64,000 nt of DNA, from positions 1-64,000 of the forward strand of contig MEPC01000012.1 of assembly GCA_001769655.1 (NCBI GenBank), written 5' to 3'. The stretch comes from Bacteroidetes bacterium RIFCSPLOWO2_12_FULL_37_12. Lineage in GTDB: Bacteria > Bacteroidota > Bacteroidia > 2-12-FULL-37-12. This document shows, one piece after another, positions 1-64,000 of this stretch; positions within the stretch are counted from its first letter, which is position 1, and each line of letters begins with the position of its first letter. The translations under genes were made by a program, and so were the position numbers. The notes beneath the pieces are model-generated. The model was not told the DNA's origin. It saw only the letters and a list, made by a program, of their open reading frames with translations, and did not search any database.

Positions 1-749
1 GGAAATTGTTATTAATCACCAATGAACTCAGAGAACGTTGCCCCTGGGACCGGGAGCAAACCATTGAATCCATCCGACATCTGACTATTGAGGAAGTCCA
101 CGAACTTTCATCAGCAATATTATCGGGTGACACGGAAGAAATAAAAAAGGAATTGGGTGATTTAATCATGCATGTGGTTTTTTATTCAAGAATTGCCTCG
201 GAAATGCAGAAATTTAATATCGCCGATGTGCTAAAAGGAATTAGTGAAAAACTTATCCGCAGGCACCCGCATGTTTATGGGAAAGTGGATGCTGATAATT
301 CTGAAAAGGTAAAAAAGAACTGGGAAAAAATTAAACTTTCAGAAACTAATAAATCGGTACTGGACGGAGTACCACTTTCTCTTCCCTCATTGATTAAGGC
401 ATTCCGGATTCAGGAAAAAGTGGCAGGAGTAGGATTTGACTGGACCGACAAAAAACAAGTACTCGAAAAAGTAAAAGAAGAAATCAGAGAGATTGAGGAA
501 ATTCTTGCCGAAGCCCCCGGGAATACCGAACGTTTAAGTGAAGAAATCGGAGATGCACTTTTTGCTCTTGTAAATTTTTCAAGATTTTCGAAAATCAATC
601 CGGATGATGCCATGGAAAAAGCAAACCGGAAGTTTCAGAAAAGATTTATCATGATGGAAGATATGATTAAAAAGGAAGGTAAAGATATCTCCAAATTAAA
701 AATGGAAGAGTGGGATTTGCTCTGGGAAGAAGTAAAAAAGGAATGTTGA
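1..749 (+). CDS. mazG: MazG family nucleoside triphosphate pyrophosphohydrolase (5' partial)
   Basis: MazG hydrolyses nucleoside triphosphates to the monophosphate and pyrophosphate in the cytosol, a house-cleaning and stress role. About 247 residues are visible. The frame is still open at the window edge, and the first possible codon (TTG at 6) is not convincing, so roughly 10-15 N-terminal residues are missing. Both tandem MazG repeats are present. The first carries CPWD, then EExxE (E29, E30, E33) and ExxD (E49, D52), the Mg-binding helices. The second has an EEIREIEE stretch and EEIGD near residue 175. The following gene is convergent, separated by a MITE-like repeat. The family assignment is secure; only the start is unknown. 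Confidence 0.93.
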   Translation, partial: KLLLITNELRERCPWDREQTIESIRHLTIEEVHELSSAILSGDTEEIKKELGDLIMHVVFYSRIASEMQKFNIADVLKGISEKLIRRHPHVYGKVDADNSEKVKKNWEKIKLSETNKSVLDGVPLSLPSLIKAFRIQEKVAGVGFDWTDKKQVLEKVKEEIREIEEILAEAPGNTERLSEEIGDALFALVNFSRFSKINPDDAMEKANRKFQKRFIMMEDMIKKEGKDISKLKMEEWDLLWEEVKKEC

Positions 750-768
750 AGAATTTTCAAGGCATATA

Positions 769-928
769 TTACTGTTCAGTCAAAGCTAAAAAAATAAAAT
801 TTAGCCACTGATTACACGGATTAATGTTATAAATGATCTTAAAACTGTTATTAATCAGTGTAATCAGTGGCCAAATATTTTTTTCTTGTTCAATTAGTCG
901 TTTAATTAATTTGGTGACTGAATAGTAA
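769..928. repeat. MITE-like element, family A, copy 1
   Basis: A 160-bp element with 13-bp terminal inverted repeats, TTACTGTTCAGTC at 769-781 and GACTGAATAGTAA at 916-928 (one mismatch). A nested hairpin has arms near 804-825 and 850-871 built on GCCACTGATTACAC. Related copies lie at 42177-42334 and, degenerate, at about 38340-38457. It carries no ORF. It sits between two convergent genes (mazG and a TonB receptor), where the hairpin could also end transcription. Confidence 0.7.
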
Positions 929-940
929 CAGGCAAATTCT

Positions 941-3397
941 CTAAAACTCAATTTTAAACCCTCCGATATAAAACAGCTTCAACTGGTATACTTCTTCAAT
1001 TGGATCTTTTCCATTATCAAGATTATATTTATTAAATACCTGTTGTAATACGTTTTCCTGATTTAACACATTTTCTACTGAAACGAACCAGGTAAGAGTA
1101 AATTTCTGATAATTATTTCTGAATCCTAACTTCATATCAAGGCGTGAATATGGGGAAAATTTTTTACTGTATGCTTGCTCAGTATTATAATATGCCTGCA
1201 TATATTTGATGGAAGAATCAACGTTTACAGGAGTATAGCGTCTTCCGCCTGCCATGGTGTATTTAGTGTCAAAAACAAGCACCTTCCCTTTTTTACCAAC
1301 CTTAAATTCAGTCCCTCCCAATAAATTAATAACATAACCGCCATCAAATTGGGTTGAACGTTCTATTCCATCACTACCTTTATATTTTGAAGTATAAAAG
1401 GAAAAAGTTGAAAGAAAATAAAAATCGTTGGAAAATATTTTTTCAAACGTAAATTCAGTGCCGTAATTGAACGCAGTGCCATTATTAAGCAATGAATCAA
1501 TCTTGGGAGGACCGTTATAATCAGCGCCTGCATTGATCATGGAAAAAGAGGATTTTGTGCTTTCCACAGGAATTTTACTCAAATCCTGATAATAAAATTC
1601 GGTTTTAAATTTCCACAAATCGCTTAGTGATAAATTGTAACCCAACACATAATGATAAGCGGAAGTAAAATCCATGTTTTTGTTTGTGAGCAACGTTCTT
1701 GGAGGTATTGCATTCGTGTCTAATTTCTCAAGAAAATAGGTACTTAAAATCTGCGATTGAGTATGAACACCAAATCCGGCATTCAACGACTGCCGTTGTG
1801 AAATTTCATATTTTAACCCAAAACGGGGTTCGAGCGCCTTCTTTTCATTCAGAAAAAAATATTTATAATTGACTCCGGCATTCAACGTTAACGGCAAAGA
1901 AATTTTCCATTGCCAATGAAAAAAACTTTGTACCATTTCTGTATTTCCGGTTTGATCATAAAAAATCATTCTTTTGTTTCTTTCATCCAATTTGAAAATG
2001 AACCGGGTGTAATTTACTCCGGTTTTTATAAAATGCCTGAGATTAATTTTGTGATGGAATGTATAAATGGCATCTATTTTATTCTCAGAAGAGAAATTGT
2101 GCCACAAATCTTTCTCCCGCAGGTTTCTTTTCAACGTAGTATCATACCAGACCGTATCAATAACATTTGAAAATTTTGCACCGGAAATAGCAAATGTAAT
2201 TTTCCCGAATGAGTTTTTGGTAAATAAATGCTGGTTACTTACTCCCAACACCCCCATGTCAGAACCCGTAGCAATATCAAAACCTCTATCGAGATCGGTA
2301 ATCAAATCTGCCTTATTCCGGGTGCTGTCATAAATAGAAATCGTACTTTTACCTCCAATTCCAACCACAGAAAAAATTCCAAATTTTTCAGTCGGGAAAT
2401 TCAGTTTGGTAGAAAAATCCTGGTATTGCGGTAACCCCGGAGCCCCAAAGTCAATCCCAAGTAAATTAAATATCTGGAGAGTGGAATAGCGGTAGCTTGC
2501 GAGATAAGAACTTTTATTTTTTTTAGAAATGGGACCTTCCGCCATCAGTTCAATGCCATTAAACCCAAATTGACCGGTAAACTCATTTTGTTCATCATTC
2601 CCTTTTCTCATTTTTAAATCAAAAACAGCGGCCATTTTATTTCCATATTCCGCCGGAAAAGCGCTTGTCAGGAAATCCGATTTGTCTAACAAATTATTAT
2701 TCAAAATACTGATAGGACCACCGGTGGCTCCCTGTATTGAAAAATGGTTCGGATTAGGAATATCAATGCCATCGAGTTTCCATAATACCCCTACCGGAGA
2801 ATTGCCACGCACAATTATGTCGTTTCGGATATCATTCCCCACTCCCACCCCCGCATAATTTGCCACCATACGGCTTGGGTCATCGCGGGTTCCTGCATAC
2901 CGGTTGGTTTCATCCATGTTAAACCCTCTTCCAGAAACAGTAACTACTTCATTATTTACAAGCGTCCTGTCAACTTTTGATTTAATTTCAACTTCCTCTA
3001 CCTGCACCGGATTCTCAATCATATTTATATTCAGAATTACTTCTTTGGCTGAGCCCACAATCAAATTTTCAAGAATTTTTTCTTTATAACCGAGGTAGGT
3101 AACTTTTATTCCCTGACGACCCGTAGGAACCTGCTCAATCCTGAAATCACCATTTCCATCAGCGGTTGTTCCTTTTAGTGGATTGGAATTTAGCAAGATA
3201 ACTGTGGCTCCGGGCAAGGGAGTTTGAGTAAGTTCATCCAAAATTTTTCCTCTGACCGTTTGATAGTGTTCGGGAACGTATATGGTTTTTGACTTTGGAG
3301 ATTTCTTTGAGAAATCCGGTAATTCCTGGGACATAACAATCCCATTAATTGAATAAAAAGGTAGTAGGAAGAAAAAGGGTAAAAGTTTTAAACGCAT
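941..3397 (-). CDS. TonB-dependent receptor with carboxypeptidase-regulatory-like domain
   Basis: Outer-membrane receptor for TonB-driven uptake of an unidentified substrate. From the chosen ATG at 3397 the product is 818 aa. It begins with a signal peptide (basic start, hydrophobic LLPFFFLLPF, cleavage near VMSQ). Next come a CarboxypepD_reg-like beta-sandwich at about 45-130 (VRGKILDE...GATVILLNS...GDFRIEQVPTG), a plug domain at about 170-290 (VRGNSPVGVLWKLDGIDIPNPNHF, split here for reading), and a long beta-barrel ending in an aromatic-rich strand with terminal Phe. An ATG at 3415 or 3460 would add residues before the signal peptide; the latter abuts the divergent DUF58 gene. No SusD partner is adjacent, so it is not a classic glycan locus. 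The substrate is not predictable. Confidence 0.88.
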   Translation of the reverse strand: MRLKLLPFFFLLPFYSINGIVMSQELPDFSKKSPKSKTIYVPEHYQTVRGKILDELTQTPLPGATVILLNSNPLKGTTADGNGDFRIEQVPTGRQGIKVTYLGYKEKILENLIVGSAKEVILNINMIENPVQVEEVEIKSKVDRTLVNNEVVTVSGRGFNMDETNRYAGTRDDPSRMVANYAGVGVGNDIRNDIIVRGNSPVGVLWKLDGIDIPNPNHFSIQGATGGPISILNNNLLDKSDFLTSAFPAEYGNKMAAVFDLKMRKGNDEQNEFTGQFGFNGIELMAEGPISKKNKSSYLASYRYSTLQIFNLLGIDFGAPGLPQYQDFSTKLNFPTEKFGIFSVVGIGGKSTISIYDSTRNKADLITDLDRGFDIATGSDMGVLGVSNQHLFTKNSFGKITFAISGAKFSNVIDTVWYDTTLKRNLREKDLWHNFSSENKIDAIYTFHHKINLRHFIKTGVNYTRFIFKLDERNKRMIFYDQTGNTEMVQSFFHWQWKISLPLTLNAGVNYKYFFLNEKKALEPRFGLKYEISQRQSLNAGFGVHTQSQILSTYFLEKLDTNAIPPRTLLTNKNMDFTSAYHYVLGYNLSLSDLWKFKTEFYYQDLSKIPVESTKSSFSMINAGADYNGPPKIDSLLNNGTAFNYGTEFTFEKIFSNDFYFLSTFSFYTSKYKGSDGIERSTQFDGGYVINLLGGTEFKVGKKGKVLVFDTKYTMAGGRRYTPVNVDSSIKYMQAYYNTEQAYSKKFSPYSRLDMKLGFRNNYQKFTLTWFVSVENVLNQENVLQQVFNKYNLDNGKDPIEEVYQLKLFYIGGFKIEF

Positions 3398-3459
3398 TTT
3401 TTTGGAAGCAAACATAACACAATTTTTTAAAATTCGTAGTAAATTCGCAAGATTTTTCA

Positions 3460-4335
3460 ATGAAGAGCATTCTAAACAAACTACGCAATTACGAAATTGA
3501 AATACGTAAGACGGTAAACTCTCAGTTTGCCGGAGACCACTATTCTGTTTTTAAAGGACAGGGAATCGAATTTGACGATGTTCGACTATACCAATATGGA
3601 GACGATGTAAGAGCGATTAACTGGAATGTCACTGCAAAAGGACATGGGGTGTATGTAAAAACATTTAAGGAAGAAAGGGAACAGTTTGTTTATTTCATTT
3701 ATGATGTCAGCGCTTCGGAGGAAATTGGTTCCGGTAATAGAAGAAAAAAGGATTTAGGCAATGAATTATGCGGAGTGCTCGCCTTAGCCGCCGCGAGACA
3801 GATGTCGAAAGTAGGTTTGATTTGTTATAGCAGTCAGCGGGAAAAATACATCCAACCCGATACCGGCGAGAAACATGCAGTCGAAATAATTAATTCCCTT
3901 TATCGTTTAAACCCAAAACAACGGGCTACCGATTTGAAATCCGCACTGATTTTTGCCCTGTCCATGATAAAACGTAAAAGCATCATTTTTCTTATTTCAG
4001 ATTTTATAGATGAAGGATATGAAAAGCATTTAATGGCGCTGGCATTGAAGCATGACCTGATTGTTATTCACATAGCTGACAAAATAGAAAGAGAATTGCC
4101 GCGGATGGGTATTATTCCGGTTGTAGATAAAGAAACGGGTAAATTAAGATGGGTGAATACTTCCTCAGACCGGCTCACCAATAATTTATCGGGGCAGTTT
4201 GAAAAGATAAAGAATGAGCTTAGCAACCTGTGCCACAAATATCAGGCTGATTACCTGATGGTTGATACTAAGGATGATTTGGTTGATTCATTGATTCATT
4301 TGTTTAATAAACGTAACAAGAGTTTTAAGAAATGA
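3460..4335 (+). CDS. DUF58 domain-containing protein (Bat operon type)
   Basis: A 291-aa cytosolic protein of the DUF58 family, which usually accompanies MoxR-type AAA ATPases and Bat (Bacteroides aerotolerance) proteins. Visible signatures are the N-terminal segment with SVFKGQGIEFDDVRLYQYGDD and DVRAINWNVTAK, followed by a von Willebrand-like fold containing YDVSAS and ISDF. The next gene starts inside its last codons (ATG at 4332), so the two are translationally coupled. No moxR gene lies upstream; the neighbour there is a divergent TonB receptor 62 bp away. The biochemical role is not established for the family. Confidence 0.85.
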   Translation: MKSILNKLRNYEIEIRKTVNSQFAGDHYSVFKGQGIEFDDVRLYQYGDDVRAINWNVTAKGHGVYVKTFKEEREQFVYFIYDVSASEEIGSGNRRKKDLGNELCGVLALAAARQMSKVGLICYSSQREKYIQPDTGEKHAVEIINSLYRLNPKQRATDLKSALIFALSMIKRKSIIFLISDFIDEGYEKHLMALALKHDLIVIHIADKIERELPRMGIIPVVDKETGKLRWVNTSSDRLTNNLSGQFEKIKNELSNLCHKYQADYLMVDTKDDLVDSLIHLFNKRNKSFKK

Positions 4336-5294
4336 AAAAATATCTTCCCGTATTTATTTTTTTATTTTTTTCCGGTTCCGGAATCATCTATTCCCAGAAA
4401 TTACAACCCACGCTGACATTTCTTAAAGACAGTATAAATGTCGGTGAACCTGTTTCAGCATTGCTGGTATTAAAACATTCTCCCGGTTTGAATATTCTTA
4501 TGCCCGATACATTTTATAACTTTTCGCCATTTGATTTTATAGAAAAAAAAGTATTTCCTACCAGAACAAGCAATAATACAAGTACCGACAGTGTCATTTA
4601 TATTCTTCAGACATTTGAAATTGATTCTCTACAGCGTTTGTCACTTCCTGTATATGTTTATGCCCGTGGAGATTGCACTCAGATTTATTCCAACAGAGCA
4701 GAAATAAGAATTTCTCATCTGGTGCATCAGGTTCCCAACCCTCCTAAGTTGAAATCAAACAATAGTTTTGTTGAAATAAAATCTCAATTTAATTATCCAT
4801 TCTGGAATATTTTTCTTGCCATCACGGCAGGAATAGCCCTATTAATTTTTATTTTCTTCGGTAAAAAAATACGCCGGAAATTCTTGATATATAAATTAAA
4901 TAAACGGCATAAGAAATTTTTAAAGGAATATGCGGAATCAACCAACCTCGCTTTAAGGTATTTTAAACCGGTTCAGATTGAAGAATGTGTTACGAAATGG
5001 AAGGAACATATTTCATTTATAGAGGAAACTCCTTTATACTCATTTACATCCAGAGAAATGATTAAATATTTTAAAGATGAAAATTTAGATAAGTCATTAC
5101 ATTCATTGGATAAATGTATTTACGGACATTTTACTCCTTTGGAAAGCATTAAATTTGGTGTCACTGTATATGAGTTCAGGGTGAGTCCCATTGAAACCAT
5201 TGATTCAATAACCATGGATAAATATTTTCGTTCGTTGTTGTTATTGTCTGATAATTGTTTGAATAATAGGATTAGAAGATTGAGAGGGAATTAG
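4332..5294 (+). CDS. BatD-like membrane protein
   Basis: 320 aa with a signal peptide (cleavage near IIYSQ, residue 21), an extracytoplasmic beta-rich domain (about 22-150), one membrane helix (about 158-177) and a basic cytosolic tail of about 140 residues. Position between DUF58 and BatA genes, and the topology, match the small BatD-like/DUF4381-type subunit found in such operons. Sequence motifs are weak, so the name rests mainly on context. It overlaps the DUF58 stop by four bases (ATGA). Confidence 0.6.
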   Translation: MKKYLPVFIFLFFSGSGIIYSQKLQPTLTFLKDSINVGEPVSALLVLKHSPGLNILMPDTFYNFSPFDFIEKKVFPTRTSNNTSTDSVIYILQTFEIDSLQRLSLPVYVYARGDCTQIYSNRAEIRISHLVHQVPNPPKLKSNNSFVEIKSQFNYPFWNIFLAITAGIALLIFIFFGKKIRRKFLIYKLNKRHKKFLKEYAESTNLALRYFKPVQIEECVTKWKEHISFIEETPLYSFTSREMIKYFKDENLDKSLHSLDKCIYGHFTPLESIKFGVTVYEFRVSPIETIDSITMDKYFRSLLLLSDNCLNNRIRRLRGN

Positions 5295-5295
5295 A

Positions 5296-5345
5296 AATTT
5301 ATAAATAGAAAATAGAAGATAGAAAATAGAAAATAGTAAATAGAA
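5296..5345. repeat. AAAATAGA-type tandem repeat
   Basis: About 50 bp of imperfect AAATAGAAAATAGAAG units fill the gap between the BatD-like gene and batA. It is one of several locus-specific short tandem arrays in this window. No gene is affected. Confidence 0.6.
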
Positions 5346-5351
5346 ATTAAA

Positions 5352-6383
5352 ATGACTCCCTGGTACCATCCCGATTGGTTTCACCCTGAACTTCTGAGAG
5401 GATTTGAATGGGAAAATAAGCACTATTTGTATGGTATTCCATTCATAATTCTTTTATTCATACTTCGTTGGTTGTTTAACCTACGGTTTCGACAGCATCT
5501 TGACGTAGCATTTTTAAAAGCAAACATAAAAGGGAGCGGTTCAAGTTGGTTACGGTTTCTACCTGATATTTTTCTATTTATTTCTATAACATTGATTCTC
5601 GTGGCACTGGCAAGACCACAAAAAAGCAACGAACAGGTTGAAAAATATTCCGAGGGCATTGATATCATGCTTATACTCGATACCTCCGGTTCCATGAAGA
5701 TGGAGGATTTCAAACCCAACCGGCTGGAAGCGGCAAAAGAAGTGGCGCGTAATTTCATCAAAGGGCGTTTTAAAGACCGGATTGGGATGGTTGTATTTGC
5801 AGGTGAAGCATATTCCTTATCTCCTTTAACGACCGATTATAAATTACTCCATACTCTAATCAGAGATATAAAATTCGGGATGATTCCCGCTGATGGTACA
5901 GCGATAGGAAGTTCATTGGCAGTGGGTGTTAACCGCTTAGTGGAAAGTCGTTCTAAATCAAAAGTAGTCATTTTGCTTAGCGATGGCGAAAACAACGCAG
6001 GTAATATTGACCCTAACACCGCCGCTGATTTAGCCAATGACAACGATATAAAAATTTATTCTATTGGAATGGGGAAAGACGGGATGGTTCCTTTTGGGAA
6101 AAATTTTTTCGGACAGACACAATACGTGCAATCACAATTAGATGAAACTAATCTGAGAGAAATTGCCAAAATCGGACAAGGTAAATATTTCAGAGCTACT
6201 GACGAAAATGCGTTGGAAGAAATTTTCCGTAAGATAGATGCTTATGAAAAATCAGAAATTAAAGAAACCCGTTTTAAAGATACTCGCGACTTTTATCCGG
6301 TGTATTTAAAATGGGCTGTCTGCTTTTTATTAGTATGGTTGTTATTAAAGAGTAGTTTTATGAGTAATGTGTTGGAGGATTAG
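5352..6383 (+). CDS. batA: VWA domain membrane protein, BatA family
   Basis: 343 aa. Two N-terminal membrane helices (about 27-43 and 70-88), a von Willebrand factor A domain and a C-terminal helix (about 311-331) give the standard BatA topology. The MIDAS metal site is intact: D110-T-S-G-S114, with a downstream Thr (TDGTAIGSS region) and LLSDGENN. Bat proteins support aerotolerance and envelope integrity in Bacteroidota. The gene closes a three-gene group (DUF58, BatD-like, BatA). BatB, BatC and BatE are absent, and an 8-bp repeat array begins four bases after the stop. Confidence 0.85.
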   Translation: MTPWYHPDWFHPELLRGFEWENKHYLYGIPFIILLFILRWLFNLRFRQHLDVAFLKANIKGSGSSWLRFLPDIFLFISITLILVALARPQKSNEQVEKYSEGIDIMLILDTSGSMKMEDFKPNRLEAAKEVARNFIKGRFKDRIGMVVFAGEAYSLSPLTTDYKLLHTLIRDIKFGMIPADGTAIGSSLAVGVNRLVESRSKSKVVILLSDGENNAGNIDPNTAADLANDNDIKIYSIGMGKDGMVPFGKNFFGQTQYVQSQLDETNLREIAKIGQGKYFRATDENALEEIFRKIDAYEKSEIKETRFKDTRDFYPVYLKWAVCFLLVWLLLKSSFMSNVLED

Positions 6384-6386
6384 TTT

Positions 6387-6634
6387 AACATTTGAACATT
6401 TGAACAATAGAACATTTGAACATTTGAATATTTGAATATTTGAACATTTGAACATTAGAACATTTGAACATTTGAACATTTGAACATTTGAACATTTGAA
6501 CATTTGAACAATAGAACATTTGAACATTTGAATATTTGAATATTTGAATATTTGAACATTTGAACATTAGAACATTTGAACATTTGAACATTTGAACATT
6601 TGAACATTTGAACATTTGAACATTAGAACAATAT
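6387..6634. repeat. 8-bp tandem array, AACATTTG units
   Basis: About 31 head-to-tail 8-mers: AACATTTG with variants AATATTTG, AACATTAG and AACAATAG. The variants recur in the same order, for example AACAATAG at 6403-6410 and 6507-6514 (104 bp, 13 units apart). This points to a higher-order duplication. The last unit (AACAATAT, 6627-6634) contains the first bases of the yggS start codon, so the array forms the whole 5' region of that gene. Minus-strand reading frames through it encode only periodic FKCSNVQM-like peptide and are artefacts. Confidence 0.9.
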
Positions 6635-7310
6635 GTCCAATATGACAAACATCGCTGATAACATAAAAACATTAAAAGAATACGCATCATCCCGGAATGT
6701 AGAACTGGTAGTGGTTTCTAAAAAAAAATCTTCCTCTGAAATCATGAAAGCGTACGATTCAGGTCAACGGATTTTTGGTGAAAACATTGCGCAGGAACTG
6801 GTTCAAAAAAAAGATCTTCTGCCCGCTGATATACAGTGGCACTTTATAGGACACCTACAACGCAATAAAGTAAAATACATTGCCTCATTTATTTCCATGA
6901 TTCAATCGGTTGATAGTTTGAGGTTAATGGAAGAAATTCAAAAGCAAGCAGAAAATCATCAACGCGTGATTCCATGTCTTCTTGAAATCAGGATAGCAGA
7001 TGAAATTACAAAAAACGGAATGTCCTATAAATCAGCGGAAGCAATTTTGGCAGGGGGTGAAATTAAAAACATGAAAAACCTGAAAATCTGCGGCTTAATG
7101 GGTATTGGTACTTTCACGAATGACGAACAAAAAACAAGGCAGGAATTTCGTGGCTTAGCTGAATTTTTCAGAGCAATAAAAAATTCTTATTTTGCTGAGG
7201 AAAAAATTTTTTCAATTTTATCTATGGGTATGAGTGATGATTATAAGATTGCTATTGAAGAGGGAAGTACTATGGTGAGAATAGGGAGTTGTGTTTTTGG
7301 GGAGAGATAA
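6633..7310 (+). CDS. yggS: YggS family pyridoxal phosphate homeostasis protein
   Basis: 225-aa PLP-binding protein of the alanine racemase N-terminal TIM-barrel fold that buffers free PLP; no enzymatic reaction is established for the family. The PLP lysine lies in VVVSKKKSS (around residue 36), followed by the family motifs FGEN, WHFIGHLQRNK, SVDS, LMGIGTF, LSMGMSDD and GSTMVRIG. The ATG at 6633 directly follows the 8-bp array; an alternative ATG three codons later (6642) cannot be excluded. The next gene is convergent, with only four bases between. Confidence 0.92.
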   Translation: MSNMTNIADNIKTLKEYASSRNVELVVVSKKKSSSEIMKAYDSGQRIFGENIAQELVQKKDLLPADIQWHFIGHLQRNKVKYIASFISMIQSVDSLRLMEEIQKQAENHQRVIPCLLEIRIADEITKNGMSYKSAEAILAGGEIKNMKNLKICGLMGIGTFTNDEQKTRQEFRGLAEFFRAIKNSYFAEEKIFSILSMGMSDDYKIAIEEGSTMVRIGSCVFGER

Positions 7311-7314
7311 AACC

Positions 7315-10300
7315 CTAATTCTTCTTCCTCTTCTTCCCTTTCTCCCCTTCTTCTTCTTTAATAAACAGCTTGTTCCATTGCCCTTCTTTTTTATCTACTT
7401 TTATGCTCTTGTACTTTTCCTCTTTCCGGGTAAATTTACCAAGTATGGATGCGGGATTTAATGCCTGAAGTGCGGATGTTTTCATGGGTGACACCGTCAC
7501 TTTGTTTCCACAAACAGCCACACCCCCATTGGCATCGGTTACTGTCACAGAATAATTATAATTGCCGGTGGCAGGGTATAGAAATCTGGGGGATTGGTTT
7601 TCGGAAAGAAAATTTTCATCTCCTGACCATTTATAAATAAAAGGAGCCGTTCCACTTGTGGGTGTCACACTAAAATTAATATTTTCATTTACGGATGCTG
7701 ACATTGCCGGCGCGTTACAGGAAAAAATTGATTTGCGGTTTTTTGATTTTCCAAGCGTAAATTGTCCGCCTTTCAAAAAAGAAAGTGCATATAATGCATC
7801 CATGTTGTTTACTCTTGAGCGTGTAAGTGGAAGTTCGGACCAAGCGGAAGTGGCATTTAATCTGTATAACACCCTGTCGAATCCAACAGTATCGGAATAA
7901 AAGATTTTTGGTAAATCAAATTTAATGTATCTGGAAATTTTAGAAGTTGATTTTACTTCCCAGAATGTTTTAATCATGCTGGTAATTCCCTGAGGAATGG
8001 AACCGCCCGGATTAATTTCATATTGGCTGATGGCTATGGTATCTCTTTTTCCGGGTTTTAATAATTCAATTAATTCCAACCCGTTAAAACTGGACTTATA
8101 AAAATCCGGCTTGGAAAACTGATTGTAAAATATAAAATCATCTTTCTCCACATCGTCCGGCTTGGAAATAGCGATTGCCCAATTACTCAGGTGATTCACC
8201 GTAAAGCAGATTTTATCATTTTTAATTTCCGGTTTGGAATTAATTAATTGCCATGCTGAATTTGGGTCTGATTGATACGCAATATTTAAAAAATCCTGGC
8301 TGTTGGTATTAAAACCGTTTGTATCCAGATTAAAACAAATGTTTACTTCAAAACTATCTATCGTTGAACTGATATTCCAATAGTAATTGCTAAAAACAGT
8401 AGCAATATTATTTGATACCGGCGCTGACACAATAGTATCTTTATTAAATGTAACTGTAGAAGCGGCTCCCTCATTATTCTTTCCTGCCATGCTTGTAAAG
8501 TTTAACATAGTGTTTGATTCTTTAAATTCAACAGGCACGCCGGCAGTGGTGATAGGTTTAGTTTCTACCATAATTTCTTTTTGCGAAGGATAAAATTTAA
8601 GTTCGAAATTGTAGGTATCATCATTATTTCTGCTGTTTAAAATCATTTCAGCCATAAAACTGTTATTTTTTGCAAGGGCTGAAAATTCATTCAAAATTTC
8701 TTCTTTTCCGTTGATAATCTTGCCGGTAAAAAATCCGGTGTGAAAGTCGGGGCAGGAATCAGTAGCAAAAAAAGAAACATCTTTTGCTGAAAGTATTTTT
8801 TCATAATTTCCATTACCGGTAACATCCGCTTCAATGCTGAAAAAAGAACCCGAATAAATCCTGTTCAACTGATTTTGATTGGGTGTTTCTTTAGAAACCA
8901 ATACCAAAGAATCAGTAATTAACCGGAACTTTTTGGCGCTAAGTCCACGAAAAGTTTTTGTTTTTTGATGCACTGCCATGATCCCTGGCATAGTGGTCTT
9001 TTCGCTGTTAGCTGAAAGCAATAATGTAGAATAAACATTCAAAGAACAAGCAGAAAGTGATGAAGCTGACTTCTGATTCAATCCTTTCAACATTCCTTTA
9101 AACCGGAACATGGGGATGGAATTATTAGTCACAACCCCTTCTTCTTTGAAGGCAGAGATTCCTTCTTTTCCGGTGCCAATCCATTTATTTCCCTGCGGGT
9201 CAATGGCAATGGAATATACTGGGTTCTCCTGATTTTGAAATTTAATGCTGTTAATCGTTGTCCATTTATCTCCGTCAAATTTAGTAAGCGACCCGCTTTT
9301 AGTGCCTACCCAAGTATTTCCCTCATTGTCAACTTTTACAGATTGTATCACGTTATCAGTAATCCCGGAATTTTCGCGATTAAAACAGTGCCACTCATCT
9401 CCCGAAAAATTATATAATCCGTTTTGTGTGCCTATCCATTGCATTCCATCCTCTCCCACTGCAATAGATAAAATCACATTTTCTTTCAATCCGGAATTAG
9501 TGGCATTAAAAACCTTCCAACTGCTGACATCAAATCTGGCGATGCCACCCCCATCCGTTCCTATCCATAAAACATTATTTTCATCGGATGATAATGAAGT
9601 CACTTTATTTTCAGGCAATCCGGAGTTTGTGTTCTTAAAAATAGTCCAGTTCTCACCCTCTTTTTTAACCAAACCGCTGTCTGCTGTTCCTATCCAGAGA
9701 ATTTTATTTTTATCATACAACAAACAGGAAACCTGGTTGCTTGGCAATGGTGAATTACTCACATTAAAAACAGACCACGATTCGCCGTTAAATAGTGCCA
9801 GACCCTGATTATAAGTCCCAACCCATGGATAACTATTTTCATCCAATACAATAGCGGTGACACGGTCAGAAGGTATGCCGGAGTTCGCTGTGTTAAAAGT
9901 TTTCCAGTTTTTTCCATTAAATTTTGCCAGCCCCCGTTGGGTTCCTATCCATTTATTTCCTTGTTCATCCATCGCAATGACACGACTGCTATTATCAGGA
10001 AGACCCGATGATGCAGAATTTATTCCTTCCCATTTATTTCCATCAAATTTTGTTAATCCGTTCAGAGACCCAGCCCATAAAATGTTGCGATAATCAACAT
10101 AAAGAGAATTAATATACGACGATGTAACTAATGATTTTTCTTTTTTTAATGACCTGAAATCGTCGCCGTCATAGAGAGTAATTCCACTACTTGTGCCAAT
10201 CCAGATATTATTATTATTATCAACAGTTAATGCACGTATTTCATCAGAAGGGAGCAAGGAATTGCTTTTTCTGAAATCCTGCCAGATTAACCCGTCGAAT

Positions 10301-11016
10301 AATTGCAGTCCGCCTCCCCAGGTGCCAATCCATAATTTGTTTTGTTTGTCAATGGCAAGCGACAATATAAAATTCAAGGATAGTTTGGAATTGTACGTAT
10401 CAAAAATCGTCCATTCTTCATTTTCAAGTCGGGCTAATCCCCCACCACTCGTTCCAATCCATTTTACATTGTTTTTATCTATCACGATGGAACGGACAAC
10501 ATTGGATGGCAAAGGAGATTTTCTAAACGAATAAACTTTCCAGACGGTGTCACTAAAACAGGCAAGACCGTTTGATGTCCCGAACCACTTATTGCCCAGC
10601 GTATCGAACGCTATGGAAAATATTTTATTATCAGGCAGTAAGCAATTGGAAGTATTATAAACAGTGGTAGTTGATTCATCAAATTTTATAACACCTGATT
10701 CTGCTGTACCCAACCAGAGGTTACCGTTCAAATCAATCCCAATGGAAGCTATATCTGCATCAGGGATTGAAGAATTGGTATTGTTAAACAATGTATGCTC
10801 TCCGGTTATCTGATTAATTTTAAGCAACCCCCTTTTATTTGCCAACACTGCCCATACGAAATTCTCATCTCCCGTGATGGCTTTTATAGAAGGAACCTGA
10901 TGTGCATAGTTCATCCATTCTTTTTTCTGAGAATACGATGAAACACAGGAATACCAGAAGATAATCGAAAAAAAAATCTTTTTTAATAACACAGATGAAC
11001 TATGCCGTTGATTCAT
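7315..11016 (-). CDS. Large secreted Reg_prop beta-propeller protein with PKD domain
   Basis: 1233 aa with a signal peptide (hydrophobic IFFSIIFWYSC, cleavage near SSYSQ, residue 29). Residues about 40-640 hold at least 13 blades of the two-component-regulator propeller type, each ending in W-[ILVFAK]-G-[TS] (for example LWLGT, KWFGT, KWIGT). About 640-1110 is beta-rich without recognised motifs. A PKD-like domain near 1110-1180 carries FSVTPTSG and YKWSG. The last 45 residues are strongly basic and acidic (KGKKRKKN end) rather than a type IX sorting domain. Unlike hybrid two-component proteins with this propeller, it has no membrane helix, kinase or DNA-binding domain. It is probably a cell-surface or secreted binding protein; the ligand is unknown. 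Confidence 0.75.
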   Translation of the reverse strand: MNQRHSSSVLLKKIFFSIIFWYSCVSSYSQKKEWMNYAHQVPSIKAITGDENFVWAVLANKRGLLKINQITGEHTLFNNTNSSIPDADIASIGIDLNGNLWLGTAESGVIKFDESTTTVYNTSNCLLPDNKIFSIAFDTLGNKWFGTSNGLACFSDTVWKVYSFRKSPLPSNVVRSIVIDKNNVKWIGTSGGGLARLENEEWTIFDTYNSKLSLNFILSLAIDKQNKLWIGTWGGGLQLFDGLIWQDFRKSNSLLPSDEIRALTVDNNNNIWIGTSSGITLYDGDDFRSLKKEKSLVTSSYINSLYVDYRNILWAGSLNGLTKFDGNKWEGINSASSGLPDNSSRVIAMDEQGNKWIGTQRGLAKFNGKNWKTFNTANSGIPSDRVTAIVLDENSYPWVGTYNQGLALFNGESWSVFNVSNSPLPSNQVSCLLYDKNKILWIGTADSGLVKKEGENWTIFKNTNSGLPENKVTSLSSDENNVLWIGTDGGGIARFDVSSWKVFNATNSGLKENVILSIAVGEDGMQWIGTQNGLYNFSGDEWHCFNRENSGITDNVIQSVKVDNEGNTWVGTKSGSLTKFDGDKWTTINSIKFQNQENPVYSIAIDPQGNKWIGTGKEGISAFKEEGVVTNNSIPMFRFKGMLKGLNQKSASSLSACSLNVYSTLLLSANSEKTTMPGIMAVHQKTKTFRGLSAKKFRLITDSLVLVSKETPNQNQLNRIYSGSFFSIEADVTGNGNYEKILSAKDVSFFATDSCPDFHTGFFTGKIINGKEEILNEFSALAKNNSFMAEMILNSRNNDDTYNFELKFYPSQKEIMVETKPITTAGVPVEFKESNTMLNFTSMAGKNNEGAASTVTFNKDTIVSAPVSNNIATVFSNYYWNISSTIDSFEVNICFNLDTNGFNTNSQDFLNIAYQSDPNSAWQLINSKPEIKNDKICFTVNHLSNWAIAISKPDDVEKDDFIFYNQFSKPDFYKSSFNGLELIELLKPGKRDTIAISQYEINPGGSIPQGITSMIKTFWEVKSTSKISRYIKFDLPKIFYSDTVGFDRVLYRLNATSAWSELPLTRSRVNNMDALYALSFLKGGQFTLGKSKNRKSIFSCNAPAMSASVNENINFSVTPTSGTAPFIYKWSGDENFLSENQSPRFLYPATGNYNYSVTVTDANGGVAVCGNKVTVSPMKTSALQALNPASILGKFTRKEEKYKSIKVDKKEGQWNKLFIKEEEGEKGKKRKKN

Positions 11017-11388
11017 TTTTTTCAGGTATAAAAAGAAATCTTAAGGGAGAAAGAGAAAGAATTACAAACTTACAAAAAATTATTTTATTTTCACTTATAC
11101 TCTTTTCCACTATACCACTATACCCATAGCCGTCAGGTTAAGGGATAATTTTTCTTCCTTTCTAAAAGACCTCACCCCAGCCCCTCTCCAAAATGGAGAG
11201 GGGCAATAATCCGTCAAGTGAAAGCTTAAAATTGTTTTTAATTTATAAATGTTTTTCACAAATTTTAGATTACACATAACAAATCTCTACCCCCTACCGC
11301 ACATTCTCGCTCAATCCGCCACTGGCGGATTGCCGTATTTTTTTGGAGAGGGGCTGGGGTGAGGTCTTTTAAACTGACGGCTATACTT
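11017..11388. other. Intergenic region, 372 bp, no gene
   Basis: Between the propeller gene (minus) and pth (minus) there is no supportable ORF. A short TATACCACTATACCC stretch near 11105-11128 resembles the GTATA repeat family seen elsewhere, and the rest is occupied by the MITE-like element at 11126-11384. The propeller gene's own promoter must lie within 11017-11125, but no exact TAnnTTTG box stands out. Confidence 0.7.
11126..11384. repeat. MITE-like element with CCCCAGCCCCTCTCC termini
   Basis: A 259-bp non-coding element. Its outer ends are ATAGCCGTCAG (11126-11136) and its inverse (11374-11384). Inside these lie perfect 27-bp inverted repeats at 11164-11190 and 11344-11370 containing CTCACCCCAGCCCCTCTCC. 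The core holds a further small palindrome around AATCCGCCACTGGCGGATT (11318-11336). A related single hairpin is at 43269-43317. The right end stops five bases short of the pth stop codon. Confidence 0.75.
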
Positions 11389-11928
11389 CTATATCCCTAT
11401 ACCTTTATTTATGAAGGAAAGCACCTGTTGGTGACCTATTTCAAAAATTACGGGTAATTCTTTTTCTTCACCTGCGGAAAATTTACTCAAAACATATTCA
11501 ACCTGATGCCCTTTTGGATAATTATTTCCGATACCGATTCTAAGACGTGGAAAACCGGTTGTCTGAAGGGCTGACTGAATACTTGTAAGTCCGTTATGCC
11601 CGCCATCACTTCCTTTGTCACGCAATCGTGTTTTACCGAAAGGCAACGCAATATCATCCAACACAACCAATAAATTTTGCAAGGGAACCTTATAGAAATT
11701 TACCCAATATCTGACAGCTTTTCCGCTCTCGTTGACAAACGTAGATGGTTTTATGATAGCGATTTGTTTTCCTCTTATTTTAATTGCAGAAAAAGAGGCA
11801 TACCGTTCTATTTGAAAACTTCCTTTATAGGTAGCGTTCAGAAAATCAATAAATCTGAAACCAAAATTGTGGCGGGTGTACGTATATTCTTCCCCTATAT
11901 TACCTAATCCAACGATGAGGTATTGCAT
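11389..11928 (-). CDS. pth: Peptidyl-tRNA hydrolase
   Basis: 179-aa cytosolic enzyme that cleaves the ester bond of peptidyl-tRNAs released from stalled ribosomes. Family signatures are complete: N-terminal YLIVGLGNIG, YTYTRHNFGF (catalytic His), KPSTFVNESGKAV, VVLDDIALPFG and KGSDGGHNGLTSI. It starts 12 bp after the L25 stop on the same strand, the L25-Pth pairing common in bacteria. prs lies further upstream, suggesting a prs-rplY-pth transcription unit. Confidence 0.96.
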   Translation of the reverse strand: MQYLIVGLGNIGEEYTYTRHNFGFRFIDFLNATYKGSFQIERYASFSAIKIRGKQIAIIKPSTFVNESGKAVRYWVNFYKVPLQNLLVVLDDIALPFGKTRLRDKGSDGGHNGLTSIQSALQTTGFPRLRIGIGNNYPKGHQVEYVLSKFSAGEEKELPVIFEIGHQQVLSFINKGIGI

Positions 11929-11940
11929 GATCAGGGCTTG

Positions 11941-12681
11941 TTACTTTTTACCTTTCTCTTTGCCTTTCTCCTTACCTTTATCTTTACCCTTCGCCGCATC
12001 AGTAGCAGGAGCAGTAGCCGTGGCAGGAGTAGCAGGAGCACCAGGTTTAGCCGGAGCGCCTTCAGCCACTGGTTCACCTTCAACAGGTGTAGCTGTAGTT
12101 GCCGCTGTAACCGCAACTTCTTCCGCCAATTTTAACAATCTTGGGATTTGAACGCTTATAACAGCATTCAGAGAGTTTTCAAGAAAAGTTAATCCTGGGA
12201 TATTCAAATCCTTAATATGTACTGACATTCCTAAATCCAGGTTATTAATGTCAATGGTGATATGTTCAGGTAAACTTGAAGGCAATGCTTTAACTTTTAA
12301 TCTTCGCATTTTGATAAACAGTTTACCTCCTTTCAAAATACCGGGGGCAGAACCGGTTACATTTACGGGCAGGTCTATGGTTATCGGTTTCTCTTCGCTG
12401 ATTTCAAGAAAATCAGCATGAGTAATGGATTCATTTACCGGATGAAAAGTTATATCCTGCAGAATTGCATTGAATTTATTATTATCAATATTCAATTCCA
12501 CTTTATGGGCATCATGGGTGTAAACAAGCTCTCTGAAACTTATCATGGGAGCATAAAAATGAATATGTTCTTTACCGCCGTAAAAAACGCAGGGAACGAA
12601 ACCATCATTTCTGAGTTTTTTTGTAGCTGATTTGCCAAGGGCTTCTCTTTTTTTGGCTTTGATTAGGATTGTTTTAAGCAT
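11941..12681 (-). CDS. rplY: 50S ribosomal protein L25 (Ctc form) with long Ala/Pro/Lys tail
   Basis: 246 aa, the long general-stress (Ctc/TL5) form of L25, which binds 5S rRNA. The N-terminal half (KRE-LGKSATKKLRNDGFVPCVFYGG) is the 5S-binding beta-barrel, and the C-terminal domain has ITHADFLEI and the PVNVTGSAPG segment. The last 50 or so residues are low complexity: alanine, threonine and proline, then a KGKDKGKEKGKEKGKK tail. Lys-rich tails are common on Bacteroidota L25. It follows prs by 28 bp. Confidence 0.95.
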   Translation of the reverse strand: MLKTILIKAKKREALGKSATKKLRNDGFVPCVFYGGKEHIHFYAPMISFRELVYTHDAHKVELNIDNNKFNAILQDITFHPVNESITHADFLEISEEKPITIDLPVNVTGSAPGILKGGKLFIKMRRLKVKALPSSLPEHITIDINNLDLGMSVHIKDLNIPGLTFLENSLNAVISVQIPRLLKLAEEVAVTAATTATPVEGEPVAEGAPAKPGAPATPATATAPATDAAKGKDKGKEKGKEKGKK

Positions 12682-12709
12682 GACTTTTTGATTTTAGTGG
12701 AATGAAATA

Positions 12710-13636
12710 TTACATAAATAACGGACTAATGGATTGATGTTCGTGAATTTTCTGAATTGCCTTTGCAAATAATTCCGCGCAGGTAAGAACTTTAATTTTA
12801 TCTAAACTACCGGACATTGGAAGCGTGTCGGTCATAATGATTTCTGTTAATTCAGAATCCCTCAGGCGGGCAAATGCCTGTCCGCTTAAAATGGCATGGG
12901 TACAGACAGCTCTCACCGATATTGCTCCTTTTTCCTTTATGAGAGAAGCCGCCTTTACAAGCGTTCCGGCAGTATCGCAGATATCATCCACCAATATTAC
13001 ATTTTTGTCTTTTACCTCTCCAATCAACTGCATACTTGCTATTTCATTGGCTCTTTTACGATGTTTATCGCAAATTACTAATTCTGCATTAAAATGTTCT
13101 GCAAAAGAACGCACTCTGGCAACTGCACCCATATCCGGTGCGGCAAAAACAATTTTATCGAGGTTTTGTTTCTTCAGATACGGAACGAAAATCGGAGCTA
13201 CATCCATGTGGTCCACCGGAATATCAAAAAACCCCTGAATTTGACCTGCATGAAGGTCCATGGTCATAATCCGGTTTGCGCCTGCGGCTGTTAATAGGTT
13301 AGCAACTAATTTGGAGGCAATAGACACTCTCGGCTTATCTTTTCTATCCTGACGTGCATATCCAAAATAAGGAATGACGGCAGTAATATAATCTGCCGAA
13401 GCTCTTTTAGCCGCATCAATCATTAAAAGGAGTTCCATTAAATTATCAGAAGGCGCTGAGGTGGATTGAATCAAAAAAACATCAGACCCCCGAACCGACT
13501 CATTATAGCTTGGCTGTAATTCACCGTCTGAAAAGCGGGAAACGACCATTTGTCCTAATTCAATACCATATATCTTAGCAATTTTTTCTGCTAACGCATG
13601 GTTTACTGTACCCGAGAAAATTTTTACAGAACTCAT
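12710..13636 (-). CDS. prs: Ribose-phosphate pyrophosphokinase
   Basis: 308-aa cytosolic enzyme forming PRPP from ribose 5-phosphate and ATP for nucleotide, His and Trp synthesis. Motifs are complete: FSDGELQPSYNESVRG, DAAKRASADYITAVIPYFGYARQDRK (the flexible-loop and ATP-binding region; catalytic Lys/Arg in ARQDRK), MDLHAGQIQGFF, and the PRPP loop VILVDDICDTAGTL. It is followed by rplY and pth on the same strand. The tRNA-Gln gene lies upstream, also on the minus strand. Confidence 0.97.
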   Translation of the reverse strand: MSSVKIFSGTVNHALAEKIAKIYGIELGQMVVSRFSDGELQPSYNESVRGSDVFLIQSTSAPSDNLMELLLMIDAAKRASADYITAVIPYFGYARQDRKDKPRVSIASKLVANLLTAAGANRIMTMDLHAGQIQGFFDIPVDHMDVAPIFVPYLKKQNLDKIVFAAPDMGAVARVRSFAEHFNAELVICDKHRKRANEIASMQLIGEVKDKNVILVDDICDTAGTLVKAASLIKEKGAISVRAVCTHAILSGQAFARLRDSELTEIIMTDTLPMSGSLDKIKVLTCAELFAKAIQKIHEHQSISPLFM

Positions 13637-13764
13637 TTATGATGGTGATTACTTTTTCTATTTTCTATTTTCTTTATCCTTTATTCAAACTTTCAAGGTT
13701 AGCCGGCGCCTCAAATCCATGAAAACCTTGAAAGTTTTTTTCCCAACCTTCCTTCCAACTCCGG

Positions 13765-13837
13765 TTATCCCGCTAGGGGTCGAACCTAGAGTCTTCAGGA
13801 CCAAAACCTGACGTGTTGCCAGTTACACCACGGGATA
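13765..13837 (-). tRNA. tRNA-Gln (TTG anticodon)
   Basis: The reverse strand folds into a 73-nt cloverleaf. The 7-bp acceptor is TATCCCG/CGGGATA with discriminator A. The anticodon stem is TCAGG/CCTGA with loop TTTTGGT, which puts TTG at positions 34-36. The T-arm is CTAGG-TTCGACC-CCTAG. The 3' CCA is not encoded. A strong Bacteroidota-type promoter lies 18 bp upstream. Confidence 0.93.
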
Positions 13838-13855
13838 AAAAAATCTTAGGGGGTG

Positions 13856-13886
13856 CAAAGATACAAAATGAAAGGTAAATTGCAAA
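13856..13886 (-). promoter_or_regulatory. Bacteroidota sigma-A promoter for tRNA-Gln
   Basis: On the minus strand: -33 box TTTG (plus coordinates 13883-13886), exactly 19 bp, then -7 box TATCTTTG (13856-13863), a full match to TTTG-N19-TAnnTTTG. The tRNA 5' end is 18 bp downstream. It is the best promoter in the window and good evidence for the phylum. Confidence 0.85.
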
Positions 13887-13905
13887 AGGGGGTGTTAATT
13901 TTTAA

Positions 13906-15447
13906 TCAATTTTCAGTGAAACGACTCATTAACTCAAAACAATCAGCTTTTGCTTCAAGAGTTTCCAATAGTGTGTTTTTGTCAAGTATGGTTTCTTTCA
14001 TATCATTTTTTACATTATTTTTTGCATATAAAACCGGATTTGTATATATGTTATTTTCCTGAAAAGATGGTATTAAAGACCGAAGGGTTTTTTGATAGAG
14101 AGCCAACGCCTCATGTGGTTTATTCGTTAAATAGAAAATACCACCTCTTTGCAAAAGAACATTAGCAGTAACTCGGTTTTGAAATCCAAAAGTCCTCATA
14201 AACAAATCAATGCTTTTTTGATTATAATAAAGGGATGAATCAATAATGTTCAGATGCCAATAAGCTGTTGCAATGTTTGCTAAATTTTCCGCCGTTTTAT
14301 AATACTCTTCCAAATGATTTAAAGAAAGGCAATGTAGCGCTTTTAAAAAATCTGTAACAGCAAGTTGCCATAATTTAGCATTTAGATGAGCATAACCGAT
14401 ATTTAAAAAAACTTCGCAGTTAAGCGGATGAATAGAATCCAGTGTTTCATATTGAATGGCTAATGCTTTATTGAAATATTCCAAAGCTTTATCATAATTT
14501 CCCAAATCATCATATACCATTCCAAGATAATTATAAGATAAGGCAACATCGGGGTGCATTTCGCCAAAAGATTTTAACCGGATATTAAATGCTTTATAGT
14601 AATAATCTGATGCTAAACTGATTTCCCCTTTTTCATAATATATTAAGCCAAAACTATTTAAAATAGTTGCAATCTCCGGATGGTCTTCATTGAGATATTT
14701 TAATTTCATAGATAATGATTCCTGGAAATAATGTTCTGCATTTTCCCAATCACCCTTTTCATGGAATAATAATCCGATGTTGTTTATGGTAGATGAAACA
14801 TCCTGTAAACTTGCATCGGGAGAATTTTTTTTTATATCAAACGCTTTATTATAATAGTCAAGCGTTTTTTCATAATCACCCATCAGAAAATATACATAAC
14901 CTATGTTATTATATGACTTTGATGTTTGTATGTGTTTTTCCCCATAAACTATTAGTTTTAAATCTATTGATTTATTATGATAAGTCAATGCTTTCGTATA
15001 TTTTCCAAGGGTTTGAAACATAATTCCTAAAAGATTATAACATTCTGCTAGTAGTGGAACTTTTTTTCCTTGTTTTAAAATTATGAATCGCTCAGTTTTT
15101 TGTAAAATTTGAACCGCACTATCTGCCTTTCCAATTTCTTTAAGAACAATCGCTGTTAGTAAATAGCATTTAATGAATTTATCTGTAACTATTCTACTAG
15201 TATCTTTTCGATAAGCAGAAATAGCTAAATTTATAAAAAACAGTGTGCTATCATATTTTGCCATAGCAAAAAAACGATTTGCCTTTTTATAAATAGAATC
15301 AGCCATGATTAGCGAGTCGTTTTTACAAAAATCATTGTAAAACTTTTCTCCGGAATAATTTAACTTATTTTCTCGCGAAAACCCTGTTGTAGATGATATA
15401 AGCAGGATAATAGAAACAGTTAACCGTATCAAGTAATTATACAACAT
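13906..15447 (-). CDS. Secreted tetratricopeptide repeat protein, possibly truncated CHAT-TPR family
   Basis: 513 aa. An N-terminal signal peptide (ISIILLISSTTGFS) is followed by at least nine TPR units of the kinesin-light-chain type (TPR_12), for example AECYNLLGIMFQTLGKYTKA and SYNNIGYVYFLMGDYEKTLD. In related large Bacteroidota proteins this TPR block continues through an ...LLETLEAKA... helix into a CHAT peptidase domain. Here the frame stops shortly after LLETLEAKADCFELMSRFTEN. The stop is only 69 bp from tRNA-Gln. I infer a C-terminally truncated relative or a naturally short paralogue. The start overlaps the stop of the START-like gene by 11 bp, so the two are coupled. Confidence 0.7.
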   Translation of the reverse strand: MLYNYLIRLTVSIILLISSTTGFSRENKLNYSGEKFYNDFCKNDSLIMADSIYKKANRFFAMAKYDSTLFFINLAISAYRKDTSRIVTDKFIKCYLLTAIVLKEIGKADSAVQILQKTERFIILKQGKKVPLLAECYNLLGIMFQTLGKYTKALTYHNKSIDLKLIVYGEKHIQTSKSYNNIGYVYFLMGDYEKTLDYYNKAFDIKKNSPDASLQDVSSTINNIGLLFHEKGDWENAEHYFQESLSMKLKYLNEDHPEIATILNSFGLIYYEKGEISLASDYYYKAFNIRLKSFGEMHPDVALSYNYLGMVYDDLGNYDKALEYFNKALAIQYETLDSIHPLNCEVFLNIGYAHLNAKLWQLAVTDFLKALHCLSLNHLEEYYKTAENLANIATAYWHLNIIDSSLYYNQKSIDLFMRTFGFQNRVTANVLLQRGGIFYLTNKPHEALALYQKTLRSLIPSFQENNIYTNPVLYAKNNVKNDMKETILDKNTLLETLEAKADCFELMSRFTEN

Positions 15448-15832
15448 TTACCTCTACCAGATTTTTCAGCGTTTGTATGGCTGAGTTCCACATTACTGCC
15501 TGTTCATGCGGGTCATCTGTATCCATAGAGTCAATAACTCGCAGAAAGAGGGTTCCGCTGACTGGGCTTACAGAAATCCTGAAATCAAGGAATTGTTCCT
15601 TTTCCCCTTCCCATTTGTACCGTATGTGAACATTTTTACGGTAATCAATCATCTCTGCAGAATAGGAAGTTTTACCCCAGGTAAAAACGTATCTTCCATT
15701 TTCATTCAGAGTGATTTTATCAGCAAACCATTGGGATAATCCATCGGGGGTGCTGATTAACTCATAGATTTCATGAGCACGGGCGTTTATTTCAAACTCC
15801 TGTGTAAAATGTTTTTTTCCGTTCGTTTTCAT
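15437..15832 (-). CDS. START-like (START_2/SRPBCC) domain protein
   Basis: 131 aa from the ATG at 15832. A longer frame to 15949 exists, but its extra 39 residues are unlike the family. The sequence FTQEFEINARAHEIYELISTPDGLSQWFADKI, read in two halves, matches the small Bacteroidota-specific START_2 proteins, which consist of one helix-grip ligand-binding domain. Such proteins are conserved but functionally undefined. It lies directly upstream of the TPR protein with an 11-bp overlap. Confidence 0.8.
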   Translation of the reverse strand: MKTNGKKHFTQEFEINARAHEIYELISTPDGLSQWFADKITLNENGRYVFTWGKTSYSAEMIDYRKNVHIRYKWEGEKEQFLDFRISVSPVSGTLFLRVIDSMDTDDPHEQAVMWNSAIQTLKNLVEVNVV

Positions 15833-16076
15833 GGTGATATTTTGAATTAAGCAATGAAGATACGGCGGTTTTTTAACAAAAACAAGTTTTTCGTAAAAAA
15901 ATTTTCCACATGTTGAAAAATCAGGTTGGTTTATGATTTTCCATATCAAATATTAGAAATATGTTCAACTCTGGAAATTAGTAAAGGAAGGCTGGAAGAA
16001 TGGAATTTTGGAAGTAAAATATAAAGTATATTGGAAAGTTACGGCATTGTAATTTCTTTCAATAAAAAAAATTTCA

Positions 16077-16084
16077 TAGATTTG
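16077..16084 (+). promoter_or_regulatory. -7 promoter box for tRNA-Met
   Basis: TAGATTTG matches TAnnTTTG and lies 11 bp before the tRNA-Met 5' end. The expected -33 position carries only a TTTC-like sequence, so the call rests on one box and its position. Confidence 0.5.
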
Positions 16085-16095
16085 TGCTTAATTCC

Positions 16096-16169
16096 GGCGA
16101 GGTAGCTCAGATGGTTAGAGCGCAGGATTCATAACCCTGAGGTGGAGGGTTCGACTCCCTCCCTCGCTA
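16096..16169 (+). tRNA. tRNA-Met (CAT anticodon), elongator type
   Basis: A 74-nt cloverleaf. Acceptor GGCGAGG pairs with CCTCGCT (first pair G-U), discriminator A, D-arm GCTCAGATGGTTAGAGC, and anticodon loop TTCATAA with CAT at 34-36. The T-arm is GAGGG-TTCGACT-CCCTC. The paired first base argues against initiator tRNA. An Ile2 (lysidine-modified CAT) identity cannot be excluded from the anticodon alone, but the body resembles elongator Met. CCA is not encoded. Confidence 0.9.
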
Positions 16170-16170
16170 C

Positions 16171-16270
16171 GGTTATAGGTATAAGGTATAAAGGTATAAG
16201 GTTGTTAAATACCCCTATACCTTTATAACCTATACCCCTATACCCCTATACCCCTATACCTTATACCCTA
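16171..16270. repeat. GTATAAGG / CCCTATACC array forming a hairpin
   Basis: GGTATAAGGTATAAAGG units at 16174-16203 are followed by complementary ACCCCTATACC units up to about 16270. The two halves can fold into a long imperfect stem. It lies exactly between two converging genes (tRNA-Met and the KAS III gene), where it could end transcription from both sides. Members of the same family are at 34252-34341 and 60546-60645. Confidence 0.7.
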
Positions 16271-16274
16271 CACC

Positions 16275-17408
16275 CTATTTCGATTTGTAAACCATCGAAT
16301 TTATATTCATCCCCGCTCCTACCGACGCAAATACCAAAATGCTTCCTTCCCTCGAACTATGATTATCTAATTTACCGTTAAAAAATAAATCCAATAAAGT
16401 AGGTACGGTGGCTACGGAGCTATTTCCCAGCCATGAAATGGTCATAGGCATTATATCCTGGGGTATTTGCTTTTCACCAAATAGATTATACAAACGGTCT
16501 AATATTGCCTTGTCCATTTTGGCATTTGCCTGATGAATCAACAGTTTATAAATATCTTTCAGATAGATCCCCGCTTTTTCCATGCTTTCCTTAATTACCT
16601 GGGGAACCACTTTAAGTGCATACTCATACAATTTACGTCCATGCATTTTCAAAAATAAAAGATTCTCATTAAAAGTAGGATTAAATGAATGGTCCATCCA
16701 TAACGCAAATGCCTCTTCATTGCAGTAAGAACGTGTGCAATGTGATAAAATCCCAACCGGTTCATTACTAACCTTTGATTCTACGATTGTCGCACCGGCA
16801 CCATCGGCATAAATCATTCCGTCCCGGTCATGTGGGTCAATGACTCTGGAAAGTGTTTCAGCGCCAATGACCATAATTTTTTTGGCATCTCCTGATTTAA
16901 TAAAGTAATCAGCTTGAATCATACCTTGAAGCCAGCCCGGACATCCAAAAGGTAAGTCATAAGGAATGCAACCTGGATTATGAATTCCAAGCTTATGTTT
17001 TACCCTTGCCGCAAGCGTGGGTACAAACTCAGAACGCTTATTGTTCGCCTGAATATCCCCAAAATTATGGGCGACTATAATATAATCAAGTTGCTCCGGG
17101 TCAATTCCGGAAGATGAAATGGCACTTTTACCTGCTGAAAAAGCAATATCTGACGTTACTAAATCGTCAGTGACATATCTCCGCTCACTTATTTCAGTGA
17201 TTTTCTCAAACTTGCCTATGATCTCCTGATTATTGTTTTCGAATTTATTGCCATTCAAGTCATAAAATTCATTTCCTAAAAAGTCATCATTATGTACTTT
17301 TCGCGAAGGGATGTAACTACCGGTCCCGGTAATTACAGAACATATAGAGTTTTTCAAAATTTGTGAATTGTTATAAATTTTTTGCAATGTATTAAAAAAA
17401 GATGACAA
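16275..17408 (-). CDS. FabH-like beta-ketoacyl synthase III family protein
   Basis: 377-aa thiolase-fold condensing enzyme. The KAS III triad is intact: C156 in LPFGCPGWLQG, H292 in LLIHQANAKM, N329 in SWLGNSSVA. The YADGAGATIVE and terminal GAGMNINSMVY motifs are also KAS III-like. It has an insertion near 45-65 (EFYDLNGNKFENNN) not typical of E. coli FabH, suggesting a non-housekeeping or quinolone/alkyl-specific relative. It is transcribed divergently from the hydantoinase operon across 117 bp, so it may be co-regulated with it. The substrate is unknown. One speculative option is an anthraniloyl-CoA-using condensing enzyme, because the neighbouring pathway should make that thioester. Confidence 0.8.
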   Translation of the reverse strand: MSSFFNTLQKIYNNSQILKNSICSVITGTGSYIPSRKVHNDDFLGNEFYDLNGNKFENNNQEIIGKFEKITEISERRYVTDDLVTSDIAFSAGKSAISSSGIDPEQLDYIIVAHNFGDIQANNKRSEFVPTLAARVKHKLGIHNPGCIPYDLPFGCPGWLQGMIQADYFIKSGDAKKIMVIGAETLSRVIDPHDRDGMIYADGAGATIVESKVSNEPVGILSHCTRSYCNEEAFALWMDHSFNPTFNENLLFLKMHGRKLYEYALKVVPQVIKESMEKAGIYLKDIYKLLIHQANAKMDKAILDRLYNLFGEKQIPQDIMPMTISWLGNSSVATVPTLLDLFFNGKLDNHSSREGSILVFASVGAGMNINSMVYKSK

Positions 17409-17525
17409 TTACAAATAGTGAATTATAAAAAACATGACTTTTCTCATTCTTTTAGGAATGATATGTGAGGAAATTTGGGGAAAAATTTCATCTTTTTGAG
17501 ATTAAAAAAACCTTTATCATTTTTT

Positions 17526-19655
17526 ATGAGTTATTCCATCGGGATAGATATAGGCGGAACTTTTACGGACATAATGTGTGTTTCATACGAAGGAACAGCT
17601 ATCATCCATAAGATTTTATCAACACCTCAAGACTCCTCCATAGGTTTTATTAACGGGTTAAAGGAAATTGCTGAACTCTCCGGAAAGCCATTTAATAATT
17701 TTATTGCTGAGATTGATACCATAGTACACGGCACTACGGTTGCCACCAATGCACTTCTAACCTCTAAAGGTGTAAAAACTGCTTTAATTACAACTAAGGG
17801 ATTCCGGGATGCTCTTGAAATGAGAAGAGGAATCAGGGAAGAGCAGTACAACAATAATTTTAAAAATGTTGCCCCATTAGTGCCTCGGTATTTACGATTT
17901 ACCGTAAATGAAAGAATTGACTCAAAAGGAAAGATATTAAAAAAATTAAATGAAAAGGAATTGGATTTAATTATAGAAAAAATTAATTCAGAAAAAGTTG
18001 AATCTGTGGCTATCTGTTTTATGAGTTCCTATAAAAATCCAATCCACGAAAAAAAAGTTGCATTATATCTTCGAAAGAAACTAAAAAATGTATTGTTTTT
18101 TCCTTCCTGCGAGATTTTACCTTCTATCCGGTTCTATGAAAGAATCAGCACGACTGTGGTTAGCGCATACCTTGGTCCTATTGTTGGAAATTATTTAGAT
18201 AATCTGCTCCAAAAATTAAAAAGCATACGCTACGATGGGAAATTACTGATTATGCAATCAAATGGAGGTGTTGTTATTCCCAAACAGGTAAAAAAGAATC
18301 CAGCGGTCACTGTTCTTTCAGGACCAGCGGCGGGTCCTACAGCAGGCGCCTTTTACGCCTCCTTGCTGAACTATAAAAATTGCATTGCCGTTGATATGGG
18401 GGGAACCAGTTTTGATGCATCGTTGGTAACCAATAATCAGTGTATAACAAATAATGAGGGAAGTATTAATCGTTACCGGATTGCACTTCCATCCCTTGAT
18501 ATAATTACTATTGGCGCCGGAGGTGGAAGTATTGGTTGGGTAAACGAGGGCGGTTTATTGCAGATGGGACCGCAAAGCGCAGGAGCGTTACCAGGTCCTG
18601 CTTGTTACAACCAGGGAGGGGAAAAACCAACATGCACCGATGCTGATTTGATTCTTGGATATCTTAACCCGGAATTTTTTGCCGGAGGAAAAATAAAGTT
18701 GAATGTAAAAAAAGCAATAAATGCCATTAATACCAAACTGGTTCCGGGTTTATCATTATCTGCGTTGGAAATTGCCGCCGGAATGTATAAGGTCATTAAC
18801 AGTAACATGGCTCAAGGGGTGCGGCAGGTTTCAGTGGAACGAGGATATGACCCGAGAGAGTTTTTGTTTATTGTAGCTGGAGGTGCCGGTCCCATTCATG
18901 CTTCTGAAATTTGCACGGAACTGGAAATTCCTATGTTCCTCGTTCCAAATGTATCCTCCGTTTTTTGTGCGGCTGGAATGTTGTTGGGTGATTTGAAACA
19001 TGATTTTGTCCGTTCTTATTTTTCAACCTTTGCCAACCTAAACCGGAAAAAATTTTTAAATTTATTTACTTCTATGGAAACAGAGGGAATAAAAATCCTG
19101 ATGGAAGAAGGCATTGATAAAAATAACATCAGCAATTTCCCTGTATTGGATATTCGATATACCGGACAATATCATGAAGTATCGTTGGAAGTAAAATGGG
19201 AGGATGTAATTAATTATGAACTTGAAAAAATTTCAGATGATTTTCATAAAGAGCACAATCGCTTGTTTGGCTATTCGCTCAAAGATGAAAAAACGGGATT
19301 GGAAATTATAAATGTTCGTTTACGAATGATATGCAGAAACAAAAAACCTGAATTTCTTTCTGAAAGTAAAATGTCCGTAGATCCTGCTGACGCCATTAAA
19401 GGATTTAGAAATGTTTACATCCCGGAAATCAAAGAGATGAAAAAAATTCCTGTTTACGATGGCGATAAAAATATTTTTAATTGTCTGATAAAAGGTCCTT
19501 GTGTCATTGAAAAAATTACAACATCCATTTTCGTGAGCCAAAATTACGATTGTCAGGTTGACAATTTCGGTTCATTCATCGTTTATGACAGGGCTAAGTA
19601 TCCGGAGGGGTATAGAGGTGTATGTAGAGACACGGTGCTCCGTGTCTCGGTTTAG
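17526..19655 (+). CDS. Hydantoinase/oxoprolinase family protein, subunit A (putative 2-oxoindole-ring opening)
   Basis: 709 aa from the ATG at 17526; the longer frame adds a leader that does not fit the family. HyuA-type subunits bind ATP and activate cyclic amides or ketones. The phosphate loop GIDIGGTFTD is at residues 6-15, HGTTVATNALL and GFRDALEMRRG follow, then the oxoprolinase core AVDMGGTSFDASLV, TIGAGGGSIGWV and GPACY. The C-terminal residues (VCRDTVLRVSV) are encoded by a dispersed palindromic repeat at 19627-19648. hyuB follows after 10 bp. In the anaerobic indoleacetate pathway a HyuAB pair opens the 2-oxo-indole lactam. That role is inferred here from the whole cluster, not from this protein alone. 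Confidence 0.88.
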   Translation: MSYSIGIDIGGTFTDIMCVSYEGTAIIHKILSTPQDSSIGFINGLKEIAELSGKPFNNFIAEIDTIVHGTTVATNALLTSKGVKTALITTKGFRDALEMRRGIREEQYNNNFKNVAPLVPRYLRFTVNERIDSKGKILKKLNEKELDLIIEKINSEKVESVAICFMSSYKNPIHEKKVALYLRKKLKNVLFFPSCEILPSIRFYERISTTVVSAYLGPIVGNYLDNLLQKLKSIRYDGKLLIMQSNGGVVIPKQVKKNPAVTVLSGPAAGPTAGAFYASLLNYKNCIAVDMGGTSFDASLVTNNQCITNNEGSINRYRIALPSLDIITIGAGGGSIGWVNEGGLLQMGPQSAGALPGPACYNQGGEKPTCTDADLILGYLNPEFFAGGKIKLNVKKAINAINTKLVPGLSLSALEIAAGMYKVINSNMAQGVRQVSVERGYDPREFLFIVAGGAGPIHASEICTELEIPMFLVPNVSSVFCAAGMLLGDLKHDFVRSYFSTFANLNRKKFLNLFTSMETEGIKILMEEGIDKNNISNFPVLDIRYTGQYHEVSLEVKWEDVINYELEKISDDFHKEHNRLFGYSLKDEKTGLEIINVRLRMICRNKKPEFLSESKMSVDPADAIKGFRNVYIPEIKEMKKIPVYDGDKNIFNCLIKGPCVIEKITTSIFVSQNYDCQVDNFGSFIVYDRAKYPEGYRGVCRDTVLRVSV
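19627..19648. repeat. GAGACACGG palindrome, copy 1, inside hyuA 3' end
   Basis: A perfect 9-bp inverted repeat (GAGACACGG, loop TGCT, CCGTGTCTC). It lies within the coding frame and supplies the last residues of HyuA. Near-identical copies are at 35218-35239 and (variant) 48145-48172. Confidence 0.85.
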
Positions 19656-19665
19656 AGATAACAAT

Positions 19666-21342
19666 ATGAATATAGATAAAATCTTAGTTTCAGTTCTGCA
19701 GAGAGGATTCAAATCCATTACGGATGAGATGAGCATCTCGTTAACAAAAACCACGCGTTCTCCAATATTATGCGAGGCGAAAGATTTTGTTACGGGATTA
19801 TATGATGCAGAAGGACAAATGTTGGAGCAAACAGAAAACCTTCCCATCCTTTCTTTCTCATTAGGTCCTGTATGTAAAGAAATCATAAAACAATATCAGA
19901 ATGATATTTTTCCCGGTGATGTCATCATTCACAACGATGTTTTCACAATGGGAAATCAAAATAATGACGTAGCGGTTTTTAAACCCATTTTTGTTAATAA
20001 CACGCTTGTAGGTTGGTCTGCCGCTAAAGGTCATCAGGCAGATATTGGGGGCGCTGTACAGGGAGGATACAATCCCAATGCCACTGAGGTCTGGCAGGAA
20101 GCATTGAGAATCCCAGCCGTAAAAATATATGAAAAAGGAATAATCCGGAAAGATGTCTGGAATCTGATTTTTGCAAATATCCGTCTGCAAATGGTTCAGG
20201 AAGACATTAAGGCACAGATAGGCGCATGTACTTTGGGAGAAAGACGTCTTCATTCATTGGTTTCAAAACATGGATTGGATGTTTTTCATTCACACAAACA
20301 AGACCTTTTTGATTCTACCGAAAAAATAATGCGTTCAGAAATAAAAAATATTCCGAAAGGAACATACACAGGTAAAAGCATGGTTTATTATGATGGAAAA
20401 TATAAAGGAAGTAAATTTCCAATTCATGTAAAAATTACTATAAGGGAAACAGATATAATTTTTGATTTTTCAAAATCATCCATTCAAACAAAAGGATTTG
20501 TTAATGGCACGTATTCCTCTACGTGTTCTGCCATTACACTTACTTTTTTGCAGATGGTAAATCCATCCATTCCTCATAACGAGGGCATGTTAAAGCCATT
20601 GAAATATATTGTGCCGGAAGGAACCATACTGAATGCTTCTTATCCTGCGGCTACAACATTCGGTAATCATTTGTGCCCGCAGATAGCCGACGCCATCTGT
20701 AAAGCGTTAGGTAAAGCAATTCCTGATAAAATTACAGCCGGTTGGAATCATCTACTCTGTTCATTATTTACCGGTATTCATCCTGATTCAGGTAAAAAAT
20801 ACGTGGATATATGCTTCTTAGGAATGAAAGGAGGCAGTGGCGCTAAAATGGGAAATGATGGTTACGACCATATAGGGATGATAGATGCTTCCGGAGGTGT
20901 TTTAGATCAGGATTATGAAATGTTTGAACATCAAACACCCCATCTCTTACTACAACACGAATATTTATGTGATTCGGCAGGCACGGGGCAATGGAGAGGG
21001 GGCTTGGGAACAGAAACAAAAATTTTAATGGGTGGCAGTGACACTACCATGGTTGTTTTTGGAGATGGCGATGTGGAGCCACCTTATGGTTTATTCGGGG
21101 GTAGAAAAAGCATACTTAATAAAATTGAATTGCAATTTAAAAATGGAAAAAAATTTGTGCCACTGAGTAAAGACATAGTACAAAATATTCCTAATAGCAC
21201 TGTATATTATCAAATAGCAGGCGGTGGAGGTGGGTATGGGAATCCTAAAAAAAGAGAGAAAGCTAAAGTATATGAGGATGTCAGGAATGAAGTGGTAAGT
21301 AATAAAATGGCACGTAAATATTATGGATATGCAAAAACATGA
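19666..21342 (+). CDS. Hydantoinase/oxoprolinase family protein, subunit B
   Basis: 558 aa from the ATG at 19666, 10 bp after hyuA; the longer frame overlaps hyuA and is not family-like. HyuB proteins form the second subunit of ATP-dependent hydantoinases, oxoprolinases and acetone/acetophenone carboxylases. Visible features are SLTKTTRSPILCEAKDFVTGLYD, with metal-binding style HNDVFTMGNQNNDV and KGHQADIGG (split), plus GTGQWRGGLGTE and the C-terminal GGGGGYGNP. No biotin or separate carboxylase gamma subunit is nearby, which favours lactam hydrolysis over carboxylation. The following Rid gene starts inside its last 20 bases. Confidence 0.88.
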   Translation: MNIDKILVSVLQRGFKSITDEMSISLTKTTRSPILCEAKDFVTGLYDAEGQMLEQTENLPILSFSLGPVCKEIIKQYQNDIFPGDVIIHNDVFTMGNQNNDVAVFKPIFVNNTLVGWSAAKGHQADIGGAVQGGYNPNATEVWQEALRIPAVKIYEKGIIRKDVWNLIFANIRLQMVQEDIKAQIGACTLGERRLHSLVSKHGLDVFHSHKQDLFDSTEKIMRSEIKNIPKGTYTGKSMVYYDGKYKGSKFPIHVKITIRETDIIFDFSKSSIQTKGFVNGTYSSTCSAITLTFLQMVNPSIPHNEGMLKPLKYIVPEGTILNASYPAATTFGNHLCPQIADAICKALGKAIPDKITAGWNHLLCSLFTGIHPDSGKKYVDICFLGMKGGSGAKMGNDGYDHIGMIDASGGVLDQDYEMFEHQTPHLLLQHEYLCDSAGTGQWRGGLGTETKILMGGSDTTMVVFGDGDVEPPYGLFGGRKSILNKIELQFKNGKKFVPLSKDIVQNIPNSTVYYQIAGGGGGYGNPKKREKAKVYEDVRNEVVSNKMARKYYGYAKT

Positions 21343-21739
21343 AATCATATTTCCGGATGGATGGAAAAAACCAATTGGTTATTCTGATGGAATACTTGCT
21401 ACAGAAGGAAAAATCCTTTTCATAGCCGGGCAGGTGGGCTGGGATGAAAATCAAATTTTTCAGAGTAGTGAATTAGTGCCACAATTTGAACAAGCATTAA
21501 AAAACATAATGGATGTTCTTAAAAAAGCTAATGGAAAACCGGAACATATTTGCAGGATGACTTGTTTTTGTATAGACAAAAAACAATATCTCGATTCACG
21601 TAGAGAACTTGGGAGTATCTGGAAAAAAATCTTGGGCAATCATTACCCCTGCATGAGCATGATTTTCGTTTCAGATTTATTAGACCACCCTGCGTTGATT
21701 GAAATTGAAACGACTGCGGTGATTCCGGAAAAACGCTGA
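21323..21739 (+). CDS. RidA/YjgF/UK114 family protein (non-canonical)
   Basis: 138 aa, one Rid domain. Family landmarks are ILFIAGQVGWDE, QFEQALKNIMDVLKKANGK and a C-terminal LIEIETTAVIP strand. In RidA imine deaminases the Arg in PARS is essential. Here the equivalent stretch reads PCMS, so that Arg is replaced by Met. It therefore probably does not act as a general enamine/imine deaminase. It overlaps hyuB by 20 bp, so it is translated with the ring-opening enzyme. A role in handling an enol/imine intermediate or stabilising the complex is possible but unproven. Confidence 0.82.
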   Translation: MDMQKHEIIFPDGWKKPIGYSDGILATEGKILFIAGQVGWDENQIFQSSELVPQFEQALKNIMDVLKKANGKPEHICRMTCFCIDKKQYLDSRRELGSIWKKILGNHYPCMSMIFVSDLLDHPALIEIETTAVIPEKR

Positions 21740-21750
21740 ACGTTAAATAC

Positions 21751-22875
21751 ATGGAAATAACTGAAATTCAAAAAAACATTCAAGCAACCTTTCGTGAATT
21801 TACAGAAAAGAAAGTAAAGCCGGTTGCGCAAAAATTAGACGTAGAAAAAAAATTCCCTTTGGAATTATTTAAAGAGGTTGGAAATCTTGGCTTTTTCGGA
21901 ATGAGATACCCGGAAGAGGTTGGTGGCACCGGTTCAGATGTTGTCTCATACATACTGGCTGTCATTGAACTTGCAAAGGGTTCTATGTCATTAGCGGCAT
22001 CTTGTACCATGCAATCATTAATGGGAACTTATTTCCTTTATCGTTTCGGCGATTCTGAAATCCGGGAAAAATATTTTTCACCGGCATTAAAAGGAAATAA
22101 AATCGGAGCTATTTGCATGACAGAGCCAAATGCAGGCAGTGATCTGATGGCAATAAAAACCACAGCAAATGTCCATTCAGACGGATTTATCTTAAACGGT
22201 CAGAAAACGTGGGTTACTTCCGCTCCTGTTGCAGATTTTTTTACAGTGCTCGCAAAAACTGATAATCATGAACAATTATCCATTTTTTTTGTGCCATCGC
22301 ATTTGAAGGGTGTCTTGATTGGTAAAAATATTGAGAAAATGGGAGTGCGTGCTTCCGTAACAAGTGAAGTAAGTTTTTCGGATGTTAAACTTCCTAAAAA
22401 TTATTTACTTGGTCAAATTGGAGAAGGAACAAAGTGTCTTCGCGAAATTCTTGCCGAAATCAGAATTATGACAGCGGCGCTTGCTATCGGAGTTGCCGCC
22501 GCCGCTTTTGAAGATGCATTGCAGTATTCCAACGAAAGAGAGCAGTTTGGAAAGTCAATAGGAAAATTTCAGGCAATTCAACTTAAACTTGCAGAAATGT
22601 CTGTACAGTTTGAAACAGCTAAACAGTATCTGATGTACGCCGCCATGCTAAGCGATAAAAACCTTCCACGGCAGAAAGAAGCCATGATTGCAAAGCTTTA
22701 TGCGTCTGAATGTGCGGTAACTATTTGTGATAACGCAAGCAGGATTTTTGCATCGTACGGATACGCAACAGATTTTCCGATAGAACGGTATTTACGCGAT
22801 TCCAGATTTACATTGATTGGGGGTGGCACCTCCGAAATTTTAAAAATTAATATAGCAAAGGAATTGTTTATATAA
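21751..22875 (+). CDS. Acyl-CoA dehydrogenase family protein lacking the catalytic Glu (putative decarboxylating benzylmalonyl-CoA-type)
   Basis: 374-aa FAD enzyme of normal length for the family. The FAD/substrate motifs ICMTEPNAGSD (121-131), NGQKTWVTSA, NEREQFGKSIGKFQAIQ and GTSEI are clear. The usual base (E376 of medium-chain dehydrogenase, in YEGTS) is Gly358 here (IGGGTSEI). The alternative position used by isovaleryl-CoA dehydrogenase aligns with Ile237 (AEIR). A base-free site fits an enzyme that removes a 2-carboxyl group instead of a proton, as reported for decarboxylating benzylmalonyl-CoA dehydrogenase of auxin degradation. Predicted reaction: (2-aminobenzyl)malonyl-CoA to 2-aminocinnamoyl-CoA plus CO2. 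E236, next to Ile237, is the main caveat. Confidence 0.85.
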   Translation: MEITEIQKNIQATFREFTEKKVKPVAQKLDVEKKFPLELFKEVGNLGFFGMRYPEEVGGTGSDVVSYILAVIELAKGSMSLAASCTMQSLMGTYFLYRFGDSEIREKYFSPALKGNKIGAICMTEPNAGSDLMAIKTTANVHSDGFILNGQKTWVTSAPVADFFTVLAKTDNHEQLSIFFVPSHLKGVLIGKNIEKMGVRASVTSEVSFSDVKLPKNYLLGQIGEGTKCLREILAEIRIMTAALAIGVAAAAFEDALQYSNEREQFGKSIGKFQAIQLKLAEMSVQFETAKQYLMYAAMLSDKNLPRQKEAMIAKLYASECAVTICDNASRIFASYGYATDFPIERYLRDSRFTLIGGGTSEILKINIAKELFI

Positions 22876-23188
22876 GATTTGATATTAAAGAGATAAAAAC
22901 TTACCTGGTATCTTAAATAAAAAAATAAATAACATTAAACAAAAAATATTTAATTATAAACTAAATGATGAATACCAATTAAATTCATTTATGATTTTTT
23001 ATTAAGTGTTTTATGTTAAATGTTTTTTGTTAAGTGTTTTTTATTAAGTGTTTTATGTTAAGTGTTTTATGTTAAATGTTTTTTGTTAAGTGTTTTTTAT
23101 TAAGTGTTTTATGTTAAATGTTTTTTAATAAAAGGAAAAATATTTATATACTGACTATTTACAAAATTCTAAATTTAAAATTACAACC
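22876..23188. other. Intergenic region, 313 bp, with tandem repeats
   Basis: No ORF can be supported. The left third is AT-rich without clear motif. About 22999-23126 is a tandem array of TTAAGTGTTTTATG-like units. The thiolase start follows at 23189. Because this is the largest gap inside the catabolic operon, an internal promoter or mRNA-processing site is possible, but no TAnnTTTG box is evident. Confidence 0.65.
22999..23126. repeat. TTAAGTGTTTTATG tandem array
   Basis: Roughly 10-13-bp units alternating AAGTGTTTTATGTT and AAATGTTTTTTGTT fill about 128 bp upstream of the thiolase gene. An inverted, shorter copy (AACACTTAACACAAAACA) lies just downstream of the same gene at about 24412-24450. 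The thiolase is thus bracketed by complementary repeats. Confidence 0.8.
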
Positions 23189-24367
23189 ATGTTTCCAAAC
23201 GCACACATCCCTTACGGTACCTGGGGTTCCAGCTTTTTCCCATCCTGGCAGTCCTCTCCTCTTGCAGAGGTAAATATTTGCCAGTTTGCCGGCGAATCCA
23301 TGTCAAGAATTATGGGAAAAAGAAAAGTTTCTACAAGCCATCTCGACTACCTCATAATTGGGTCAACCATTCCATGGCATTGGAAATTTTGGAATGCCAC
23401 CGTTGCCGCCAGTTGCATGGGTAAAAGAATTCCCGGTTATCAGGTGGAGCAGGCATGTGCCACCGGCTTGCAGGCAGTGATCATGGCAGGAGCTCAAATT
23501 CAAAGCGGCGCTTCCGAGGCGGTGGGTGTGCTCACATTTGATCGCACCAGTGATTCTCCGGTAGGAGTTTTTCCCGAACGCAGATCGTATCAAAGAACTC
23601 AAGCTATTAGTGATGTTTGGGATAATTTCGGATTTGACCCCGCCACCGGTAATGCAATGTTGGCAACTGCAGGTTTAGCCGCACGAAAATACAACATTGA
23701 GAAAAAGGAAGTTGACGAACTCACCAATTACCGGTATATACAATACTTCAATACAAAAGAAAAAGGATTTTTGAACCGTGTGGCAGTGCCACTTGAGTTA
23801 TTGAATGTGCAGGGAAAATCCATGGGTTGGATTAACGAAGATACCGGTGTGAGAAAAATTGCACTGGAAAGTTTAAGAGCCATGCGCGAGTTGGATACAT
23901 GCATTACGAGTGGCACTCAGACGCATGCTTCAGATGGCATGGCAACTCTTTTGGTAACCACTGAATCGAAAGCAAGAGAAATCAGCACTAAACCGGAGAT
24001 TAAAATATCTTTTGTTGGTAAATCGGAAGTAAGAACAAAACCAGGTCTGATGCCGGAAGCACCTGCTCTTGCCGTTCAGAAATTATTGACACAAATCAAT
24101 TTAAAGATGGAGGACATGAAAGTGATAAAAAATCACAATCCCTTTGCTGTAAATGATGCCATTTTTTCAAAACTTTTAAATTATGATTGGAAGAAAATGA
24201 ATAACACCGGTTGCCCTTTGGTTTGGGGACATCCACAGGGTCCTACACTTACTCGTGTGCTGATTGAAGCATTTGAAGAAGCTGTGGATTTGGGTGGCGG
24301 CTATGTACTTGTTTTCGGATGTGCGGCGGGAGATGTGGGAATTGCGGCAGTTTTTGAAGTAAAGTGA
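23189..24367 (+). CDS. Thiolase family protein (putative 3-oxo-3-(2-aminophenyl)propanoyl-CoA thiolase)
   Basis: 392-aa thiolase that would cleave a beta-ketoacyl-CoA with CoA. The nucleophile is C90 (VEQACATG), the general base H348 (WGHPQG) and the second Cys C378 (VFGCAAGD). The numbering is almost identical to the Zoogloea enzyme (C89/H348/C378). The usual NEAFA motif reads HNPFA (316-320), so the oxyanion-hole Asn is replaced by His, and GHPxGxxG is GHPQGPTLT. This departs from fatty-acid thiolases and suggests an unusual, probably aromatic substrate. In the proposed pathway it would release acetyl-CoA and 2-aminobenzoyl-CoA. It is flanked on both sides by complementary short repeats. 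Confidence 0.88.
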   Translation: MFPNAHIPYGTWGSSFFPSWQSSPLAEVNICQFAGESMSRIMGKRKVSTSHLDYLIIGSTIPWHWKFWNATVAASCMGKRIPGYQVEQACATGLQAVIMAGAQIQSGASEAVGVLTFDRTSDSPVGVFPERRSYQRTQAISDVWDNFGFDPATGNAMLATAGLAARKYNIEKKEVDELTNYRYIQYFNTKEKGFLNRVAVPLELLNVQGKSMGWINEDTGVRKIALESLRAMRELDTCITSGTQTHASDGMATLLVTTESKAREISTKPEIKISFVGKSEVRTKPGLMPEAPALAVQKLLTQINLKMEDMKVIKNHNPFAVNDAIFSKLLNYDWKKMNNTGCPLVWGHPQGPTLTRVLIEAFEEAVDLGGGYVLVFGCAAGDVGIAAVFEVK

Positions 24368-24403
24368 TTCGTGTTAACTACTCAGCACATAAATAATTTC
24401 CTT

Positions 24404-24455
24404 TTAAAAAAATAACACTTAACACAAAACATAAAACAAAAAATAAAAAACAAAC
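24404..24455. repeat. Inverted partner of the TTAAGTGTTTTATG array
   Basis: AAATAACACTTAACACAAAACATAAAACA-type sequence between the thiolase and the dehydrogenase/hydratase fusion gene is the reverse complement of the array upstream of the thiolase. It has no coding content. Confidence 0.6.
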
Positions 24456-24460
24456 TGACA

Positions 24461-26551
24461 ATGAGAAACTCCATACGACAATCCACGCTCGAAACTCTGG
24501 GATTAGGAACCGTCCTTGAGATTTTTAAAAAAGGTAAATTACCTGTCACTGCAAGTGAAATGGCAGATAAGGTTTTTGGTAAATCACCAACTCGCGGTGC
24601 GTTAGTTATTTCCGGAGCAAATGGTATTGTAGGCGCAGGTAAAACCATGCAATTTGGTTCCCGTCTGCTCCCGTTTAATATCCCCATTATTGCTCTCGAT
24701 CTCCCGGGCTCCCCCGATGGAATAGGAAAACATTTTTCTAATCTCAGCAAAACTTTTGGTAAGAATGAGGCAAATGCCATAATGAAAAATATAATAAAAT
24801 TAAATTACGATGGTGCCACTGTCCCCGATACATTAAAAACCTATAACCCACGTTATCTGCTGGAAGCAATTCCTGAAATATTAAATTTAAAAAAGAAACA
24901 TTATGAATTATTTAGAAATACATTTCCTGGTATTCAGATTTCATCGGTGACCTCCGGTTTTCCATCCTCTCAACTCGGTGTAAACATTGCTCATCCTGCA
25001 TTTCCTCACGAGATTAATAAAATCTGGGAAATTGCAGAGCCAACTCCCTCCGACTTTACACAACTGTTATGGTCATTGGGATTAATTCCGCTTCAGGTAA
25101 GTGATCATTGGTCATTTGTATTAGATGTCTTTTTCTGCGGTTTAATGCTTGCCGGATTAAGATACCATAATAAATCCAATATGCCTTTCTGGAAAACAGA
25201 TAAATACATCCGTCAACTACTGGGACCCAATCCATTCCGTGCTCATGATGCCATTGGTGCAAAGGGCGCAAATTTTCTAACGTGGTCGTGCTTACATCAT
25301 CTTGATAAAAATTATGGAACATTGTTTACTCCTACTGCTGAATTGGAGGAACGGAAAGAAAGCGGACAAAACTGGTATCCTTTAGACCATTTCAGACCTT
25401 TGGTTAACTGGTCTCTCGATAAAGAAGAAAATGAAATATTTCAAACCATGATGATGGGCGCTCTCTTTCAGATGACATCTATTATGATACACGAAAAGAG
25501 ATCCCATTTATCTTCCATGAACAGCATTGGAGAATTGTGCGCCCAATTTACAAGAGGAATATTATCAATGGCACGCAAAGCCGGCTATCAAAATATTATG
25601 AACACCGTGCAGGACTATCACAAACTTCATCCTGAGTCCGCTAATACAAAATGGTATCCCGATATATTTAATCAGATTAGCAGTTCAGAGTGGCAACAGC
25701 TTTATGTAAATGCTGAATTTGAAAATAATGCAGGCGTAATTACTATTAGCCGCGAAAGTTACAATCAGGATATTGACGATGAATTGAACAGGGCAATTGA
25801 TTGGCTAAAAGCAAAAAAGGTAAAGAGAGTAATTCTAACCGGTGATTTTCATTTATCCACTCAAATGGTAGGGGCAGATACCAATGATTTCTTCCCCGCG
25901 TTAACAAATGCAAATGAAGGCGAAAGAATTGCCAGCTCCTGGTCTGCCACTGCAAGACGTTTATATAATGAATTTGAAATATCCGTAGGATTTATAAACG
26001 GTAAACGATGCATGGGTGGAATGTTGGAATTGATGATCCATTGTCATTATTTAATATCCTTGGATGACACTGTTTTAGCCATGCCCGAAGTGACACTTCC
26101 TGTAGTACCCGGAATGGAAGGGTGTCACTGGTCACTTAGAAAAACAAAACCTGAATTGCGGCAAAATATTATCAGCATGTTAATGGAGGGGGGATCTGTG
26201 AAAGCGCAAAATTCGGTAGGATGGTTGATTGACTTTTCAGGTTCAATGGAAATCGCTCTTAAGAAGACCTGGGAGATTATTGGAAACGGAAAAGAGGTGT
26301 TGCCTTTCCGGGAAGTATTCTCAAAACCAATTGAAAACATAACATTTAACGGATTAAAATCAGATTCTTCTTCCAATCAGAATATAATGGAATCAAGAAA
26401 GGCAATTGCTGATTGTATTATTAATTCCTGTAATGCGGATTTGAATGATGCACTCACCATACAGGCAAAACATTCGGCTGGTTTTATGCTCAGCAAATTA
26501 TGCCGTAAAGGAAGAGTTGGAAGTGAATATGATAAAATAAATGTAAACTGA
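24461..26551 (+). CDS. 3-hydroxyacyl-CoA dehydrogenase / enoyl-CoA hydratase fusion
   Basis: 696 aa. After a 45-residue helical leader the NAD-binding domain begins (LVISGANGIVGAG at 48-60, a GxxGxxG variant), followed by the dehydrogenase His region (NIAHPAFPHEINKIWEI, near 175) and GLIPLQVSDHWSFVLD. From about 395 to 640 there is a crotonase fold: ANEGERIASSWSATARRLYNEF, then KRCMGGMLEL and the catalytic-type MPEVTLPVVPG. The order HAD-then-ECH is the archaeal-type arrangement, opposite to FadB. Predicted role: hydrate 2-aminocinnamoyl-CoA and oxidise the alcohol to the beta-keto thioester. Such a fusion is listed among the indoleacetate-induced proteins of Azoarcus. The sequence is divergent, so substrate specificity is inferred from context only. 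Confidence 0.82.
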   Translation: MRNSIRQSTLETLGLGTVLEIFKKGKLPVTASEMADKVFGKSPTRGALVISGANGIVGAGKTMQFGSRLLPFNIPIIALDLPGSPDGIGKHFSNLSKTFGKNEANAIMKNIIKLNYDGATVPDTLKTYNPRYLLEAIPEILNLKKKHYELFRNTFPGIQISSVTSGFPSSQLGVNIAHPAFPHEINKIWEIAEPTPSDFTQLLWSLGLIPLQVSDHWSFVLDVFFCGLMLAGLRYHNKSNMPFWKTDKYIRQLLGPNPFRAHDAIGAKGANFLTWSCLHHLDKNYGTLFTPTAELEERKESGQNWYPLDHFRPLVNWSLDKEENEIFQTMMMGALFQMTSIMIHEKRSHLSSMNSIGELCAQFTRGILSMARKAGYQNIMNTVQDYHKLHPESANTKWYPDIFNQISSSEWQQLYVNAEFENNAGVITISRESYNQDIDDELNRAIDWLKAKKVKRVILTGDFHLSTQMVGADTNDFFPALTNANEGERIASSWSATARRLYNEFEISVGFINGKRCMGGMLELMIHCHYLISLDDTVLAMPEVTLPVVPGMEGCHWSLRKTKPELRQNIISMLMEGGSVKAQNSVGWLIDFSGSMEIALKKTWEIIGNGKEVLPFREVFSKPIENITFNGLKSDSSSNQNIMESRKAIADCIINSCNADLNDALTIQAKHSAGFMLSKLCRKGRVGSEYDKINVN

Positions 26552-26569
26552 ATTTTTTTGAGATTTTAT

Positions 26570-26944
26570 ATGAAAATACTTCTCGCAAAACCCGGACTTG
26601 ATGGACACGATGTTGGAGTCAAAGTTCTTGCGCATGCTTTAATAGAAGCGGGATGGAAAGTTGTTTACACCGGCTTGCGTAAATCAATTGAAGAAATTGT
26701 TGAAAAAGCAATTAAAGAAAAACCAAATCTTATCGGATTATCAATTCTTTCCGGTACTCATCTGATTTTATGTGAAAGATTCAGAGACGTTTTGTTGGCT
26801 AAAAATGTAAAAATACAGTGGATTATTGGTGGTAATATTCCTGAGAAAGATGTAATTCCCTTGGAAAATCTTGGTGCCACAAAAGCATTTCCAACCGGAA
26901 CAAAGATACAGACGGTGGTTGATTTTGTTAAGGGGCATGTTTGA
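26570..26944 (+). CDS. B12-binding small subunit of acyl-CoA mutase
   Basis: 124 aa from the ATG at 26570 (18 bp after the fusion gene). It is a stand-alone cobalamin-binding domain. D-x-H-x-x-G is complete (GLDGHDVG, D11, H13, G16), followed by LSILSGTH and GGNIPEKD, the base-off/His-on B12 fold. It pairs with the separate catalytic subunit 73 bp downstream. Split mutases of this size are known for 2-hydroxyisobutyryl-CoA mutase, isobutyryl-CoA mutase and the phenylsuccinyl-CoA-type mutase of the iaa operon. The stop codon is at the start of a GATGTTGG repeat array. Confidence 0.93.
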   Translation: MKILLAKPGLDGHDVGVKVLAHALIEAGWKVVYTGLRKSIEEIVEKAIKEKPNLIGLSILSGTHLILCERFRDVLLAKNVKIQWIIGGNIPEKDVIPLENLGATKAFPTGTKIQTVVDFVKGHV

Positions 26945-27005
26945 TGTTGGATGTTGGATGTTAGATGTTGGAATTTGGATGTTGGATGTTGAATATTTGA
27001 TATTT
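26943..27005. repeat. GATGTTGG tandem array between mutase subunit genes
   Basis: TGATGTTGGATGTTGGATGT-type units fill the gap between the two mutase genes. A longer upstream reading frame of the large subunit runs through this array and encodes periodic MLDVG peptide; it should not be taken as its N-terminus. Confidence 0.85.
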
Positions 27006-27017
27006 AAAATAGAGATT

Positions 27018-28613
27018 ATGGAAGAATTAAAAAAAATATTTCTAGAATCCGGGTTTGAAGTAAAACCTTTATATAAATCCAACGATTCAGAAGAAAATAA
27101 TCAGGGTGTTAGGAATGAAGAGCCGGGTAAATTTCCATATACTCGCGGGATACATCCATTAATGTATCGCAAACGTCCTTTCACCATCCGTCAATATGCA
27201 GGTTTTGCCTCTCCGGAAGAAACCAACGCACGATTTCAATTTCTGATAAAAAACGGTCAAACCGGATTAAATGTGGCATTTGACTTACCTACTCAATGCG
27301 GACTGGATTCAGACGACCCACGTTCACTGGGAGAAGTAGGACGTGTAGGAATGGCTGTGGATACTCTTGAAGATTTTGAAATTGCATTTAACGGCATTGA
27401 CCTTGACAAAATAACAGTGTCACTCACTATAAATGGATCTGCCATTGTGTTGATGGCTATGTATTTTGCTTTGGCAAAAAAAAGAGGATACGATTTAAAA
27501 AATCTTCGTGGCACTGCTCAAAATGACATCCTTAAAGAATTTATTGGCAGAGGTACCTGGATTTTTCCTGTTGACAAATCGGTGAAGTTAGTGACTGACA
27601 CCATAGAATTCTGTGCCACTCATGTCCCAAAATATTCTCCGGTAAGTGTTTGTGGTTATCATATCCGGGAATCCGGTGCTAATCCGGTACAGGAAATGGC
27701 ATACGCTTTTTCGATTGCTAAAGCATATTCCGATGAAACCCTGAAAAGAGGCATAACCATTGATGAATTTGCATCGCGTTTATCGTTTAACTTTGATATT
27801 TATGGAAACTTTTTCGAACAGATAGCTAAATTCAGGGGAGGCAGACGCCTTTGGGCTAGAATAATGCGGGAAGAATACAAAGCACTGAAAGATGAATCCT
27901 GCTGGATGAGGATGATTGCTGGCGGTGGAGGTGCAGGTCTTACTAAAGAACAACCTGAAAACAACATTGTCAGAACTGCCTATTATGCTTTAATTTCTGC
28001 CTTATCGGGGACTCAAACAATGGCACTATGCACGTACGATGAAGCATACACCATTCCAACCGAGAAAGCCGCTGAAATCGCACTGCGAACAATGCAAATT
28101 ATGATTCATGAAATGGGAATTTGTGACACTGTGGACCCATTGGGTGGCTCCTATTATGTTGAAACACTTACAAATCAATTTGAACAGGAAATTAAAAAGG
28201 AAATGCAAAAAGTAGCTTTGTGGGGTGGTATAATAAATGCCGTTTCTACAGGTAAAATACAGGAAGCAGTGTCACAACAGGCATACCAAAGGGAAAAAGG
28301 TATCCAAGAAGGTAAAACATTGAAAGTTGGAGTAAATTGTTTTCAAAATGATGAAGAAAATAAAACCGTTGAGTTCCATCCTTACAATCAGTCAGCCGCA
28401 AACAGGCAAATTTTCAAATTGAAAGAAATCAGAAAAAGAAGAGAAATCACGTTAGTTAATATCACTCTCAATAAACTTAAACAATCAGCAAAACAAAATA
28501 TAAATGTGATGCCCGATGTCATTGATGCAGTAAATGCCTACGCAAGTGTAGGAGAAATTATTCATGTACTAAAAGAAGTATATGGAGAATTTGATGAACC
28601 CATTTTCTTTTAG
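27018..28613 (+). CDS. Methylmalonyl-CoA mutase-type large subunit (putative (2-aminophenyl)succinyl-CoA mutase)
   Basis: 531 aa from the ATG at 27018, chosen because the longer frame is repeat-derived. It is the TIM-barrel catalytic domain without a B12 domain: FPYTRGIHPLMYRKRPFTIRQYAGF (39-63, given for position), FDLPTQCGLDSDDP, QNDILKEF and the His of SVCGYHIRESG. At the residue that separates subfamilies (Tyr in methylmalonyl-, Phe in isobutyryl-, Ile in 2-hydroxyisobutyryl-CoA mutase) it has Tyr60. At the carboxylate-binding Arg207 position it has Lys190. Both fit a dicarboxylic acyl-CoA, as needed for phenylsuccinyl to benzylmalonyl rearrangement, and argue against HcmA or IcmA. The alignment is from memory. 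A simple propionate-pathway mutase is less likely because that enzyme carries its own B12 domain. Confidence 0.85.
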   Translation: MEELKKIFLESGFEVKPLYKSNDSEENNQGVRNEEPGKFPYTRGIHPLMYRKRPFTIRQYAGFASPEETNARFQFLIKNGQTGLNVAFDLPTQCGLDSDDPRSLGEVGRVGMAVDTLEDFEIAFNGIDLDKITVSLTINGSAIVLMAMYFALAKKRGYDLKNLRGTAQNDILKEFIGRGTWIFPVDKSVKLVTDTIEFCATHVPKYSPVSVCGYHIRESGANPVQEMAYAFSIAKAYSDETLKRGITIDEFASRLSFNFDIYGNFFEQIAKFRGGRRLWARIMREEYKALKDESCWMRMIAGGGGAGLTKEQPENNIVRTAYYALISALSGTQTMALCTYDEAYTIPTEKAAEIALRTMQIMIHEMGICDTVDPLGGSYYVETLTNQFEQEIKKEMQKVALWGGIINAVSTGKIQEAVSQQAYQREKGIQEGKTLKVGVNCFQNDEENKTVEFHPYNQSAANRQIFKLKEIRKRREITLVNITLNKLKQSAKQNINVMPDVIDAVNAYASVGEIIHVLKEVYGEFDEPIFF

Positions 28614-28615
28614 TT

Positions 28616-29761
28616 ATGCCTACGATCCTTAGTTTAGAACAAGCGCTTGCTCTCCCCTACGCCACACAACGTTTCGTGCACTTAGGTTGGAGAGTCATTC
28701 GAATCGAATCTCCAGCAGAATCGGATGAAAATGCCGGTGACCCAAACCGTTATATAGGCACCGATTTAGGTTATCACGACTTACACTCGTATTTTATTGC
28801 ACCCAATTTGGGTAAAGAAGCAATTACTATTAACCTAAGGACTAAAGAAGGACAGGAATTATTAAAAAAAATTATCCATGAATTGAAGGTGGATGTATTT
28901 ATGTGCAATACGTTGCCAAAAAGATATAAATCGTTGGGTATTGATTACGAAACATTAAGACAAGTAAATCCTGAACTTATTTGGTGTGGTATTTCAGCCA
29001 TGGGACCCTCCTACCCTGACCGCGCCGGATACGACCCTGCTTTGCAGGCGCTACTTGGTTTTACGTATCTTACAGGTGAAGCCGATGGTACTCCTGTACC
29101 TTGCGGTATTCCGGTAATTGACTTGAAAGCAGGTGACGAAGCATTTACACAGGTAATACTCGCTTTGATGGAGAAAAAAGATAAAAAAATTGGAAAACAA
29201 ATTGATATTTCAATGGCACAATGCGCCGCATCGTGGTTAATTACTGCTTTACCGCAATTGGAATTTACTTCCAGCGAGGATGAATTATTTAAACGCAGTG
29301 GTAACGAGCACAGAAGTTTCATCCCGAGCAATGCATATCCTACAAAAGATGGGTTTGTTTATCTGGCTATAGGTAATGATATTCAATGGAAAAAACTTGT
29401 TTCAGAACAAAAATTCAAAAATCTGGACAAGACGGAACGCCGAACCAACGAAGGCAGAATGAAAGAGAAAAATGAAATTTATCAGGAAATAGGAAGTGTC
29501 ACTAAAACATTTACCACTTCTGAATTTGTAAATTATTGCATGCATTTGAATTTGTCAGTATCGCCAATTAATACTATAAAAGAAGTAGCTGAACTTCCGT
29601 TTTTAAATAACAACTTTTTAAAAACCACTTTACCATCCGGCAAAGTTGTTAAATTGTGTCCCCCTTCCTATAATACGGATTTTCTCACTGAAAATAACTT
29701 TTATCTGAAATGCTCCCCACGATTAGGGGAAGATAATGCTAAAATTTTGGGATTGGCGTGA
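28616..29761 (+). CDS. CaiB/BaiF family III CoA-transferase
   Basis: 381 aa, starting two bases after the mutase stop. Family III enzymes move CoA between carboxylic acids through an Asp-bound thioester. The catalytic Asp is D169 in GIPVIDLKAGDEAF. The N-terminal LALPYATQRFVHLG and GYDPALQALLGFTYLTG regions also match. Expected partners are an aryl-succinate acceptor and an acyl-CoA donor. The neighbouring IorAB would supply indoleacetyl-CoA, so I infer transfer from indoleacetyl-CoA to (2-aminophenyl)succinate, analogous to the phenylsuccinyl-CoA transferase of the iaa operon. No ATP-dependent CoA ligase is present in the cluster. Confidence 0.87.
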   Translation: MPTILSLEQALALPYATQRFVHLGWRVIRIESPAESDENAGDPNRYIGTDLGYHDLHSYFIAPNLGKEAITINLRTKEGQELLKKIIHELKVDVFMCNTLPKRYKSLGIDYETLRQVNPELIWCGISAMGPSYPDRAGYDPALQALLGFTYLTGEADGTPVPCGIPVIDLKAGDEAFTQVILALMEKKDKKIGKQIDISMAQCAASWLITALPQLEFTSSEDELFKRSGNEHRSFIPSNAYPTKDGFVYLAIGNDIQWKKLVSEQKFKNLDKTERRTNEGRMKEKNEIYQEIGSVTKTFTTSEFVNYCMHLNLSVSPINTIKEVAELPFLNNNFLKTTLPSGKVVKLCPPSYNTDFLTENNFYLKCSPRLGEDNAKILGLA

Positions 29762-29782
29762 GTAGATTTTAAAAATTGATAC

Positions 29783-32700
29783 ATGTTAGATCAAACGTTA
29801 GACATATTAACCTCATATAAAACACCCAAAAAGGTATGCGTTTTGGGTAATGTGGCAGTGTCACGCGGTGCTATTGAAGCGGGAGTGCAAGGTGTATTTG
29901 CTTATCCGGGAACTCCTTCTACAGAAATCTCAGAGGTTTTTAAATACATTAACGAATATCAGAATCATAAAGAATATAAAAAGAAATTTCCTGTGCTTTC
30001 TTTATCTCAAATTTATTTTGAGTATAGCATTAATGAAAAAATTGCGTTGGAAAAAGCTATTTCTTATTCTATAGGAAACAAAAGCGCTTTATGCATCATG
30101 AAAAATGTGGGATTAAACGTTGCCTCTGATGCTCTGATGACCATACCGTATCAAACTATTGTGGCTCCATTGGTTTTGGTGGTATGTGACGACCCGGGTT
30201 GCTTTTCCAGTTCAAATGAACAGGACTCACGTTATTGGGGAAAATTTGCGTCAGTGCCATTACTTAATCCTTCCAATCCACAGGATGCTTATAAAATGAC
30301 AAAAGAAGCTTTTGCAATATCTGCTGTTCTCAAACTACCTGTGATCCTGAGAATGACTACCCGTGTTGACCATTCATGTGGAGTAATTTTCTATGAACAG
30401 ATAAAAACAGAGAATAATTCAGGTTCTTTTAATAAAAATCCTCTTCATATTAACATTCCATCACGTACTGCTCAATCTCATTCACGTTTATTACAAAAAC
30501 TAAATGATGAGTTATTTAATAAATTAAATGAAAAACTCTGTCATCCAACTAAAATTAAAAAATCATCTAAAAGTGAACTTGGAATAATAGCGAGCGGAGT
30601 TTCCTGGAATTATATCCAGGAATTTAAAACTCATACTTCTTATTTGGAAAATATTCATATCTTAAAAATTAATGTCATCCACCCTTTTCCCGAAAACGAT
30701 GTTGTAAATTTTATCACCGGTTTAAAAAGAATTTTAGTACTGGAAGAATTGGATCCAATAGTTGAAAATGAAGTCCGTATAATTATTCAGAAAATAAATC
30801 TGAATATAGATGTCTTCGGTAAAGGATTCAGTGTATTGACAAGAACCGGTGAATTTACACTTGATATTATCAGAAAAACATTAGAGGATTTTACAAATAA
30901 AAAAATAAGTACTGGAACAGGAATATCTATTTCAAATGGAAAAGATATTTTTTCTCAATTACCACCGCGTCCTCCTACTCTTTGCGCCGGTTGTCCCCAT
31001 CGTGCTACTTTTTATGCCTTGAAACTTTGCGTTCCAAGAGATGATAATTCCATTATCTTATGCGGTGACATTGGTTGCTTCGGGTTAGGTGCTCTTCCTC
31101 CTCTTAAACTGATTGATACCATAAACCACATGGGTATGAGCATAAGCATGGCTCAGGGACTTGAGCAGGCATTGAAAACATCTGACAAATCAGAAAAAAT
31201 TGTTGCGCTTTTAGGGGATGGAACATTTTTTCATTCCGGAATTTCATCCCTTCTCAATGCTATTTACACGAAAGCAAACCTAACAGTAATTATATTCGAT
31301 AACCGCACTATAGGAATGACAGGACATCAGGAGCATCCCGGCGCCAGTCATCAGGAGAAATATAAACAGATTGAAATCCTACCCTTAGTAAATGGCTTTG
31401 GAGTTGACTATGCCGTTCAGGTTAATCCTTTTGATTTAAAAAATACGTTTGAAATAATTAAAAAAGCTATGGATACAAAGGGGATTTCTGTTATCATTGC
31501 AAAATCACCCTGTATTTTTTTAAAAGAGTTCAAAGAAAATTATGTTTTAAATAAAAAAATAAAAGTTGATGATAGTAGATGTAATACCTGTTTTAATCAC
31601 TGTGACTTGAATATTTTTTGTTCGAAAGAAAAATCCATTAAGGGAAATCTTGCGCGTGCAAAAGCAAAAATTTCATCAAAATATCATATCAATGGCAGTG
31701 AACAATTATGTCCAGCTAATATTTGCAATCACGGATTTTACAATGCAATACAAGCAGGACGCTTTAAAGAAGCATTGGAAATTGTCCGGGATAAAATGCT
31801 TTTCTCCAGAGTTTGTGGAGAAATTTGTCACAGACCTTGCGAATTGAATTTTTCATTTACTAACTCAGAAAATTACAAAAGATTTAATGATACAAGCAAC
31901 AATGTTTTTCAGAAACATTTAGAAAAAGTTCCTATCAAGAAATTTAAACATCAGGTAAGCAGTATAGAGGAGAATTTTGCCGATTTCTCTAATCAAATAA
32001 AACGGTCAAAAGAGTGCAATAAAAGAAACAAACACGTAGCCATTGTTGGTGCCGGACCATCAGGTTTAAGTGCGGCGTATGATTTAATTCGGGTTGGATA
32101 CGATGTTACAGTATTTGAAAAACAATCACAACCCGGTGGAATGATTCAATATGTAATCCCCAGCTTCAGGGTGGATAAGAAGTGTCTGGCAAAAGAAACC
32201 GGTGCGTTAATTAATATGGGAGTAAATTTCAACTATAATGTGACACTTGGAAAAGATTTCACCGTTGAAAATTTATCAGAAAAGTATGACGCTGTCATTG
32301 TAGCTATTGGTTTATGGAATTCATTAAAAGTTGATATGATTGAAGCAAATATGCCCGAATCAAAAAAATTTGATGCCATTACTTTTTTAATGAAATACAA
32401 TGATAAGAAACTGAAATTTAACAAGCCACAACGTTTTCTTATTATTGGCGGAGGAAACAGTGCTATGGATTCTGCCAGAGCCGCAAAAAAATTAAATCTG
32501 AAAAACAGTGTGACTATTTCCTGCTTAGAAACAAGAAATAAAATGCCTGCCTTTGAAGATGAAATACAAGATACTGAAAATTACGGAATAAGGATTCTTC
32601 CAAACACTGAAATAAAGAAAATTTCTAAAAGCAAAAACAGTTATTTTGCTTACTTACAATCTTACGATGAGAAAAAAGATATTGAAAAGCTTGACTTTGA

Positions 32701-33202
32701 TTATATTATTTCAGCTATAGGACAAAAACCTGAAAATTTATTTTCTGATGTAAATACAGATCATTCCGGTAGATTATTAAAAACCGGATTTAAAAATGTA
32801 TTCGCCGCCGGTGATATATCAGCGGAAAATCATATTTCACTCATAGGGGCAATAGGAAGTGGTAAAAAAACTGCGATTGAAGTACGAAAATTCCTGGAAA
32901 ATTATTCTTTTGATTACGAAGGAGAAATTGCATTAAATAATCTGAAACGTTCATTATATTTACATTCGGAAATCTCAATAGCCAATAATATCATTTCAGA
33001 AACTGTATCGTTGGAAGATTCAACAACCATTTACGATTTATACCAACCCTGTGCAAAATGTGATCACTGTATTGAAAATTTTGGATGTCCGGCTTTGATT
33101 AAAGTGAACGGTAAAGTAAAAATTGATGAATTAAAATGTACCCGTTGCGGACTTTGCATTGACGTTTGTCCAAATGATGCAATTGGATGGATGAGTGTAT
33201 AG
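29783..33202 (+). CDS. iorA: Indolepyruvate oxidoreductase alpha subunit fused to a GltD-like NAD(P)H/FAD module
   Basis: 1139 aa, almost twice the usual IorA. Residues 1-240 are the pyruvate:ferredoxin oxidoreductase N-domain (FAYPGTPSTE). 395-590 is the TPP domain (LCAGCPHRATF, GDIGCFGLG, LGDGTFFHSG...FDN). 600-690 is a cysteine-rich Fe-S domain of the GltD/dihydropyrimidine dehydrogenase kind (CNTCFNHC, LCPANIC, RVCGEICHRPCE). 750-1040 is the flavin module: FAD site VAIVGAGPSGLSAAYD, NAD(P) site LIIGGGNSAMDSA, FAAGDIS. 1090-1135 is the normal C-terminal ferredoxin (CAKCDHC, CTRCGLCIDVCP). It would oxidise an arylpyruvate to aryl-acetyl-CoA and pass electrons internally to NAD(P)+, resembling phenylglyoxylate:NAD+ oxidoreductase with its GltD-like subunit. 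iorB follows after 9 bp. Confidence 0.92.
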   Translation: MLDQTLDILTSYKTPKKVCVLGNVAVSRGAIEAGVQGVFAYPGTPSTEISEVFKYINEYQNHKEYKKKFPVLSLSQIYFEYSINEKIALEKAISYSIGNKSALCIMKNVGLNVASDALMTIPYQTIVAPLVLVVCDDPGCFSSSNEQDSRYWGKFASVPLLNPSNPQDAYKMTKEAFAISAVLKLPVILRMTTRVDHSCGVIFYEQIKTENNSGSFNKNPLHINIPSRTAQSHSRLLQKLNDELFNKLNEKLCHPTKIKKSSKSELGIIASGVSWNYIQEFKTHTSYLENIHILKINVIHPFPENDVVNFITGLKRILVLEELDPIVENEVRIIIQKINLNIDVFGKGFSVLTRTGEFTLDIIRKTLEDFTNKKISTGTGISISNGKDIFSQLPPRPPTLCAGCPHRATFYALKLCVPRDDNSIILCGDIGCFGLGALPPLKLIDTINHMGMSISMAQGLEQALKTSDKSEKIVALLGDGTFFHSGISSLLNAIYTKANLTVIIFDNRTIGMTGHQEHPGASHQEKYKQIEILPLVNGFGVDYAVQVNPFDLKNTFEIIKKAMDTKGISVIIAKSPCIFLKEFKENYVLNKKIKVDDSRCNTCFNHCDLNIFCSKEKSIKGNLARAKAKISSKYHINGSEQLCPANICNHGFYNAIQAGRFKEALEIVRDKMLFSRVCGEICHRPCELNFSFTNSENYKRFNDTSNNVFQKHLEKVPIKKFKHQVSSIEENFADFSNQIKRSKECNKRNKHVAIVGAGPSGLSAAYDLIRVGYDVTVFEKQSQPGGMIQYVIPSFRVDKKCLAKETGALINMGVNFNYNVTLGKDFTVENLSEKYDAVIVAIGLWNSLKVDMIEANMPESKKFDAITFLMKYNDKKLKFNKPQRFLIIGGGNSAMDSARAAKKLNLKNSVTISCLETRNKMPAFEDEIQDTENYGIRILPNTEIKKISKSKNSYFAYLQSYDEKKDIEKLDFDYIISAIGQKPENLFSDVNTDHSGRLLKTGFKNVFAAGDISAENHISLIGAIGSGKKTAIEVRKFLENYSFDYEGEIALNNLKRSLYLHSEISIANNIISETVSLEDSTTIYDLYQPCAKCDHCIENFGCPALIKVNGKVKIDELKCTRCGLCIDVCPNDAIGWMSV

Positions 33203-33211
33203 CAAACTTAT

Positions 33212-33775
33212 ATGAAAATAATAAAAAAATCTAAAATCATAATCACCGGTGTGGGGGGGCAAGGAATTGTTTTTCTGACAGAAATTATTGTGGAAGCCGC
33301 CATGCGTGCCAGAATCAATGTTGCTACCAGCGAGATACATGGATTATCCCAGCGGGGTGGCACTGTTACGGCTGGAATAACGCTTGGAGAAGGAACGTAT
33401 GGAATGGTAGAAGAAGGAGGGGCAGATTTTCTCCTCGGTCTTGAAATGCTTGAAGCGCAACGTTGTGTTAATTATTTGAATAAAAAATCTGTTGCAGTTA
33501 TTGACAACACTTGCATATTTCCCTATTCGGTGAATGCCGGTTCGGTTCCTTATCCGGACACAAAATTATTTTTGAGTTATTTAAAGAAAAACATCAGTGA
33601 TGTACTATTCATTGATGATGTCTTTAATGAAACGGAACCCGTTATGCGTAATCTGGTTGTATTGTCAAAGGCAGTGTCACACTCAAAATTTCCAATAAAA
33701 AAATCATTTTTTATAGAGGCAATCGCAAACAATTCAAGAGGAGATAAAAATAAAATGTTAAAAATATTTCAATAA
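33212..33775 (+). CDS. iorB: Indolepyruvate oxidoreductase beta (gamma-domain) subunit
   Basis: 187 aa, the small catalytic partner of IorA. Family motifs: IIITGVGGQGIVFLTEII, then SEIHGLSQRGGTVTA and GGADFLLGLEMLEA. It binds the CoA/TPP side of the heteromeric enzyme that converts indolepyruvate, CoA and an oxidant to indoleacetyl-CoA and CO2. It lies 9 bp after iorA, and the [2Fe-2S] gene starts one base after its stop, so all are co-transcribed. Confidence 0.93.
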   Translation: MKIIKKSKIIITGVGGQGIVFLTEIIVEAAMRARINVATSEIHGLSQRGGTVTAGITLGEGTYGMVEEGGADFLLGLEMLEAQRCVNYLNKKSVAVIDNTCIFPYSVNAGSVPYPDTKLFLSYLKKNISDVLFIDDVFNETEPVMRNLVVLSKAVSHSKFPIKKSFFIEAIANNSRGDKNKMLKIFQ

Positions 33776-33776
33776 G

Positions 33777-34268
33777 ATGTTAAAGAACAAAATATCCATA
33801 TCATTCAAATTAAACGGTCAGAAAGTAACCCGGGAAATTAAACCCTCTTTATTACTGATAGAACTTATAAGAGATGAATTTGGTTTGACTGGTACAAAAC
33901 CGGGATGCCTCGAAGGCGAATGTGGCGCATGTTCTGTCCTGGTGAATGGGGAAGCCATTAATTCCTGTTTATTTCTTGCATTGAATATTGATAAAAAGGA
34001 ATTAATAACTATTGAAGGGCTTGCCGGAAAAAATGAATTGGATGAAGTTCAAAAATCTCTGATTAAAAAAGGAGCGGTACAATGTGGTTTTTGCACTTCC
34101 GGCATGGCTATTTCAATAAAATCCATTCAAAATCATTTTTCAAAACAAAAATACAAACCCGCGAAGGAGGAGATTGTAAAAATGTTGGAAGGAAATCTTT
34201 GCCGTTGTACAGGATATGTTAAAATTATTGAAGCGGCTGTGGAGGTAATAAGAGGTATAAGGGTATAA
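33777..34268 (+). CDS. [2Fe-2S] small subunit of a xanthine dehydrogenase-family molybdenum hydroxylase
   Basis: 163 aa, the CoxS/small-subunit type with both clusters intact: C44, C49, C52, C64 (plant-ferredoxin fold, CLEGECGACSV) and C103, C106, C142, C144 (CGFC, CRCTGY). In the proposed pathway a molybdenum enzyme hydroxylates C2 of the indole ring with water. The matching molybdopterin and FAD subunits are not in this window, so it must pair with genes elsewhere or be a remnant. The last residues (RGIRV) come from a GTATAAGG repeat, so the original C-terminus may have been changed by repeat insertion. Confidence 0.92.
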   Translation: MLKNKISISFKLNGQKVTREIKPSLLLIELIRDEFGLTGTKPGCLEGECGACSVLVNGEAINSCLFLALNIDKKELITIEGLAGKNELDEVQKSLIKKGAVQCGFCTSGMAISIKSIQNHFSKQKYKPAKEEIVKMLEGNLCRCTGYVKIIEAAVEVIRGIRV

Positions 34269-34341
34269 GGGTATATAAGGGTATAAAGTTTTAACCCCTA
34301 TGCCCTATACCTTTATACCCCTATACCTTATACCCCTATTT
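34252..34341. terminator. GTATAAGG/CCTTATACC hairpin at the end of the catabolic operon
   Basis: Direct GGTATAAGG units (34252-34287) are followed, after TTTTAA, by complementary CCCCTATACC units (34294-34341). They can form a long imperfect stem just at and beyond the stop codon of the [2Fe-2S] gene. Position at an operon end and folding potential suggest transcription termination; no U-tract is obvious. It belongs to the same family as the arrays at 16171 and 60546. Confidence 0.5.
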
Positions 34342-34350
34342 CCCTTTACC

Positions 34351-34382
34351 TTTGTTAATCTGCCACAAATATTCTATCTTTA
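34351..34382 (+). promoter_or_regulatory. Promoter upstream of the sufU-like gene
   Basis: TTTG at 34351-34354, 20 bp spacer, TATCTTTA at 34375-34382 (one mismatch to TAnnTTTG). The start codon follows 9 bp later, so the transcript would be nearly leaderless. Confidence 0.5.
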
Positions 34383-34391
34383 CGAATAATA

Positions 34392-34844
34392 ATGGACGAA
34401 CTCAAAGAACTATACCAGCAGGTAATCCTTGACCACAACCGGAATCCGAGGAATTTTGGCGCATTGGAAAATCATACCCATACGGCTGAGGGGTTTAATC
34501 CGCTATGCGGCGACCATTTTTTTGTTGACTTGATTCTTGAAAACAATCTGGTAAAAGAAATTCACTTTCACGGTCAGGGTTGTGCATTGTCAAAGGCATC
34601 TGCCTCCATAATGACTACGTTGCTCAAGGGTAAAACACTGGAGGAGGCAGGCAAATTATTTGAAAAATTTCACGATTTGGTTACCGGAAAAACAGAATCA
34701 ATAACCACTGTTGAGGAATACGGTAAAATTGCAGTTTTCTCCGGAGTCAGGGAATTTCCGGTTAGAGTGAAATGTGCAAGTTTGGCATGGCATACAATGA
34801 AGGCGGCAATTTCAATAGATGGAAAAGTGGTTTCAACGGAGTAA
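34392..34844 (+). CDS. sufU: SufU-type Fe-S cluster assembly protein
   Basis: 150 aa. SufU assists SufS cysteine desulfurase as a zinc-dependent sulfur acceptor. The ligands are present: C39 and D41 (NPLCGDH), C64 (GQGCALSKASASIM) and C128 (RVKCASLAWHT). The insertion typical of SufU relative to IscU is present between about 85 and 110. It is followed 17 bp later by a SufT-like gene. Together they would support the many Fe-S proteins of the adjacent catabolic operon, though the pair is also ordinary housekeeping. Confidence 0.9.
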   Translation: MDELKELYQQVILDHNRNPRNFGALENHTHTAEGFNPLCGDHFFVDLILENNLVKEIHFHGQGCALSKASASIMTTLLKGKTLEEAGKLFEKFHDLVTGKTESITTVEEYGKIAVFSGVREFPVRVKCASLAWHTMKAAISIDGKVVSTE

Positions 34845-34861
34845 ATTTGTAAACTATTTAT

Positions 34862-35194
34862 ATGGAAACATCAAATACATCAGAAATACAAACCCTTACT
34901 AAAGAAGACGTAATTGGGATTTTAAAAACATGTTATGACCCGGAAATTCCTGTGGATATCTGGGAATTGGGACTCATTTATGAAATTCAACTATTTCCGA
35001 TTAATAATATCTATGTTCGAATGACACTCACCTCTCCGGCGTGTCCTGTTGCGGGTGTTTTGCCAGGTCAGGTAGAAAATAAAATTAAATCGCTGCCTGG
35101 TGCCGGAACAGTTTCAGTAGAATTGGTTTTTGACCCTACCTGGCATAAAGATATGATGAGCGAAAAAGCAAAATTGGAATTAGGGTTTATGTGA
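34862..35194 (+). CDS. SufT/MIP18 family (DUF59) Fe-S assembly protein
   Basis: 110 aa, a single DUF59 domain. Conserved CYDPEIPVDIWELGLIYEI and the LTSPACPVAGVLP loop with the reactive-type Cys are visible. SufT-like proteins help mature Fe-S proteins. It forms a short operon with sufU. A 22-bp palindromic repeat follows the stop, then bshC on the opposite strand. Confidence 0.9.
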   Translation: METSNTSEIQTLTKEDVIGILKTCYDPEIPVDIWELGLIYEIQLFPINNIYVRMTLTSPACPVAGVLPGQVENKIKSLPGAGTVSVELVFDPTWHKDMMSEKAKLELGFM

Positions 35195-35214
35195 AGGGAA
35201 TTTTCAAATTCATT

Positions 35215-35240
35215 GTAGAGACACGGTGCTCCGTGTCTCT
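35215..35240. repeat. GAGACACGG palindrome, copy 2
   Basis: Arms GAGACACGG (35218-35226) and CCGTGTCTC (35231-35239) with loop TGCT, identical in arms and loop to the copy in hyuA. It lies between convergent SufT-like and bshC genes, four bases from the bshC stop. Confidence 0.85.
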
Positions 35241-35243
35241 TCC

Positions 35244-36824
35244 CTAGTTTTCAAATTCAAGCACAATATGCCTGTAATCGAACGGCTCCGTATTTTTAAT
35301 TAATTCTTTGCATAGTTCAAGAGGTGTAATTTCAGTATGACTGAGAAAATTAAATTTTCGCTCCTGTAATATTTTTTCCGGATAAATCCAGTTAGCAATT
35401 TCATCAAGTTCAATTAATACGGATTGATTATGGTTTTCCCATACTTTTCTTGCTTTCTTTTCAAAATGAACTAAACTATCAAGTGTTTTTAATTTTTCCC
35501 CTTCAACTGTTCTCACCAGATTTTTATCATATTTTATCATCACATTTCGTATTCGTTCATAGATTAAAATCAAATCCTTTTTTTCATCTTCCAAAAAATG
35601 CTGAAATGAAGTGTTTTTTTCTATAAAATAATTTTTTATCTCTGTGGTTGGAAATATTTTCTCGATGGGGATTTCGTGTTTTTCAAGGTACCCGTTTATT
35701 TTGGAATTCATTAAAGTAAATGAATTTCTTACCATTAACACAGGAAACGGAATGTTAAAGTGATTGAAAAGATTTTTTAACTGAAACCAATAGGTAATTT
35801 CATTTACTCCACCGGCAAAAACTATATTAGGTAAAACCATTTCCTGGTACAGGGGTCTGAGCAAAACGTTTGGACTGAATTTTTCAGGATTATTAATTAA
35901 TACTTTTTTTATTTCATCGTGTGTAAATTTAATCTTGGAATTAAAAACATGAAATTCTTCTCCATTCAAAACAATTCTCTCTCTGAAATTTGTATCATTT
36001 AGAAATAAATTAATTTCACGGGGATTTACAGGGGGTTCAACAAATTCACTCAGGATTTTATTCTGTGCCAATACATGTTTGTAAGTGACACTATTTTCAA
36101 GTTCTTCCAAAATTGGATTTTCAAAGTTCTTTTTTAATTCTTTGGAGTTACCATCAATTATTATCAAGCCATCTTCCCCGAATAAATAATTAATGATTTT
36201 TCTCATACCCTCAGCTACGTTCTTACTCGACAAATAAAAATCACTTACCCATTTAATATTATTGGCTTGAGCAGGAAATGTCTCCGAAATATTTTCGAAA
36301 AATGTTTTTAGACCCTCCGTGTTAAATTCACCGAATGGTCCTACCTGGTCTGTATCCCAACTTATTTTTTTATTTTCTATATAAAAATGGTTTAATTCTT
36401 CTTTATCATGGTCTTCCGAATTCATCCAATAAACGGGTACAAAATGAAAATCAGTTAGTTTTTCATTCAATAATTTGGAAAGTTTGATGATATATGCAAT
36501 TTTAATCAAAACATATAATGGACCCGTGCAGAAATTAGGTTGATGTCCGGTAGTGATTGTAAATGTATTTTTATCTAACAATAAATTAAGATTTATTTTT
36601 ACCGGTTCAGGGAGGGTTATACCGGAATATTGAACTAATAATGTTTTATGCAAAACATCACGGTTATGATCTGAAAACTTTTTTTCCTGAATTTGCTTTT
36701 TGATTCCTTCAAGAGTTGGAGAATTATTATAGAAAGATGATAGAACGGGATCTCCATTCAAATATCTGTGAATAAATGATGTAAGATGGGGAGTGTTGTC
36801 TTTGGAAAGTCGGAAAGATTTCAT
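35244..36824 (-). CDS. bshC: Bacillithiol biosynthesis cysteine-adding enzyme BshC
   Basis: 526 aa, the usual length. BshC adds cysteine to GlcN-malate to finish bacillithiol, a low-molecular-weight thiol. Recognisable motifs are TITTGHQPNFCTGPLYVLIK (nucleotide-like site), FHFVPVYWMNSEDHDKEE, NPREINLFLND and LRPLYQEMVLPNIVFAGGVNEITYW (in parts). bshA and bshB are not in the window. The gene is followed by a palindromic repeat and preceded by a 136-bp hairpin element. The assignment is firm on family motifs. Confidence 0.93.
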   Translation of the reverse strand: MKSFRLSKDNTPHLTSFIHRYLNGDPVLSSFYNNSPTLEGIKKQIQEKKFSDHNRDVLHKTLLVQYSGITLPEPVKINLNLLLDKNTFTITTGHQPNFCTGPLYVLIKIAYIIKLSKLLNEKLTDFHFVPVYWMNSEDHDKEELNHFYIENKKISWDTDQVGPFGEFNTEGLKTFFENISETFPAQANNIKWVSDFYLSSKNVAEGMRKIINYLFGEDGLIIIDGNSKELKKNFENPILEELENSVTYKHVLAQNKILSEFVEPPVNPREINLFLNDTNFRERIVLNGEEFHVFNSKIKFTHDEIKKVLINNPEKFSPNVLLRPLYQEMVLPNIVFAGGVNEITYWFQLKNLFNHFNIPFPVLMVRNSFTLMNSKINGYLEKHEIPIEKIFPTTEIKNYFIEKNTSFQHFLEDEKKDLILIYERIRNVMIKYDKNLVRTVEGEKLKTLDSLVHFEKKARKVWENHNQSVLIELDEIANWIYPEKILQERKFNFLSHTEITPLELCKELIKNTEPFDYRHIVLEFEN

Positions 36825-36839
36825 TTTTTTATATTAAAT

Positions 36840-36975
36840 CTCTTGCGTAAGTCATTTTTTAAACACAAAGACACGAAGACACAAGGTGTCCACAAAGTTT
36901 TTTCTTAGTGTGTATCTTAGTTTCTTTGTGTCTTTGTGTTTAAATTTTATTTATTTTTTTTGAGTTACGCAAGAG
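36840..36975. repeat. MITE-like hairpin element, family B
   Basis: A 136-bp element with 14-bp terminal inverted repeats CTCTTGCGTAAGTC (36840-36853) and GAGTTACGCAAGAG (36962-36975), one mismatch. Inner complementary arms are based on AAACACAAAGACAC and GTGTCTTTGTGTTT. It exactly fills the gap between the bshC start and the rimO stop. Confidence 0.75.
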
Positions 36976-36980
36976 TTCTA

Positions 36981-38294
36981 TTATTTTGCAAGTACCCCAT
37001 AAAGATCAAAGTCATCAGCTGATGTAATTCTGATGTTTACAAAATCACCAATTCTTAAATAATCACCTTCGGCTTTTATCAAAACCTCATTATCCACTTC
37101 CGGTGAATCAAATTCTGTTCTACCGATAAAATATTCTTTTTCTTTTCTATCAATAAGAACTTTAAAGGTCTTCCCGATTTTTGCATCATTCAATTCACAG
37201 CTGATGCCTTGTTGCAAATCCATGACTTTTTCAGCTCTCATTTTTTTTACTTCTTCCGGCACCGAATCATCCATTGAATAGGAATGTGTACCTTCTTCGT
37301 GAGAGTATGTAAAAATACCAAGCCGTTCAAATCGTGTTGACTCAACAAATTCCAATAGTTCTTCAAAATCATTTTCGTCTTCTCCCGGATGACCGGTTAT
37401 CAAGGTAGTTCTCAGCGCCACTCCAGGTATCTCTTGTCTGATTTGATAAATCAAATCTTTTGTTCGTTGAGTGGTAATACCTCTCCTCATAATCTTTAAC
37501 ATTTTATCGGAAATATGCTGTAAAGGAATATCGAGGTACTTGCAAATGTTTTTCCTTTCTCTGATTACCTGAAAAACGTCCTCAGGAAACTGCGATGGAA
37601 AAGCATATTGCAAACGAATCCATTCCAGATTTTCGATATCTGAAATTTTCTGAAGAAGTTCCGCTAAGGTTCGTTTTCCATTGATATCAACCCCCCAGTA
37701 CGTCAGGTCCTGGGCAATAAGAATTACTTCGCGAACTCCGTTTTTAACCAATTTTTTGATTTCAGTTAATATTTCCTGTTCAGGTTTAGATTTATGTTTC
37801 CCGCGCATGATAGGAATAGCGCAAAAAGAACAAGGTCTGTCACAGCCCTCTGAAATTTTAACATAAGCAAAGTGAGAGGGTGAAGTCAGCAACCGTTCCC
37901 CAATCAGTTCGTGTTTGTAGTCAGCGCCAACAGTTTTTAAAAGGCGAGGAAGATCCTGAGTTCCAAACCAATTATCTACCTGGGGAATTTCTTTCATCAG
38001 ATCATCTTTATATCGTTCCGATAAGCAACCGGTAACATAGAGTTTATCTATAAGTTTTTTATCTTTAGCAGATGCAAAATCAAGTATAGTGTTTATGGAC
38101 TCCTGTTTGGCGTTATCAATAAATCCACAGGTGTTTATAATGATTATATTGGAATGACCGTTGTTTGATTCATGGGTAACATTAAAGCCCGATGCTTTTA
38201 ACTGCCCCATCAAAATTTCAGAATCCACAATATTTTTTGAGCAACCGAGTGTCACTACATTGATTTTATTTTTTTTTATTGATTTGGTTCTCAC
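36981..38294 (-). CDS. rimO: Ribosomal protein S12 methylthiotransferase
   Basis: 437 aa if started at the GTG at 38294, which gives the family-typical N-terminus MRTKSIKKNKINVVTLGCSKN; an ATG at 38333 would add 13 atypical residues. This radical-SAM enzyme methylthiolates Asp of ribosomal protein S12. It has the N-terminal cluster Cys (TLGCSKN, INTCGF, VTGCLSE), the radical-SAM motif CDRPCSFC and a C-terminal TRAM domain ending LYGVLAK. The MiaB alternative is less likely given the S12-type GCSKN start. Confidence 0.93.
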   Translation of the reverse strand: MRTKSIKKNKINVVTLGCSKNIVDSEILMGQLKASGFNVTHESNNGHSNIIIINTCGFIDNAKQESINTILDFASAKDKKLIDKLYVTGCLSERYKDDLMKEIPQVDNWFGTQDLPRLLKTVGADYKHELIGERLLTSPSHFAYVKISEGCDRPCSFCAIPIMRGKHKSKPEQEILTEIKKLVKNGVREVILIAQDLTYWGVDINGKRTLAELLQKISDIENLEWIRLQYAFPSQFPEDVFQVIRERKNICKYLDIPLQHISDKMLKIMRRGITTQRTKDLIYQIRQEIPGVALRTTLITGHPGEDENDFEELLEFVESTRFERLGIFTYSHEEGTHSYSMDDSVPEEVKKMRAEKVMDLQQGISCELNDAKIGKTFKVLIDRKEKEYFIGRTEFDSPEVDNEVLIKAEGDYLRIGDFVNIRITSADDFDLYGVLAK

Positions 38295-38339
38295 GAAATT
38301 TATTATTAAATAGTAATTGATCGGAACCCACACAATTAA

Positions 38340-38457
38340 ACCATAAATTGAATAGGAAAAAAATTTTAGCCACTGATTACACGGATTAAAATAGTATTAG
38401 GTTTTTTTTAACATTATCTGTGTAATCTGTGGCAAAAAAAAATGTGCTAAATAGTTA
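38340..38457. repeat. MITE-like element, family A, degenerate copy
   Basis: Contains the nested hairpin of family A (TAGCCACTGATTACACGG at 38367-38384 and TGTGTAATCTGTGGC at 38419-38433) and a right end CTAAATAGTTAC. The left terminal repeat has decayed. It lies between rimO and ftsY. Confidence 0.6.
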
Positions 38458-38468
38458 CAAATTTTTTC

Positions 38469-39407
38469 TTAAAATTCCTTAAACAATGATTCCACAAATT
38501 CATTTCTGTTAAAAATCCTCAGGTCTTCTGCCTTCTCCCCTACTCCAATGTATTTTACGGGTATTTTAAACTGATCCGAAATACCCAAAATCACTCCTCC
38601 TTTGGCTGTGCCATCTAATTTTGTGACAGCAAGGGCATTTACATTTGTTGCTTTTGTAAATTCAATGGTTTGCTGAAAGGCATTCTGACCGGTGCTGGCA
38701 TCCAATACCAAAAGAACTTCATGGGGAGCGTCTGGAATTATTTTTTGCATTACCCGTTTGATTTTATTCAATTCGTTCATTAAATTTATTTTAGTATGCA
38801 AGCGGCCTGCTGTGTCAATAATAATTACATCTGCGTTTTCTTCCTTGCCCTTTTTTACGGTTTCAAACGCAACAGAACTGGGGTCTGCATTCATACCTTG
38901 TGCCACAAGAGGGACATCAATTCTTTTTGCCCAGATAGTCAACTGGTCAACCGCCGCCGCACGGAAAGTATCCGCCGCACCCAGAATGACACTCTTACCG
39001 GAATGTTTAAAGTAATGCGCTAATTTTCCTATCGTAGTTGTTTTTCCAACTCCATTTACACCAACTACCATAATGACTAAAGGTTTCTGGATGTTTGTTT
39101 CATTTGCTTGCACGGTATTCTCTTGCAAGAGCGCCACTACTTCTTCTTTCAAATACTTATTTAATTCGCCGGTAGATATATATTTTTCTGTTTTAACCCT
39201 GTTTTCAATTTTTTTTATGATACGCAAAGTGGTTTCCACACCTACATCGGCAAGAATCAATTGCTCCTCAAGCCGGTCGAGGACTTCATCATCTATCTGT
39301 GATTTTCCAAGTACAACTTTTTTTAAAAGAGAAAATAAATTTTGACGGGTTTTTTCAACACCGGATTCGGGGGTTGACGTTTTTTTAAAAATATTGAAAA
39401 GGGACAT
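38469..39407 (-). CDS. ftsY: Signal recognition particle receptor FtsY
   Basis: 312 aa from the ATG at 39407 (MSLFNIFKK); an ATG four codons earlier is possible. This GTPase docks SRP-ribosome complexes at the membrane. The NG domain is complete: P-loop GVNGVGKTTTIGKLA, DTFRAAAVDQL, DTAGRLH, TKLDGTAKGG and the closing GVGEKAEDL. There is no long acidic A-domain, as usual in Bacteroidota. Confidence 0.97.
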   Translation of the reverse strand: MSLFNIFKKTSTPESGVEKTRQNLFSLLKKVVLGKSQIDDEVLDRLEEQLILADVGVETTLRIIKKIENRVKTEKYISTGELNKYLKEEVVALLQENTVQANETNIQKPLVIMVVGVNGVGKTTTIGKLAHYFKHSGKSVILGAADTFRAAAVDQLTIWAKRIDVPLVAQGMNADPSSVAFETVKKGKEENADVIIIDTAGRLHTKINLMNELNKIKRVMQKIIPDAPHEVLLVLDASTGQNAFQQTIEFTKATNVNALAVTKLDGTAKGGVILGISDQFKIPVKYIGVGEKAEDLRIFNRNEFVESLFKEF

Positions 39408-39427
39408 TGATTGAGCCAATTGGCTTG

Positions 39428-39955
39428 TTATTTTGTTGTCTTTGCGCCAAGCTGATTTCCTAATTTTTCAAATTCTAGGTCGTTGGGCTCCCAAAGTTCT
39501 AATTTATTTCCTTCAATGTCCAGAATATGAACAAATTTACCGTATTCAAAAGTTTCAATGGTGTCCGTAACGGTTACCCCACTCTTTTTTAACTCTGCAA
39601 CAAGCGCCTCCATGTTTTCGACCCTGTAATTTATCATATAGTCCTTTGTTGAGGGTTCGAAGTATTTTGTTTTTTCATTAAACGGACTCCATTGCGTAAA
39701 TCCTTTTTTGGAAGTATCTGCTCCTTGACGCCATTCAAAAACCGTCCCATATTGATTTGTATTTAAACCAAGATGTGTTTTATACCATTCTTTCATTTTG
39801 TTAGGGTCTTTACACTTAAAGAAGATACCCCCGATTCCTGTAACTTTTTTCATATTTGTTTCTTTGTTTGATTCTTTGGTGATAATATTATCGAATGCGA
39901 TGCCCAGAAAGAATGAGGCGAAAATTATTAAAACGATTAATGTTGGCTTTTTCAT
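39428..39955 (-). CDS. VOC (glyoxalase-fold) protein with N-terminal membrane segment
   Basis: 175 aa. Residues 5-22 form a hydrophobic signal or anchor (PTLIVLIIFASFFLGIAF), unusual for this mostly cytosolic family. The domain from about 38 to 160 reads IGGIFFKCKDPNKMKEWYKTHLG...GTVFEWR...VHILDIEGNKLELWEP, with the C-terminal metal-ligand Glu in KLELWEP. Cytosolic relatives begin at the internal Met (MKKVTGIGG, residue 35), which could be an alternative start. The substrate is unknown. The gene follows 20 bp upstream of ftsY on the same strand. Confidence 0.8.
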   Translation of the reverse strand: MKKPTLIVLIIFASFFLGIAFDNIITKESNKETNMKKVTGIGGIFFKCKDPNKMKEWYKTHLGLNTNQYGTVFEWRQGADTSKKGFTQWSPFNEKTKYFEPSTKDYMINYRVENMEALVAELKKSGVTVTDTIETFEYGKFVHILDIEGNKLELWEPNDLEFEKLGNQLGAKTTK

Positions 39956-40336
39956 GTTTTATTTGATTGTACTATTCAGGTAAGTTTATTTCTCACAAAA
40001 AATATGTCACGCAAAGGCGCAAAGTGGGCAAAGCATTAAGTTCGTAGAGAACTTTTTTTATGCTGAGTAGTTACATTTGATTTATTGATAACTCAATAAT
40101 TTACTGAAGCGTTGCGATTTATTTTTGTTGTTACATAAAATATATGCTAAATATGAAATTTTCTCTGCTTATGTAATCGGAGAAAGACAGTTTGTAAACA
40201 AAATTCCTTATAAATTTTCTGTAAATTTAGTAAATAAAAATCAAATTCTACCAAAGGAAGATTAAGTGAAACACTAATATAATTGCTTTTTCTATGGACT
40301 CAACTAACCTTAGTTGCTATCAGCATACTCTACTTC
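39956..40336. other. Intergenic region, 381 bp, no gene
   Basis: AT-rich and without a supportable ORF. It includes a CACGCAAAGGCGCAAAG stretch near 40008 and an isolated CTGAGTAGTTAC at about 40057-40068 that resembles the terminal repeat of MITE family A, possibly a decayed end. It lies between a minus-strand VOC gene and the 3' end of a minus-strand methyltransferase. Confidence 0.6.
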
Positions 40337-41176
40337 TTATTTTTCACCGCATATTACAATTGCATTCGAATCCAAATCAATTTTGCCATTATAATTTTTA
40401 TGACTCACTTTGTCAAGCACTTTCTGTTTTATTTGTTGCTGAAGCGCTTTGTCAGCATTAAAGAATGCAACAGGCGATGCAACTTCAGTTATGAAACTCC
40501 AAAAGGATGTGCTATTTTCGAATGACAGTTTACCTTCAACTTCTTTCTGCTGTATGTTTTTTAATCCGGTATTTGCAAAAAGCTCAACCATTAAACCAGG
40601 CGGTGAGCATCTAAATATTCCCGGTGCACCGGCGACAGGCGGTGTTAATTGCAACATCGTAATCATCGTTTGCATTGATGTTGAAACCCATGCATTTTTT
40701 TCAGGAATATTCCATACGGCAGCAACAATACGACATCCTGGTTTTAAAACGCGAATCATTTCACTCAATGCAAGATTCATATCTGGAAATAAGTTAAAGC
40801 CCAGCCGGCTAGTGATAGCGGTAAATGTTTCATTTACAAAAGGAAGCGCCGAAACATCGCAACAAATAGTATCAAAATTTTTAATGCCGCGTTTCTGAGC
40901 ATTTTCTTCAGCAACTGCAAGCATTTTTTCTGAAAGATCAGTGCCTGTAACTTTCCCACTTTCCAAAATTGAAGCTATGGTCAGTCCCGGCTCTCCGGTA
41001 CCTGTTGCAACATCCAGAACTATATCATCATCTTTCAGGATCAGCATTCTTATCATTTCGTCACTCATCGGCTTCAGGAACTTCATATTTATGACATCCC
41101 ATTTTTTCCATCCGGCAGAAGATTTATTCCACGCTTCTTTTTGTACTTCTCTGATTTTTTCGAGTTGAGGTTCCAT
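40337..41176 (-). CDS. Class I SAM-dependent methyltransferase
   Basis: 279 aa. A UbiE/COQ5-like Rossmann methyltransferase: motif I VLDVATGTGEPGLTIA, GTDLSEKMLAVAEENA, CCDVSALPFV, then MIRVLKPGCRIVAAVW. Relatives with VATGTGEPG and the WDVINMKFLKPM start act on small molecules, but the substrate is not known. Long gaps on both sides suggest it is transcribed alone. Confidence 0.82.
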   Translation of the reverse strand: MEPQLEKIREVQKEAWNKSSAGWKKWDVINMKFLKPMSDEMIRMLILKDDDIVLDVATGTGEPGLTIASILESGKVTGTDLSEKMLAVAEENAQKRGIKNFDTICCDVSALPFVNETFTAITSRLGFNLFPDMNLALSEMIRVLKPGCRIVAAVWNIPEKNAWVSTSMQTMITMLQLTPPVAGAPGIFRCSPPGLMVELFANTGLKNIQQKEVEGKLSFENSTSFWSFITEVASPVAFFNADKALQQQIKQKVLDKVSHKNYNGKIDLDSNAIVICGEK

Positions 41177-41489
41177 ATTTTTTATTTTGATTATCCTTAT
41201 TGGATTTCACTGCCGTTTGTTCGAAGTGCAAGAGTTGACAAAAATGCAAGTTCCGTCATAAAACTACCTTTCACCAGCAAAAATACAAAAAAACCGGATA
41301 GCCCCGTTAGCGTCTTATTGTGTATTTCTTTATCATAATTTTTCTCGTTGCCGGTAAATTTTATTACAATGAATGCTAAAGCAAAACCAGTTTCAGGTGA
41401 GTTTATAGTTGCCGTCTATAAGCGTACACCGACAAAATAATTTGTTTGATTTTTTGAATTTCCAAAATTTACTTCATACCTCATTGCTT
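41177..41489. other. Intergenic region, 313 bp, no gene
   Basis: No convincing coding sequence. A 23-codon ORF at about 41370-41441 (starting MNAKAKPVSG) has no support. No palindromic or tandem repeat family is recognised here. Confidence 0.55.
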
Positions 41490-42137
41490 CTAAATCCCAA
41501 ACATCCCATAACAAATCTTTCTGTTTTTCTTAATAAAATAATTCTCGTAATTGGTAATAATCTCACGCGCTGGTCCTGAAATATCGGAGTTATGAATATC
41601 ATAAGAGTGTTTTATAGCTTTAAACCCACATTCAGTAAAACTATTAAGTGAATATTCAAAAAGTATTGAATCGTCTGTTTTAAAATGAATGATCCCGCTC
41701 TTTCGCAAAATATTCAAATATTTCTTAATATAAAAAGGAGAAGTCAACCGCCTGCCTTCTTTCAGAGGAAACGGGTCAGGAAATGGAATCCATATTTCGG
41801 TGACTTCATCTTTTCCAAAGTGCTCGTCTAATTTGTATATCGGGCAACGTAGAAAAGCGGTATTCAGTATAGTTAACTTTTCAGAATAATTACTCCCAAA
41901 CCATAATCTTGCGCCTTTAACATCCACGCCGATAAAATTTCTCGCCGGTTCTTTTAGCGCTAATTGAGTAGTATATTCCGCTTTACCACACCCTAATTCC
42001 AACACAATTTCACCCTTGTTTGAAAAATATAATTCATTCCATTTCCCTTTCAGTTTACCAAAAAATTCTTTGCCGGGTTCAATGAGGTTTTTACGTTGCT
42101 GATTTTCTAAAAAGCGTATGAGTTTTTTGCGAGGCAT
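41490..42137 (-). CDS. trmB: tRNA (guanine-N7-)-methyltransferase
   Basis: 215 aa. TrmB makes m7G46 in tRNA with SAM. Motifs: IVLELGCGKAEYTTQLA, FIGVDVKGARLWFG, the family signature IWIPFPDPFP, and RREL-equivalent GRRLTSPFYIKKYL with the C-terminal SGPAREIITNYE. It ends upstream of the MITE copy at 42177 and is likely a single-gene unit. Confidence 0.94.
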   Translation of the reverse strand: MPRKKLIRFLENQQRKNLIEPGKEFFGKLKGKWNELYFSNKGEIVLELGCGKAEYTTQLALKEPARNFIGVDVKGARLWFGSNYSEKLTILNTAFLRCPIYKLDEHFGKDEVTEIWIPFPDPFPLKEGRRLTSPFYIKKYLNILRKSGIIHFKTDDSILFEYSLNSFTECGFKAIKHSYDIHNSDISGPAREIITNYENYFIKKNRKICYGMFGI

Positions 42138-42176
42138 GGGTTGGATATTGGATATTCATTATTATTATTTTTTTTG

Positions 42177-42334
42177 TAACTATTCAGTACTCATTAATTA
42201 AACCACTAATTGAACAAGAAAAAAAATTTTAACCACTGATTTCACTGATTAAAAACAGTTTTAAGATTTTTAATAACAATAATCCGTGTAATCTGTGGCA
42301 AAATTGTATTTTTTCATTTTGGACTGAGCAGTAA
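42177..42334. repeat. MITE-like element, family A, copy 3
   Basis: 158 bp with ends TAACTATTCAGTA and GACTGAGCAGTAA, and the nested arms AACCACTGATTTCACTGATT / AATCCGTGTAATCTGTGG. It shares the AATTAAACCACTAATTGAAC segment with copy 1 (inverted there). It ends two bases from the hemF stop codon. Confidence 0.7.
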
Positions 42335-42336
42335 TA

Positions 42337-43221
42337 TTATTTTTTTCTAAGAAACTTCATCGTCCTTTCTTCCTCACTGTCTTTTTCGGGTATAAAATCA
42401 TACGTCCATTTTACCAACGGTGGCAAACTCATCAATATTGACTCTGCACGCCCAGCGGTTTCCAGTCCGAATTTTGTACCTAAATCATACACCAGATTAA
42501 ATTCGACATACCTACCTCTCCTGAAAAGTTGAAATTCTTTATGCTTTTCATTAAATTTTTTATAACGGTTTGCTGATATCAACGGAAGATAGGCAGGAAG
42601 AAAATAATTTCCAATACCTTTAATAAATGGATAAAATTCCTGAGCAGAACCCGCATGCTTACTTCCTAATTTATCGAAAAATATTCCACCGGCACCGCGT
42701 TTTTCCTTGCGATGGGGAATAAAAAAATATCTGTCAGCAGATCTTTTAAATTCCGGATAAAATTTTTTATTAAATGTGTCGCAGATTTTTTTTAATCCTA
42801 AATGAAAATTTTTCACTTCGGTTACATTTATATATACCGGCGTAAGATCCATACCGCCGCCAAACCAAGAACTTCCATTTTCCAATTCAAAATACCGGAG
42901 ATTAGCATGTATAATCGGAACGAATGGATGAAAAGGATGTATGACTATTGAAATGCCAGTCGCAAAATAGTTGATCTGAGGGACATTAAAATCTTTTGCA
43001 ATCCGTTCAGGTAATTTACCCGAAACAGCAGAAAAATTTACTCCTCCTTTCTCTATTACATTGCCATTAAGCATGACACGGGTTATGCCGCCGCCTCCTT
43101 GCTGTTTTTTCCATTTGTCCCTGCTAAATTTGCTTTTACTATCCGTTTGGGAAAGTTTTTTGCAGATTTCAGATTGCAAGGATTTAAAATAATTCTTTAC
43201 CTGATTGCGAAAATTTGTCAT
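42337..43221 (-). CDS. hemF: Oxygen-dependent coproporphyrinogen III oxidase
   Basis: 294 aa. It converts coproporphyrinogen III to protoporphyrinogen IX using O2. Signatures are GGGGITRVMLNG, VPIIHANLRYFE, WFGGGMDLTPVY, HRKEKRGAGGIFFD, GRYVEFNLVYDLGTKFGL (split) and LPPLVKW. Its presence means the organism can make heme under air, in contrast to the oxygen-labile enzymes encoded 10 kb away. Confidence 0.96.
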   Translation of the reverse strand: MTNFRNQVKNYFKSLQSEICKKLSQTDSKSKFSRDKWKKQQGGGGITRVMLNGNVIEKGGVNFSAVSGKLPERIAKDFNVPQINYFATGISIVIHPFHPFVPIIHANLRYFELENGSSWFGGGMDLTPVYINVTEVKNFHLGLKKICDTFNKKFYPEFKRSADRYFFIPHRKEKRGAGGIFFDKLGSKHAGSAQEFYPFIKGIGNYFLPAYLPLISANRYKKFNEKHKEFQLFRRGRYVEFNLVYDLGTKFGLETAGRAESILMSLPPLVKWTYDFIPEKDSEEERTMKFLRKK

Positions 43222-43268
43222 TGTGGGGAAATTTGTTTGGTTACGGTTTATCCCATTCGCGTCAACTT

Positions 43269-43317
43269 AAAAGACCTCACCCCAACCCCTCTCCAAAAAA
43301 ATGGAGAGGGGTGAGAG
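43269..43317. repeat. CTCACCCCAACCCCTCTCC hairpin element
   Basis: AAAAGACCTCACCCCAACCC followed by CTCTCC and its complement GGAGAGGGGTGAG across an A-rich loop. It is the same family as the inverted pair at 11164-11190 and 11344-11370. The sequence just upstream (TTGTTTGGTTACGGTTTATC, 43233-43252) recurs near 58144 beside another hairpin. Confidence 0.65.
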
Positions 43318-43435
43318 ATTTATTGAATTTTATGCTGTTATATTGAAATCAAAATTTTCATGTACGCTTTATTTAGGGCTAAAATTATATAATTCTGATT
43401 GAATTCCTCTTTTTTTCATAATTTCGCTCACCGTT

Positions 43436-45487
43436 ATGCCCGACAAGGAACTACTAATCAAAGCATTCCGGCTGATGCAAAATTCAGCGGCAATGACCAA
43501 TACGTATGAGGCAAACCGTCCTCTGTGTAAATACGTGCATGCAACATCGCGCGGGCATGAGGCAATTCAGATTGCGGCAGGATTACAACTTAAACCGCAT
43601 GATTATGCCTCCTTTTATTACCGTGACGATGCCATGCTCCTTGCCATTGGTTTCTCTCCTTACGAATTAATGCTCCAGCTTCTGGCTAAAAAAGATGACC
43701 CATTTTCGGGAGGAAGAGTTTATTATTCTCATCCATCGGTGCGGCGAAATGGCTTTCCTACAATTCCCCATCAAAGTTCTGCCACAGGCATGCAGGCAAT
43801 TCCTACCACCGGGATGGCTCACGGCATTTCTTACCTTGAAAAAAAGGGATTGTTAAAAACTCAGGAAAAACCTGTTGTTATATGCTCGCTGGGCGATGGA
43901 AGTGTCACCGAAGGAGAGGTCTCCGAAGCCATGCAGGAGGCAGTACTTCATCAACTTCCCATCATATATCTGATTCAGGATAATGACTGGGGAATTTCTG
44001 CAAGTTCATCCGAAATGCGATGCATGGATGCTTACGAATTTGCCGCAGGATTTAAGGGGTTAAAAAGAGTGAGAGTGGATGGAACTGACTTTGTGCGTTC
44101 CTGGAATGTAATGTCAGACGCATTTGAAAATGTCCGCAATACCCGACAACCCATGCTGATTCATGCCACCTGTGCCCTGTTAAATCATCATACATCTGGA
44201 GTAAGAAAAGAATGGTACCGTACCGATGATGACCTGAAACTTCATCAATCCATGGACCCGATTCCAAAACTAACGGAATACTTACTGGCGCAAGGTTACA
44301 CTTCCGAAGAGTTAACTAAGATCAGAATTCAGTCAGAAGAAACCGTGACATTAGAATTTGAGAAAGCTTCAAACTCTCCGGAACCGGAACCCGGAAGTTT
44401 AACACTTTTCGAATTTGCTCCTTCTCCCATAAAATTCGAAAGTGGTGAGCGAAAACCAAAGGACGGAAAGGAAGTGTTGATGGTGGATGCCGCCCTTCAT
44501 GCGATGGATGAATTAATGAATGAATTTCCTGAAATGATTTTTTACGGTCAGGATGTTGGAAAAAATCTCGGAGGTGTATTCAGAGAAGCGGCTACGTTGG
44601 CGCAAAAATATGGAGATGACCGCGTATTTAATACCGCCATTCAGGAAGCATATTTAGTGGGTTCCACAGCCGGTATGAGCGCTGTCGGAGTAAAACCGGT
44701 GACAGAAATTCAATTTGCAGATTATATGTGGTCCGGAATAAATCAATTGGTGTGTGAAATTGCCAAATCGTGCTATTGTACTATGGGAAAATTTCCGGTA
44801 CAGACCTTACTAAGGATACCCTGCGGCGCTTATGGAGGTGGAGGTCCGTATCATTCCGGCTGTCACGAGTCATCTTTATTACCAATCCGGGGGATTAAAA
44901 TAGTTTATCCTTCCAATTCAGCAGACATGAAGGGCTTACTCAAGGCATCCTTTTTAGATCCTAATCCGGTAATATTATTTGAGCATAAGGGAATATACTG
45001 GTCAAAAGTTCCGGGTACAGAAGATGCAAAAACCATTGAGCCGGACAAAAACTATGTTATTCCGCTCGGAAAGGCACGAGTGACACTTAGTGCCACTAAC
45101 GAACAATTGAAAAAAGGAAATACATTAACGGTTATCACGTATGGAATGGGTGTTTATTGGGCAAAAAATGCGGCAAAAAAATATCCGGGTTCCATTGAGA
45201 TCATTGACTTACGCACACTTTATCCGTTGGATGATGAAATGGTCTATGCCTCCGTAAAAACCCATGGCAAGTGTCTTGTGTTAACCGAAGAGCCGGTGTT
45301 AAATTCTTTTGCCGAATCGCTGGCGGGAAGAATTTCACGGGATTGTTTCAACTTTCTGGATGCGCCGGTGCAGGTGTATGGTTCTGCGAATCTTCCGGCA
45401 GTGCCACTGAATACAGGGTTGGAAAAGGAGATGCTTCCGAATGTTGAAAAAGTTAGTGGTTGGATGGATGAATTATTGGGGTGGTGA
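43436..45487 (+). CDS. 2-oxoacid dehydrogenase E1 component, fused alpha-beta (branched-chain type)
   Basis: 683 aa in which E1-alpha (1-300) and E1-beta (345-683) are joined. The alpha half has the TPP motif GDGSVTEGEVSEAMQEA...DNDWG and YYRDDAM. The beta half has GQDVGKNLGGVFREA, AIQEAYLVG, RIPCGAYGGGGPYHSG and VLTEEPVLNSFAE. It decarboxylates a 2-oxoacid and acylates the lipoyl E2. The branched-chain or general 2-oxoacid assignment is by resemblance to Bacteroidota fused E1 proteins. E2 and E3 are not nearby. Confidence 0.88.
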   Translation: MPDKELLIKAFRLMQNSAAMTNTYEANRPLCKYVHATSRGHEAIQIAAGLQLKPHDYASFYYRDDAMLLAIGFSPYELMLQLLAKKDDPFSGGRVYYSHPSVRRNGFPTIPHQSSATGMQAIPTTGMAHGISYLEKKGLLKTQEKPVVICSLGDGSVTEGEVSEAMQEAVLHQLPIIYLIQDNDWGISASSSEMRCMDAYEFAAGFKGLKRVRVDGTDFVRSWNVMSDAFENVRNTRQPMLIHATCALLNHHTSGVRKEWYRTDDDLKLHQSMDPIPKLTEYLLAQGYTSEELTKIRIQSEETVTLEFEKASNSPEPEPGSLTLFEFAPSPIKFESGERKPKDGKEVLMVDAALHAMDELMNEFPEMIFYGQDVGKNLGGVFREAATLAQKYGDDRVFNTAIQEAYLVGSTAGMSAVGVKPVTEIQFADYMWSGINQLVCEIAKSCYCTMGKFPVQTLLRIPCGAYGGGGPYHSGCHESSLLPIRGIKIVYPSNSADMKGLLKASFLDPNPVILFEHKGIYWSKVPGTEDAKTIEPDKNYVIPLGKARVTLSATNEQLKKGNTLTVITYGMGVYWAKNAAKKYPGSIEIIDLRTLYPLDDEMVYASVKTHGKCLVLTEEPVLNSFAESLAGRISRDCFNFLDAPVQVYGSANLPAVPLNTGLEKEMLPNVEKVSGWMDELLGW

Positions 45488-45521
45488 GGATGTGAACAGT
45501 GGCAGTGGCAGTGGCGTTTAA

Positions 45522-46202
45522 TTATCCAATCAGTTTTTCTAATTCATTGTTTAGATTTTTTATCGCCAAATCCAAAGCCCATTTTTTTCTATCCTGCTCA
45601 CCCACATAGTTTGAAACACTCCGAATTTGAATACAAGGCAGTTTGAATTTTCTGCAAACATAAAAAAATGCGGCTCCTTCCATTGATTCAAGGGCAGGAC
45701 GAAAACACATTTTAATTTTATGTTTACGTTCAATGACAGAACCGAGCGTAATGGTAGTGACGGCTGTTAATTTTTCAAGATGGTCAAAATTAATTTTTTT
45801 ATCAGGAAATTTGAACCCCGGAACAGGGATTGTAATTATTTCATTTTTAGGAACCGGCAAATGGGTCTCATACATTGGAATTATCTTAGTAGGTAATTCG
45901 ATGCAAAAGTCACAGAAAATATCTTTTGTCACCTGAAATAATTTTCCGTGTTCTTTTACAAATAAAAAAGAACCGGCAATTCCTGCATTTATTGCCTGAG
46001 TGTATTTTTGAAGCGATAATAAACGTGTTAGATTAAATAGTGTATTTTGTATTCCGATACCGGTTATCAGCAAATCAAAAGAATTTTTCCGGTTGGAAAA
46101 ATTTAGTACGTTTAAGCCGTTTTTGTTTTGCTTTCTGAATTTATATTTTGATAAAATCGGCTGAAGCTCATTCTGCGTTGCAGAAACAATTAAAATTTTC
46201 AT
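45522..46202 (-). CDS. mqnB: Futalosine hydrolase
   Basis: 226 aa, phosphorylase-fold nucleosidase that releases hypoxanthine from futalosine in the alternative menaquinone pathway. Family features: LLITGIGIQNT, INAGIAGSF, SMEGAAFFYVCR and IRSVSNYVGEQDRKKWALD. Other mqn genes are not in the window. It is divergent from the ABC transporter pair with only 6 bp between start codons, so both promoters must overlap the opposite coding regions. Confidence 0.92.
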   Translation of the reverse strand: MKILIVSATQNELQPILSKYKFRKQNKNGLNVLNFSNRKNSFDLLITGIGIQNTLFNLTRLLSLQKYTQAINAGIAGSFLFVKEHGKLFQVTKDIFCDFCIELPTKIIPMYETHLPVPKNEIITIPVPGFKFPDKKINFDHLEKLTAVTTITLGSVIERKHKIKMCFRPALESMEGAAFFYVCRKFKLPCIQIRSVSNYVGEQDRKKWALDLAIKNLNNELEKLIG

Positions 46203-46208
46203 GTATTT

Positions 46209-47111
46209 ATGAATTTTGCTCTAAAACTACAACTTTTATTTCTTATTATAATTTTTCTAGCAGGATGCCACTCTGTTTCAGAAAAAAAAGTTAATAACAA
46301 CATTCTTACCGATGACCTGCAAAGAGAAGTATCCGTCAATATTCCGGCAAGCGTAATATCGCTGGTTCCTTCCATTACAGAAATTTTGTATGCCATCGGT
46401 GCTGAATCAACTATCCTCGCTGTTTCACAAGCATGCTCCTACCCTCCTGAGGTGAAAAATAAAAACGTTGTGACAACTTATCCGGCAATTGATTATGAAT
46501 CCATTTACAGAATTAAACCCGATTTAGTGCTGGTTTCAACTGAAATTTTTCAACAAGATATCATCCATAGATTTGAAGAATTATCTATTCCTGTTTTTTT
46601 TCTTGCATTTCACGATAAAAATGATATTTTTAAAGCGATTAAGAAACTTGGTGAGATAACCGGCAACGACTCAAAGGCATTACAAATTTCTGACTCCCTG
46701 AAAAATCTTCTGAATTCATTCATCAGTGTTCATAATCATAGCACCCATCCGAGGACACTTATTCTAGTTTCAAATGACCCATTGATAGCTGTTGGAAAAA
46801 ATTCGTTCATCAGTGATTTATTAACGATTTCCGGTGGAAATAATATCATTGATTTTGATTCCCCGGACGCGTACCCTCAGGTATCGAGGGAGTTTATTTT
46901 AAAAGCCGACCCGGAGATAATTTTAATGCCCGGTGGAAAAAAATCCATTAATAAAATTTTTTATACTTTTCCGGAATTATCAAAAACCAAGGCGTATTTA
47001 AACAAGTCGGTAATTGGAATTCAATCAGAGGCATTTGTGAGACCTTCCACGAGGTTTGTGGAAGTGATTAAGGAATTGCACGAATATCTGTATAACGAGA
47101 AAAAAAATTAA
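46209..47111 (+). CDS. ABC transporter substrate-binding lipoprotein (cobalamin/Fe-siderophore type)
   Basis: 300 aa with a lipoprotein signal (IFLAGCHS, lipid Cys at 20). The periplasmic-binding fold has the BtuF-like start RISLVPSITE-type sequence (VISLVPSITEILYAIGA), DYESIYRIKPDLVL and a C-terminal RPSTRFVEVIKEL. The family binds cobalamin or siderophores. With the permease that follows 15 bp later it would import vitamin B12, which the mutase of the catabolic island needs. No cobalamin riboswitch fits in the 6-bp upstream gap. Confidence 0.85.
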   Translation: MNFALKLQLLFLIIIFLAGCHSVSEKKVNNNILTDDLQREVSVNIPASVISLVPSITEILYAIGAESTILAVSQACSYPPEVKNKNVVTTYPAIDYESIYRIKPDLVLVSTEIFQQDIIHRFEELSIPVFFLAFHDKNDIFKAIKKLGEITGNDSKALQISDSLKNLLNSFISVHNHSTHPRTLILVSNDPLIAVGKNSFISDLLTISGGNNIIDFDSPDAYPQVSREFILKADPEIILMPGGKKSINKIFYTFPELSKTKAYLNKSVIGIQSEAFVRPSTRFVEVIKELHEYLYNEKKN

Positions 47112-47126
47112 GGTAATCAGGTTTAT

Positions 47127-48134
47127 ATGAAAAATTCTAATATATATATTTCATTGCTTCTTATTCCTGCATTCTTATTAATATTTTTTGTATGCTTATG
47201 CCAGGGAACCATTTATATAAACTTGTCAACTGTATGGTCGGCTCTAAGTAATTACGACCCTGAAAACAAAATCCATTACATAATTGTGAATATGCGCTTG
47301 CCTCGGTTAATACAGGCATTTTCCACCGGTGGCATTCTTGCATTGTGCGGTTATTTGTTGCAATCATGGATTGGAAATCCTCTGGCTGAACCTTATTTGT
47401 TAGGTACTTCCTCCGGCGCTTCTCTGGGAGTGAATTTGGTTTTTTTGGGATTTTTACCGGTTAGCATCGGGTCTGCTTATATAACTCCGTTGGCTGGATT
47501 TGCCGGAGCATTTCTTTCAACTTTATTCGTCATAAGCATCTCGATACAAAAACAAAAAATCATTCCAGGTGTTTTGATTCTTGCCGGTGTGGCAATTTCC
47601 GCTTTTTTGACAGCGCTTTTAAATTTTTTAATTTACATGAAAGGGAGTGATGTAAAATTAAAATCTCTGGTATATTGGGCGTTTGGCGGATTTGAAAATG
47701 CCAGTTGGAAGTATATTCCATTGACATTATTATCTTTGTTTTCAGCGGTTATTCTTTTCTATGCATTTCATAAAGAAATCCACCTGCTGATACTGGGTGA
47801 AGAAAGAGCGCAGAATTTAGGGTTGAAAACCAAAAATATCCGCCGCATAATTTTAATTTCAGTGGCATTTCTTACTTCCGTTTCAGTGGCATCGTCAGGA
47901 CCAGTGGGGTTTGTAGGATTAATCATCCCTCATGTGGTAAGGGTGCTTTATGGGAATATAAACCGTTTTAATATTATTTATTGCGTACTGTGGGGAGGAT
48001 TCTTTATCCTTTTTTGCGATGTTATTTCGAGAGTTATTTTCTCACCTTCCGGGCTTCCTATTGGGATTGTGACCTCCTTTTTTGGAGCGCCTTTTTTTAT
48101 TTATTTGTTGGTAAGGAAAAGTAGTAGTTTTTAG
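47127..48134 (+). CDS. FecCD/BtuC family ABC transporter permease
   Basis: 335-aa inner-membrane permease with about ten helices. Motifs: MRLPRLIQAFSTGGILALCGYLLQ, NPLAEPYLLGTSSGASLGV, LGEERAQNLGLKT (ATPase-contact loop) and SSGPVGFVGLIIPHVVRVLYG. It forms the translocator with the preceding binding protein. The ATPase gene that normally follows is missing; a palindromic repeat and a pterin synthase gene come next. Confidence 0.9.
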   Translation: MKNSNIYISLLLIPAFLLIFFVCLCQGTIYINLSTVWSALSNYDPENKIHYIIVNMRLPRLIQAFSTGGILALCGYLLQSWIGNPLAEPYLLGTSSGASLGVNLVFLGFLPVSIGSAYITPLAGFAGAFLSTLFVISISIQKQKIIPGVLILAGVAISAFLTALLNFLIYMKGSDVKLKSLVYWAFGGFENASWKYIPLTLLSLFSAVILFYAFHKEIHLLILGEERAQNLGLKTKNIRRIILISVAFLTSVSVASSGPVGFVGLIIPHVVRVLYGNINRFNIIYCVLWGGFFILFCDVISRVIFSPSGLPIGIVTSFFGAPFFIYLLVRKSSSF

Positions 48135-48144
48135 TATTACCTTT

Positions 48145-48172
48145 GTAGAAACACGGTTCACCGTGTTTCTAC
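48145..48172. repeat. GTAGAAACACGG palindrome, copy 3
   Basis: Perfect 12-bp arms GTAGAAACACGG (48145-48156) and CCGTGTTTCTAC (48161-48172) with loop TTCA. It is a sequence variant of the GAGACACGG palindromes with compensating changes in both arms, so base pairing has been kept. It lies 10 bp after the permease stop and could terminate transcription. Confidence 0.8.
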
Positions 48173-48190
48173 GATATAAATACAAAACCC

Positions 48191-48619
48191 ATGGTTTACA
48201 TTACCCGCAAAGAAAATTTCTGTGCCGCGCATAAATTGTCTATTGACAAATGGACCGATGCAAAGAATCAGCAAACTTTTGGAAAATGCGCCAATAAAAA
48301 CTGGCACGGGCATAATTACGAGTTGATTGTTACAGTAAAAGGAATTCCGGACAAAGAAACCGGTTTTGTAATGGATTTAAGTCAATTGAGCCGTATTATA
48401 CAAAGGCAGATAATCCGGAAAGTTGACCATAAAAATTTTAATCTGGATGTTGGTTTTATGAAAGGGATCATGCCAACCACCGAAAATATAACCGTTTCCA
48501 TTTTTAATGAACTCAAAAAATATTTAAAAAAAGCGAAGTTACATTCGGTAAGATTAGTGGAGACCGGTAAAAATTCAGTGGAATATTTTGGAGAACAAAA
48601 GTTTTCAAAAATTCAATAA
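48191..48619 (+). CDS. queD: 6-carboxytetrahydropterin/6-pyruvoyl-tetrahydropterin synthase family protein
   Basis: 142 aa, T-fold enzyme acting on dihydroneopterin triphosphate. Zinc ligands are H14, H39 and H41 (AAHKL; WHGHNY), the catalytic Cys is C33 (GKCANKNWHGHN). FVMDLSQL, DHKNFNLD, TTENI and a late VRLVETG are also present. The spacing between Cys and HGH resembles eukaryotic PTPS more than E. coli QueD, but in Bacteroidota such genes usually serve queuosine synthesis. folE, which makes its substrate, lies 320 bp downstream. Confidence 0.85.
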   Translation: MVYITRKENFCAAHKLSIDKWTDAKNQQTFGKCANKNWHGHNYELIVTVKGIPDKETGFVMDLSQLSRIIQRQIIRKVDHKNFNLDVGFMKGIMPTTENITVSIFNELKKYLKKAKLHSVRLVETGKNSVEYFGEQKFSKIQ

Positions 48620-48625
48620 AATTCA

Positions 48626-48633
48626 TACCTTTG
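48626..48633 (+). promoter_or_regulatory. -7 promoter box TACCTTTG
   Basis: An exact TAnnTTTG match just after queD, with only a T-rich sequence at the -33 position. It could drive the small membrane ORF at 48684 and perhaps folE. Confidence 0.4.
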
Positions 48634-48683
48634 TATTTATATGAAAGAATACTATAGAGAGAAACTGAAAAATACAATAACTC

Positions 48684-48785
48684 ATGTTTCAATTAATTGG
48701 TTCTATCGTATTTGGTATTATTGCCTTGGCTTGGGTAATAATGATGTTATATCAAAATAATAAATTAAATAAGGAAAGTAAATAA
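48684..48785 (+). CDS. Small single-pass membrane protein (33 aa), tentative
   Basis: A 33-codon ORF starting MFQLIGSIVFGIIALAW with one hydrophobic stretch (about 3-23) and a basic hydrophilic tail rich in Asn and Lys. It lies 50 bp after a TAnnTTTG box. Support is limited to amphipathic composition and position. A competing 39-codon ORF in another frame (from 48641) looks less protein-like. No family is recognised. Confidence 0.3.
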   Translation: MFQLIGSIVFGIIALAWVIMMLYQNNKLNKESK

Positions 48786-48938
48786 AAATTTTCCTGTTAC
48801 TATTCAGCTCCTCTCATGTGCCGAAATAGTAAAATTTAACTTTCTTGTTGCCAAATAAGCAAGTGATTATTTTGAAAAAACATGTGAATTTGAGTAGCAA
48901 AATATTATTTATTATTTTTTCAATGTTTTATTTTTATC

Positions 48939-49538
48939 ATGCCCGCCTCACGTAAATCAAAAAAATCCGAATCAACGGCATTATCCTCTCTTACTTCAAA
49001 GTTCAAATTAATTATTGAAGAGCTAGGAGAAGATCCCCAAAGGGAGGGATTAATAAAAACCCCTGAGCGAGTTGCAAAATCATTGCAGTTTTTAACGCAG
49101 GGATATAGCCAGGATCCAGCGGCAATGCTGAAGTCGGCAACATTTACCGAAGAGCATGACCAGATGGTGGTTGTAAAGAATATTGAAGTATTTTCACTCT
49201 GCGAGCATCATCTCCTGCCGTTTTTCGGAAAGGCGCATATTGCTTATATTCCCAATGGCAAATTGGTGGGATTAAGTAAAATACCCAGAGTAGTGGATGC
49301 ATTTGCAAGGCGTTTGCAATTGCAAGAACGGCTTACAGATCAAATAAAAAATTGCATTCAGAAAGCATTGAATCCTCTCGGAGTGGCAGTAGTTATTGAA
49401 GCCAATCACCTTTGCATGGTCATGCGCGGAGTTCAGAAGCAAAATTCGATTACCACTACCAGTTCCTTTACCGGCGCATTTAACGATAATGCAACGAGAA
49501 CTGAATTTTTTAAGATTATATCGGCGAGATTGAGCTGA
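48939..49538 (+). CDS. folE: GTP cyclohydrolase I
   Basis: 199 aa. It converts GTP to 7,8-dihydroneopterin triphosphate for folate and queuosine. Motifs: [40 protein letters not shown] (zinc Cys and His, split), [24 protein letters not shown] (in parts), [17 protein letters not shown]. The Lys-rich N-terminal 15 residues are variable in the family. Confidence 0.96.
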
Positions 49539-49572
49539 ATTAGTAATTTGTAGTTTTTACTGGTTAAATTTG

Positions 49573-49580
49573 TATCTTTG
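49573..49580 (+). promoter_or_regulatory. -7 promoter box for the toxin-antitoxin operon
   Basis: TATCTTTG (49573-49580) matches TAnnTTTG. A TTTG at 49547-49550 is 22 bp upstream, within the 17-23 bp range accepted in Flavobacterium-type promoters. The antitoxin ATG is 41 bp downstream. Confidence 0.55.
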
Positions 49581-49620
49581 TGTTAAAATAAGAACTAAAC
49601 ATTGTTTAAAAATAATTGAA

Positions 49621-49830
49621 ATGAAAACTATTACTTTAACAACACAAAAAACCAAAGATATTCTATTATTATTAATGATTGCTAAAAGATTAAATATTAA
49701 AACTGTAATTAAAAAAGATGAGAAAGAATCTTATGAAAAAAAACTAACTTTTATGAGTATGCGTCTATCAGAAAAATCTCTTGCAAAGGACTGGGAAAAT
49801 GAAGATGATGAATATTGGAAAAACATCTAA
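49621..49830 (+). CDS. Putative antitoxin of a MazF/PemK-type module
   Basis: 69 aa from the ATG at 49621; the longer upstream frame runs into the promoter. It is basic at the start (MKTITLTTQKTK), with a hydrophobic helix DILLLLMIAKRLNI and an acidic end KDWENEDDEYWKNI. This matches the common antitoxin layout of a DNA-binding N-terminus and a toxin-binding acidic tail. No family name can be given. It precedes the toxin by 10 bp. Confidence 0.65.
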   Translation: MKTITLTTQKTKDILLLLMIAKRLNIKTVIKKDEKESYEKKLTFMSMRLSEKSLAKDWENEDDEYWKNI

Positions 49831-49840
49831 TTATTTAATT

Positions 49841-50179
49841 ATGTATAAACAGGGTGATATTGTAATTGTTCCTTTTCCTTTTACAAATTTATTGGAATCA
49901 AAATTTAGACCTGCTGTAGTTATTTCAACTTCTGAAATTAATAAAACCAATGATATTATACTTGCACAGATAACTTCAAAAACATACAAAGATAATTTCT
50001 CATTCACTATTGAATTAGATAAACTTTCTTCACCTCTTGAAAAAGTTAGCCAGGTTCGATGTAATAAAATATTTACATTAGAAAAAGCTTTGATTCGAAA
50101 AATTGTTTCCTCCTTTGACTCTGTTCAAAAAAGGTATTTATTAAACAAAATAAGATCTTTCATCGAATTTGAATCATGA
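49841..50179 (+). CDS. MazF/PemK family toxin (mRNA interferase type)
   Basis: 112 aa from the ATG at 49841. The start KQGDIVIVPFPFTNLLESKFRPAVVIS (read in parts) is the classic PemK/MazF signature. IILAQITSK and SQVRCNKIFTLEK follow, including the usual conserved Arg. Such toxins cut mRNA at specific short sites. The stop overlaps the start of a thioredoxin-like gene (ATGA), giving a three-gene transcription unit. Confidence 0.88.
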   Translation: MYKQGDIVIVPFPFTNLLESKFRPAVVISTSEINKTNDIILAQITSKTYKDNFSFTIELDKLSSPLEKVSQVRCNKIFTLEKALIRKIVSSFDSVQKRYLLNKIRSFIEFES

Positions 50180-50724
50180 CCAAGTTCATTTTTTCAATCA
50201 TACTTTTGCCTATATCTTGTATAGTATTATTTTTTCCAGTTATTTCCTGCGGACAATCAGCACAGACCGGAAAAGTCAAATGGCTGACTTTCGAAAAAGC
50301 GATTGAATTAAACAAGAAAAATCCAAAAAAACTTTTAGTTGACGTTTATACCGACTGGTGCGGATGGTGCAAACACATGGACAAAAATACCTACTCCAAT
50401 AAAACCCTTGCCGATTACATCAATAAAAATTTTTATCCTGTAAAGCTCAACGCCGAACAAAAAGAACCCATAAAATACAATGGTAAAACTTTCATTTATA
50501 AGCCCGATTACAAAACCCATGAAATAGCTCTTAATTTACTTCAAGGTAAAATGAGTTACCCTACTACCGTTTTTCTCAATGAATCGGAATCAATCCTCAC
50601 AGTCATTCCCGGATACCTGGATGTACCATCGGTGGAAAAAGTTGTGAAGTTTTATGGAGAAAATCACCATGAAAAGATGGATTGGAAGGAATTTGAGAAG
50701 ATGTATAAACCGGTGATGAAATAA
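50176..50724 (+). CDS. Exported thioredoxin-fold protein
   Basis: 182 aa. A hydrophobic leader (5-25) ends VISCGQ, which may be a lipobox (Cys25). The Trx domain has the redox motif C62-G-W-C65 in VYTDWCGWCKHMDK and the cis-Pro region SYPTTVFL. It resembles Thioredoxin_7/DUF255-like periplasmic disulfide proteins of Bacteroidota. It overlaps the toxin gene by four bases, an odd pairing that is probably coincidental juxtaposition. Confidence 0.85.
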   Translation: MTKFIFSIILLPISCIVLFFPVISCGQSAQTGKVKWLTFEKAIELNKKNPKKLLVDVYTDWCGWCKHMDKNTYSNKTLADYINKNFYPVKLNAEQKEPIKYNGKTFIYKPDYKTHEIALNLLQGKMSYPTTVFLNESESILTVIPGYLDVPSVEKVVKFYGENHHEKMDWKEFEKMYKPVMK

Positions 50725-50797
50725 TCAAATTGGTCTGTCCATTTGTCTAAAAATTTATTGTAAACCTATATCAGGACGAGACAAGCATAATCCGGGT

Positions 50798-51874
50798 TTA
50801 ATTAGTTGACAAATTAAATTTAAAAATGTTTAGTCCCACTGGTCTTGTTTCATGAGGGTCTTTGTGGTAAGAAATTTTACTATTATGTGCAGCCAAGATT
50901 TGTCGAGCTATCCAAAGCCCAATGCCAATTCCTTCTTTTGAATATTGTTTTGCATTTTCACCACGATAAAATTTTTCAAATATTTTATCTTTTTCATTAT
51001 CTGGTACAAAACGTCCAATATTCTTAACAAAAATATTAATAAGCCCATTGCTTCTATTTTGTTCTATTTTAATTTCAATTACTGAATCAGGTGCAGAATA
51101 TTTTATAGCATTGTCAAGCAAAATAAGCGGAATAAATTCAATGGAATCATAACATAAACAATCATCAATCCATTCTTCAGAAATTATTTTAATTGAAATC
51201 TCTCTCTTTCTATTTGAAATATGCGTGAACAAAATTTTCATTTTTTCAAAAAGTTTGTAAATATTTATGATTTTCTTATCTCCAAATTTTATGCTCTCAG
51301 GATTAATAAAAATATCTATCATTCGTAATTGAGAAGAAATCAATTGGAGAGAATCGTATAAATCAAAATATATCTTTCCATTATTTTTTAATTTTTCTTC
51401 AAACGTGGCTCCCGGAAGGTTATTTATTATTTCGTTAGTACATGAAAAAAAAAGTTTTGTGGCATTTTTAAACTCGTGGAAAGATGAAAAATTTTTTACT
51501 GTTGTTTCATTTTCATGTTTGATAATATTTTTTTCAATGGATTCAATTTTTTTTACGAATAGGATGACCGAATCCTTATTGCAAATCCAACTCTTCCTTA
51601 CTTCTTTTCTTCCTTTGGGAACATTAGTATTTGATGAATATATTAAGCCATTTAAAACATATTTCACATTGTTTACAATAAGTAAAAGACAATCGAAACC
51701 TTTAGAACAAATATATTCCTTGCAATGTCTTGAATCAGATAATAAATGTAGGCAGTCCTTTTCCTTGCACTTTTTTTCACAAGTTATGTTTTGGGCTAAC
51801 TCAACAGAAGGATAAAATTTTTGCTCAAAGGCAAAAGGATATTTTGTAATAGATTGAAATAATTCTAAATCCAT
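50798..51874 (-). CDS. Cytosolic HATPase sensor kinase with N-terminal Cys-rich segment
   Basis: 358 aa, no membrane helix. Residues 32-62 hold six Cys (32, 36, 41, 51, 56, 62) in CxxxCxxxxC-like spacing, suggesting a metal or redox site. A candidate phospho-acceptor His133 sits in SSFHEFKNA, similar to an HisKA H-box. The GHKL ATPase domain (225-355) has the N-box LILLDNAIKYS, KIFEKFYRG and the G2-type EGIGIGLWIARQIL. It follows the receiver gene with overlapping stop/start (TAATG) and ends the restriction-modification operon. The kinase role is inferred from the HATPase and adjacent receiver. Confidence 0.8.
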   Translation of the reverse strand: MDLELFQSITKYPFAFEQKFYPSVELAQNITCEKKCKEKDCLHLLSDSRHCKEYICSKGFDCLLLIVNNVKYVLNGLIYSSNTNVPKGRKEVRKSWICNKDSVILFVKKIESIEKNIIKHENETTVKNFSSFHEFKNATKLFFSCTNEIINNLPGATFEEKLKNNGKIYFDLYDSLQLISSQLRMIDIFINPESIKFGDKKIINIYKLFEKMKILFTHISNRKREISIKIISEEWIDDCLCYDSIEFIPLILLDNAIKYSAPDSVIEIKIEQNRSNGLINIFVKNIGRFVPDNEKDKIFEKFYRGENAKQYSKEGIGIGLWIARQILAAHNSKISYHKDPHETRPVGLNIFKFNLSTN

Positions 51875-52629
51875 TATTTAAAAAATTTAAAAATAGTGTT
51901 GGAGATATTAATTAACCTATTAACTAACTCCGTTTTATCTTCAATAAATCCAAGCACTTTATTCCAATCTATTTCTTTTTTGTTTTCAATCGTTCGTATA
52001 AGTTCTTTATTAATCTTCTTTATTTTTCTTTTACTCACATCATAACTTTCAAGAATTTGATTAAGTGTTTCAATGTATCTTTCAGGTTTAAATTTTGTGT
52101 TAATCAGGTTGTCAATAATTTTTTTTATTGTTAGAAAGTCGCTTGGTTTGTGTATCGTTTCGTCTGCTAATTTCCAAAATCTTGATTTGCTCAAATCATA
52201 ACTATGTTGCGAATATGCAATCACAATTTGTGATCGATTATTTTCTTTTAAACTTTCTAAAACCCCTAACCCGTCTTCAATTGAAAAATCTTTCGCTACT
52301 CCTTTTATGTCAAGAACAATAATATCATAAAAACCAGATTCTAATTTACCATAACCTTGTTCTGCTACATTTTTCCATTCATCAATAGCGTATCCTTCTG
52401 CCCTAAAATATTTAGTTGGAAATCCCACTTCATCATCAATTACTACTATTCTAATGCGTTTTTTTAATTCCTCAAAAGATATAGAGGGTGTAATTTTTTT
52501 GACATCGTTGTGTTCCTTCCAAAGAAAGTTTATTGAAGAACCCGTTATGTAGTTATAAATTTTTGTTACACAAAAATTTAGTAACGAACCTCCTGCGAAA
52601 ATTATAAGGCCAGTAATGATTTCTTCCAT
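51874..52629 (-). CDS. Membrane-anchored receiver-domain protein
   Basis: 251 aa. Residues 4-22 are a hydrophobic anchor (IITGLIIFAGGSLLNFCV). Residues 60-175 are a CheY-like receiver with acidic pocket D65-D66-E67 (VVIDDE), phospho-Asp D107 (IVLDIKG), Ser140 (IAYSQHS) and Lys161-Pro162 (HKPSDF). A C-terminal helical tail (about 185-251) has no DNA-binding motif. A receiver tied to the membrane with no output domain is unusual. It is 43 bp downstream of the restriction enzyme gene and fused by a TAATG junction to the kinase gene. Confidence 0.8.
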   Translation of the reverse strand: MEEIITGLIIFAGGSLLNFCVTKIYNYITGSSINFLWKEHNDVKKITPSISFEELKKRIRIVVIDDEVGFPTKYFRAEGYAIDEWKNVAEQGYGKLESGFYDIIVLDIKGVAKDFSIEDGLGVLESLKENNRSQIVIAYSQHSYDLSKSRFWKLADETIHKPSDFLTIKKIIDNLINTKFKPERYIETLNQILESYDVSKRKIKKINKELIRTIENKKEIDWNKVLGFIEDKTELVNRLINISNTIFKFFK

Positions 52630-52672
52630 GATTTTTATTTTTTTAATTCATCAATTTTTTTATTTCAGCTTC

Positions 52673-54451
52673 TTACTCAAACAATTCCATCTGCCCCTTT
52701 ACCACCTGCTTCACCTCATAAACTTTTGGTAAATTCACTTTACCCTCCATTTTTGAAAACAACTTTGTTTTGCCAGTGCAGAAAACCTTCCAACTTGTTT
52801 GGTCGGACTTTATGAAAATGAAATAATCCAACTTGTCTATTTCAAGTTGCTGAATATGTTCTACGGTAAACCTGCTGTTTGCCCAAAATCCAACTCCTAT
52901 TTTGAAAATATGCGGTGCGTTTTTATCAAACCGGTTCACGAATTTTTCTATAGATAGTTTGTATGCTTTGTCGGACTTGTATCTACCAAGTTCGCTGATT
53001 TCACTTTGAATGGATGCATGAGTAAATTCCCCTTTATTTTCCTGTAATACCGAATGGCTTTTGGGTAAATAGGAAATGATGTCAATATATCTCCTTTGTT
53101 GTCGTCTACCGGTTCCAGCTTCTGCCAATAAAACCCTGTCGCCTTGTGCCCCCGGGTAACTTACCGCAATGATTTTGTAACCGTTCTGCTTTAAAACATT
53201 GTGAACGGAAATGTAAGTTATATCATCTTCGTCATAAGAAGTCCGATTTTGAATTGGCGTAATTGCAGGAAATTTTTGAAAGTCGTTACATGTGTTAAAT
53301 GTTTTCCAGATGAATTTTAACCGGATTTCCTTATTCGTGTCAATGATTTGAAATTGTTTGGAAAATTTAAAAATTGTCCGCAATGCTTTATTCAGTGAAA
53401 GGAAATTTTTATAGAGAAATTGACTTAAATCTATCTCTAATTTATTTGTTTTACTTTTCTCATATTGCTTTGAGAGTTTTAGAAATTTTCCGTTGTTATG
53501 AAGCCCCGAACCAAGAATGAAGCATTGCAAATAATCGCTTGCTGTTTTCAGTCCCTTCAGTTTTAGGTATTTTTGTATTTCAGTTTCTTTTGAAGTGTCT
53601 TTATACCACGCTTCATTGTTTTTATCAAAAAGCATTTTGGAAACAGTGTTATCGCAAACCGTTCCATAATATGCCAACATTCCACGTTCCGGATCCATTG
53701 CGTGTCCGAAGCGATTTATTTTTAAATGAAGTTCTTTTTCTGTAGCTCTCCATTCCGTTCTGGATGTATTTTGTGTCTTTAAATCAGGCAAAGTGAATGA
53801 ATTTAATTTCTCAATCCATTCACGGAAATATTTTTCTTTCGCTAATTCATTTTCAAACGGCACAATCCAATTTGAAAAATTGATTTTTCCTATAGAAACG
53901 AATTCTGCAAGCCGTCTCAGGAATAAAACAAGGTGCTTTACTTCCTCTGGACAACTCAAATAATTAGGATTGACAATTACATTTCCGTTCTCATCACAAG
54001 TCCAGTCGAAATGAAAAGAGAGTTTCCCGAATTTTTCATAAATCGCTTTGTATGAAGTCAGATAATTGAAATTCGTGTTTCCACCATGTGCGCTTTGTGA
54101 TGTCTTATTAATCGGTGAAAGCTTACCATAAACACAATTATTTTCAATGGCTGCTACCATACCGTCAAACCTTTGCAGTTCATGGTCTTCGGTAAATACG
54201 GCAGTGGAAATTTCCAGTTGAAACAGCGGATATTCTGTTTCGTTTTCAATAATTGTTATCAAAATATCAGGATCTTTCAAATATACAACCGGTGCGACAA
54301 GTTTGGAATAAAAAGAAAAGTTACTTGTAAGTTTGACGAGTTTTATTTCAATCAATTTATTTTTGAACGCTTCGGTTTGCTCCAAAATTGGCTTGATGAA
54401 ATGAGCCGCCTGTTCCAAACACTCGTAGTAAATTCGTATTTCTTTCGTCAT
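52673..54451 (-). CDS. Putative type II restriction endonuclease
   Basis: 592 aa, overlapping the methyltransferase gene by four bases, which is the main reason for the call. I do not recognise a named family. A possible PD-(D/E)xK-type site is P61-D62 followed by FQLEIST (E80), but the Lys is missing. A second candidate is PGAQGDRVLLAEAG...RRYIDIISYLP near 455-485. The rest is alpha/beta without transmembrane segments. The presence of two different methyltransferases suggests an asymmetric recognition site. Alternatives are an uncharacterised effector or a specificity factor. Confidence 0.65.
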   Translation of the reverse strand: MTKEIRIYYECLEQAAHFIKPILEQTEAFKNKLIEIKLVKLTSNFSFYSKLVAPVVYLKDPDILITIIENETEYPLFQLEISTAVFTEDHELQRFDGMVAAIENNCVYGKLSPINKTSQSAHGGNTNFNYLTSYKAIYEKFGKLSFHFDWTCDENGNVIVNPNYLSCPEEVKHLVLFLRRLAEFVSIGKINFSNWIVPFENELAKEKYFREWIEKLNSFTLPDLKTQNTSRTEWRATEKELHLKINRFGHAMDPERGMLAYYGTVCDNTVSKMLFDKNNEAWYKDTSKETEIQKYLKLKGLKTASDYLQCFILGSGLHNNGKFLKLSKQYEKSKTNKLEIDLSQFLYKNFLSLNKALRTIFKFSKQFQIIDTNKEIRLKFIWKTFNTCNDFQKFPAITPIQNRTSYDEDDITYISVHNVLKQNGYKIIAVSYPGAQGDRVLLAEAGTGRRQQRRYIDIISYLPKSHSVLQENKGEFTHASIQSEISELGRYKSDKAYKLSIEKFVNRFDKNAPHIFKIGVGFWANSRFTVEHIQQLEIDKLDYFIFIKSDQTSWKVFCTGKTKLFSKMEGKVNLPKVYEVKQVVKGQMELFE

Positions 54452-55584
54452 ATTTTTTCCAATATTATTAAATGTTCCTTCTTCCCTTTCTGTGCATAAG
54501 AAGGATTGAATATTTTTGAGTGGTTTGATAAGTCAGATGATAAAATATCATTGACTTTAAAACCGATATCAGGAGTAAAGTTTGAAATTTCTTTTTCAAT
54601 TTTAATCAGTTCTTTTTTGATTACACTGTCTCCGATAACAATAAAGGCGAAATGACTTGGTTTTAAAACCCGTTGCATTTCCTTAAAGCATTTAATTAAG
54701 TCCTCATTCCATTTTTCTTTTTTTTCTTTCAAACTAGAATACTCCCGTCTTGAGCCGATTTCATTGTACTGTGCAAACTTTACATCCAAGTCAAGCCAAC
54801 GTTTTCGGAACTTGTGATATAAATAGTAGTCATACGTATTTGCGTAAGGAGGAGAAGTAATAATTATATCAATGGAATTGTCAGAAATAAAATCAAGGTT
54901 TCTGCTATCTGCGTTAAATACCTGTAATTCTGTACTATTCTGAACAAGTTCTGAAAATTCTTTCATTCTTAAATTATATTCTTTTGTCCGTTTGATAAAT
55001 TGCTCAAGCGTAAAGTAATTAGGAATATTTTTTTGAATGGCAGCAAAACGTGTATCGCTTTCCTGATTTGAGACACGAACGATTATTGAGGATAAAACTA
55101 TTTTTAGAAAATTTTGAACCATTACATCATTCAGTTGAGCAATATTTGTAAGTAGAAATGTAATCTCTTCCGAAACATTTTGCTGAAACCAATGGTCTTG
55201 TCCTTCAATTTTTTTTATTGAAAATTTTGGTCTACCGTTAAATTTACATTTGAAGGTTAAATCTTCAATATTTGCAATGAAATTTTCAATAATGGAAAAC
55301 TGCTTTTCTGAAAGTGGTGTCGCTTTTACTTGTGAAAGTAAAACAGATAAACCATTTACATCTACACCAATAGAGTTTACTCCGAAAATTCTCGCTTCCA
55401 CCAAAGTAGTCCCCGAACCACAAAATGGGTCAAGAACGGTTTGTCCTTTTATTGCGTAGTCCTCTAAAATTTTCTTTGGTAGCTGCGGAGGAAATTTTGC
55501 AGGAAATGGATGTAATGAATGTGTAAGATACGAAGTATCTGCACCGTTAAAACTGAATACGATTTCTTTTTCTGTCTTGAGCAT
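54448..55584 (-). CDS. DNA methyltransferase 1 (N6-A or N4-C)
   Basis: 378 aa from the ATG at 55584. The longer frame overlaps the upstream methyltransferase and is rejected. It has the HSLHPFPAKFPPQL start typical of this group, the SAM motif DPFCGSGTTLVEA (52-64), VDVNGLS, and the catalytic TSPPYANTYDYYLYHKFRKRW (SPPY at 244-247). Target-recognition residues probably lie between. The start codon shares a base with the stop of the upstream gene (TAATG), so expression is coupled. Confidence 0.88.
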   Translation of the reverse strand: MLKTEKEIVFSFNGADTSYLTHSLHPFPAKFPPQLPKKILEDYAIKGQTVLDPFCGSGTTLVEARIFGVNSIGVDVNGLSVLLSQVKATPLSEKQFSIIENFIANIEDLTFKCKFNGRPKFSIKKIEGQDHWFQQNVSEEITFLLTNIAQLNDVMVQNFLKIVLSSIIVRVSNQESDTRFAAIQKNIPNYFTLEQFIKRTKEYNLRMKEFSELVQNSTELQVFNADSRNLDFISDNSIDIIITSPPYANTYDYYLYHKFRKRWLDLDVKFAQYNEIGSRREYSSLKEKKEKWNEDLIKCFKEMQRVLKPSHFAFIVIGDSVIKKELIKIEKEISNFTPDIGFKVNDILSSDLSNHSKIFNPSYAQKGKKEHLIILEKI

Positions 55585-56717
55585 TATTTCCGTTTTCTGA
55601 ATACAACAATGAATGAACAATTTTGATTTACATATAAAACACTTGGGTATCCCAGCAAAACTAATCTGCGTTGTCCGGTTTGGTCCCAAATAATTAAATC
55701 CTGATAAAGCCAACCCACCTCTTGTCCAACTGTTGCAAGGTCTGAGTGAAAAGGTACATAAGGAATTTTATTTTTGGTGTCTCTGTAATCCTTCACTACC
55801 CAACAAGAGTAACCACCGGGTTTTGTAACCTCTAAATTATCTTTGAGAATGTTTTTTATTCCTTTTAAAAAATCTTTGTAGGGTAGGTTTCCAAAATCGT
55901 GTTCATGGTCGCTGTATGGTTTTACAGTGCTGTTGTTTTCGTGTGAAATAATAGAGGTTTTATGTGTCGTGGTTCTGTCCTCAATGGATTTACGAATGAA
56001 GTCAGCATAAGGCGGGGAAGTAACTGTTAACTGTATTTTCTCTTTACGGATATGTTTTAACATATTACGGCAGTCGTCATTTATAATTTTGTAGTGTTTG
56101 TCATTCGCAAATAGTCCCTGTACCTCTTTTAACCATTGTATTGCAATATTTGCAAACTTCGGATTTAATTCTATCCCTACTCCGTGTCTGTTTAATCCTT
56201 GTGCTGCAATTACTGCTGAGCCAATTCCTAAAAATGGGTCAAATACTGCGTCTCCTTCTGCTGAATACATTTTTATTAGCCGCTCAGCAAGTTTTATAGG
56301 ATAAACTGCACCGTGTTCTAACTGAAATTTATTACGAGGTGAAGAAAGGTCGTTCCAAACAGGATTTAAAATTTCTTTTTCATTGATTACATTTTTTGAA
56401 AGTAATGCCCATTCACTAGGGGTTAAACCATTGAAACCTAATTTAGATTTTTTTTCTTCTTTTTCAATTTCACGTTTTACTAAATAAGGTGTTGCATCTT
56501 CAGCGACAATGTTTATTTTTTCTTCATGTTCCTGTTTCATTTTTTCAAAGAAAGTGTCCCACACATCGTTTTTAATTATCCGTCTTGCTCCTCCAATTTT
56601 AACAGATGGGATAATTTCGTTTGAAATGTATCTTTTAATTGATACTTCCGAAACTTTGAGAATTTTAGATGCCTCTTTTATTGTTAAAAGTTCATCTGTC
56701 ATTTCTTCTGTTTTCAT
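55584..56717 (-). CDS. DNA methyltransferase 2 with N-terminal excisionase-type HTH
   Basis: 377 aa from the ATG at 56717. Residues 9-50 form a MerR/excisionase-like winged helix-turn-helix (LTIKEASKILKVSEVSIKRY), then a linker, the SAM motif VFDPFLGIGSAV (158-169), GIELNP and the catalytic TSPPYADF (SPPY at 234-237). Fusion of a DNA-binding domain to the methyltransferase may let it control its own operon, replacing a separate controller protein. A palindrome overlapping the probable promoter supports this. It is the first gene of the five-gene operon. Confidence 0.88.
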   Translation of the reverse strand: MKTEEMTDELLTIKEASKILKVSEVSIKRYISNEIIPSVKIGGARRIIKNDVWDTFFEKMKQEHEEKINIVAEDATPYLVKREIEKEEKKSKLGFNGLTPSEWALLSKNVINEKEILNPVWNDLSSPRNKFQLEHGAVYPIKLAERLIKMYSAEGDAVFDPFLGIGSAVIAAQGLNRHGVGIELNPKFANIAIQWLKEVQGLFANDKHYKIINDDCRNMLKHIRKEKIQLTVTSPPYADFIRKSIEDRTTTHKTSIISHENNSTVKPYSDHEHDFGNLPYKDFLKGIKNILKDNLEVTKPGGYSCWVVKDYRDTKNKIPYVPFHSDLATVGQEVGWLYQDLIIWDQTGQRRLVLLGYPSVLYVNQNCSFIVVFRKRK

Positions 56718-57128
56718 TTTCGTTATAGTTATTAAATTTTTCGTAAAGGTATCAATAAGTATCACAAAAACAATACATTGATACAAATTGTTACCATAAA
56801 GTTATCAACATAGGGGGTGTAAATTTAGTTCTTTGATTTTTTGTCCTTCTATTAGCAAAGTGAGAAAGTGAGCAAAATGCAACATGGTGACTTTTGCAAA
56901 ATTGTAGCCCCGGATTCAATTTGTGCCGGCTTTATCGCTTGTAGAATGTAAAATTTCAGAAATCCTGACCTGCTCGTAAATTAAAATGTCTAATTTTTGA
57001 TGTTTGATATTTGAAAAAGGTACAATTGTAATATTCTAAAACTTCAAACAGATGTAAATATTTTTCTTCTAATATGGTTTTTAGAAGAAAAGAAAGAGAA
57101 ACCCAATCTGGGTGTTTGTACATTAGAG
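56718..57128. other. Intergenic region, 411 bp
   Basis: Besides the promoter/operator at 56744-56784, no gene is evident. A GGGGGTGTAAATTTAG segment near 56811 and a small CCCAATCTGGG hairpin near 57100, at the 3' side of the PAP2 gene, are the only structures noted. Confidence 0.55.
56744..56784 (-). promoter_or_regulatory. Promoter and candidate operator of the restriction-modification operon
   Basis: On the minus strand a TACCTTTA -7-like box (56744-56751) with ATTG 19 bp upstream (56771-56774). A perfect 8-bp inverted repeat GTATCAAT (56749-56756) / ATTGATAC (56777-56784) brackets this promoter, with an extra GTATCAC at 56759-56765. A protein bound there would block RNA polymerase. The HTH-carrying methyltransferase is the obvious candidate. 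Confidence 0.4.
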
Positions 57129-58031
57129 TTAGAATGTTGCCTGAAATGTCACCCCATAATTCCCGAAAGAAACTTGCGGGATCAGTAAAGCGCTGGTTAT
57201 GCCTTTTTGTTTTCTACTGCTTAACACAATGGATTTTCCCAAAATAGTCCCGATTACTCCTCCCGCAATAATATCTGAAAACCAATGTTGATGCAATTTG
57301 AAATTTGCCATAAAAATTGCTGTAACGAAGGAGTAAGGGAGCCAGTAATTATCATATTCCATCTGAAGAACTTTTGCGACTGCAAAATAGGTTGTAGCAT
57401 GAAATGAGGGAAAAGAAGTACCGTCAAGTTTTATTCTGGAATATACAGGATGAAAATTGAAAAAATCATAAGGGCTTTTTGTAAATGGCTCACTTGCGGA
57501 ACCTGAATCAGTAAGAAAGCGCTGTGGTCTGTTTCTGGCAAAAACGGATTTTAACAATAAATGGGAAATAATATACGAATAAGTCATGGCTTTTACGGCA
57601 TTTCCGGCTACAATCTGTCCCTTTTCATTATTGATAACAACCGATCCAAAATACAATCCTGTAAGTGTATAGGAAATGTATGCATCTTTTCCGTGTAGCC
57701 ATGGAATTCTATTGTTTGCAATAGCAATATCCGGTAATGGAAAATCAAATACAGGTTCAATAAAATGTTGTAGAAACGAAGTCGTGTAATTGTCTGTAAT
57801 AATAAGTCCAATGAACCCTGTGGTATAAAGTGCTGTCCTTTTCCAGTTTTGTGAGAAGGCAAGCCCAACCTCTTTGAAATCATCCGGTATCGCCAAAATA
57901 TTATTCCTGATAACACGGGTAGAAACCTGAAAACGATTATTTTTTTCCTGTTTATTCAGCGAGGAAGTATCCGATTGAGAAAAGCCATAAGAGGAAAATG
58001 CAATCAGAAGCAGAAAGACAAATTTTTTCAT
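57129..58031 (-). CDS. Exported PAP2 family phosphatase
   Basis: 300 aa. Signal peptide (FVFLLLIAFSSYGFSQ), several membrane helices and the three PAP2 motifs: KSVFARNRP (K-x6-RP), SFPSFHA, and HQHWFSDIIAG (catalytic His). Family members dephosphorylate undecaprenyl pyrophosphate or lipid phosphates outside the inner membrane. There is no operon partner. The substrate is not predictable. Confidence 0.88.
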   Translation of the reverse strand: MKKFVFLLLIAFSSYGFSQSDTSSLNKQEKNNRFQVSTRVIRNNILAIPDDFKEVGLAFSQNWKRTALYTTGFIGLIITDNYTTSFLQHFIEPVFDFPLPDIAIANNRIPWLHGKDAYISYTLTGLYFGSVVINNEKGQIVAGNAVKAMTYSYIISHLLLKSVFARNRPQRFLTDSGSASEPFTKSPYDFFNFHPVYSRIKLDGTSFPSFHATTYFAVAKVLQMEYDNYWLPYSFVTAIFMANFKLHQHWFSDIIAGGVIGTILGKSIVLSSRKQKGITSALLIPQVSFGNYGVTFQATF

Positions 58032-58077
58032 TAGTGTCTTATAAAAAATATCTCAACCAATTTTGGAAAAATATTTT

Positions 58078-58139
58078 CCCGCAGATAACGCAGATTTTCG
58101 CAGAAAAATTAATCTGCGTTTATCTGCGTTATCTGCGGG
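58078..58139. repeat. Hairpin element, family C
   Basis: 18-bp perfect arms CCCGCAGATAACGCAGAT (58078-58095) and ATCTGCGTTATCTGCGGG (58122-58139). It is flanked by AACCAA and TTGGTT (58053-58058 and 58148-58153), suggesting a slightly larger element. It lies between the TonB receptor and PAP2 genes. Confidence 0.75.
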
Positions 58140-58201
58140 AGACTTGTTTGGTTGTGGTTTATCCACGTTAGGAATATAGTTAAATTGTTTAGAGATTCCA
58201 A

Positions 58202-60493
58202 TCAGAAATTCCAAACTAATCCCACATTCGGCATAATTGGCAGTTGATTCACCCTTTCATATCGAATCCTGTCGAAATAAAAAATATTTTCACGGTTATA
58301 AACATTAGTGGCACCGGCATTGACCTCAAGAATGTTATATTTTGAAAAAATAAATTTGCGTTTTATTAAAACATCGAGGCGGTGGTAAGAGGGAAGCCGG
58401 CCCCCATTCAACTCTTCGTATTGGATTCCTAAATTTCCGTTTTCTTTCCACCAGTCCCCGCCAATCCCACTGTAATACTCAAGCTGTTCATAAATTCCTT
58501 TGGTACGTGTAAAGGGAAAGCCCGAACCATAATTCCAACGGGCACTGACTTCCCATCTGTTATTTTTGCCGAATTTATAAGCTGTAATCAGATTTACACT
58601 ATGCCTTCTGTCGTAATTCGGAAAATAAGTCATCTTCCCATCATTTCTTTCAACAAACCCCAGCGAATATCCCACCCAGGCGTATTTCCGGTTATGGTCA
58701 TATTTTACATAAAAATCAATCCCTTTAGCGATGCCTGTTTCAGTGATAAATACGGACTGTGATTCATACAAACGGTCACGGCGGACATGAACTAATTGAT
58801 CATAGTCCTTTAAATATCCTTCGAGATTGAATTCAAAATTATCGAGGAAATCATATTCAAAGCCCGCGACAAAATGATTTGCCGTTTGAAGTTTTGAATC
58901 CACCTTTTTCCCATCAATATCGTCCAGGTCCTCGGTTTCTGAAAGGTAACCGGTAAACAGATTGACTACATCACGGTCGGTATCGGTGCCGATAATACTC
59001 TGAGAAAATCTTCCTCCGGCGGCTTTGATTCTGAAATCGGATGTAAAGGAATATTTAAGTCCTAACCTCGGCTCTATGTTCATGTGCATATAAGAATGAT
59101 AAAATTGTCCGCGGATTCCCGGTTCAAAAACAAGATTTCCGCTTATTATTTTATAGGTTATAAAACTTCCTATTTCAGCCGAATAATTTTCCTGATTGAA
59201 TTTTAATCCATTGATGGTAAACGTATTGAAATTTGTATGTAACCCAGTTAAATCAACTCCATATTTCATTTCATTTTTACCAATGAAATACGTAAAATCG
59301 AAAGCCATGTTAAATGCGCTGATTTCGCTATTTTTCGGCTGATAACTTTTTTCACCCAAGTCAATCCTGTAATCAGAAAATGAAAAGTTACCATTAATGA
59401 CCACCGAATTTTCATCAGGTAAAATAATAAAATTACTTCCAAAGCCCTTGTTATTCCAACTCAGATTTAACGGGGAATCAAAAAGAACATCATCGGAAAA
59501 ATTAAAGCCGAATACGCTGAATTTACTTCCACCTGCGGCGGCAAAGGTTGCTTTGCCATATAAATCGTTGAAATGATAAGGCAACCCGTCTTTATTTGCA
59601 TACCGGTAAAAACTTTTTGAAGTTTTGTCAAGATAAGAAGTTCTTCCGGAGAGAATAAAAGAAGAACTGTATTCTCCTGGTACGCTTTTAAAGATAGGAC
59701 CCTCAAGCATCAGTTTAGATGTAAAAGGACTCATAGAAAAGTTTCCACTCAGGTTGTTTTTATTTCCGTCTCTGGTGCGAATATCCATAATAGCAGAAAT
59801 TCTTCCTCCATATTCCGCATTAAACCCTCCGGTATATACATCAATGTTTCTGACCGCATCAATATCAAAGACAGAAAATAAACCAATGGAATGAAAAGGA
59901 TTAAAAATAGTCATTCCATCTAACAGTACTTTATTTTGAATGGGAGCGCCGCCCCGTATGTATAATTTACCTCCCTGGTCACCTGAAAAAACAACGCCCG
60001 GAAGTGTTTGTACAAATTGAGCAATGTCAGGGGTCCCTCCTACGCTTGGCAATTGTGAAATTTCCCGTGCCGATATAGAACTAACCGAAGTTCGCACCTC
60101 TACTGCCTTGTTAATCTTGTTTCCAAAAATTTCAACACTTTCTAATTCTTCAATGCGTTCCTTCAAAAAAAGTTGTTTTGTAAGTTTTTGTCCGTCAGAC
60201 AGTTGAATATTTGTACGTAAAGTATCAAATCCAATATACGAAACTGCCAAAACATACTTACCTGCGGGTAATTTTGTGATAGAAAAATAACCATTTACAT
60301 CGGTAGAAGCGCCGAAGTTAGTGCCTTCAAGATACACATTTGTAAAAATAACCGGCTCCCGTTTTTTCTCTTCATACACGAATCCTCTGACTTCGGCAGT
60401 ATTTTTTGATGCCTCTTGTCCGGAACAAAAATTCGGAAAAATAAAACGGGTAGTAAAATAGAGAGCTAAAAGAAAATAATTTTTTTGTTGCAA
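58202..60493 (-). CDS. TonB-dependent receptor with carboxypeptidase-regulatory-like domain
   Basis: 763 aa. Signal peptide (LLALYFTTRFIFPNFCSGQ), CarboxypepD_reg domain at about 32-115 (VRGFVYEEKKREP...GYFSITKLPAGKYVLAVSYIGFD, in parts), plug domain at about 130-240 (LPSVGGTPDIAQFVQTLPGV, GGAPIQNKVLLDGM, GGFNAEYGGRIS) and a beta-barrel to the C-terminal Phe. The LPSVGGTPDI plug variant is frequent in Bacteroidota receptors with unknown ligands. No SusD gene is nearby. Confidence 0.9.
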   Translation of the reverse strand: MQQKNYFLLALYFTTRFIFPNFCSGQEASKNTAEVRGFVYEEKKREPVIFTNVYLEGTNFGASTDVNGYFSITKLPAGKYVLAVSYIGFDTLRTNIQLSDGQKLTKQLFLKERIEELESVEIFGNKINKAVEVRTSVSSISAREISQLPSVGGTPDIAQFVQTLPGVVFSGDQGGKLYIRGGAPIQNKVLLDGMTIFNPFHSIGLFSVFDIDAVRNIDVYTGGFNAEYGGRISAIMDIRTRDGNKNNLSGNFSMSPFTSKLMLEGPIFKSVPGEYSSSFILSGRTSYLDKTSKSFYRYANKDGLPYHFNDLYGKATFAAAGGSKFSVFGFNFSDDVLFDSPLNLSWNNKGFGSNFIILPDENSVVINGNFSFSDYRIDLGEKSYQPKNSEISAFNMAFDFTYFIGKNEMKYGVDLTGLHTNFNTFTINGLKFNQENYSAEIGSFITYKIISGNLVFEPGIRGQFYHSYMHMNIEPRLGLKYSFTSDFRIKAAGGRFSQSIIGTDTDRDVVNLFTGYLSETEDLDDIDGKKVDSKLQTANHFVAGFEYDFLDNFEFNLEGYLKDYDQLVHVRRDRLYESQSVFITETGIAKGIDFYVKYDHNRKYAWVGYSLGFVERNDGKMTYFPNYDRRHSVNLITAYKFGKNNRWEVSARWNYGSGFPFTRTKGIYEQLEYYSGIGGDWWKENGNLGIQYEELNGGRLPSYHRLDVLIKRKFIFSKYNILEVNAGATNVYNRENIFYFDRIRYERVNQLPIMPNVGLVWNF

Positions 60494-60545
60494 AACCCTT
60501 GCTTTGAATTAAGAGTGCAAGTTTACTATTTATTTTTGTAAAACC

Positions 60546-60645
60546 ATTGTTATAGGTATAGGGTATAGGGGTATAGGGGTATAGTGGTATAGGGGTATAA
60601 GGGTATAGGGGTAAGGGTATAAGGGTATAAGGGTATAGGTGTGTT
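60546..60645. repeat. GTATAGGG / GTATAAGG tandem array
   Basis: About twelve 8-9-bp units of GGTATAGGG and GGTATAAGG in one orientation, between the TonB receptor and the OmpA-family gene (both minus strand). It belongs to the array family also at 16171 and 34252. Confidence 0.85.
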
Positions 60646-60649
60646 CATC

Positions 60650-62641
60650 CTATTTTTGCCAATCCTTCACAATATCGAACTCTACTCTGCGGTTTTTCCG
60701 CTTATTTTCTTCGGTGTCATTTGAAACAATCGGTTTTGAAGACCCGAAACCCTGCGCGGAAACCCTGCGCGATTCAATATGACCTTTTTCCACCAGATAA
60801 TCCTTAATGGCATTGGCTCTTTTAAAAGAGAGTTCTGCATTGATTTCCTGATCGCCATCCGAATCGGTATGACCGGAAATGGTAAGTTTATAGGTAGGAT
60901 TATCGAGTAAGAATGTCATGATATAATATAAACTCTGAATCATTTCCGGAGAAATATCAGAACTATTCACTTTAAAATCTATGGCTTGGAATACAATTGG
61001 TTTATCCACATCCACAATTTTCGACAATAAGGCGATAATAGTGTCACCGTCCACCATGATTTCTTTTTCCACGCTGAAGAAATCATCTCCTTGAATCAGA
61101 ATTTTATATTTGGCTTTATTAATCAGATTAAAACTAAAAGAACCATCGGATCTCAAATAACGCGGCGCCACTTCAATATTATTAGTGACATCAATAATGG
61201 TTATTATTCCCCTCATGGATTTATTGTTAGTGGAGTCCACTAATTTTCCTTCCAGAATGGTTGTGGCATTGGGGCGGGCTTCCATAGGAAGGGGAAATGA
61301 ATAAATATCGAGATTCTGGTCGCTGTATTCGGAGCGGGCATAATACAGAAAGTCAGCTTTTTTATCAATAGTGAAATAATATTCCTCTCCGTCTCCATTA
61401 ACCAATGGACCTATATTCATGGGTTCTTTCCATCCATTAGTGGCACGGTAGGATTTATAAATATCGAGGTTACCAAAATTGAGCAGTTGTCCGTTAGAGC
61501 TGAAGTATAAGACCTCATAAACAGGATGATAAAAAGGGCTGAGTTCTTTTCCGGGTGTGTTGATAACCGGACCAAGATTTTCTGCTTTTCCCCACTTTCC
61601 TTTCTTGTTCCGCGTGGTCATGTAAATATCAGAACCCCCGAACCCTCCATAACGGTCTGAAGAAAAATACAAGGTATTTTCATCGGGTGACAGGGAAGGG
61701 TGTGAGTCCCAAGCCAAGCTGTTTACATTTTCACCCAGATTTTTTATGTCAACCCATTTTCCGTTGGCAAACCGGGCTGAGTAAATATCGCAATTACCCA
61801 GCCCATCACTTGCATCGCATCGTACAAAATACAAAAGGGTTCCATCTTTATTTAAAAAGGCAGATCCTTCGTTTTTCTGGCTGTTGATGTCACCGGGAAA
61901 TGGCACGGATGGTTCCCAAAAGGCATCCTCTTTCAGAGACAAATACAAGTCCTCATTCACACGATTAGAAACTGCATCAACATTTCGTTTGGAAGTAAAA
62001 ACCAGCCGGTCATTTGCCGCATTCATGGCCGGCGCATAGTCCGGAAATTCCGAATTAATTTCTTCACCCATGTTAATAAATACTCCTCGCGGTGGGCGCA
62101 TGGTATCAATGGCTTTGCGGTATTCTACCAATTCATAATAATAATCAAGTGGCACATAATTGTCTTTTTCATACGCAATCAGGGAATCATAATATTGCTG
62201 GATAATCCGGTTTTTTTTGTCCGGTTGATGACGTAACGCAATACGATACAATTCCTTGGCTTTTTCCATATTTCCGGATTGTTCTTCAAGTTGTCCCAGT
62301 TTCCATACCAAATCTATATCTTTTACAAAATTCATAATGCCAAATGACAACACGTAATCATTTAACATGTAATGAATTTTCTTAATATCATGTTTTTCCT
62401 GTGCTTTCTGTATAGCAGATAATTTTTTTAAGCTGTAGTGATAAGGTATTTTATTAAGATTGGTAAATGCAAGTAAATTAGGGGAATAAAACCGGGAAGA
62501 ATCCTTATTTTGAACGGAGAGTTCGGTATGCTTTTTTAATTTGAGTCCACCTTTTTGAGAAAAGGAATTCTGATGAATAAAAAGAATAATTAATATACTA
62601 TGAATAAAAAAAACTATACTTTTGGTAAAAGAAGGTGACAT
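60650..62641 (-). CDS. PD40/OmpA-family outer-membrane-associated protein
   Basis: 663 aa. Signal peptide, a TPR-like helical region (about 90-165: GQLEEQSGNMEKAKELYRIAL), a PD40 beta-propeller (about 200-440 with VFTSKR, LYFVR, LYFSSDRYGGFGGSDIYM), a carboxypeptidase-like beta-sandwich (about 450-530) and a C-terminal OmpA peptidoglycan-binding domain (ISGHTDSDGDQEINAELSF, RVSAQGFGSSKP, NRRVEF). This order is typical of Bacteroidota proteins such as PorE-like T9SS components, but T9SS involvement here is only a possibility. Confidence 0.88.
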   Translation of the reverse strand: MSPSFTKSIVFFIHSILIILFIHQNSFSQKGGLKLKKHTELSVQNKDSSRFYSPNLLAFTNLNKIPYHYSLKKLSAIQKAQEKHDIKKIHYMLNDYVLSFGIMNFVKDIDLVWKLGQLEEQSGNMEKAKELYRIALRHQPDKKNRIIQQYYDSLIAYEKDNYVPLDYYYELVEYRKAIDTMRPPRGVFINMGEEINSEFPDYAPAMNAANDRLVFTSKRNVDAVSNRVNEDLYLSLKEDAFWEPSVPFPGDINSQKNEGSAFLNKDGTLLYFVRCDASDGLGNCDIYSARFANGKWVDIKNLGENVNSLAWDSHPSLSPDENTLYFSSDRYGGFGGSDIYMTTRNKKGKWGKAENLGPVINTPGKELSPFYHPVYEVLYFSSNGQLLNFGNLDIYKSYRATNGWKEPMNIGPLVNGDGEEYYFTIDKKADFLYYARSEYSDQNLDIYSFPLPMEARPNATTILEGKLVDSTNNKSMRGIITIIDVTNNIEVAPRYLRSDGSFSFNLINKAKYKILIQGDDFFSVEKEIMVDGDTIIALLSKIVDVDKPIVFQAIDFKVNSSDISPEMIQSLYYIMTFLLDNPTYKLTISGHTDSDGDQEINAELSFKRANAIKDYLVEKGHIESRRVSAQGFGSSKPIVSNDTEENKRKNRRVEFDIVKDWQK

Positions 62642-62701
62642 AGGGGATTCGGAGATGTCCGGTAACTATTGCAAATATAGTAAAAGTTTTTGTAGTAAGG
62701 T

Positions 62702-62764
62702 GGTTGGAAGACGGAAGACGGAAGACGGAAGATGGAAGTCGGAAGTCGGAAGACGAAAGACGAG
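62702..62764. repeat. GGAAGACGGAAGTC tandem array
   Basis: About nine 7-bp units (GGAAGAC, GGAAGTC, GGAAGAT) between the divergent OmpA-family and terminal genes. No coding content. Confidence 0.85.
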
Positions 62765-62787
62765 GGCAGTATTTTATATGACTTCAA

Positions 62788-64000
62788 ATGAGAACTAACA
62801 TATTCACATTACTTCTGATTTTAAACCATTTGGAAAGTGTTTCCCAGGAGCAAAATAATGGTTTCACAAATTCATTACAGAAACAAATTCAAGCAGGGGG
62901 AATCCGAATAAGTTATCTTGAGGTCAACATGCCTGCAGAAGAGGCGAATCTGGGTTTAATGGGATTCCATAGCAACGTTGAATTTTTCAATAAACTCTAT
63001 GCAGGCATCGGATTATTTTCATCTGTCGCCGGTGAGCGCGGCGGACTTTTTACCTTAGGCATAAATACCGGATTTAAACAACGATTATATCATTCCTTGT
63101 ATCTTGATGTAAACCTCGTTTTTGGAGGGGGCGGCGGCGGACATTCGCCTGTGGGTGGTGGAGCGTTTATTAATCCGAAAATCGGAATTTATTATAATAA
63201 ATCCGGTATTTTAGCAGGTGTTCATTACAGTTATTTTGATTTCTTTTCAGGAGATATTGCAAGTCCTGGAATTTCTTATTTTATTGAGATTCCGTTAAAA
63301 TTAAAATTTGCATCTTATAACAAGATGAATCAATACGCAATAAATCAGGGAAAAGAACCTTACGAAAGCTGGAATGAAAGTGCCACTGTTTCCACTTTTA
63401 TTTGCCGGTTCGATAATTTCTTTCCTTTTGGAAGTTCCGAATATACATTTGGTGAAAAAATTAACAAAAACCTGCATCTGGTGGGTTTTGAATACGAACA
63501 TTTTCTTAAAAAAAATATTTTTTTATTTTTTCATGCGGACGGCGCTTATAAAGGATTTCGTTCAGGGTTTATGGATTTTTTCGTGGGTGCAGGCGTATCG
63601 TTTTTCTCATCCCGTAATTTTTATATGGTACCCAGAATTGCGTTTGGAGGCGGAGGCGGTGGGCGAATTCAGACAGGAGGTGGTTTATTGATTTATCCTT
63701 CTCTGAACCTTGAGCAAAAAATAAGTACAAATTTTTCTATTTCTGAAAATGGAGGATTTTTGATTACACCCTTTGGAAGTTTTAAGGCACTATCAGCAGG
63801 AATTTCACTTAAATACAATCTTTGCATGGGTGGCACTTTAAATCCGTTTAGTGGCACTGCATTAAATTCTTATCATTTTTTTGGGTTGCAATTTATCATT
63901 GAAAATCAGTCCTATCTGAAAGCCGCGCTACATTATGTAGCTCCGGAAAACACGCAACTGTTGTCATTGCAAATCAATGCGGATATCGGAAAACGATTTT
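62788..64000 (+). CDS. Outer-membrane beta-barrel-like hypothetical protein (3' partial)
   Basis: The frame from the ATG at 62788 stays open to the window end (404 codons). A signal peptide MRTNIFTLLLILNHLESVSQ is followed by alternating hydrophobic/polar strands and many glycine turns, including three Gly-rich loops (FGGGGGGHSP, AFGGGGGGRIQ). This is consistent with an outer-membrane barrel. No family is recognised. It is divergent from the OmpA-family gene across a 7-bp repeat array. Confidence 0.7.
   Translation, partial: MRTNIFTLLLILNHLESVSQEQNNGFTNSLQKQIQAGGIRISYLEVNMPAEEANLGLMGFHSNVEFFNKLYAGIGLFSSVAGERGGLFTLGINTGFKQRLYHSLYLDVNLVFGGGGGGHSPVGGGAFINPKIGIYYNKSGILAGVHYSYFDFFSGDIASPGISYFIEIPLKLKFASYNKMNQYAINQGKEPYESWNESATVSTFICRFDNFFPFGSSEYTFGEKINKNLHLVGFEYEHFLKKNIFLFFHADGAYKGFRSGFMDFFVGAGVSFFSSRNFYMVPRIAFGGGGGGRIQTGGGLLIYPSLNLEQKISTNFSISENGGFLITPFGSFKALSAGISLKYNLCMGGTLNPFSGTALNSYHFFGLQFIIENQSYLKAALHYVAPENTQLLSLQINADIGKRF

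Follow-up and report, generated by a model that had tools for sequence, protein, structure and literature searches.

The phenylglyoxylate:NAD+ oxidoreductase PadEFGHI includes a GltD-like subunit. The iaa pathway of Aromatoleum aromaticum starts with the ligase IaaB. Known IorA enzymes convert arylpyruvates to arylacetyl-CoA with ferredoxin (PMC13285125, PMC5109826). Here we describe a gene in which IorA and a GltD-type module are parts of one chain (IorA-GltD), located in the window, the whole stretch of 64,000 nucleotides that was analysed. The open-access literature that we searched yielded no published description of an IorA-GltD fusion.

Domain architecture of IorA-GltD

The gene is a single, uninterrupted ATG frame of 1139 aa (29783-33202, + strand, stop included). 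The chain begins with IorA (POR_N and TPP domains), continues with a GltD-type Fe-S/FAD/NAD(P) module, and ends with an IorA-type 2[4Fe-4S] ferredoxin. Its parts are as follows.

29783-33202, + strand: fused IorA-GltD-ferredoxin, 1139 aa (family models, homologues)
29831-31621, + strand: IorA core with POR_N-like and TPP domains, aa 17-613 (TIGR03336, TPP_enzyme_C, invariant Cys)
31580-31852, + strand: Fe-S entry of the GltD module, aa 600-690 (family models, eight invariant Cys)
32030-32902, + strand: FAD/NAD(P) domains of the GltD module, aa 750-1040 (Pyr_redox_2, fold matches)
32528-32530, + strand: codon of Glu916 (38/38 sequences, modelled strand, motif comparison)
33038-33199, + strand: C-terminal IorA-type 2[4Fe-4S] ferredoxin, aa 1086-1139 (motif, spacing, invariant Cys)

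A family scan places the NCBIfam IorA model TIGR03336 on residues 17-613 (E 1e-181) with 605 bits, just below the equivalog cut-off of 650.9 bits; in a sample of 396 Bacteroidota genomes every match stays below that cut-off, and this one scores highest. Because the score lies under the cut-off, phenylpyruvate or 4-hydroxyphenylpyruvate may be true substrates. TPP_enzyme_C matches residues 429-572, the POR_N match falls slightly under its own cut-off, and the CAGCPHR motif of IorA is present along with the POR_N-like and TPP domains. GltD-type models match at 638-1134, Pyr_redox_2 at 751-1015, Fer4_20 at 637-688 and Fer4 at 1112-1134. The module is identified as GltD-like by its two-[4Fe-4S] N-terminal domain, its FAD and NAD(P) Rossmann domains, and its GxGxxG and GGGNSA motifs. 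The preliminary description had read the frame as IorA fused to a GltD-like module and had singled out two motifs, GAGPSGLSAAYD and GGGNSAMDSA; both are found within the 1139-aa frame and, together with the intact frame and the family models, confirm that reading.

The GltD module is inserted ahead of the IorA ferredoxin

The ferredoxin motif at the C-terminus, C-x2-C-x2-C-x5-CPA...ID..C..CG.C...CP, is of the IorA type and can be aligned with the tails of four IorA proteins from Clostridia and Negativicutes. Stand-alone GltD-Fd and POR-gamma-GltD proteins in related genomes carry a ferredoxin of another kind, RCLHCGxCxxCxxCxxxCP, and motif and spacing rule out a GltD-Fd (PRK12771-type) origin of the C-terminal ferredoxin. 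The GltD module therefore sits as an insert after the TPP domain and ahead of the IorA ferredoxin, as the preliminary description had it. A refinement comes from VDxxRCNTC (residues 595-603), an echo of the ferredoxin start that also stands ahead of the insert and suggests that a partial duplication may have accompanied the insertion.

Iron-sulfur ligands and structural model

Three groups of Cys are invariant in all 38 aligned sequences: C401, C404, C427, C432 and C577 of the TPP domain; C600, C603, C613, C643, C648, C678, C682 and C686 of the GltD entry; and the eight Cys of the C-terminal ferredoxin. Four of the five in the TPP domain probably hold a TPP-proximal [4Fe-4S] cluster, and the eight of the GltD entry would be enough for two more. 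The whole set fits one TPP-proximal, two GltD and two ferredoxin [4Fe-4S] clusters, a predicted assignment of Cys to clusters.

The AlphaFold model of IorA-GltD (pLDDT 73.7, pTM 0.54) has low confidence at several cluster loops. Structure prediction, which the preliminary description had proposed as a way of following the Fe-S/flavin path, thus gave good individual domains and an unreliable domain arrangement, too uncertain, with a pTM of 0.54 and low-confidence cluster loops, to trace a continuous electron path. Structure matching of the modelled GltD module returns NfnL/NfnA, StnC, GltD and DPD as the closest folds.

Glu916 suggests NAD+ as the probable acceptor

In Rossmann folds, an acidic side chain where beta-2 ends generally favours NAD+. 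Glu916, invariant in 38/38 sequences, occupies this place in the NAD(P) domain (the strand is 909-913 in the model). Specifically, the motif after beta-2 is C-x-E in all 38 IorA-GltD sequences versus Y-R-R in NADPH-type GltD, the latter being a feature of a sub-class of GltD modules rather than one demanded of every member; several other GltD modules compared also have an acidic residue at the place of Glu916. Since the invariant Glu916 stands where NADPH-type GltD has Arg, NAD+ would be the preferred acceptor. The GxGxxA fingerprint (GGGNSA in IorA-GltD) has been taken as NADP(H)-binding in StnC (PMC7483475), and given this opposite reading we word the result as a preference: NAD+ is favoured over NADP+.

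IorA-GltD lies in an iaa-type operon

The following genes surround IorA-GltD in the window.

17475-19655, + strand: HyuA-like subunit; ATP-dependent lactamase predicted to act on 2-oxoindoleacetyl-CoA (ORF; family assigned by eye and from the operon)
19558-21342, + strand: HyuB-like subunit, start likelier near 19663 (ORF; in all 21 sampled fused genomes)
21323-21739, + strand: RidA-like protein (ORF; 19/28 loci with room)
21751-22875, + strand: IaaF-like decarboxylating acyl-CoA dehydrogenase, GGG replacing YEG (motif IGGGTSEI at residue 356)
23189-24367, + strand: thiolase of the beta-oxidation part (family models)
24461-26551, + strand: crotonase-containing beta-oxidation protein (family models)
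26558-26944, + strand: B12-binding small subunit of the mutase (family model; 27/28 loci)
26871-28613, + strand: large subunit of a B12-dependent acyl-CoA mutase, IaaGH-like, start likelier near 27018 (MM_CoA_mutase, E 7e-190; 27/28 loci)
28616-29761, + strand: CoA-transferase family III, IaaL-like (family models; upstream in 28/28 loci with room)
33212-33775, + strand: IorB, small subunit of indolepyruvate oxidoreductase (POR domain and IOR_beta models)
33777-34268, + strand: [2Fe-2S] subunit of a molybdenum hydroxylase, XdhC-like (family model)

The genes around IorA-GltD and IorB are spaced by 21, 9 and 1 bp, IorB lying 9 bp downstream of IorA-GltD, and IorB adjoins IorA-GltD in 31/31 loci with room. 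The operon of the relatives continues downstream, where XdhC, XdhA and XdhB are found in 31/31 loci with enough flank and an aminotransferase in 29/31. The window's own genome carries the Mo and FAD subunits (XdhA, XdhB) and the aminotransferase on another contig, C4; a search for a repeat that would explain the split between contigs revealed no shared word of at least 14 bases.

The acyl-CoA dehydrogenase has GGG in 23/23 homologues at the place of the YEG found in most members of its family, and GGG instead of YEG is diagnostic of IaaF (PMC8360864). Furthermore, the predicted lactamase, CoA-transferase III and B12 mutase of an iaa-type cluster are all present, with HyuA and HyuB lacking a gamma subunit, as in hydAB hydrolases (PMC5214803). 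In a crude search for the CoA ligase IaaB, a simple pattern applied near the operon matched no AMP-ligase-type motif in the window or in the loci searched. We assign the operon to the iaa type (indoleacetate degradation) on two grounds, the genes that it contains and the GGG motif of the IaaF-like protein. In these little-studied Bacteroidota, the conserved genes appear to make up a full route leading from tryptophan towards anthraniloyl-CoA.

The fusion is recurrent and restricted

The same single chain is found in 37 aligned homologues, 49-59% identical to IorA-GltD, and a pattern scan of a genome collection located 41 loci in other assemblies that encode a relative (47-61% identity in the best segment). 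Bacteroidota MAGs account for nearly all of these loci, Ignavibacteriales and 'Competibacteraceae' for one record each; in two (L045, L046) the frame breaks within the gene, and four are truncated by the end of a contig. The fused frames in sampled genomes measure about 1120-1240 aa and, contig-end fragments excepted, are stop-free. Misassembly or an artificial joining of two genes, which the preliminary description had named as a way in which it could fail, is ruled out by the recurrence of this single-chain architecture in dozens of independent assemblies.

Among 395 sampled Bacteroidia genomes, 21 (about 5%) encode the fused chain and 17 encode unfused IorA alone (about 525-561 aa). The phylum-wide sample of 396 genomes contains a long fused frame, among strong IorA matches, only in the window's own genome. 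Fused relatives outside Bacteroidota were sought by one pattern scan and among plasmids; no plasmid-borne or annotated copy of the fusion spans 80% of the query, the best one listed reaching about 57%, and a query with the mutase gave only matches below 60% identity. The architecture is thus recurrent but restricted, not the common, widespread one that the preliminary description had allowed for. The tree of the IorA core, a FastTree tree with long branches that we use only for the unity of the fused clade, groups the fused sequences into a single clade (support 100); five label changes were counted, and four of these come from fused loci that are truncated or frame-broken and therefore carry the label unfused.

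Co-occurrence with iaa genes and respiration

iaa-type HyuB occurs in 24/395 Bacteroidia genomes, and all 21 fused genomes are among those 24. In the stretches examined, two of the three genomes with iaa-type HyuB and no fusion, G530 and G692, contain the operon in part only. In the third, G649, which has the operon too, the exact position of IorA-GltD and IorB is taken by an 846-aa IorA-IorB fusion, ferredoxin included and GltD absent; upstream in this genome are an AFOR gene and further Fe-S proteins. This swap at the same operon position indicates that the step needs a 2-oxoacid oxidoreductase while its acceptor end can differ. The unfused IorA genes of four other Bacteroidia lie outside any iaa context.

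A haem-copper oxidase is encoded by 21/21 fused genomes and by 0/4 tested Bacteroidia whose IorA is unfused and lies away from any iaa genes, pointing to a respiratory sink for NADH in the fused genomes. Respiration alone does not separate the fused version from that of G649, because G649 also has a haem-copper oxidase.

Proposed function and alternatives

We propose, with a probability of roughly 70%, that IorA-GltD serves as the large subunit of a CoA-acylating indolepyruvate:NAD(P)+ oxidoreductase, which supplies indoleacetyl-CoA to an iaa-type route. This was the first reading offered by the preliminary description, and it is the best one; the operon context, which that description had not used, backs it and supports the choice of indolepyruvate as substrate. 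The architecture and its conservation, the operon, the GGG motif and the co-occurrence are observed; we infer the substrate, the pyridine nucleotide, the cluster order and every pathway step in these organisms, and likewise the bypass of free ferredoxin.

The aminotransferase of the operon would convert tryptophan to indolepyruvate, which IorA-GltD and IorB would decarboxylate and oxidise on TPP. Two electrons would pass, one at a time, from the TPP-proximal [4Fe-4S] cluster to those of the C-terminal ferredoxin, then to the two of the GltD entry and on to FAD. FAD would give a hydride to NAD+ (less likely to NADP+), and the acyl group would be transferred to CoA, yielding indoleacetyl-CoA for entry into the iaa-type route. 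The Mo hydroxylase would then form 2-oxoindoleacetyl-CoA, and HyuAB with ATP would open the lactam to 2-aminophenylsuccinyl-CoA. After the CoA-transferase had shifted CoA, the B12 mutase would yield 2-aminobenzylmalonyl-CoA, the IaaF-like enzyme would convert this by oxidative decarboxylation to 2-aminocinnamoyl-CoA, and beta-oxidation would release anthraniloyl-CoA and acetyl-CoA. IorA-GltD/IorB would thereby replace the ATP-consuming ligase IaaB and send its electrons to the respiratory NADH pool.

The substrate might instead be a 2-oxoacid from the last part of the pathway, such as 2-aminophenylglyoxylate, which would yield anthraniloyl-CoA, since the GltD-type part is reminiscent of phenylglyoxylate:NAD+ oxidoreductase and the operon ends at anthraniloyl-CoA either way. 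However, the protein is of the IorA type with POR_N and TPP in one chain, whereas PadG groups with separate-subunit OFORs (PMC13285125), and the operon has an aminotransferase front end and thiolases that already serve the other end; we regard this substrate as quite improbable. Electrons might also leave through the C-terminal ferredoxin, which the chain retains, to free ferredoxin or an external partner, and an arylpyruvate oxidoreductase that also uses free ferredoxin, with GltD as a tethered ferredoxin:NAD(P)+ reductase balancing both pools, would agree with the complete IorA-type ferredoxin and its eight invariant Cys, and with the GltD-like subunit of Nfn, which exchanges electrons with ferredoxin (PMC8097209). 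Fixation of the fusion across the whole clade suggests dedicated transfer, and the ferredoxin clusters of DPD, which likewise combines GltD with an 8Fe ferredoxin, complete an internal wire (PMC8097209); such a dual-acceptor enzyme therefore seems unlikely.

The preliminary description had also allowed for a confurcating or bifurcating enzyme; in such a variant the GltD FAD would deliver electrons both to NAD(P)+ and to another carrier. Among solved structures, those whose folds come nearest to the GltD module do include subunits of bifurcating Nfn and Stn, but GltD-like modules are also found in the non-bifurcating GltS and DPD (PMC8097209). Each chain has one flavin module, the window's operon encodes no NfnS- or ETF-like partner, and there is no thermodynamic need for coupling, the reaction of a 2-oxoacid with NAD+ being exergonic without it. 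This variant is highly improbable, and that part of the preliminary description is unsupported.

The indolepyruvate:NAD(P)+ oxidoreductase can be extended to a wider proposal, to which we give even odds: a self-contained, ferredoxin-free indolepyruvate:NAD+ oxidoreductase would open an undescribed tryptophan-to-anthraniloyl-CoA pathway in respiring Bacteroidota (aminotransferase, IorA-GltD/IorB, Mo hydroxylase, lactamase, B12 mutase, IaaF), with the acceptor module varying between relatives at the same operon position. If true, it would explain how a 2-oxoacid oxidoreductase of a typically anaerobic, ferredoxin-linked kind persists in a lineage that respires oxygen, namely through internal wiring to NAD(P)+. 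It would also provide a ligase-free, testable entry from tryptophan to the indoleacetyl-CoA pathway in uncultured Bacteroidota known mostly from metagenomes, for which the GltD-free IorA-IorB of G649 at the same position would offer a natural comparison of acceptor modules.

Comparison with known systems

IorA-GltD shares with IorAB (P. furiosus type; TIGR03336/TIGR03334) the POR_N and TPP domains, CAGCPHR, the C-terminal 2[4Fe-4S] ferredoxin and a separate IorB, but has a GltD-type module of about 480 aa between TPP domain and ferredoxin, and its predicted acceptor is NAD(P)+ rather than ferredoxin. As in PadEFGHI of Azoarcus evansii, an OFOR would be coupled to NAD+; the Pad subunits, however, are separate, belong to another OFOR branch with another substrate, and keep GltD outside an IorA chain, whereas here POR_N, TPP, GltD and ferredoxin form one chain. 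Unlike bifurcating Nfn and Stn, IorA-GltD has no second flavin subunit beside it in the window's operon.

DPD also holds a GltD-like module, a catalytic domain and a C-terminal 8Fe ferredoxin in a single chain, and its ferredoxin completes the wire (PMC8097209), but it has a DHODH-like FMN domain in place of TPP/OFOR, runs outward from NADPH, and follows another domain order. The POR-gamma-GltD-Fd fusions of the same bacterial group (L113, L114) likewise plug GltD into an OFOR, yet their GltD is fused to the gamma domain, their ferredoxin is of the GltD type, and their NAD(P) site is Y-R-R. Finally, the operon resembles the iaa operon of A. aromaticum in its GGG-motif IaaF, B12 mutase, CoA-transferase III and hydantoinase-type lactamase; there the CoA ligase IaaB activates free indoleacetate, whereas here IorA-GltD/IorB and the aminotransferase would start from tryptophan.

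Gene content and apparent breakage of the operon

The 5′ portion of the mutase frame (window 26871-27017) encodes a repetitive WMLDVG stretch; this is likely to be a repeat that precedes the real start codon of the mutase. The same operon carries a thiolase and crotonase pair at 23189-26551, an arrangement found in 4 of the 28 loci, whereas most relatives have a ketoacyl-synthase-like and thiolase pair at this place (20-22 of the 28).

The iaa and suf operons are seemingly broken reciprocally, between window positions 33777-34844 and positions 867-4534 of L076, a locus on another contig (C4) of the same genome. The gene order at the junction is XdhC then SufU in the window, and SufS then XdhA at the counterpart on C4. 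The reciprocal break represents either a genuine rearrangement or a chimeric assembly; comparison of the breakpoints of the window and C4 revealed no common word of at least 14 bases. Short GGGTATAA-type repeats, in either orientation, occur in the XdhC-SufU gap (34268-34392).

Elsewhere in the window, at 52673-56786, two DNA methyltransferase-like frames adjoin one for an unclassified protein of 592 aa; together they may form a restriction or defence locus.

The fusion and related proteins in other genomes

The sole Pseudomonadota record with an IorA-GltD fusion, L040 ('Candidatus Competibacteraceae'), has a fusion sequence nested among those of Bacteroidota, reflecting either transfer or a misbinned contig.

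In relative G649 (L151 619-3159; L148), the syntenic operon position is occupied by an 846-aa IorA-IorB fusion without GltD. An AFOR gene lies close to this fusion, and a frame near it looks HdrA-like by eye.

Furthermore, second 2-oxoacid oxidoreductases contain POR-gamma-GltD-Fd fusions of 745-752 aa (L112 and L113 in genome G036, L114 in G007), and those of G036 are located within the iaa-type operon. GltD modules seem to have been plugged repeatedly into 2-oxoacid oxidoreductases in these bacteria.
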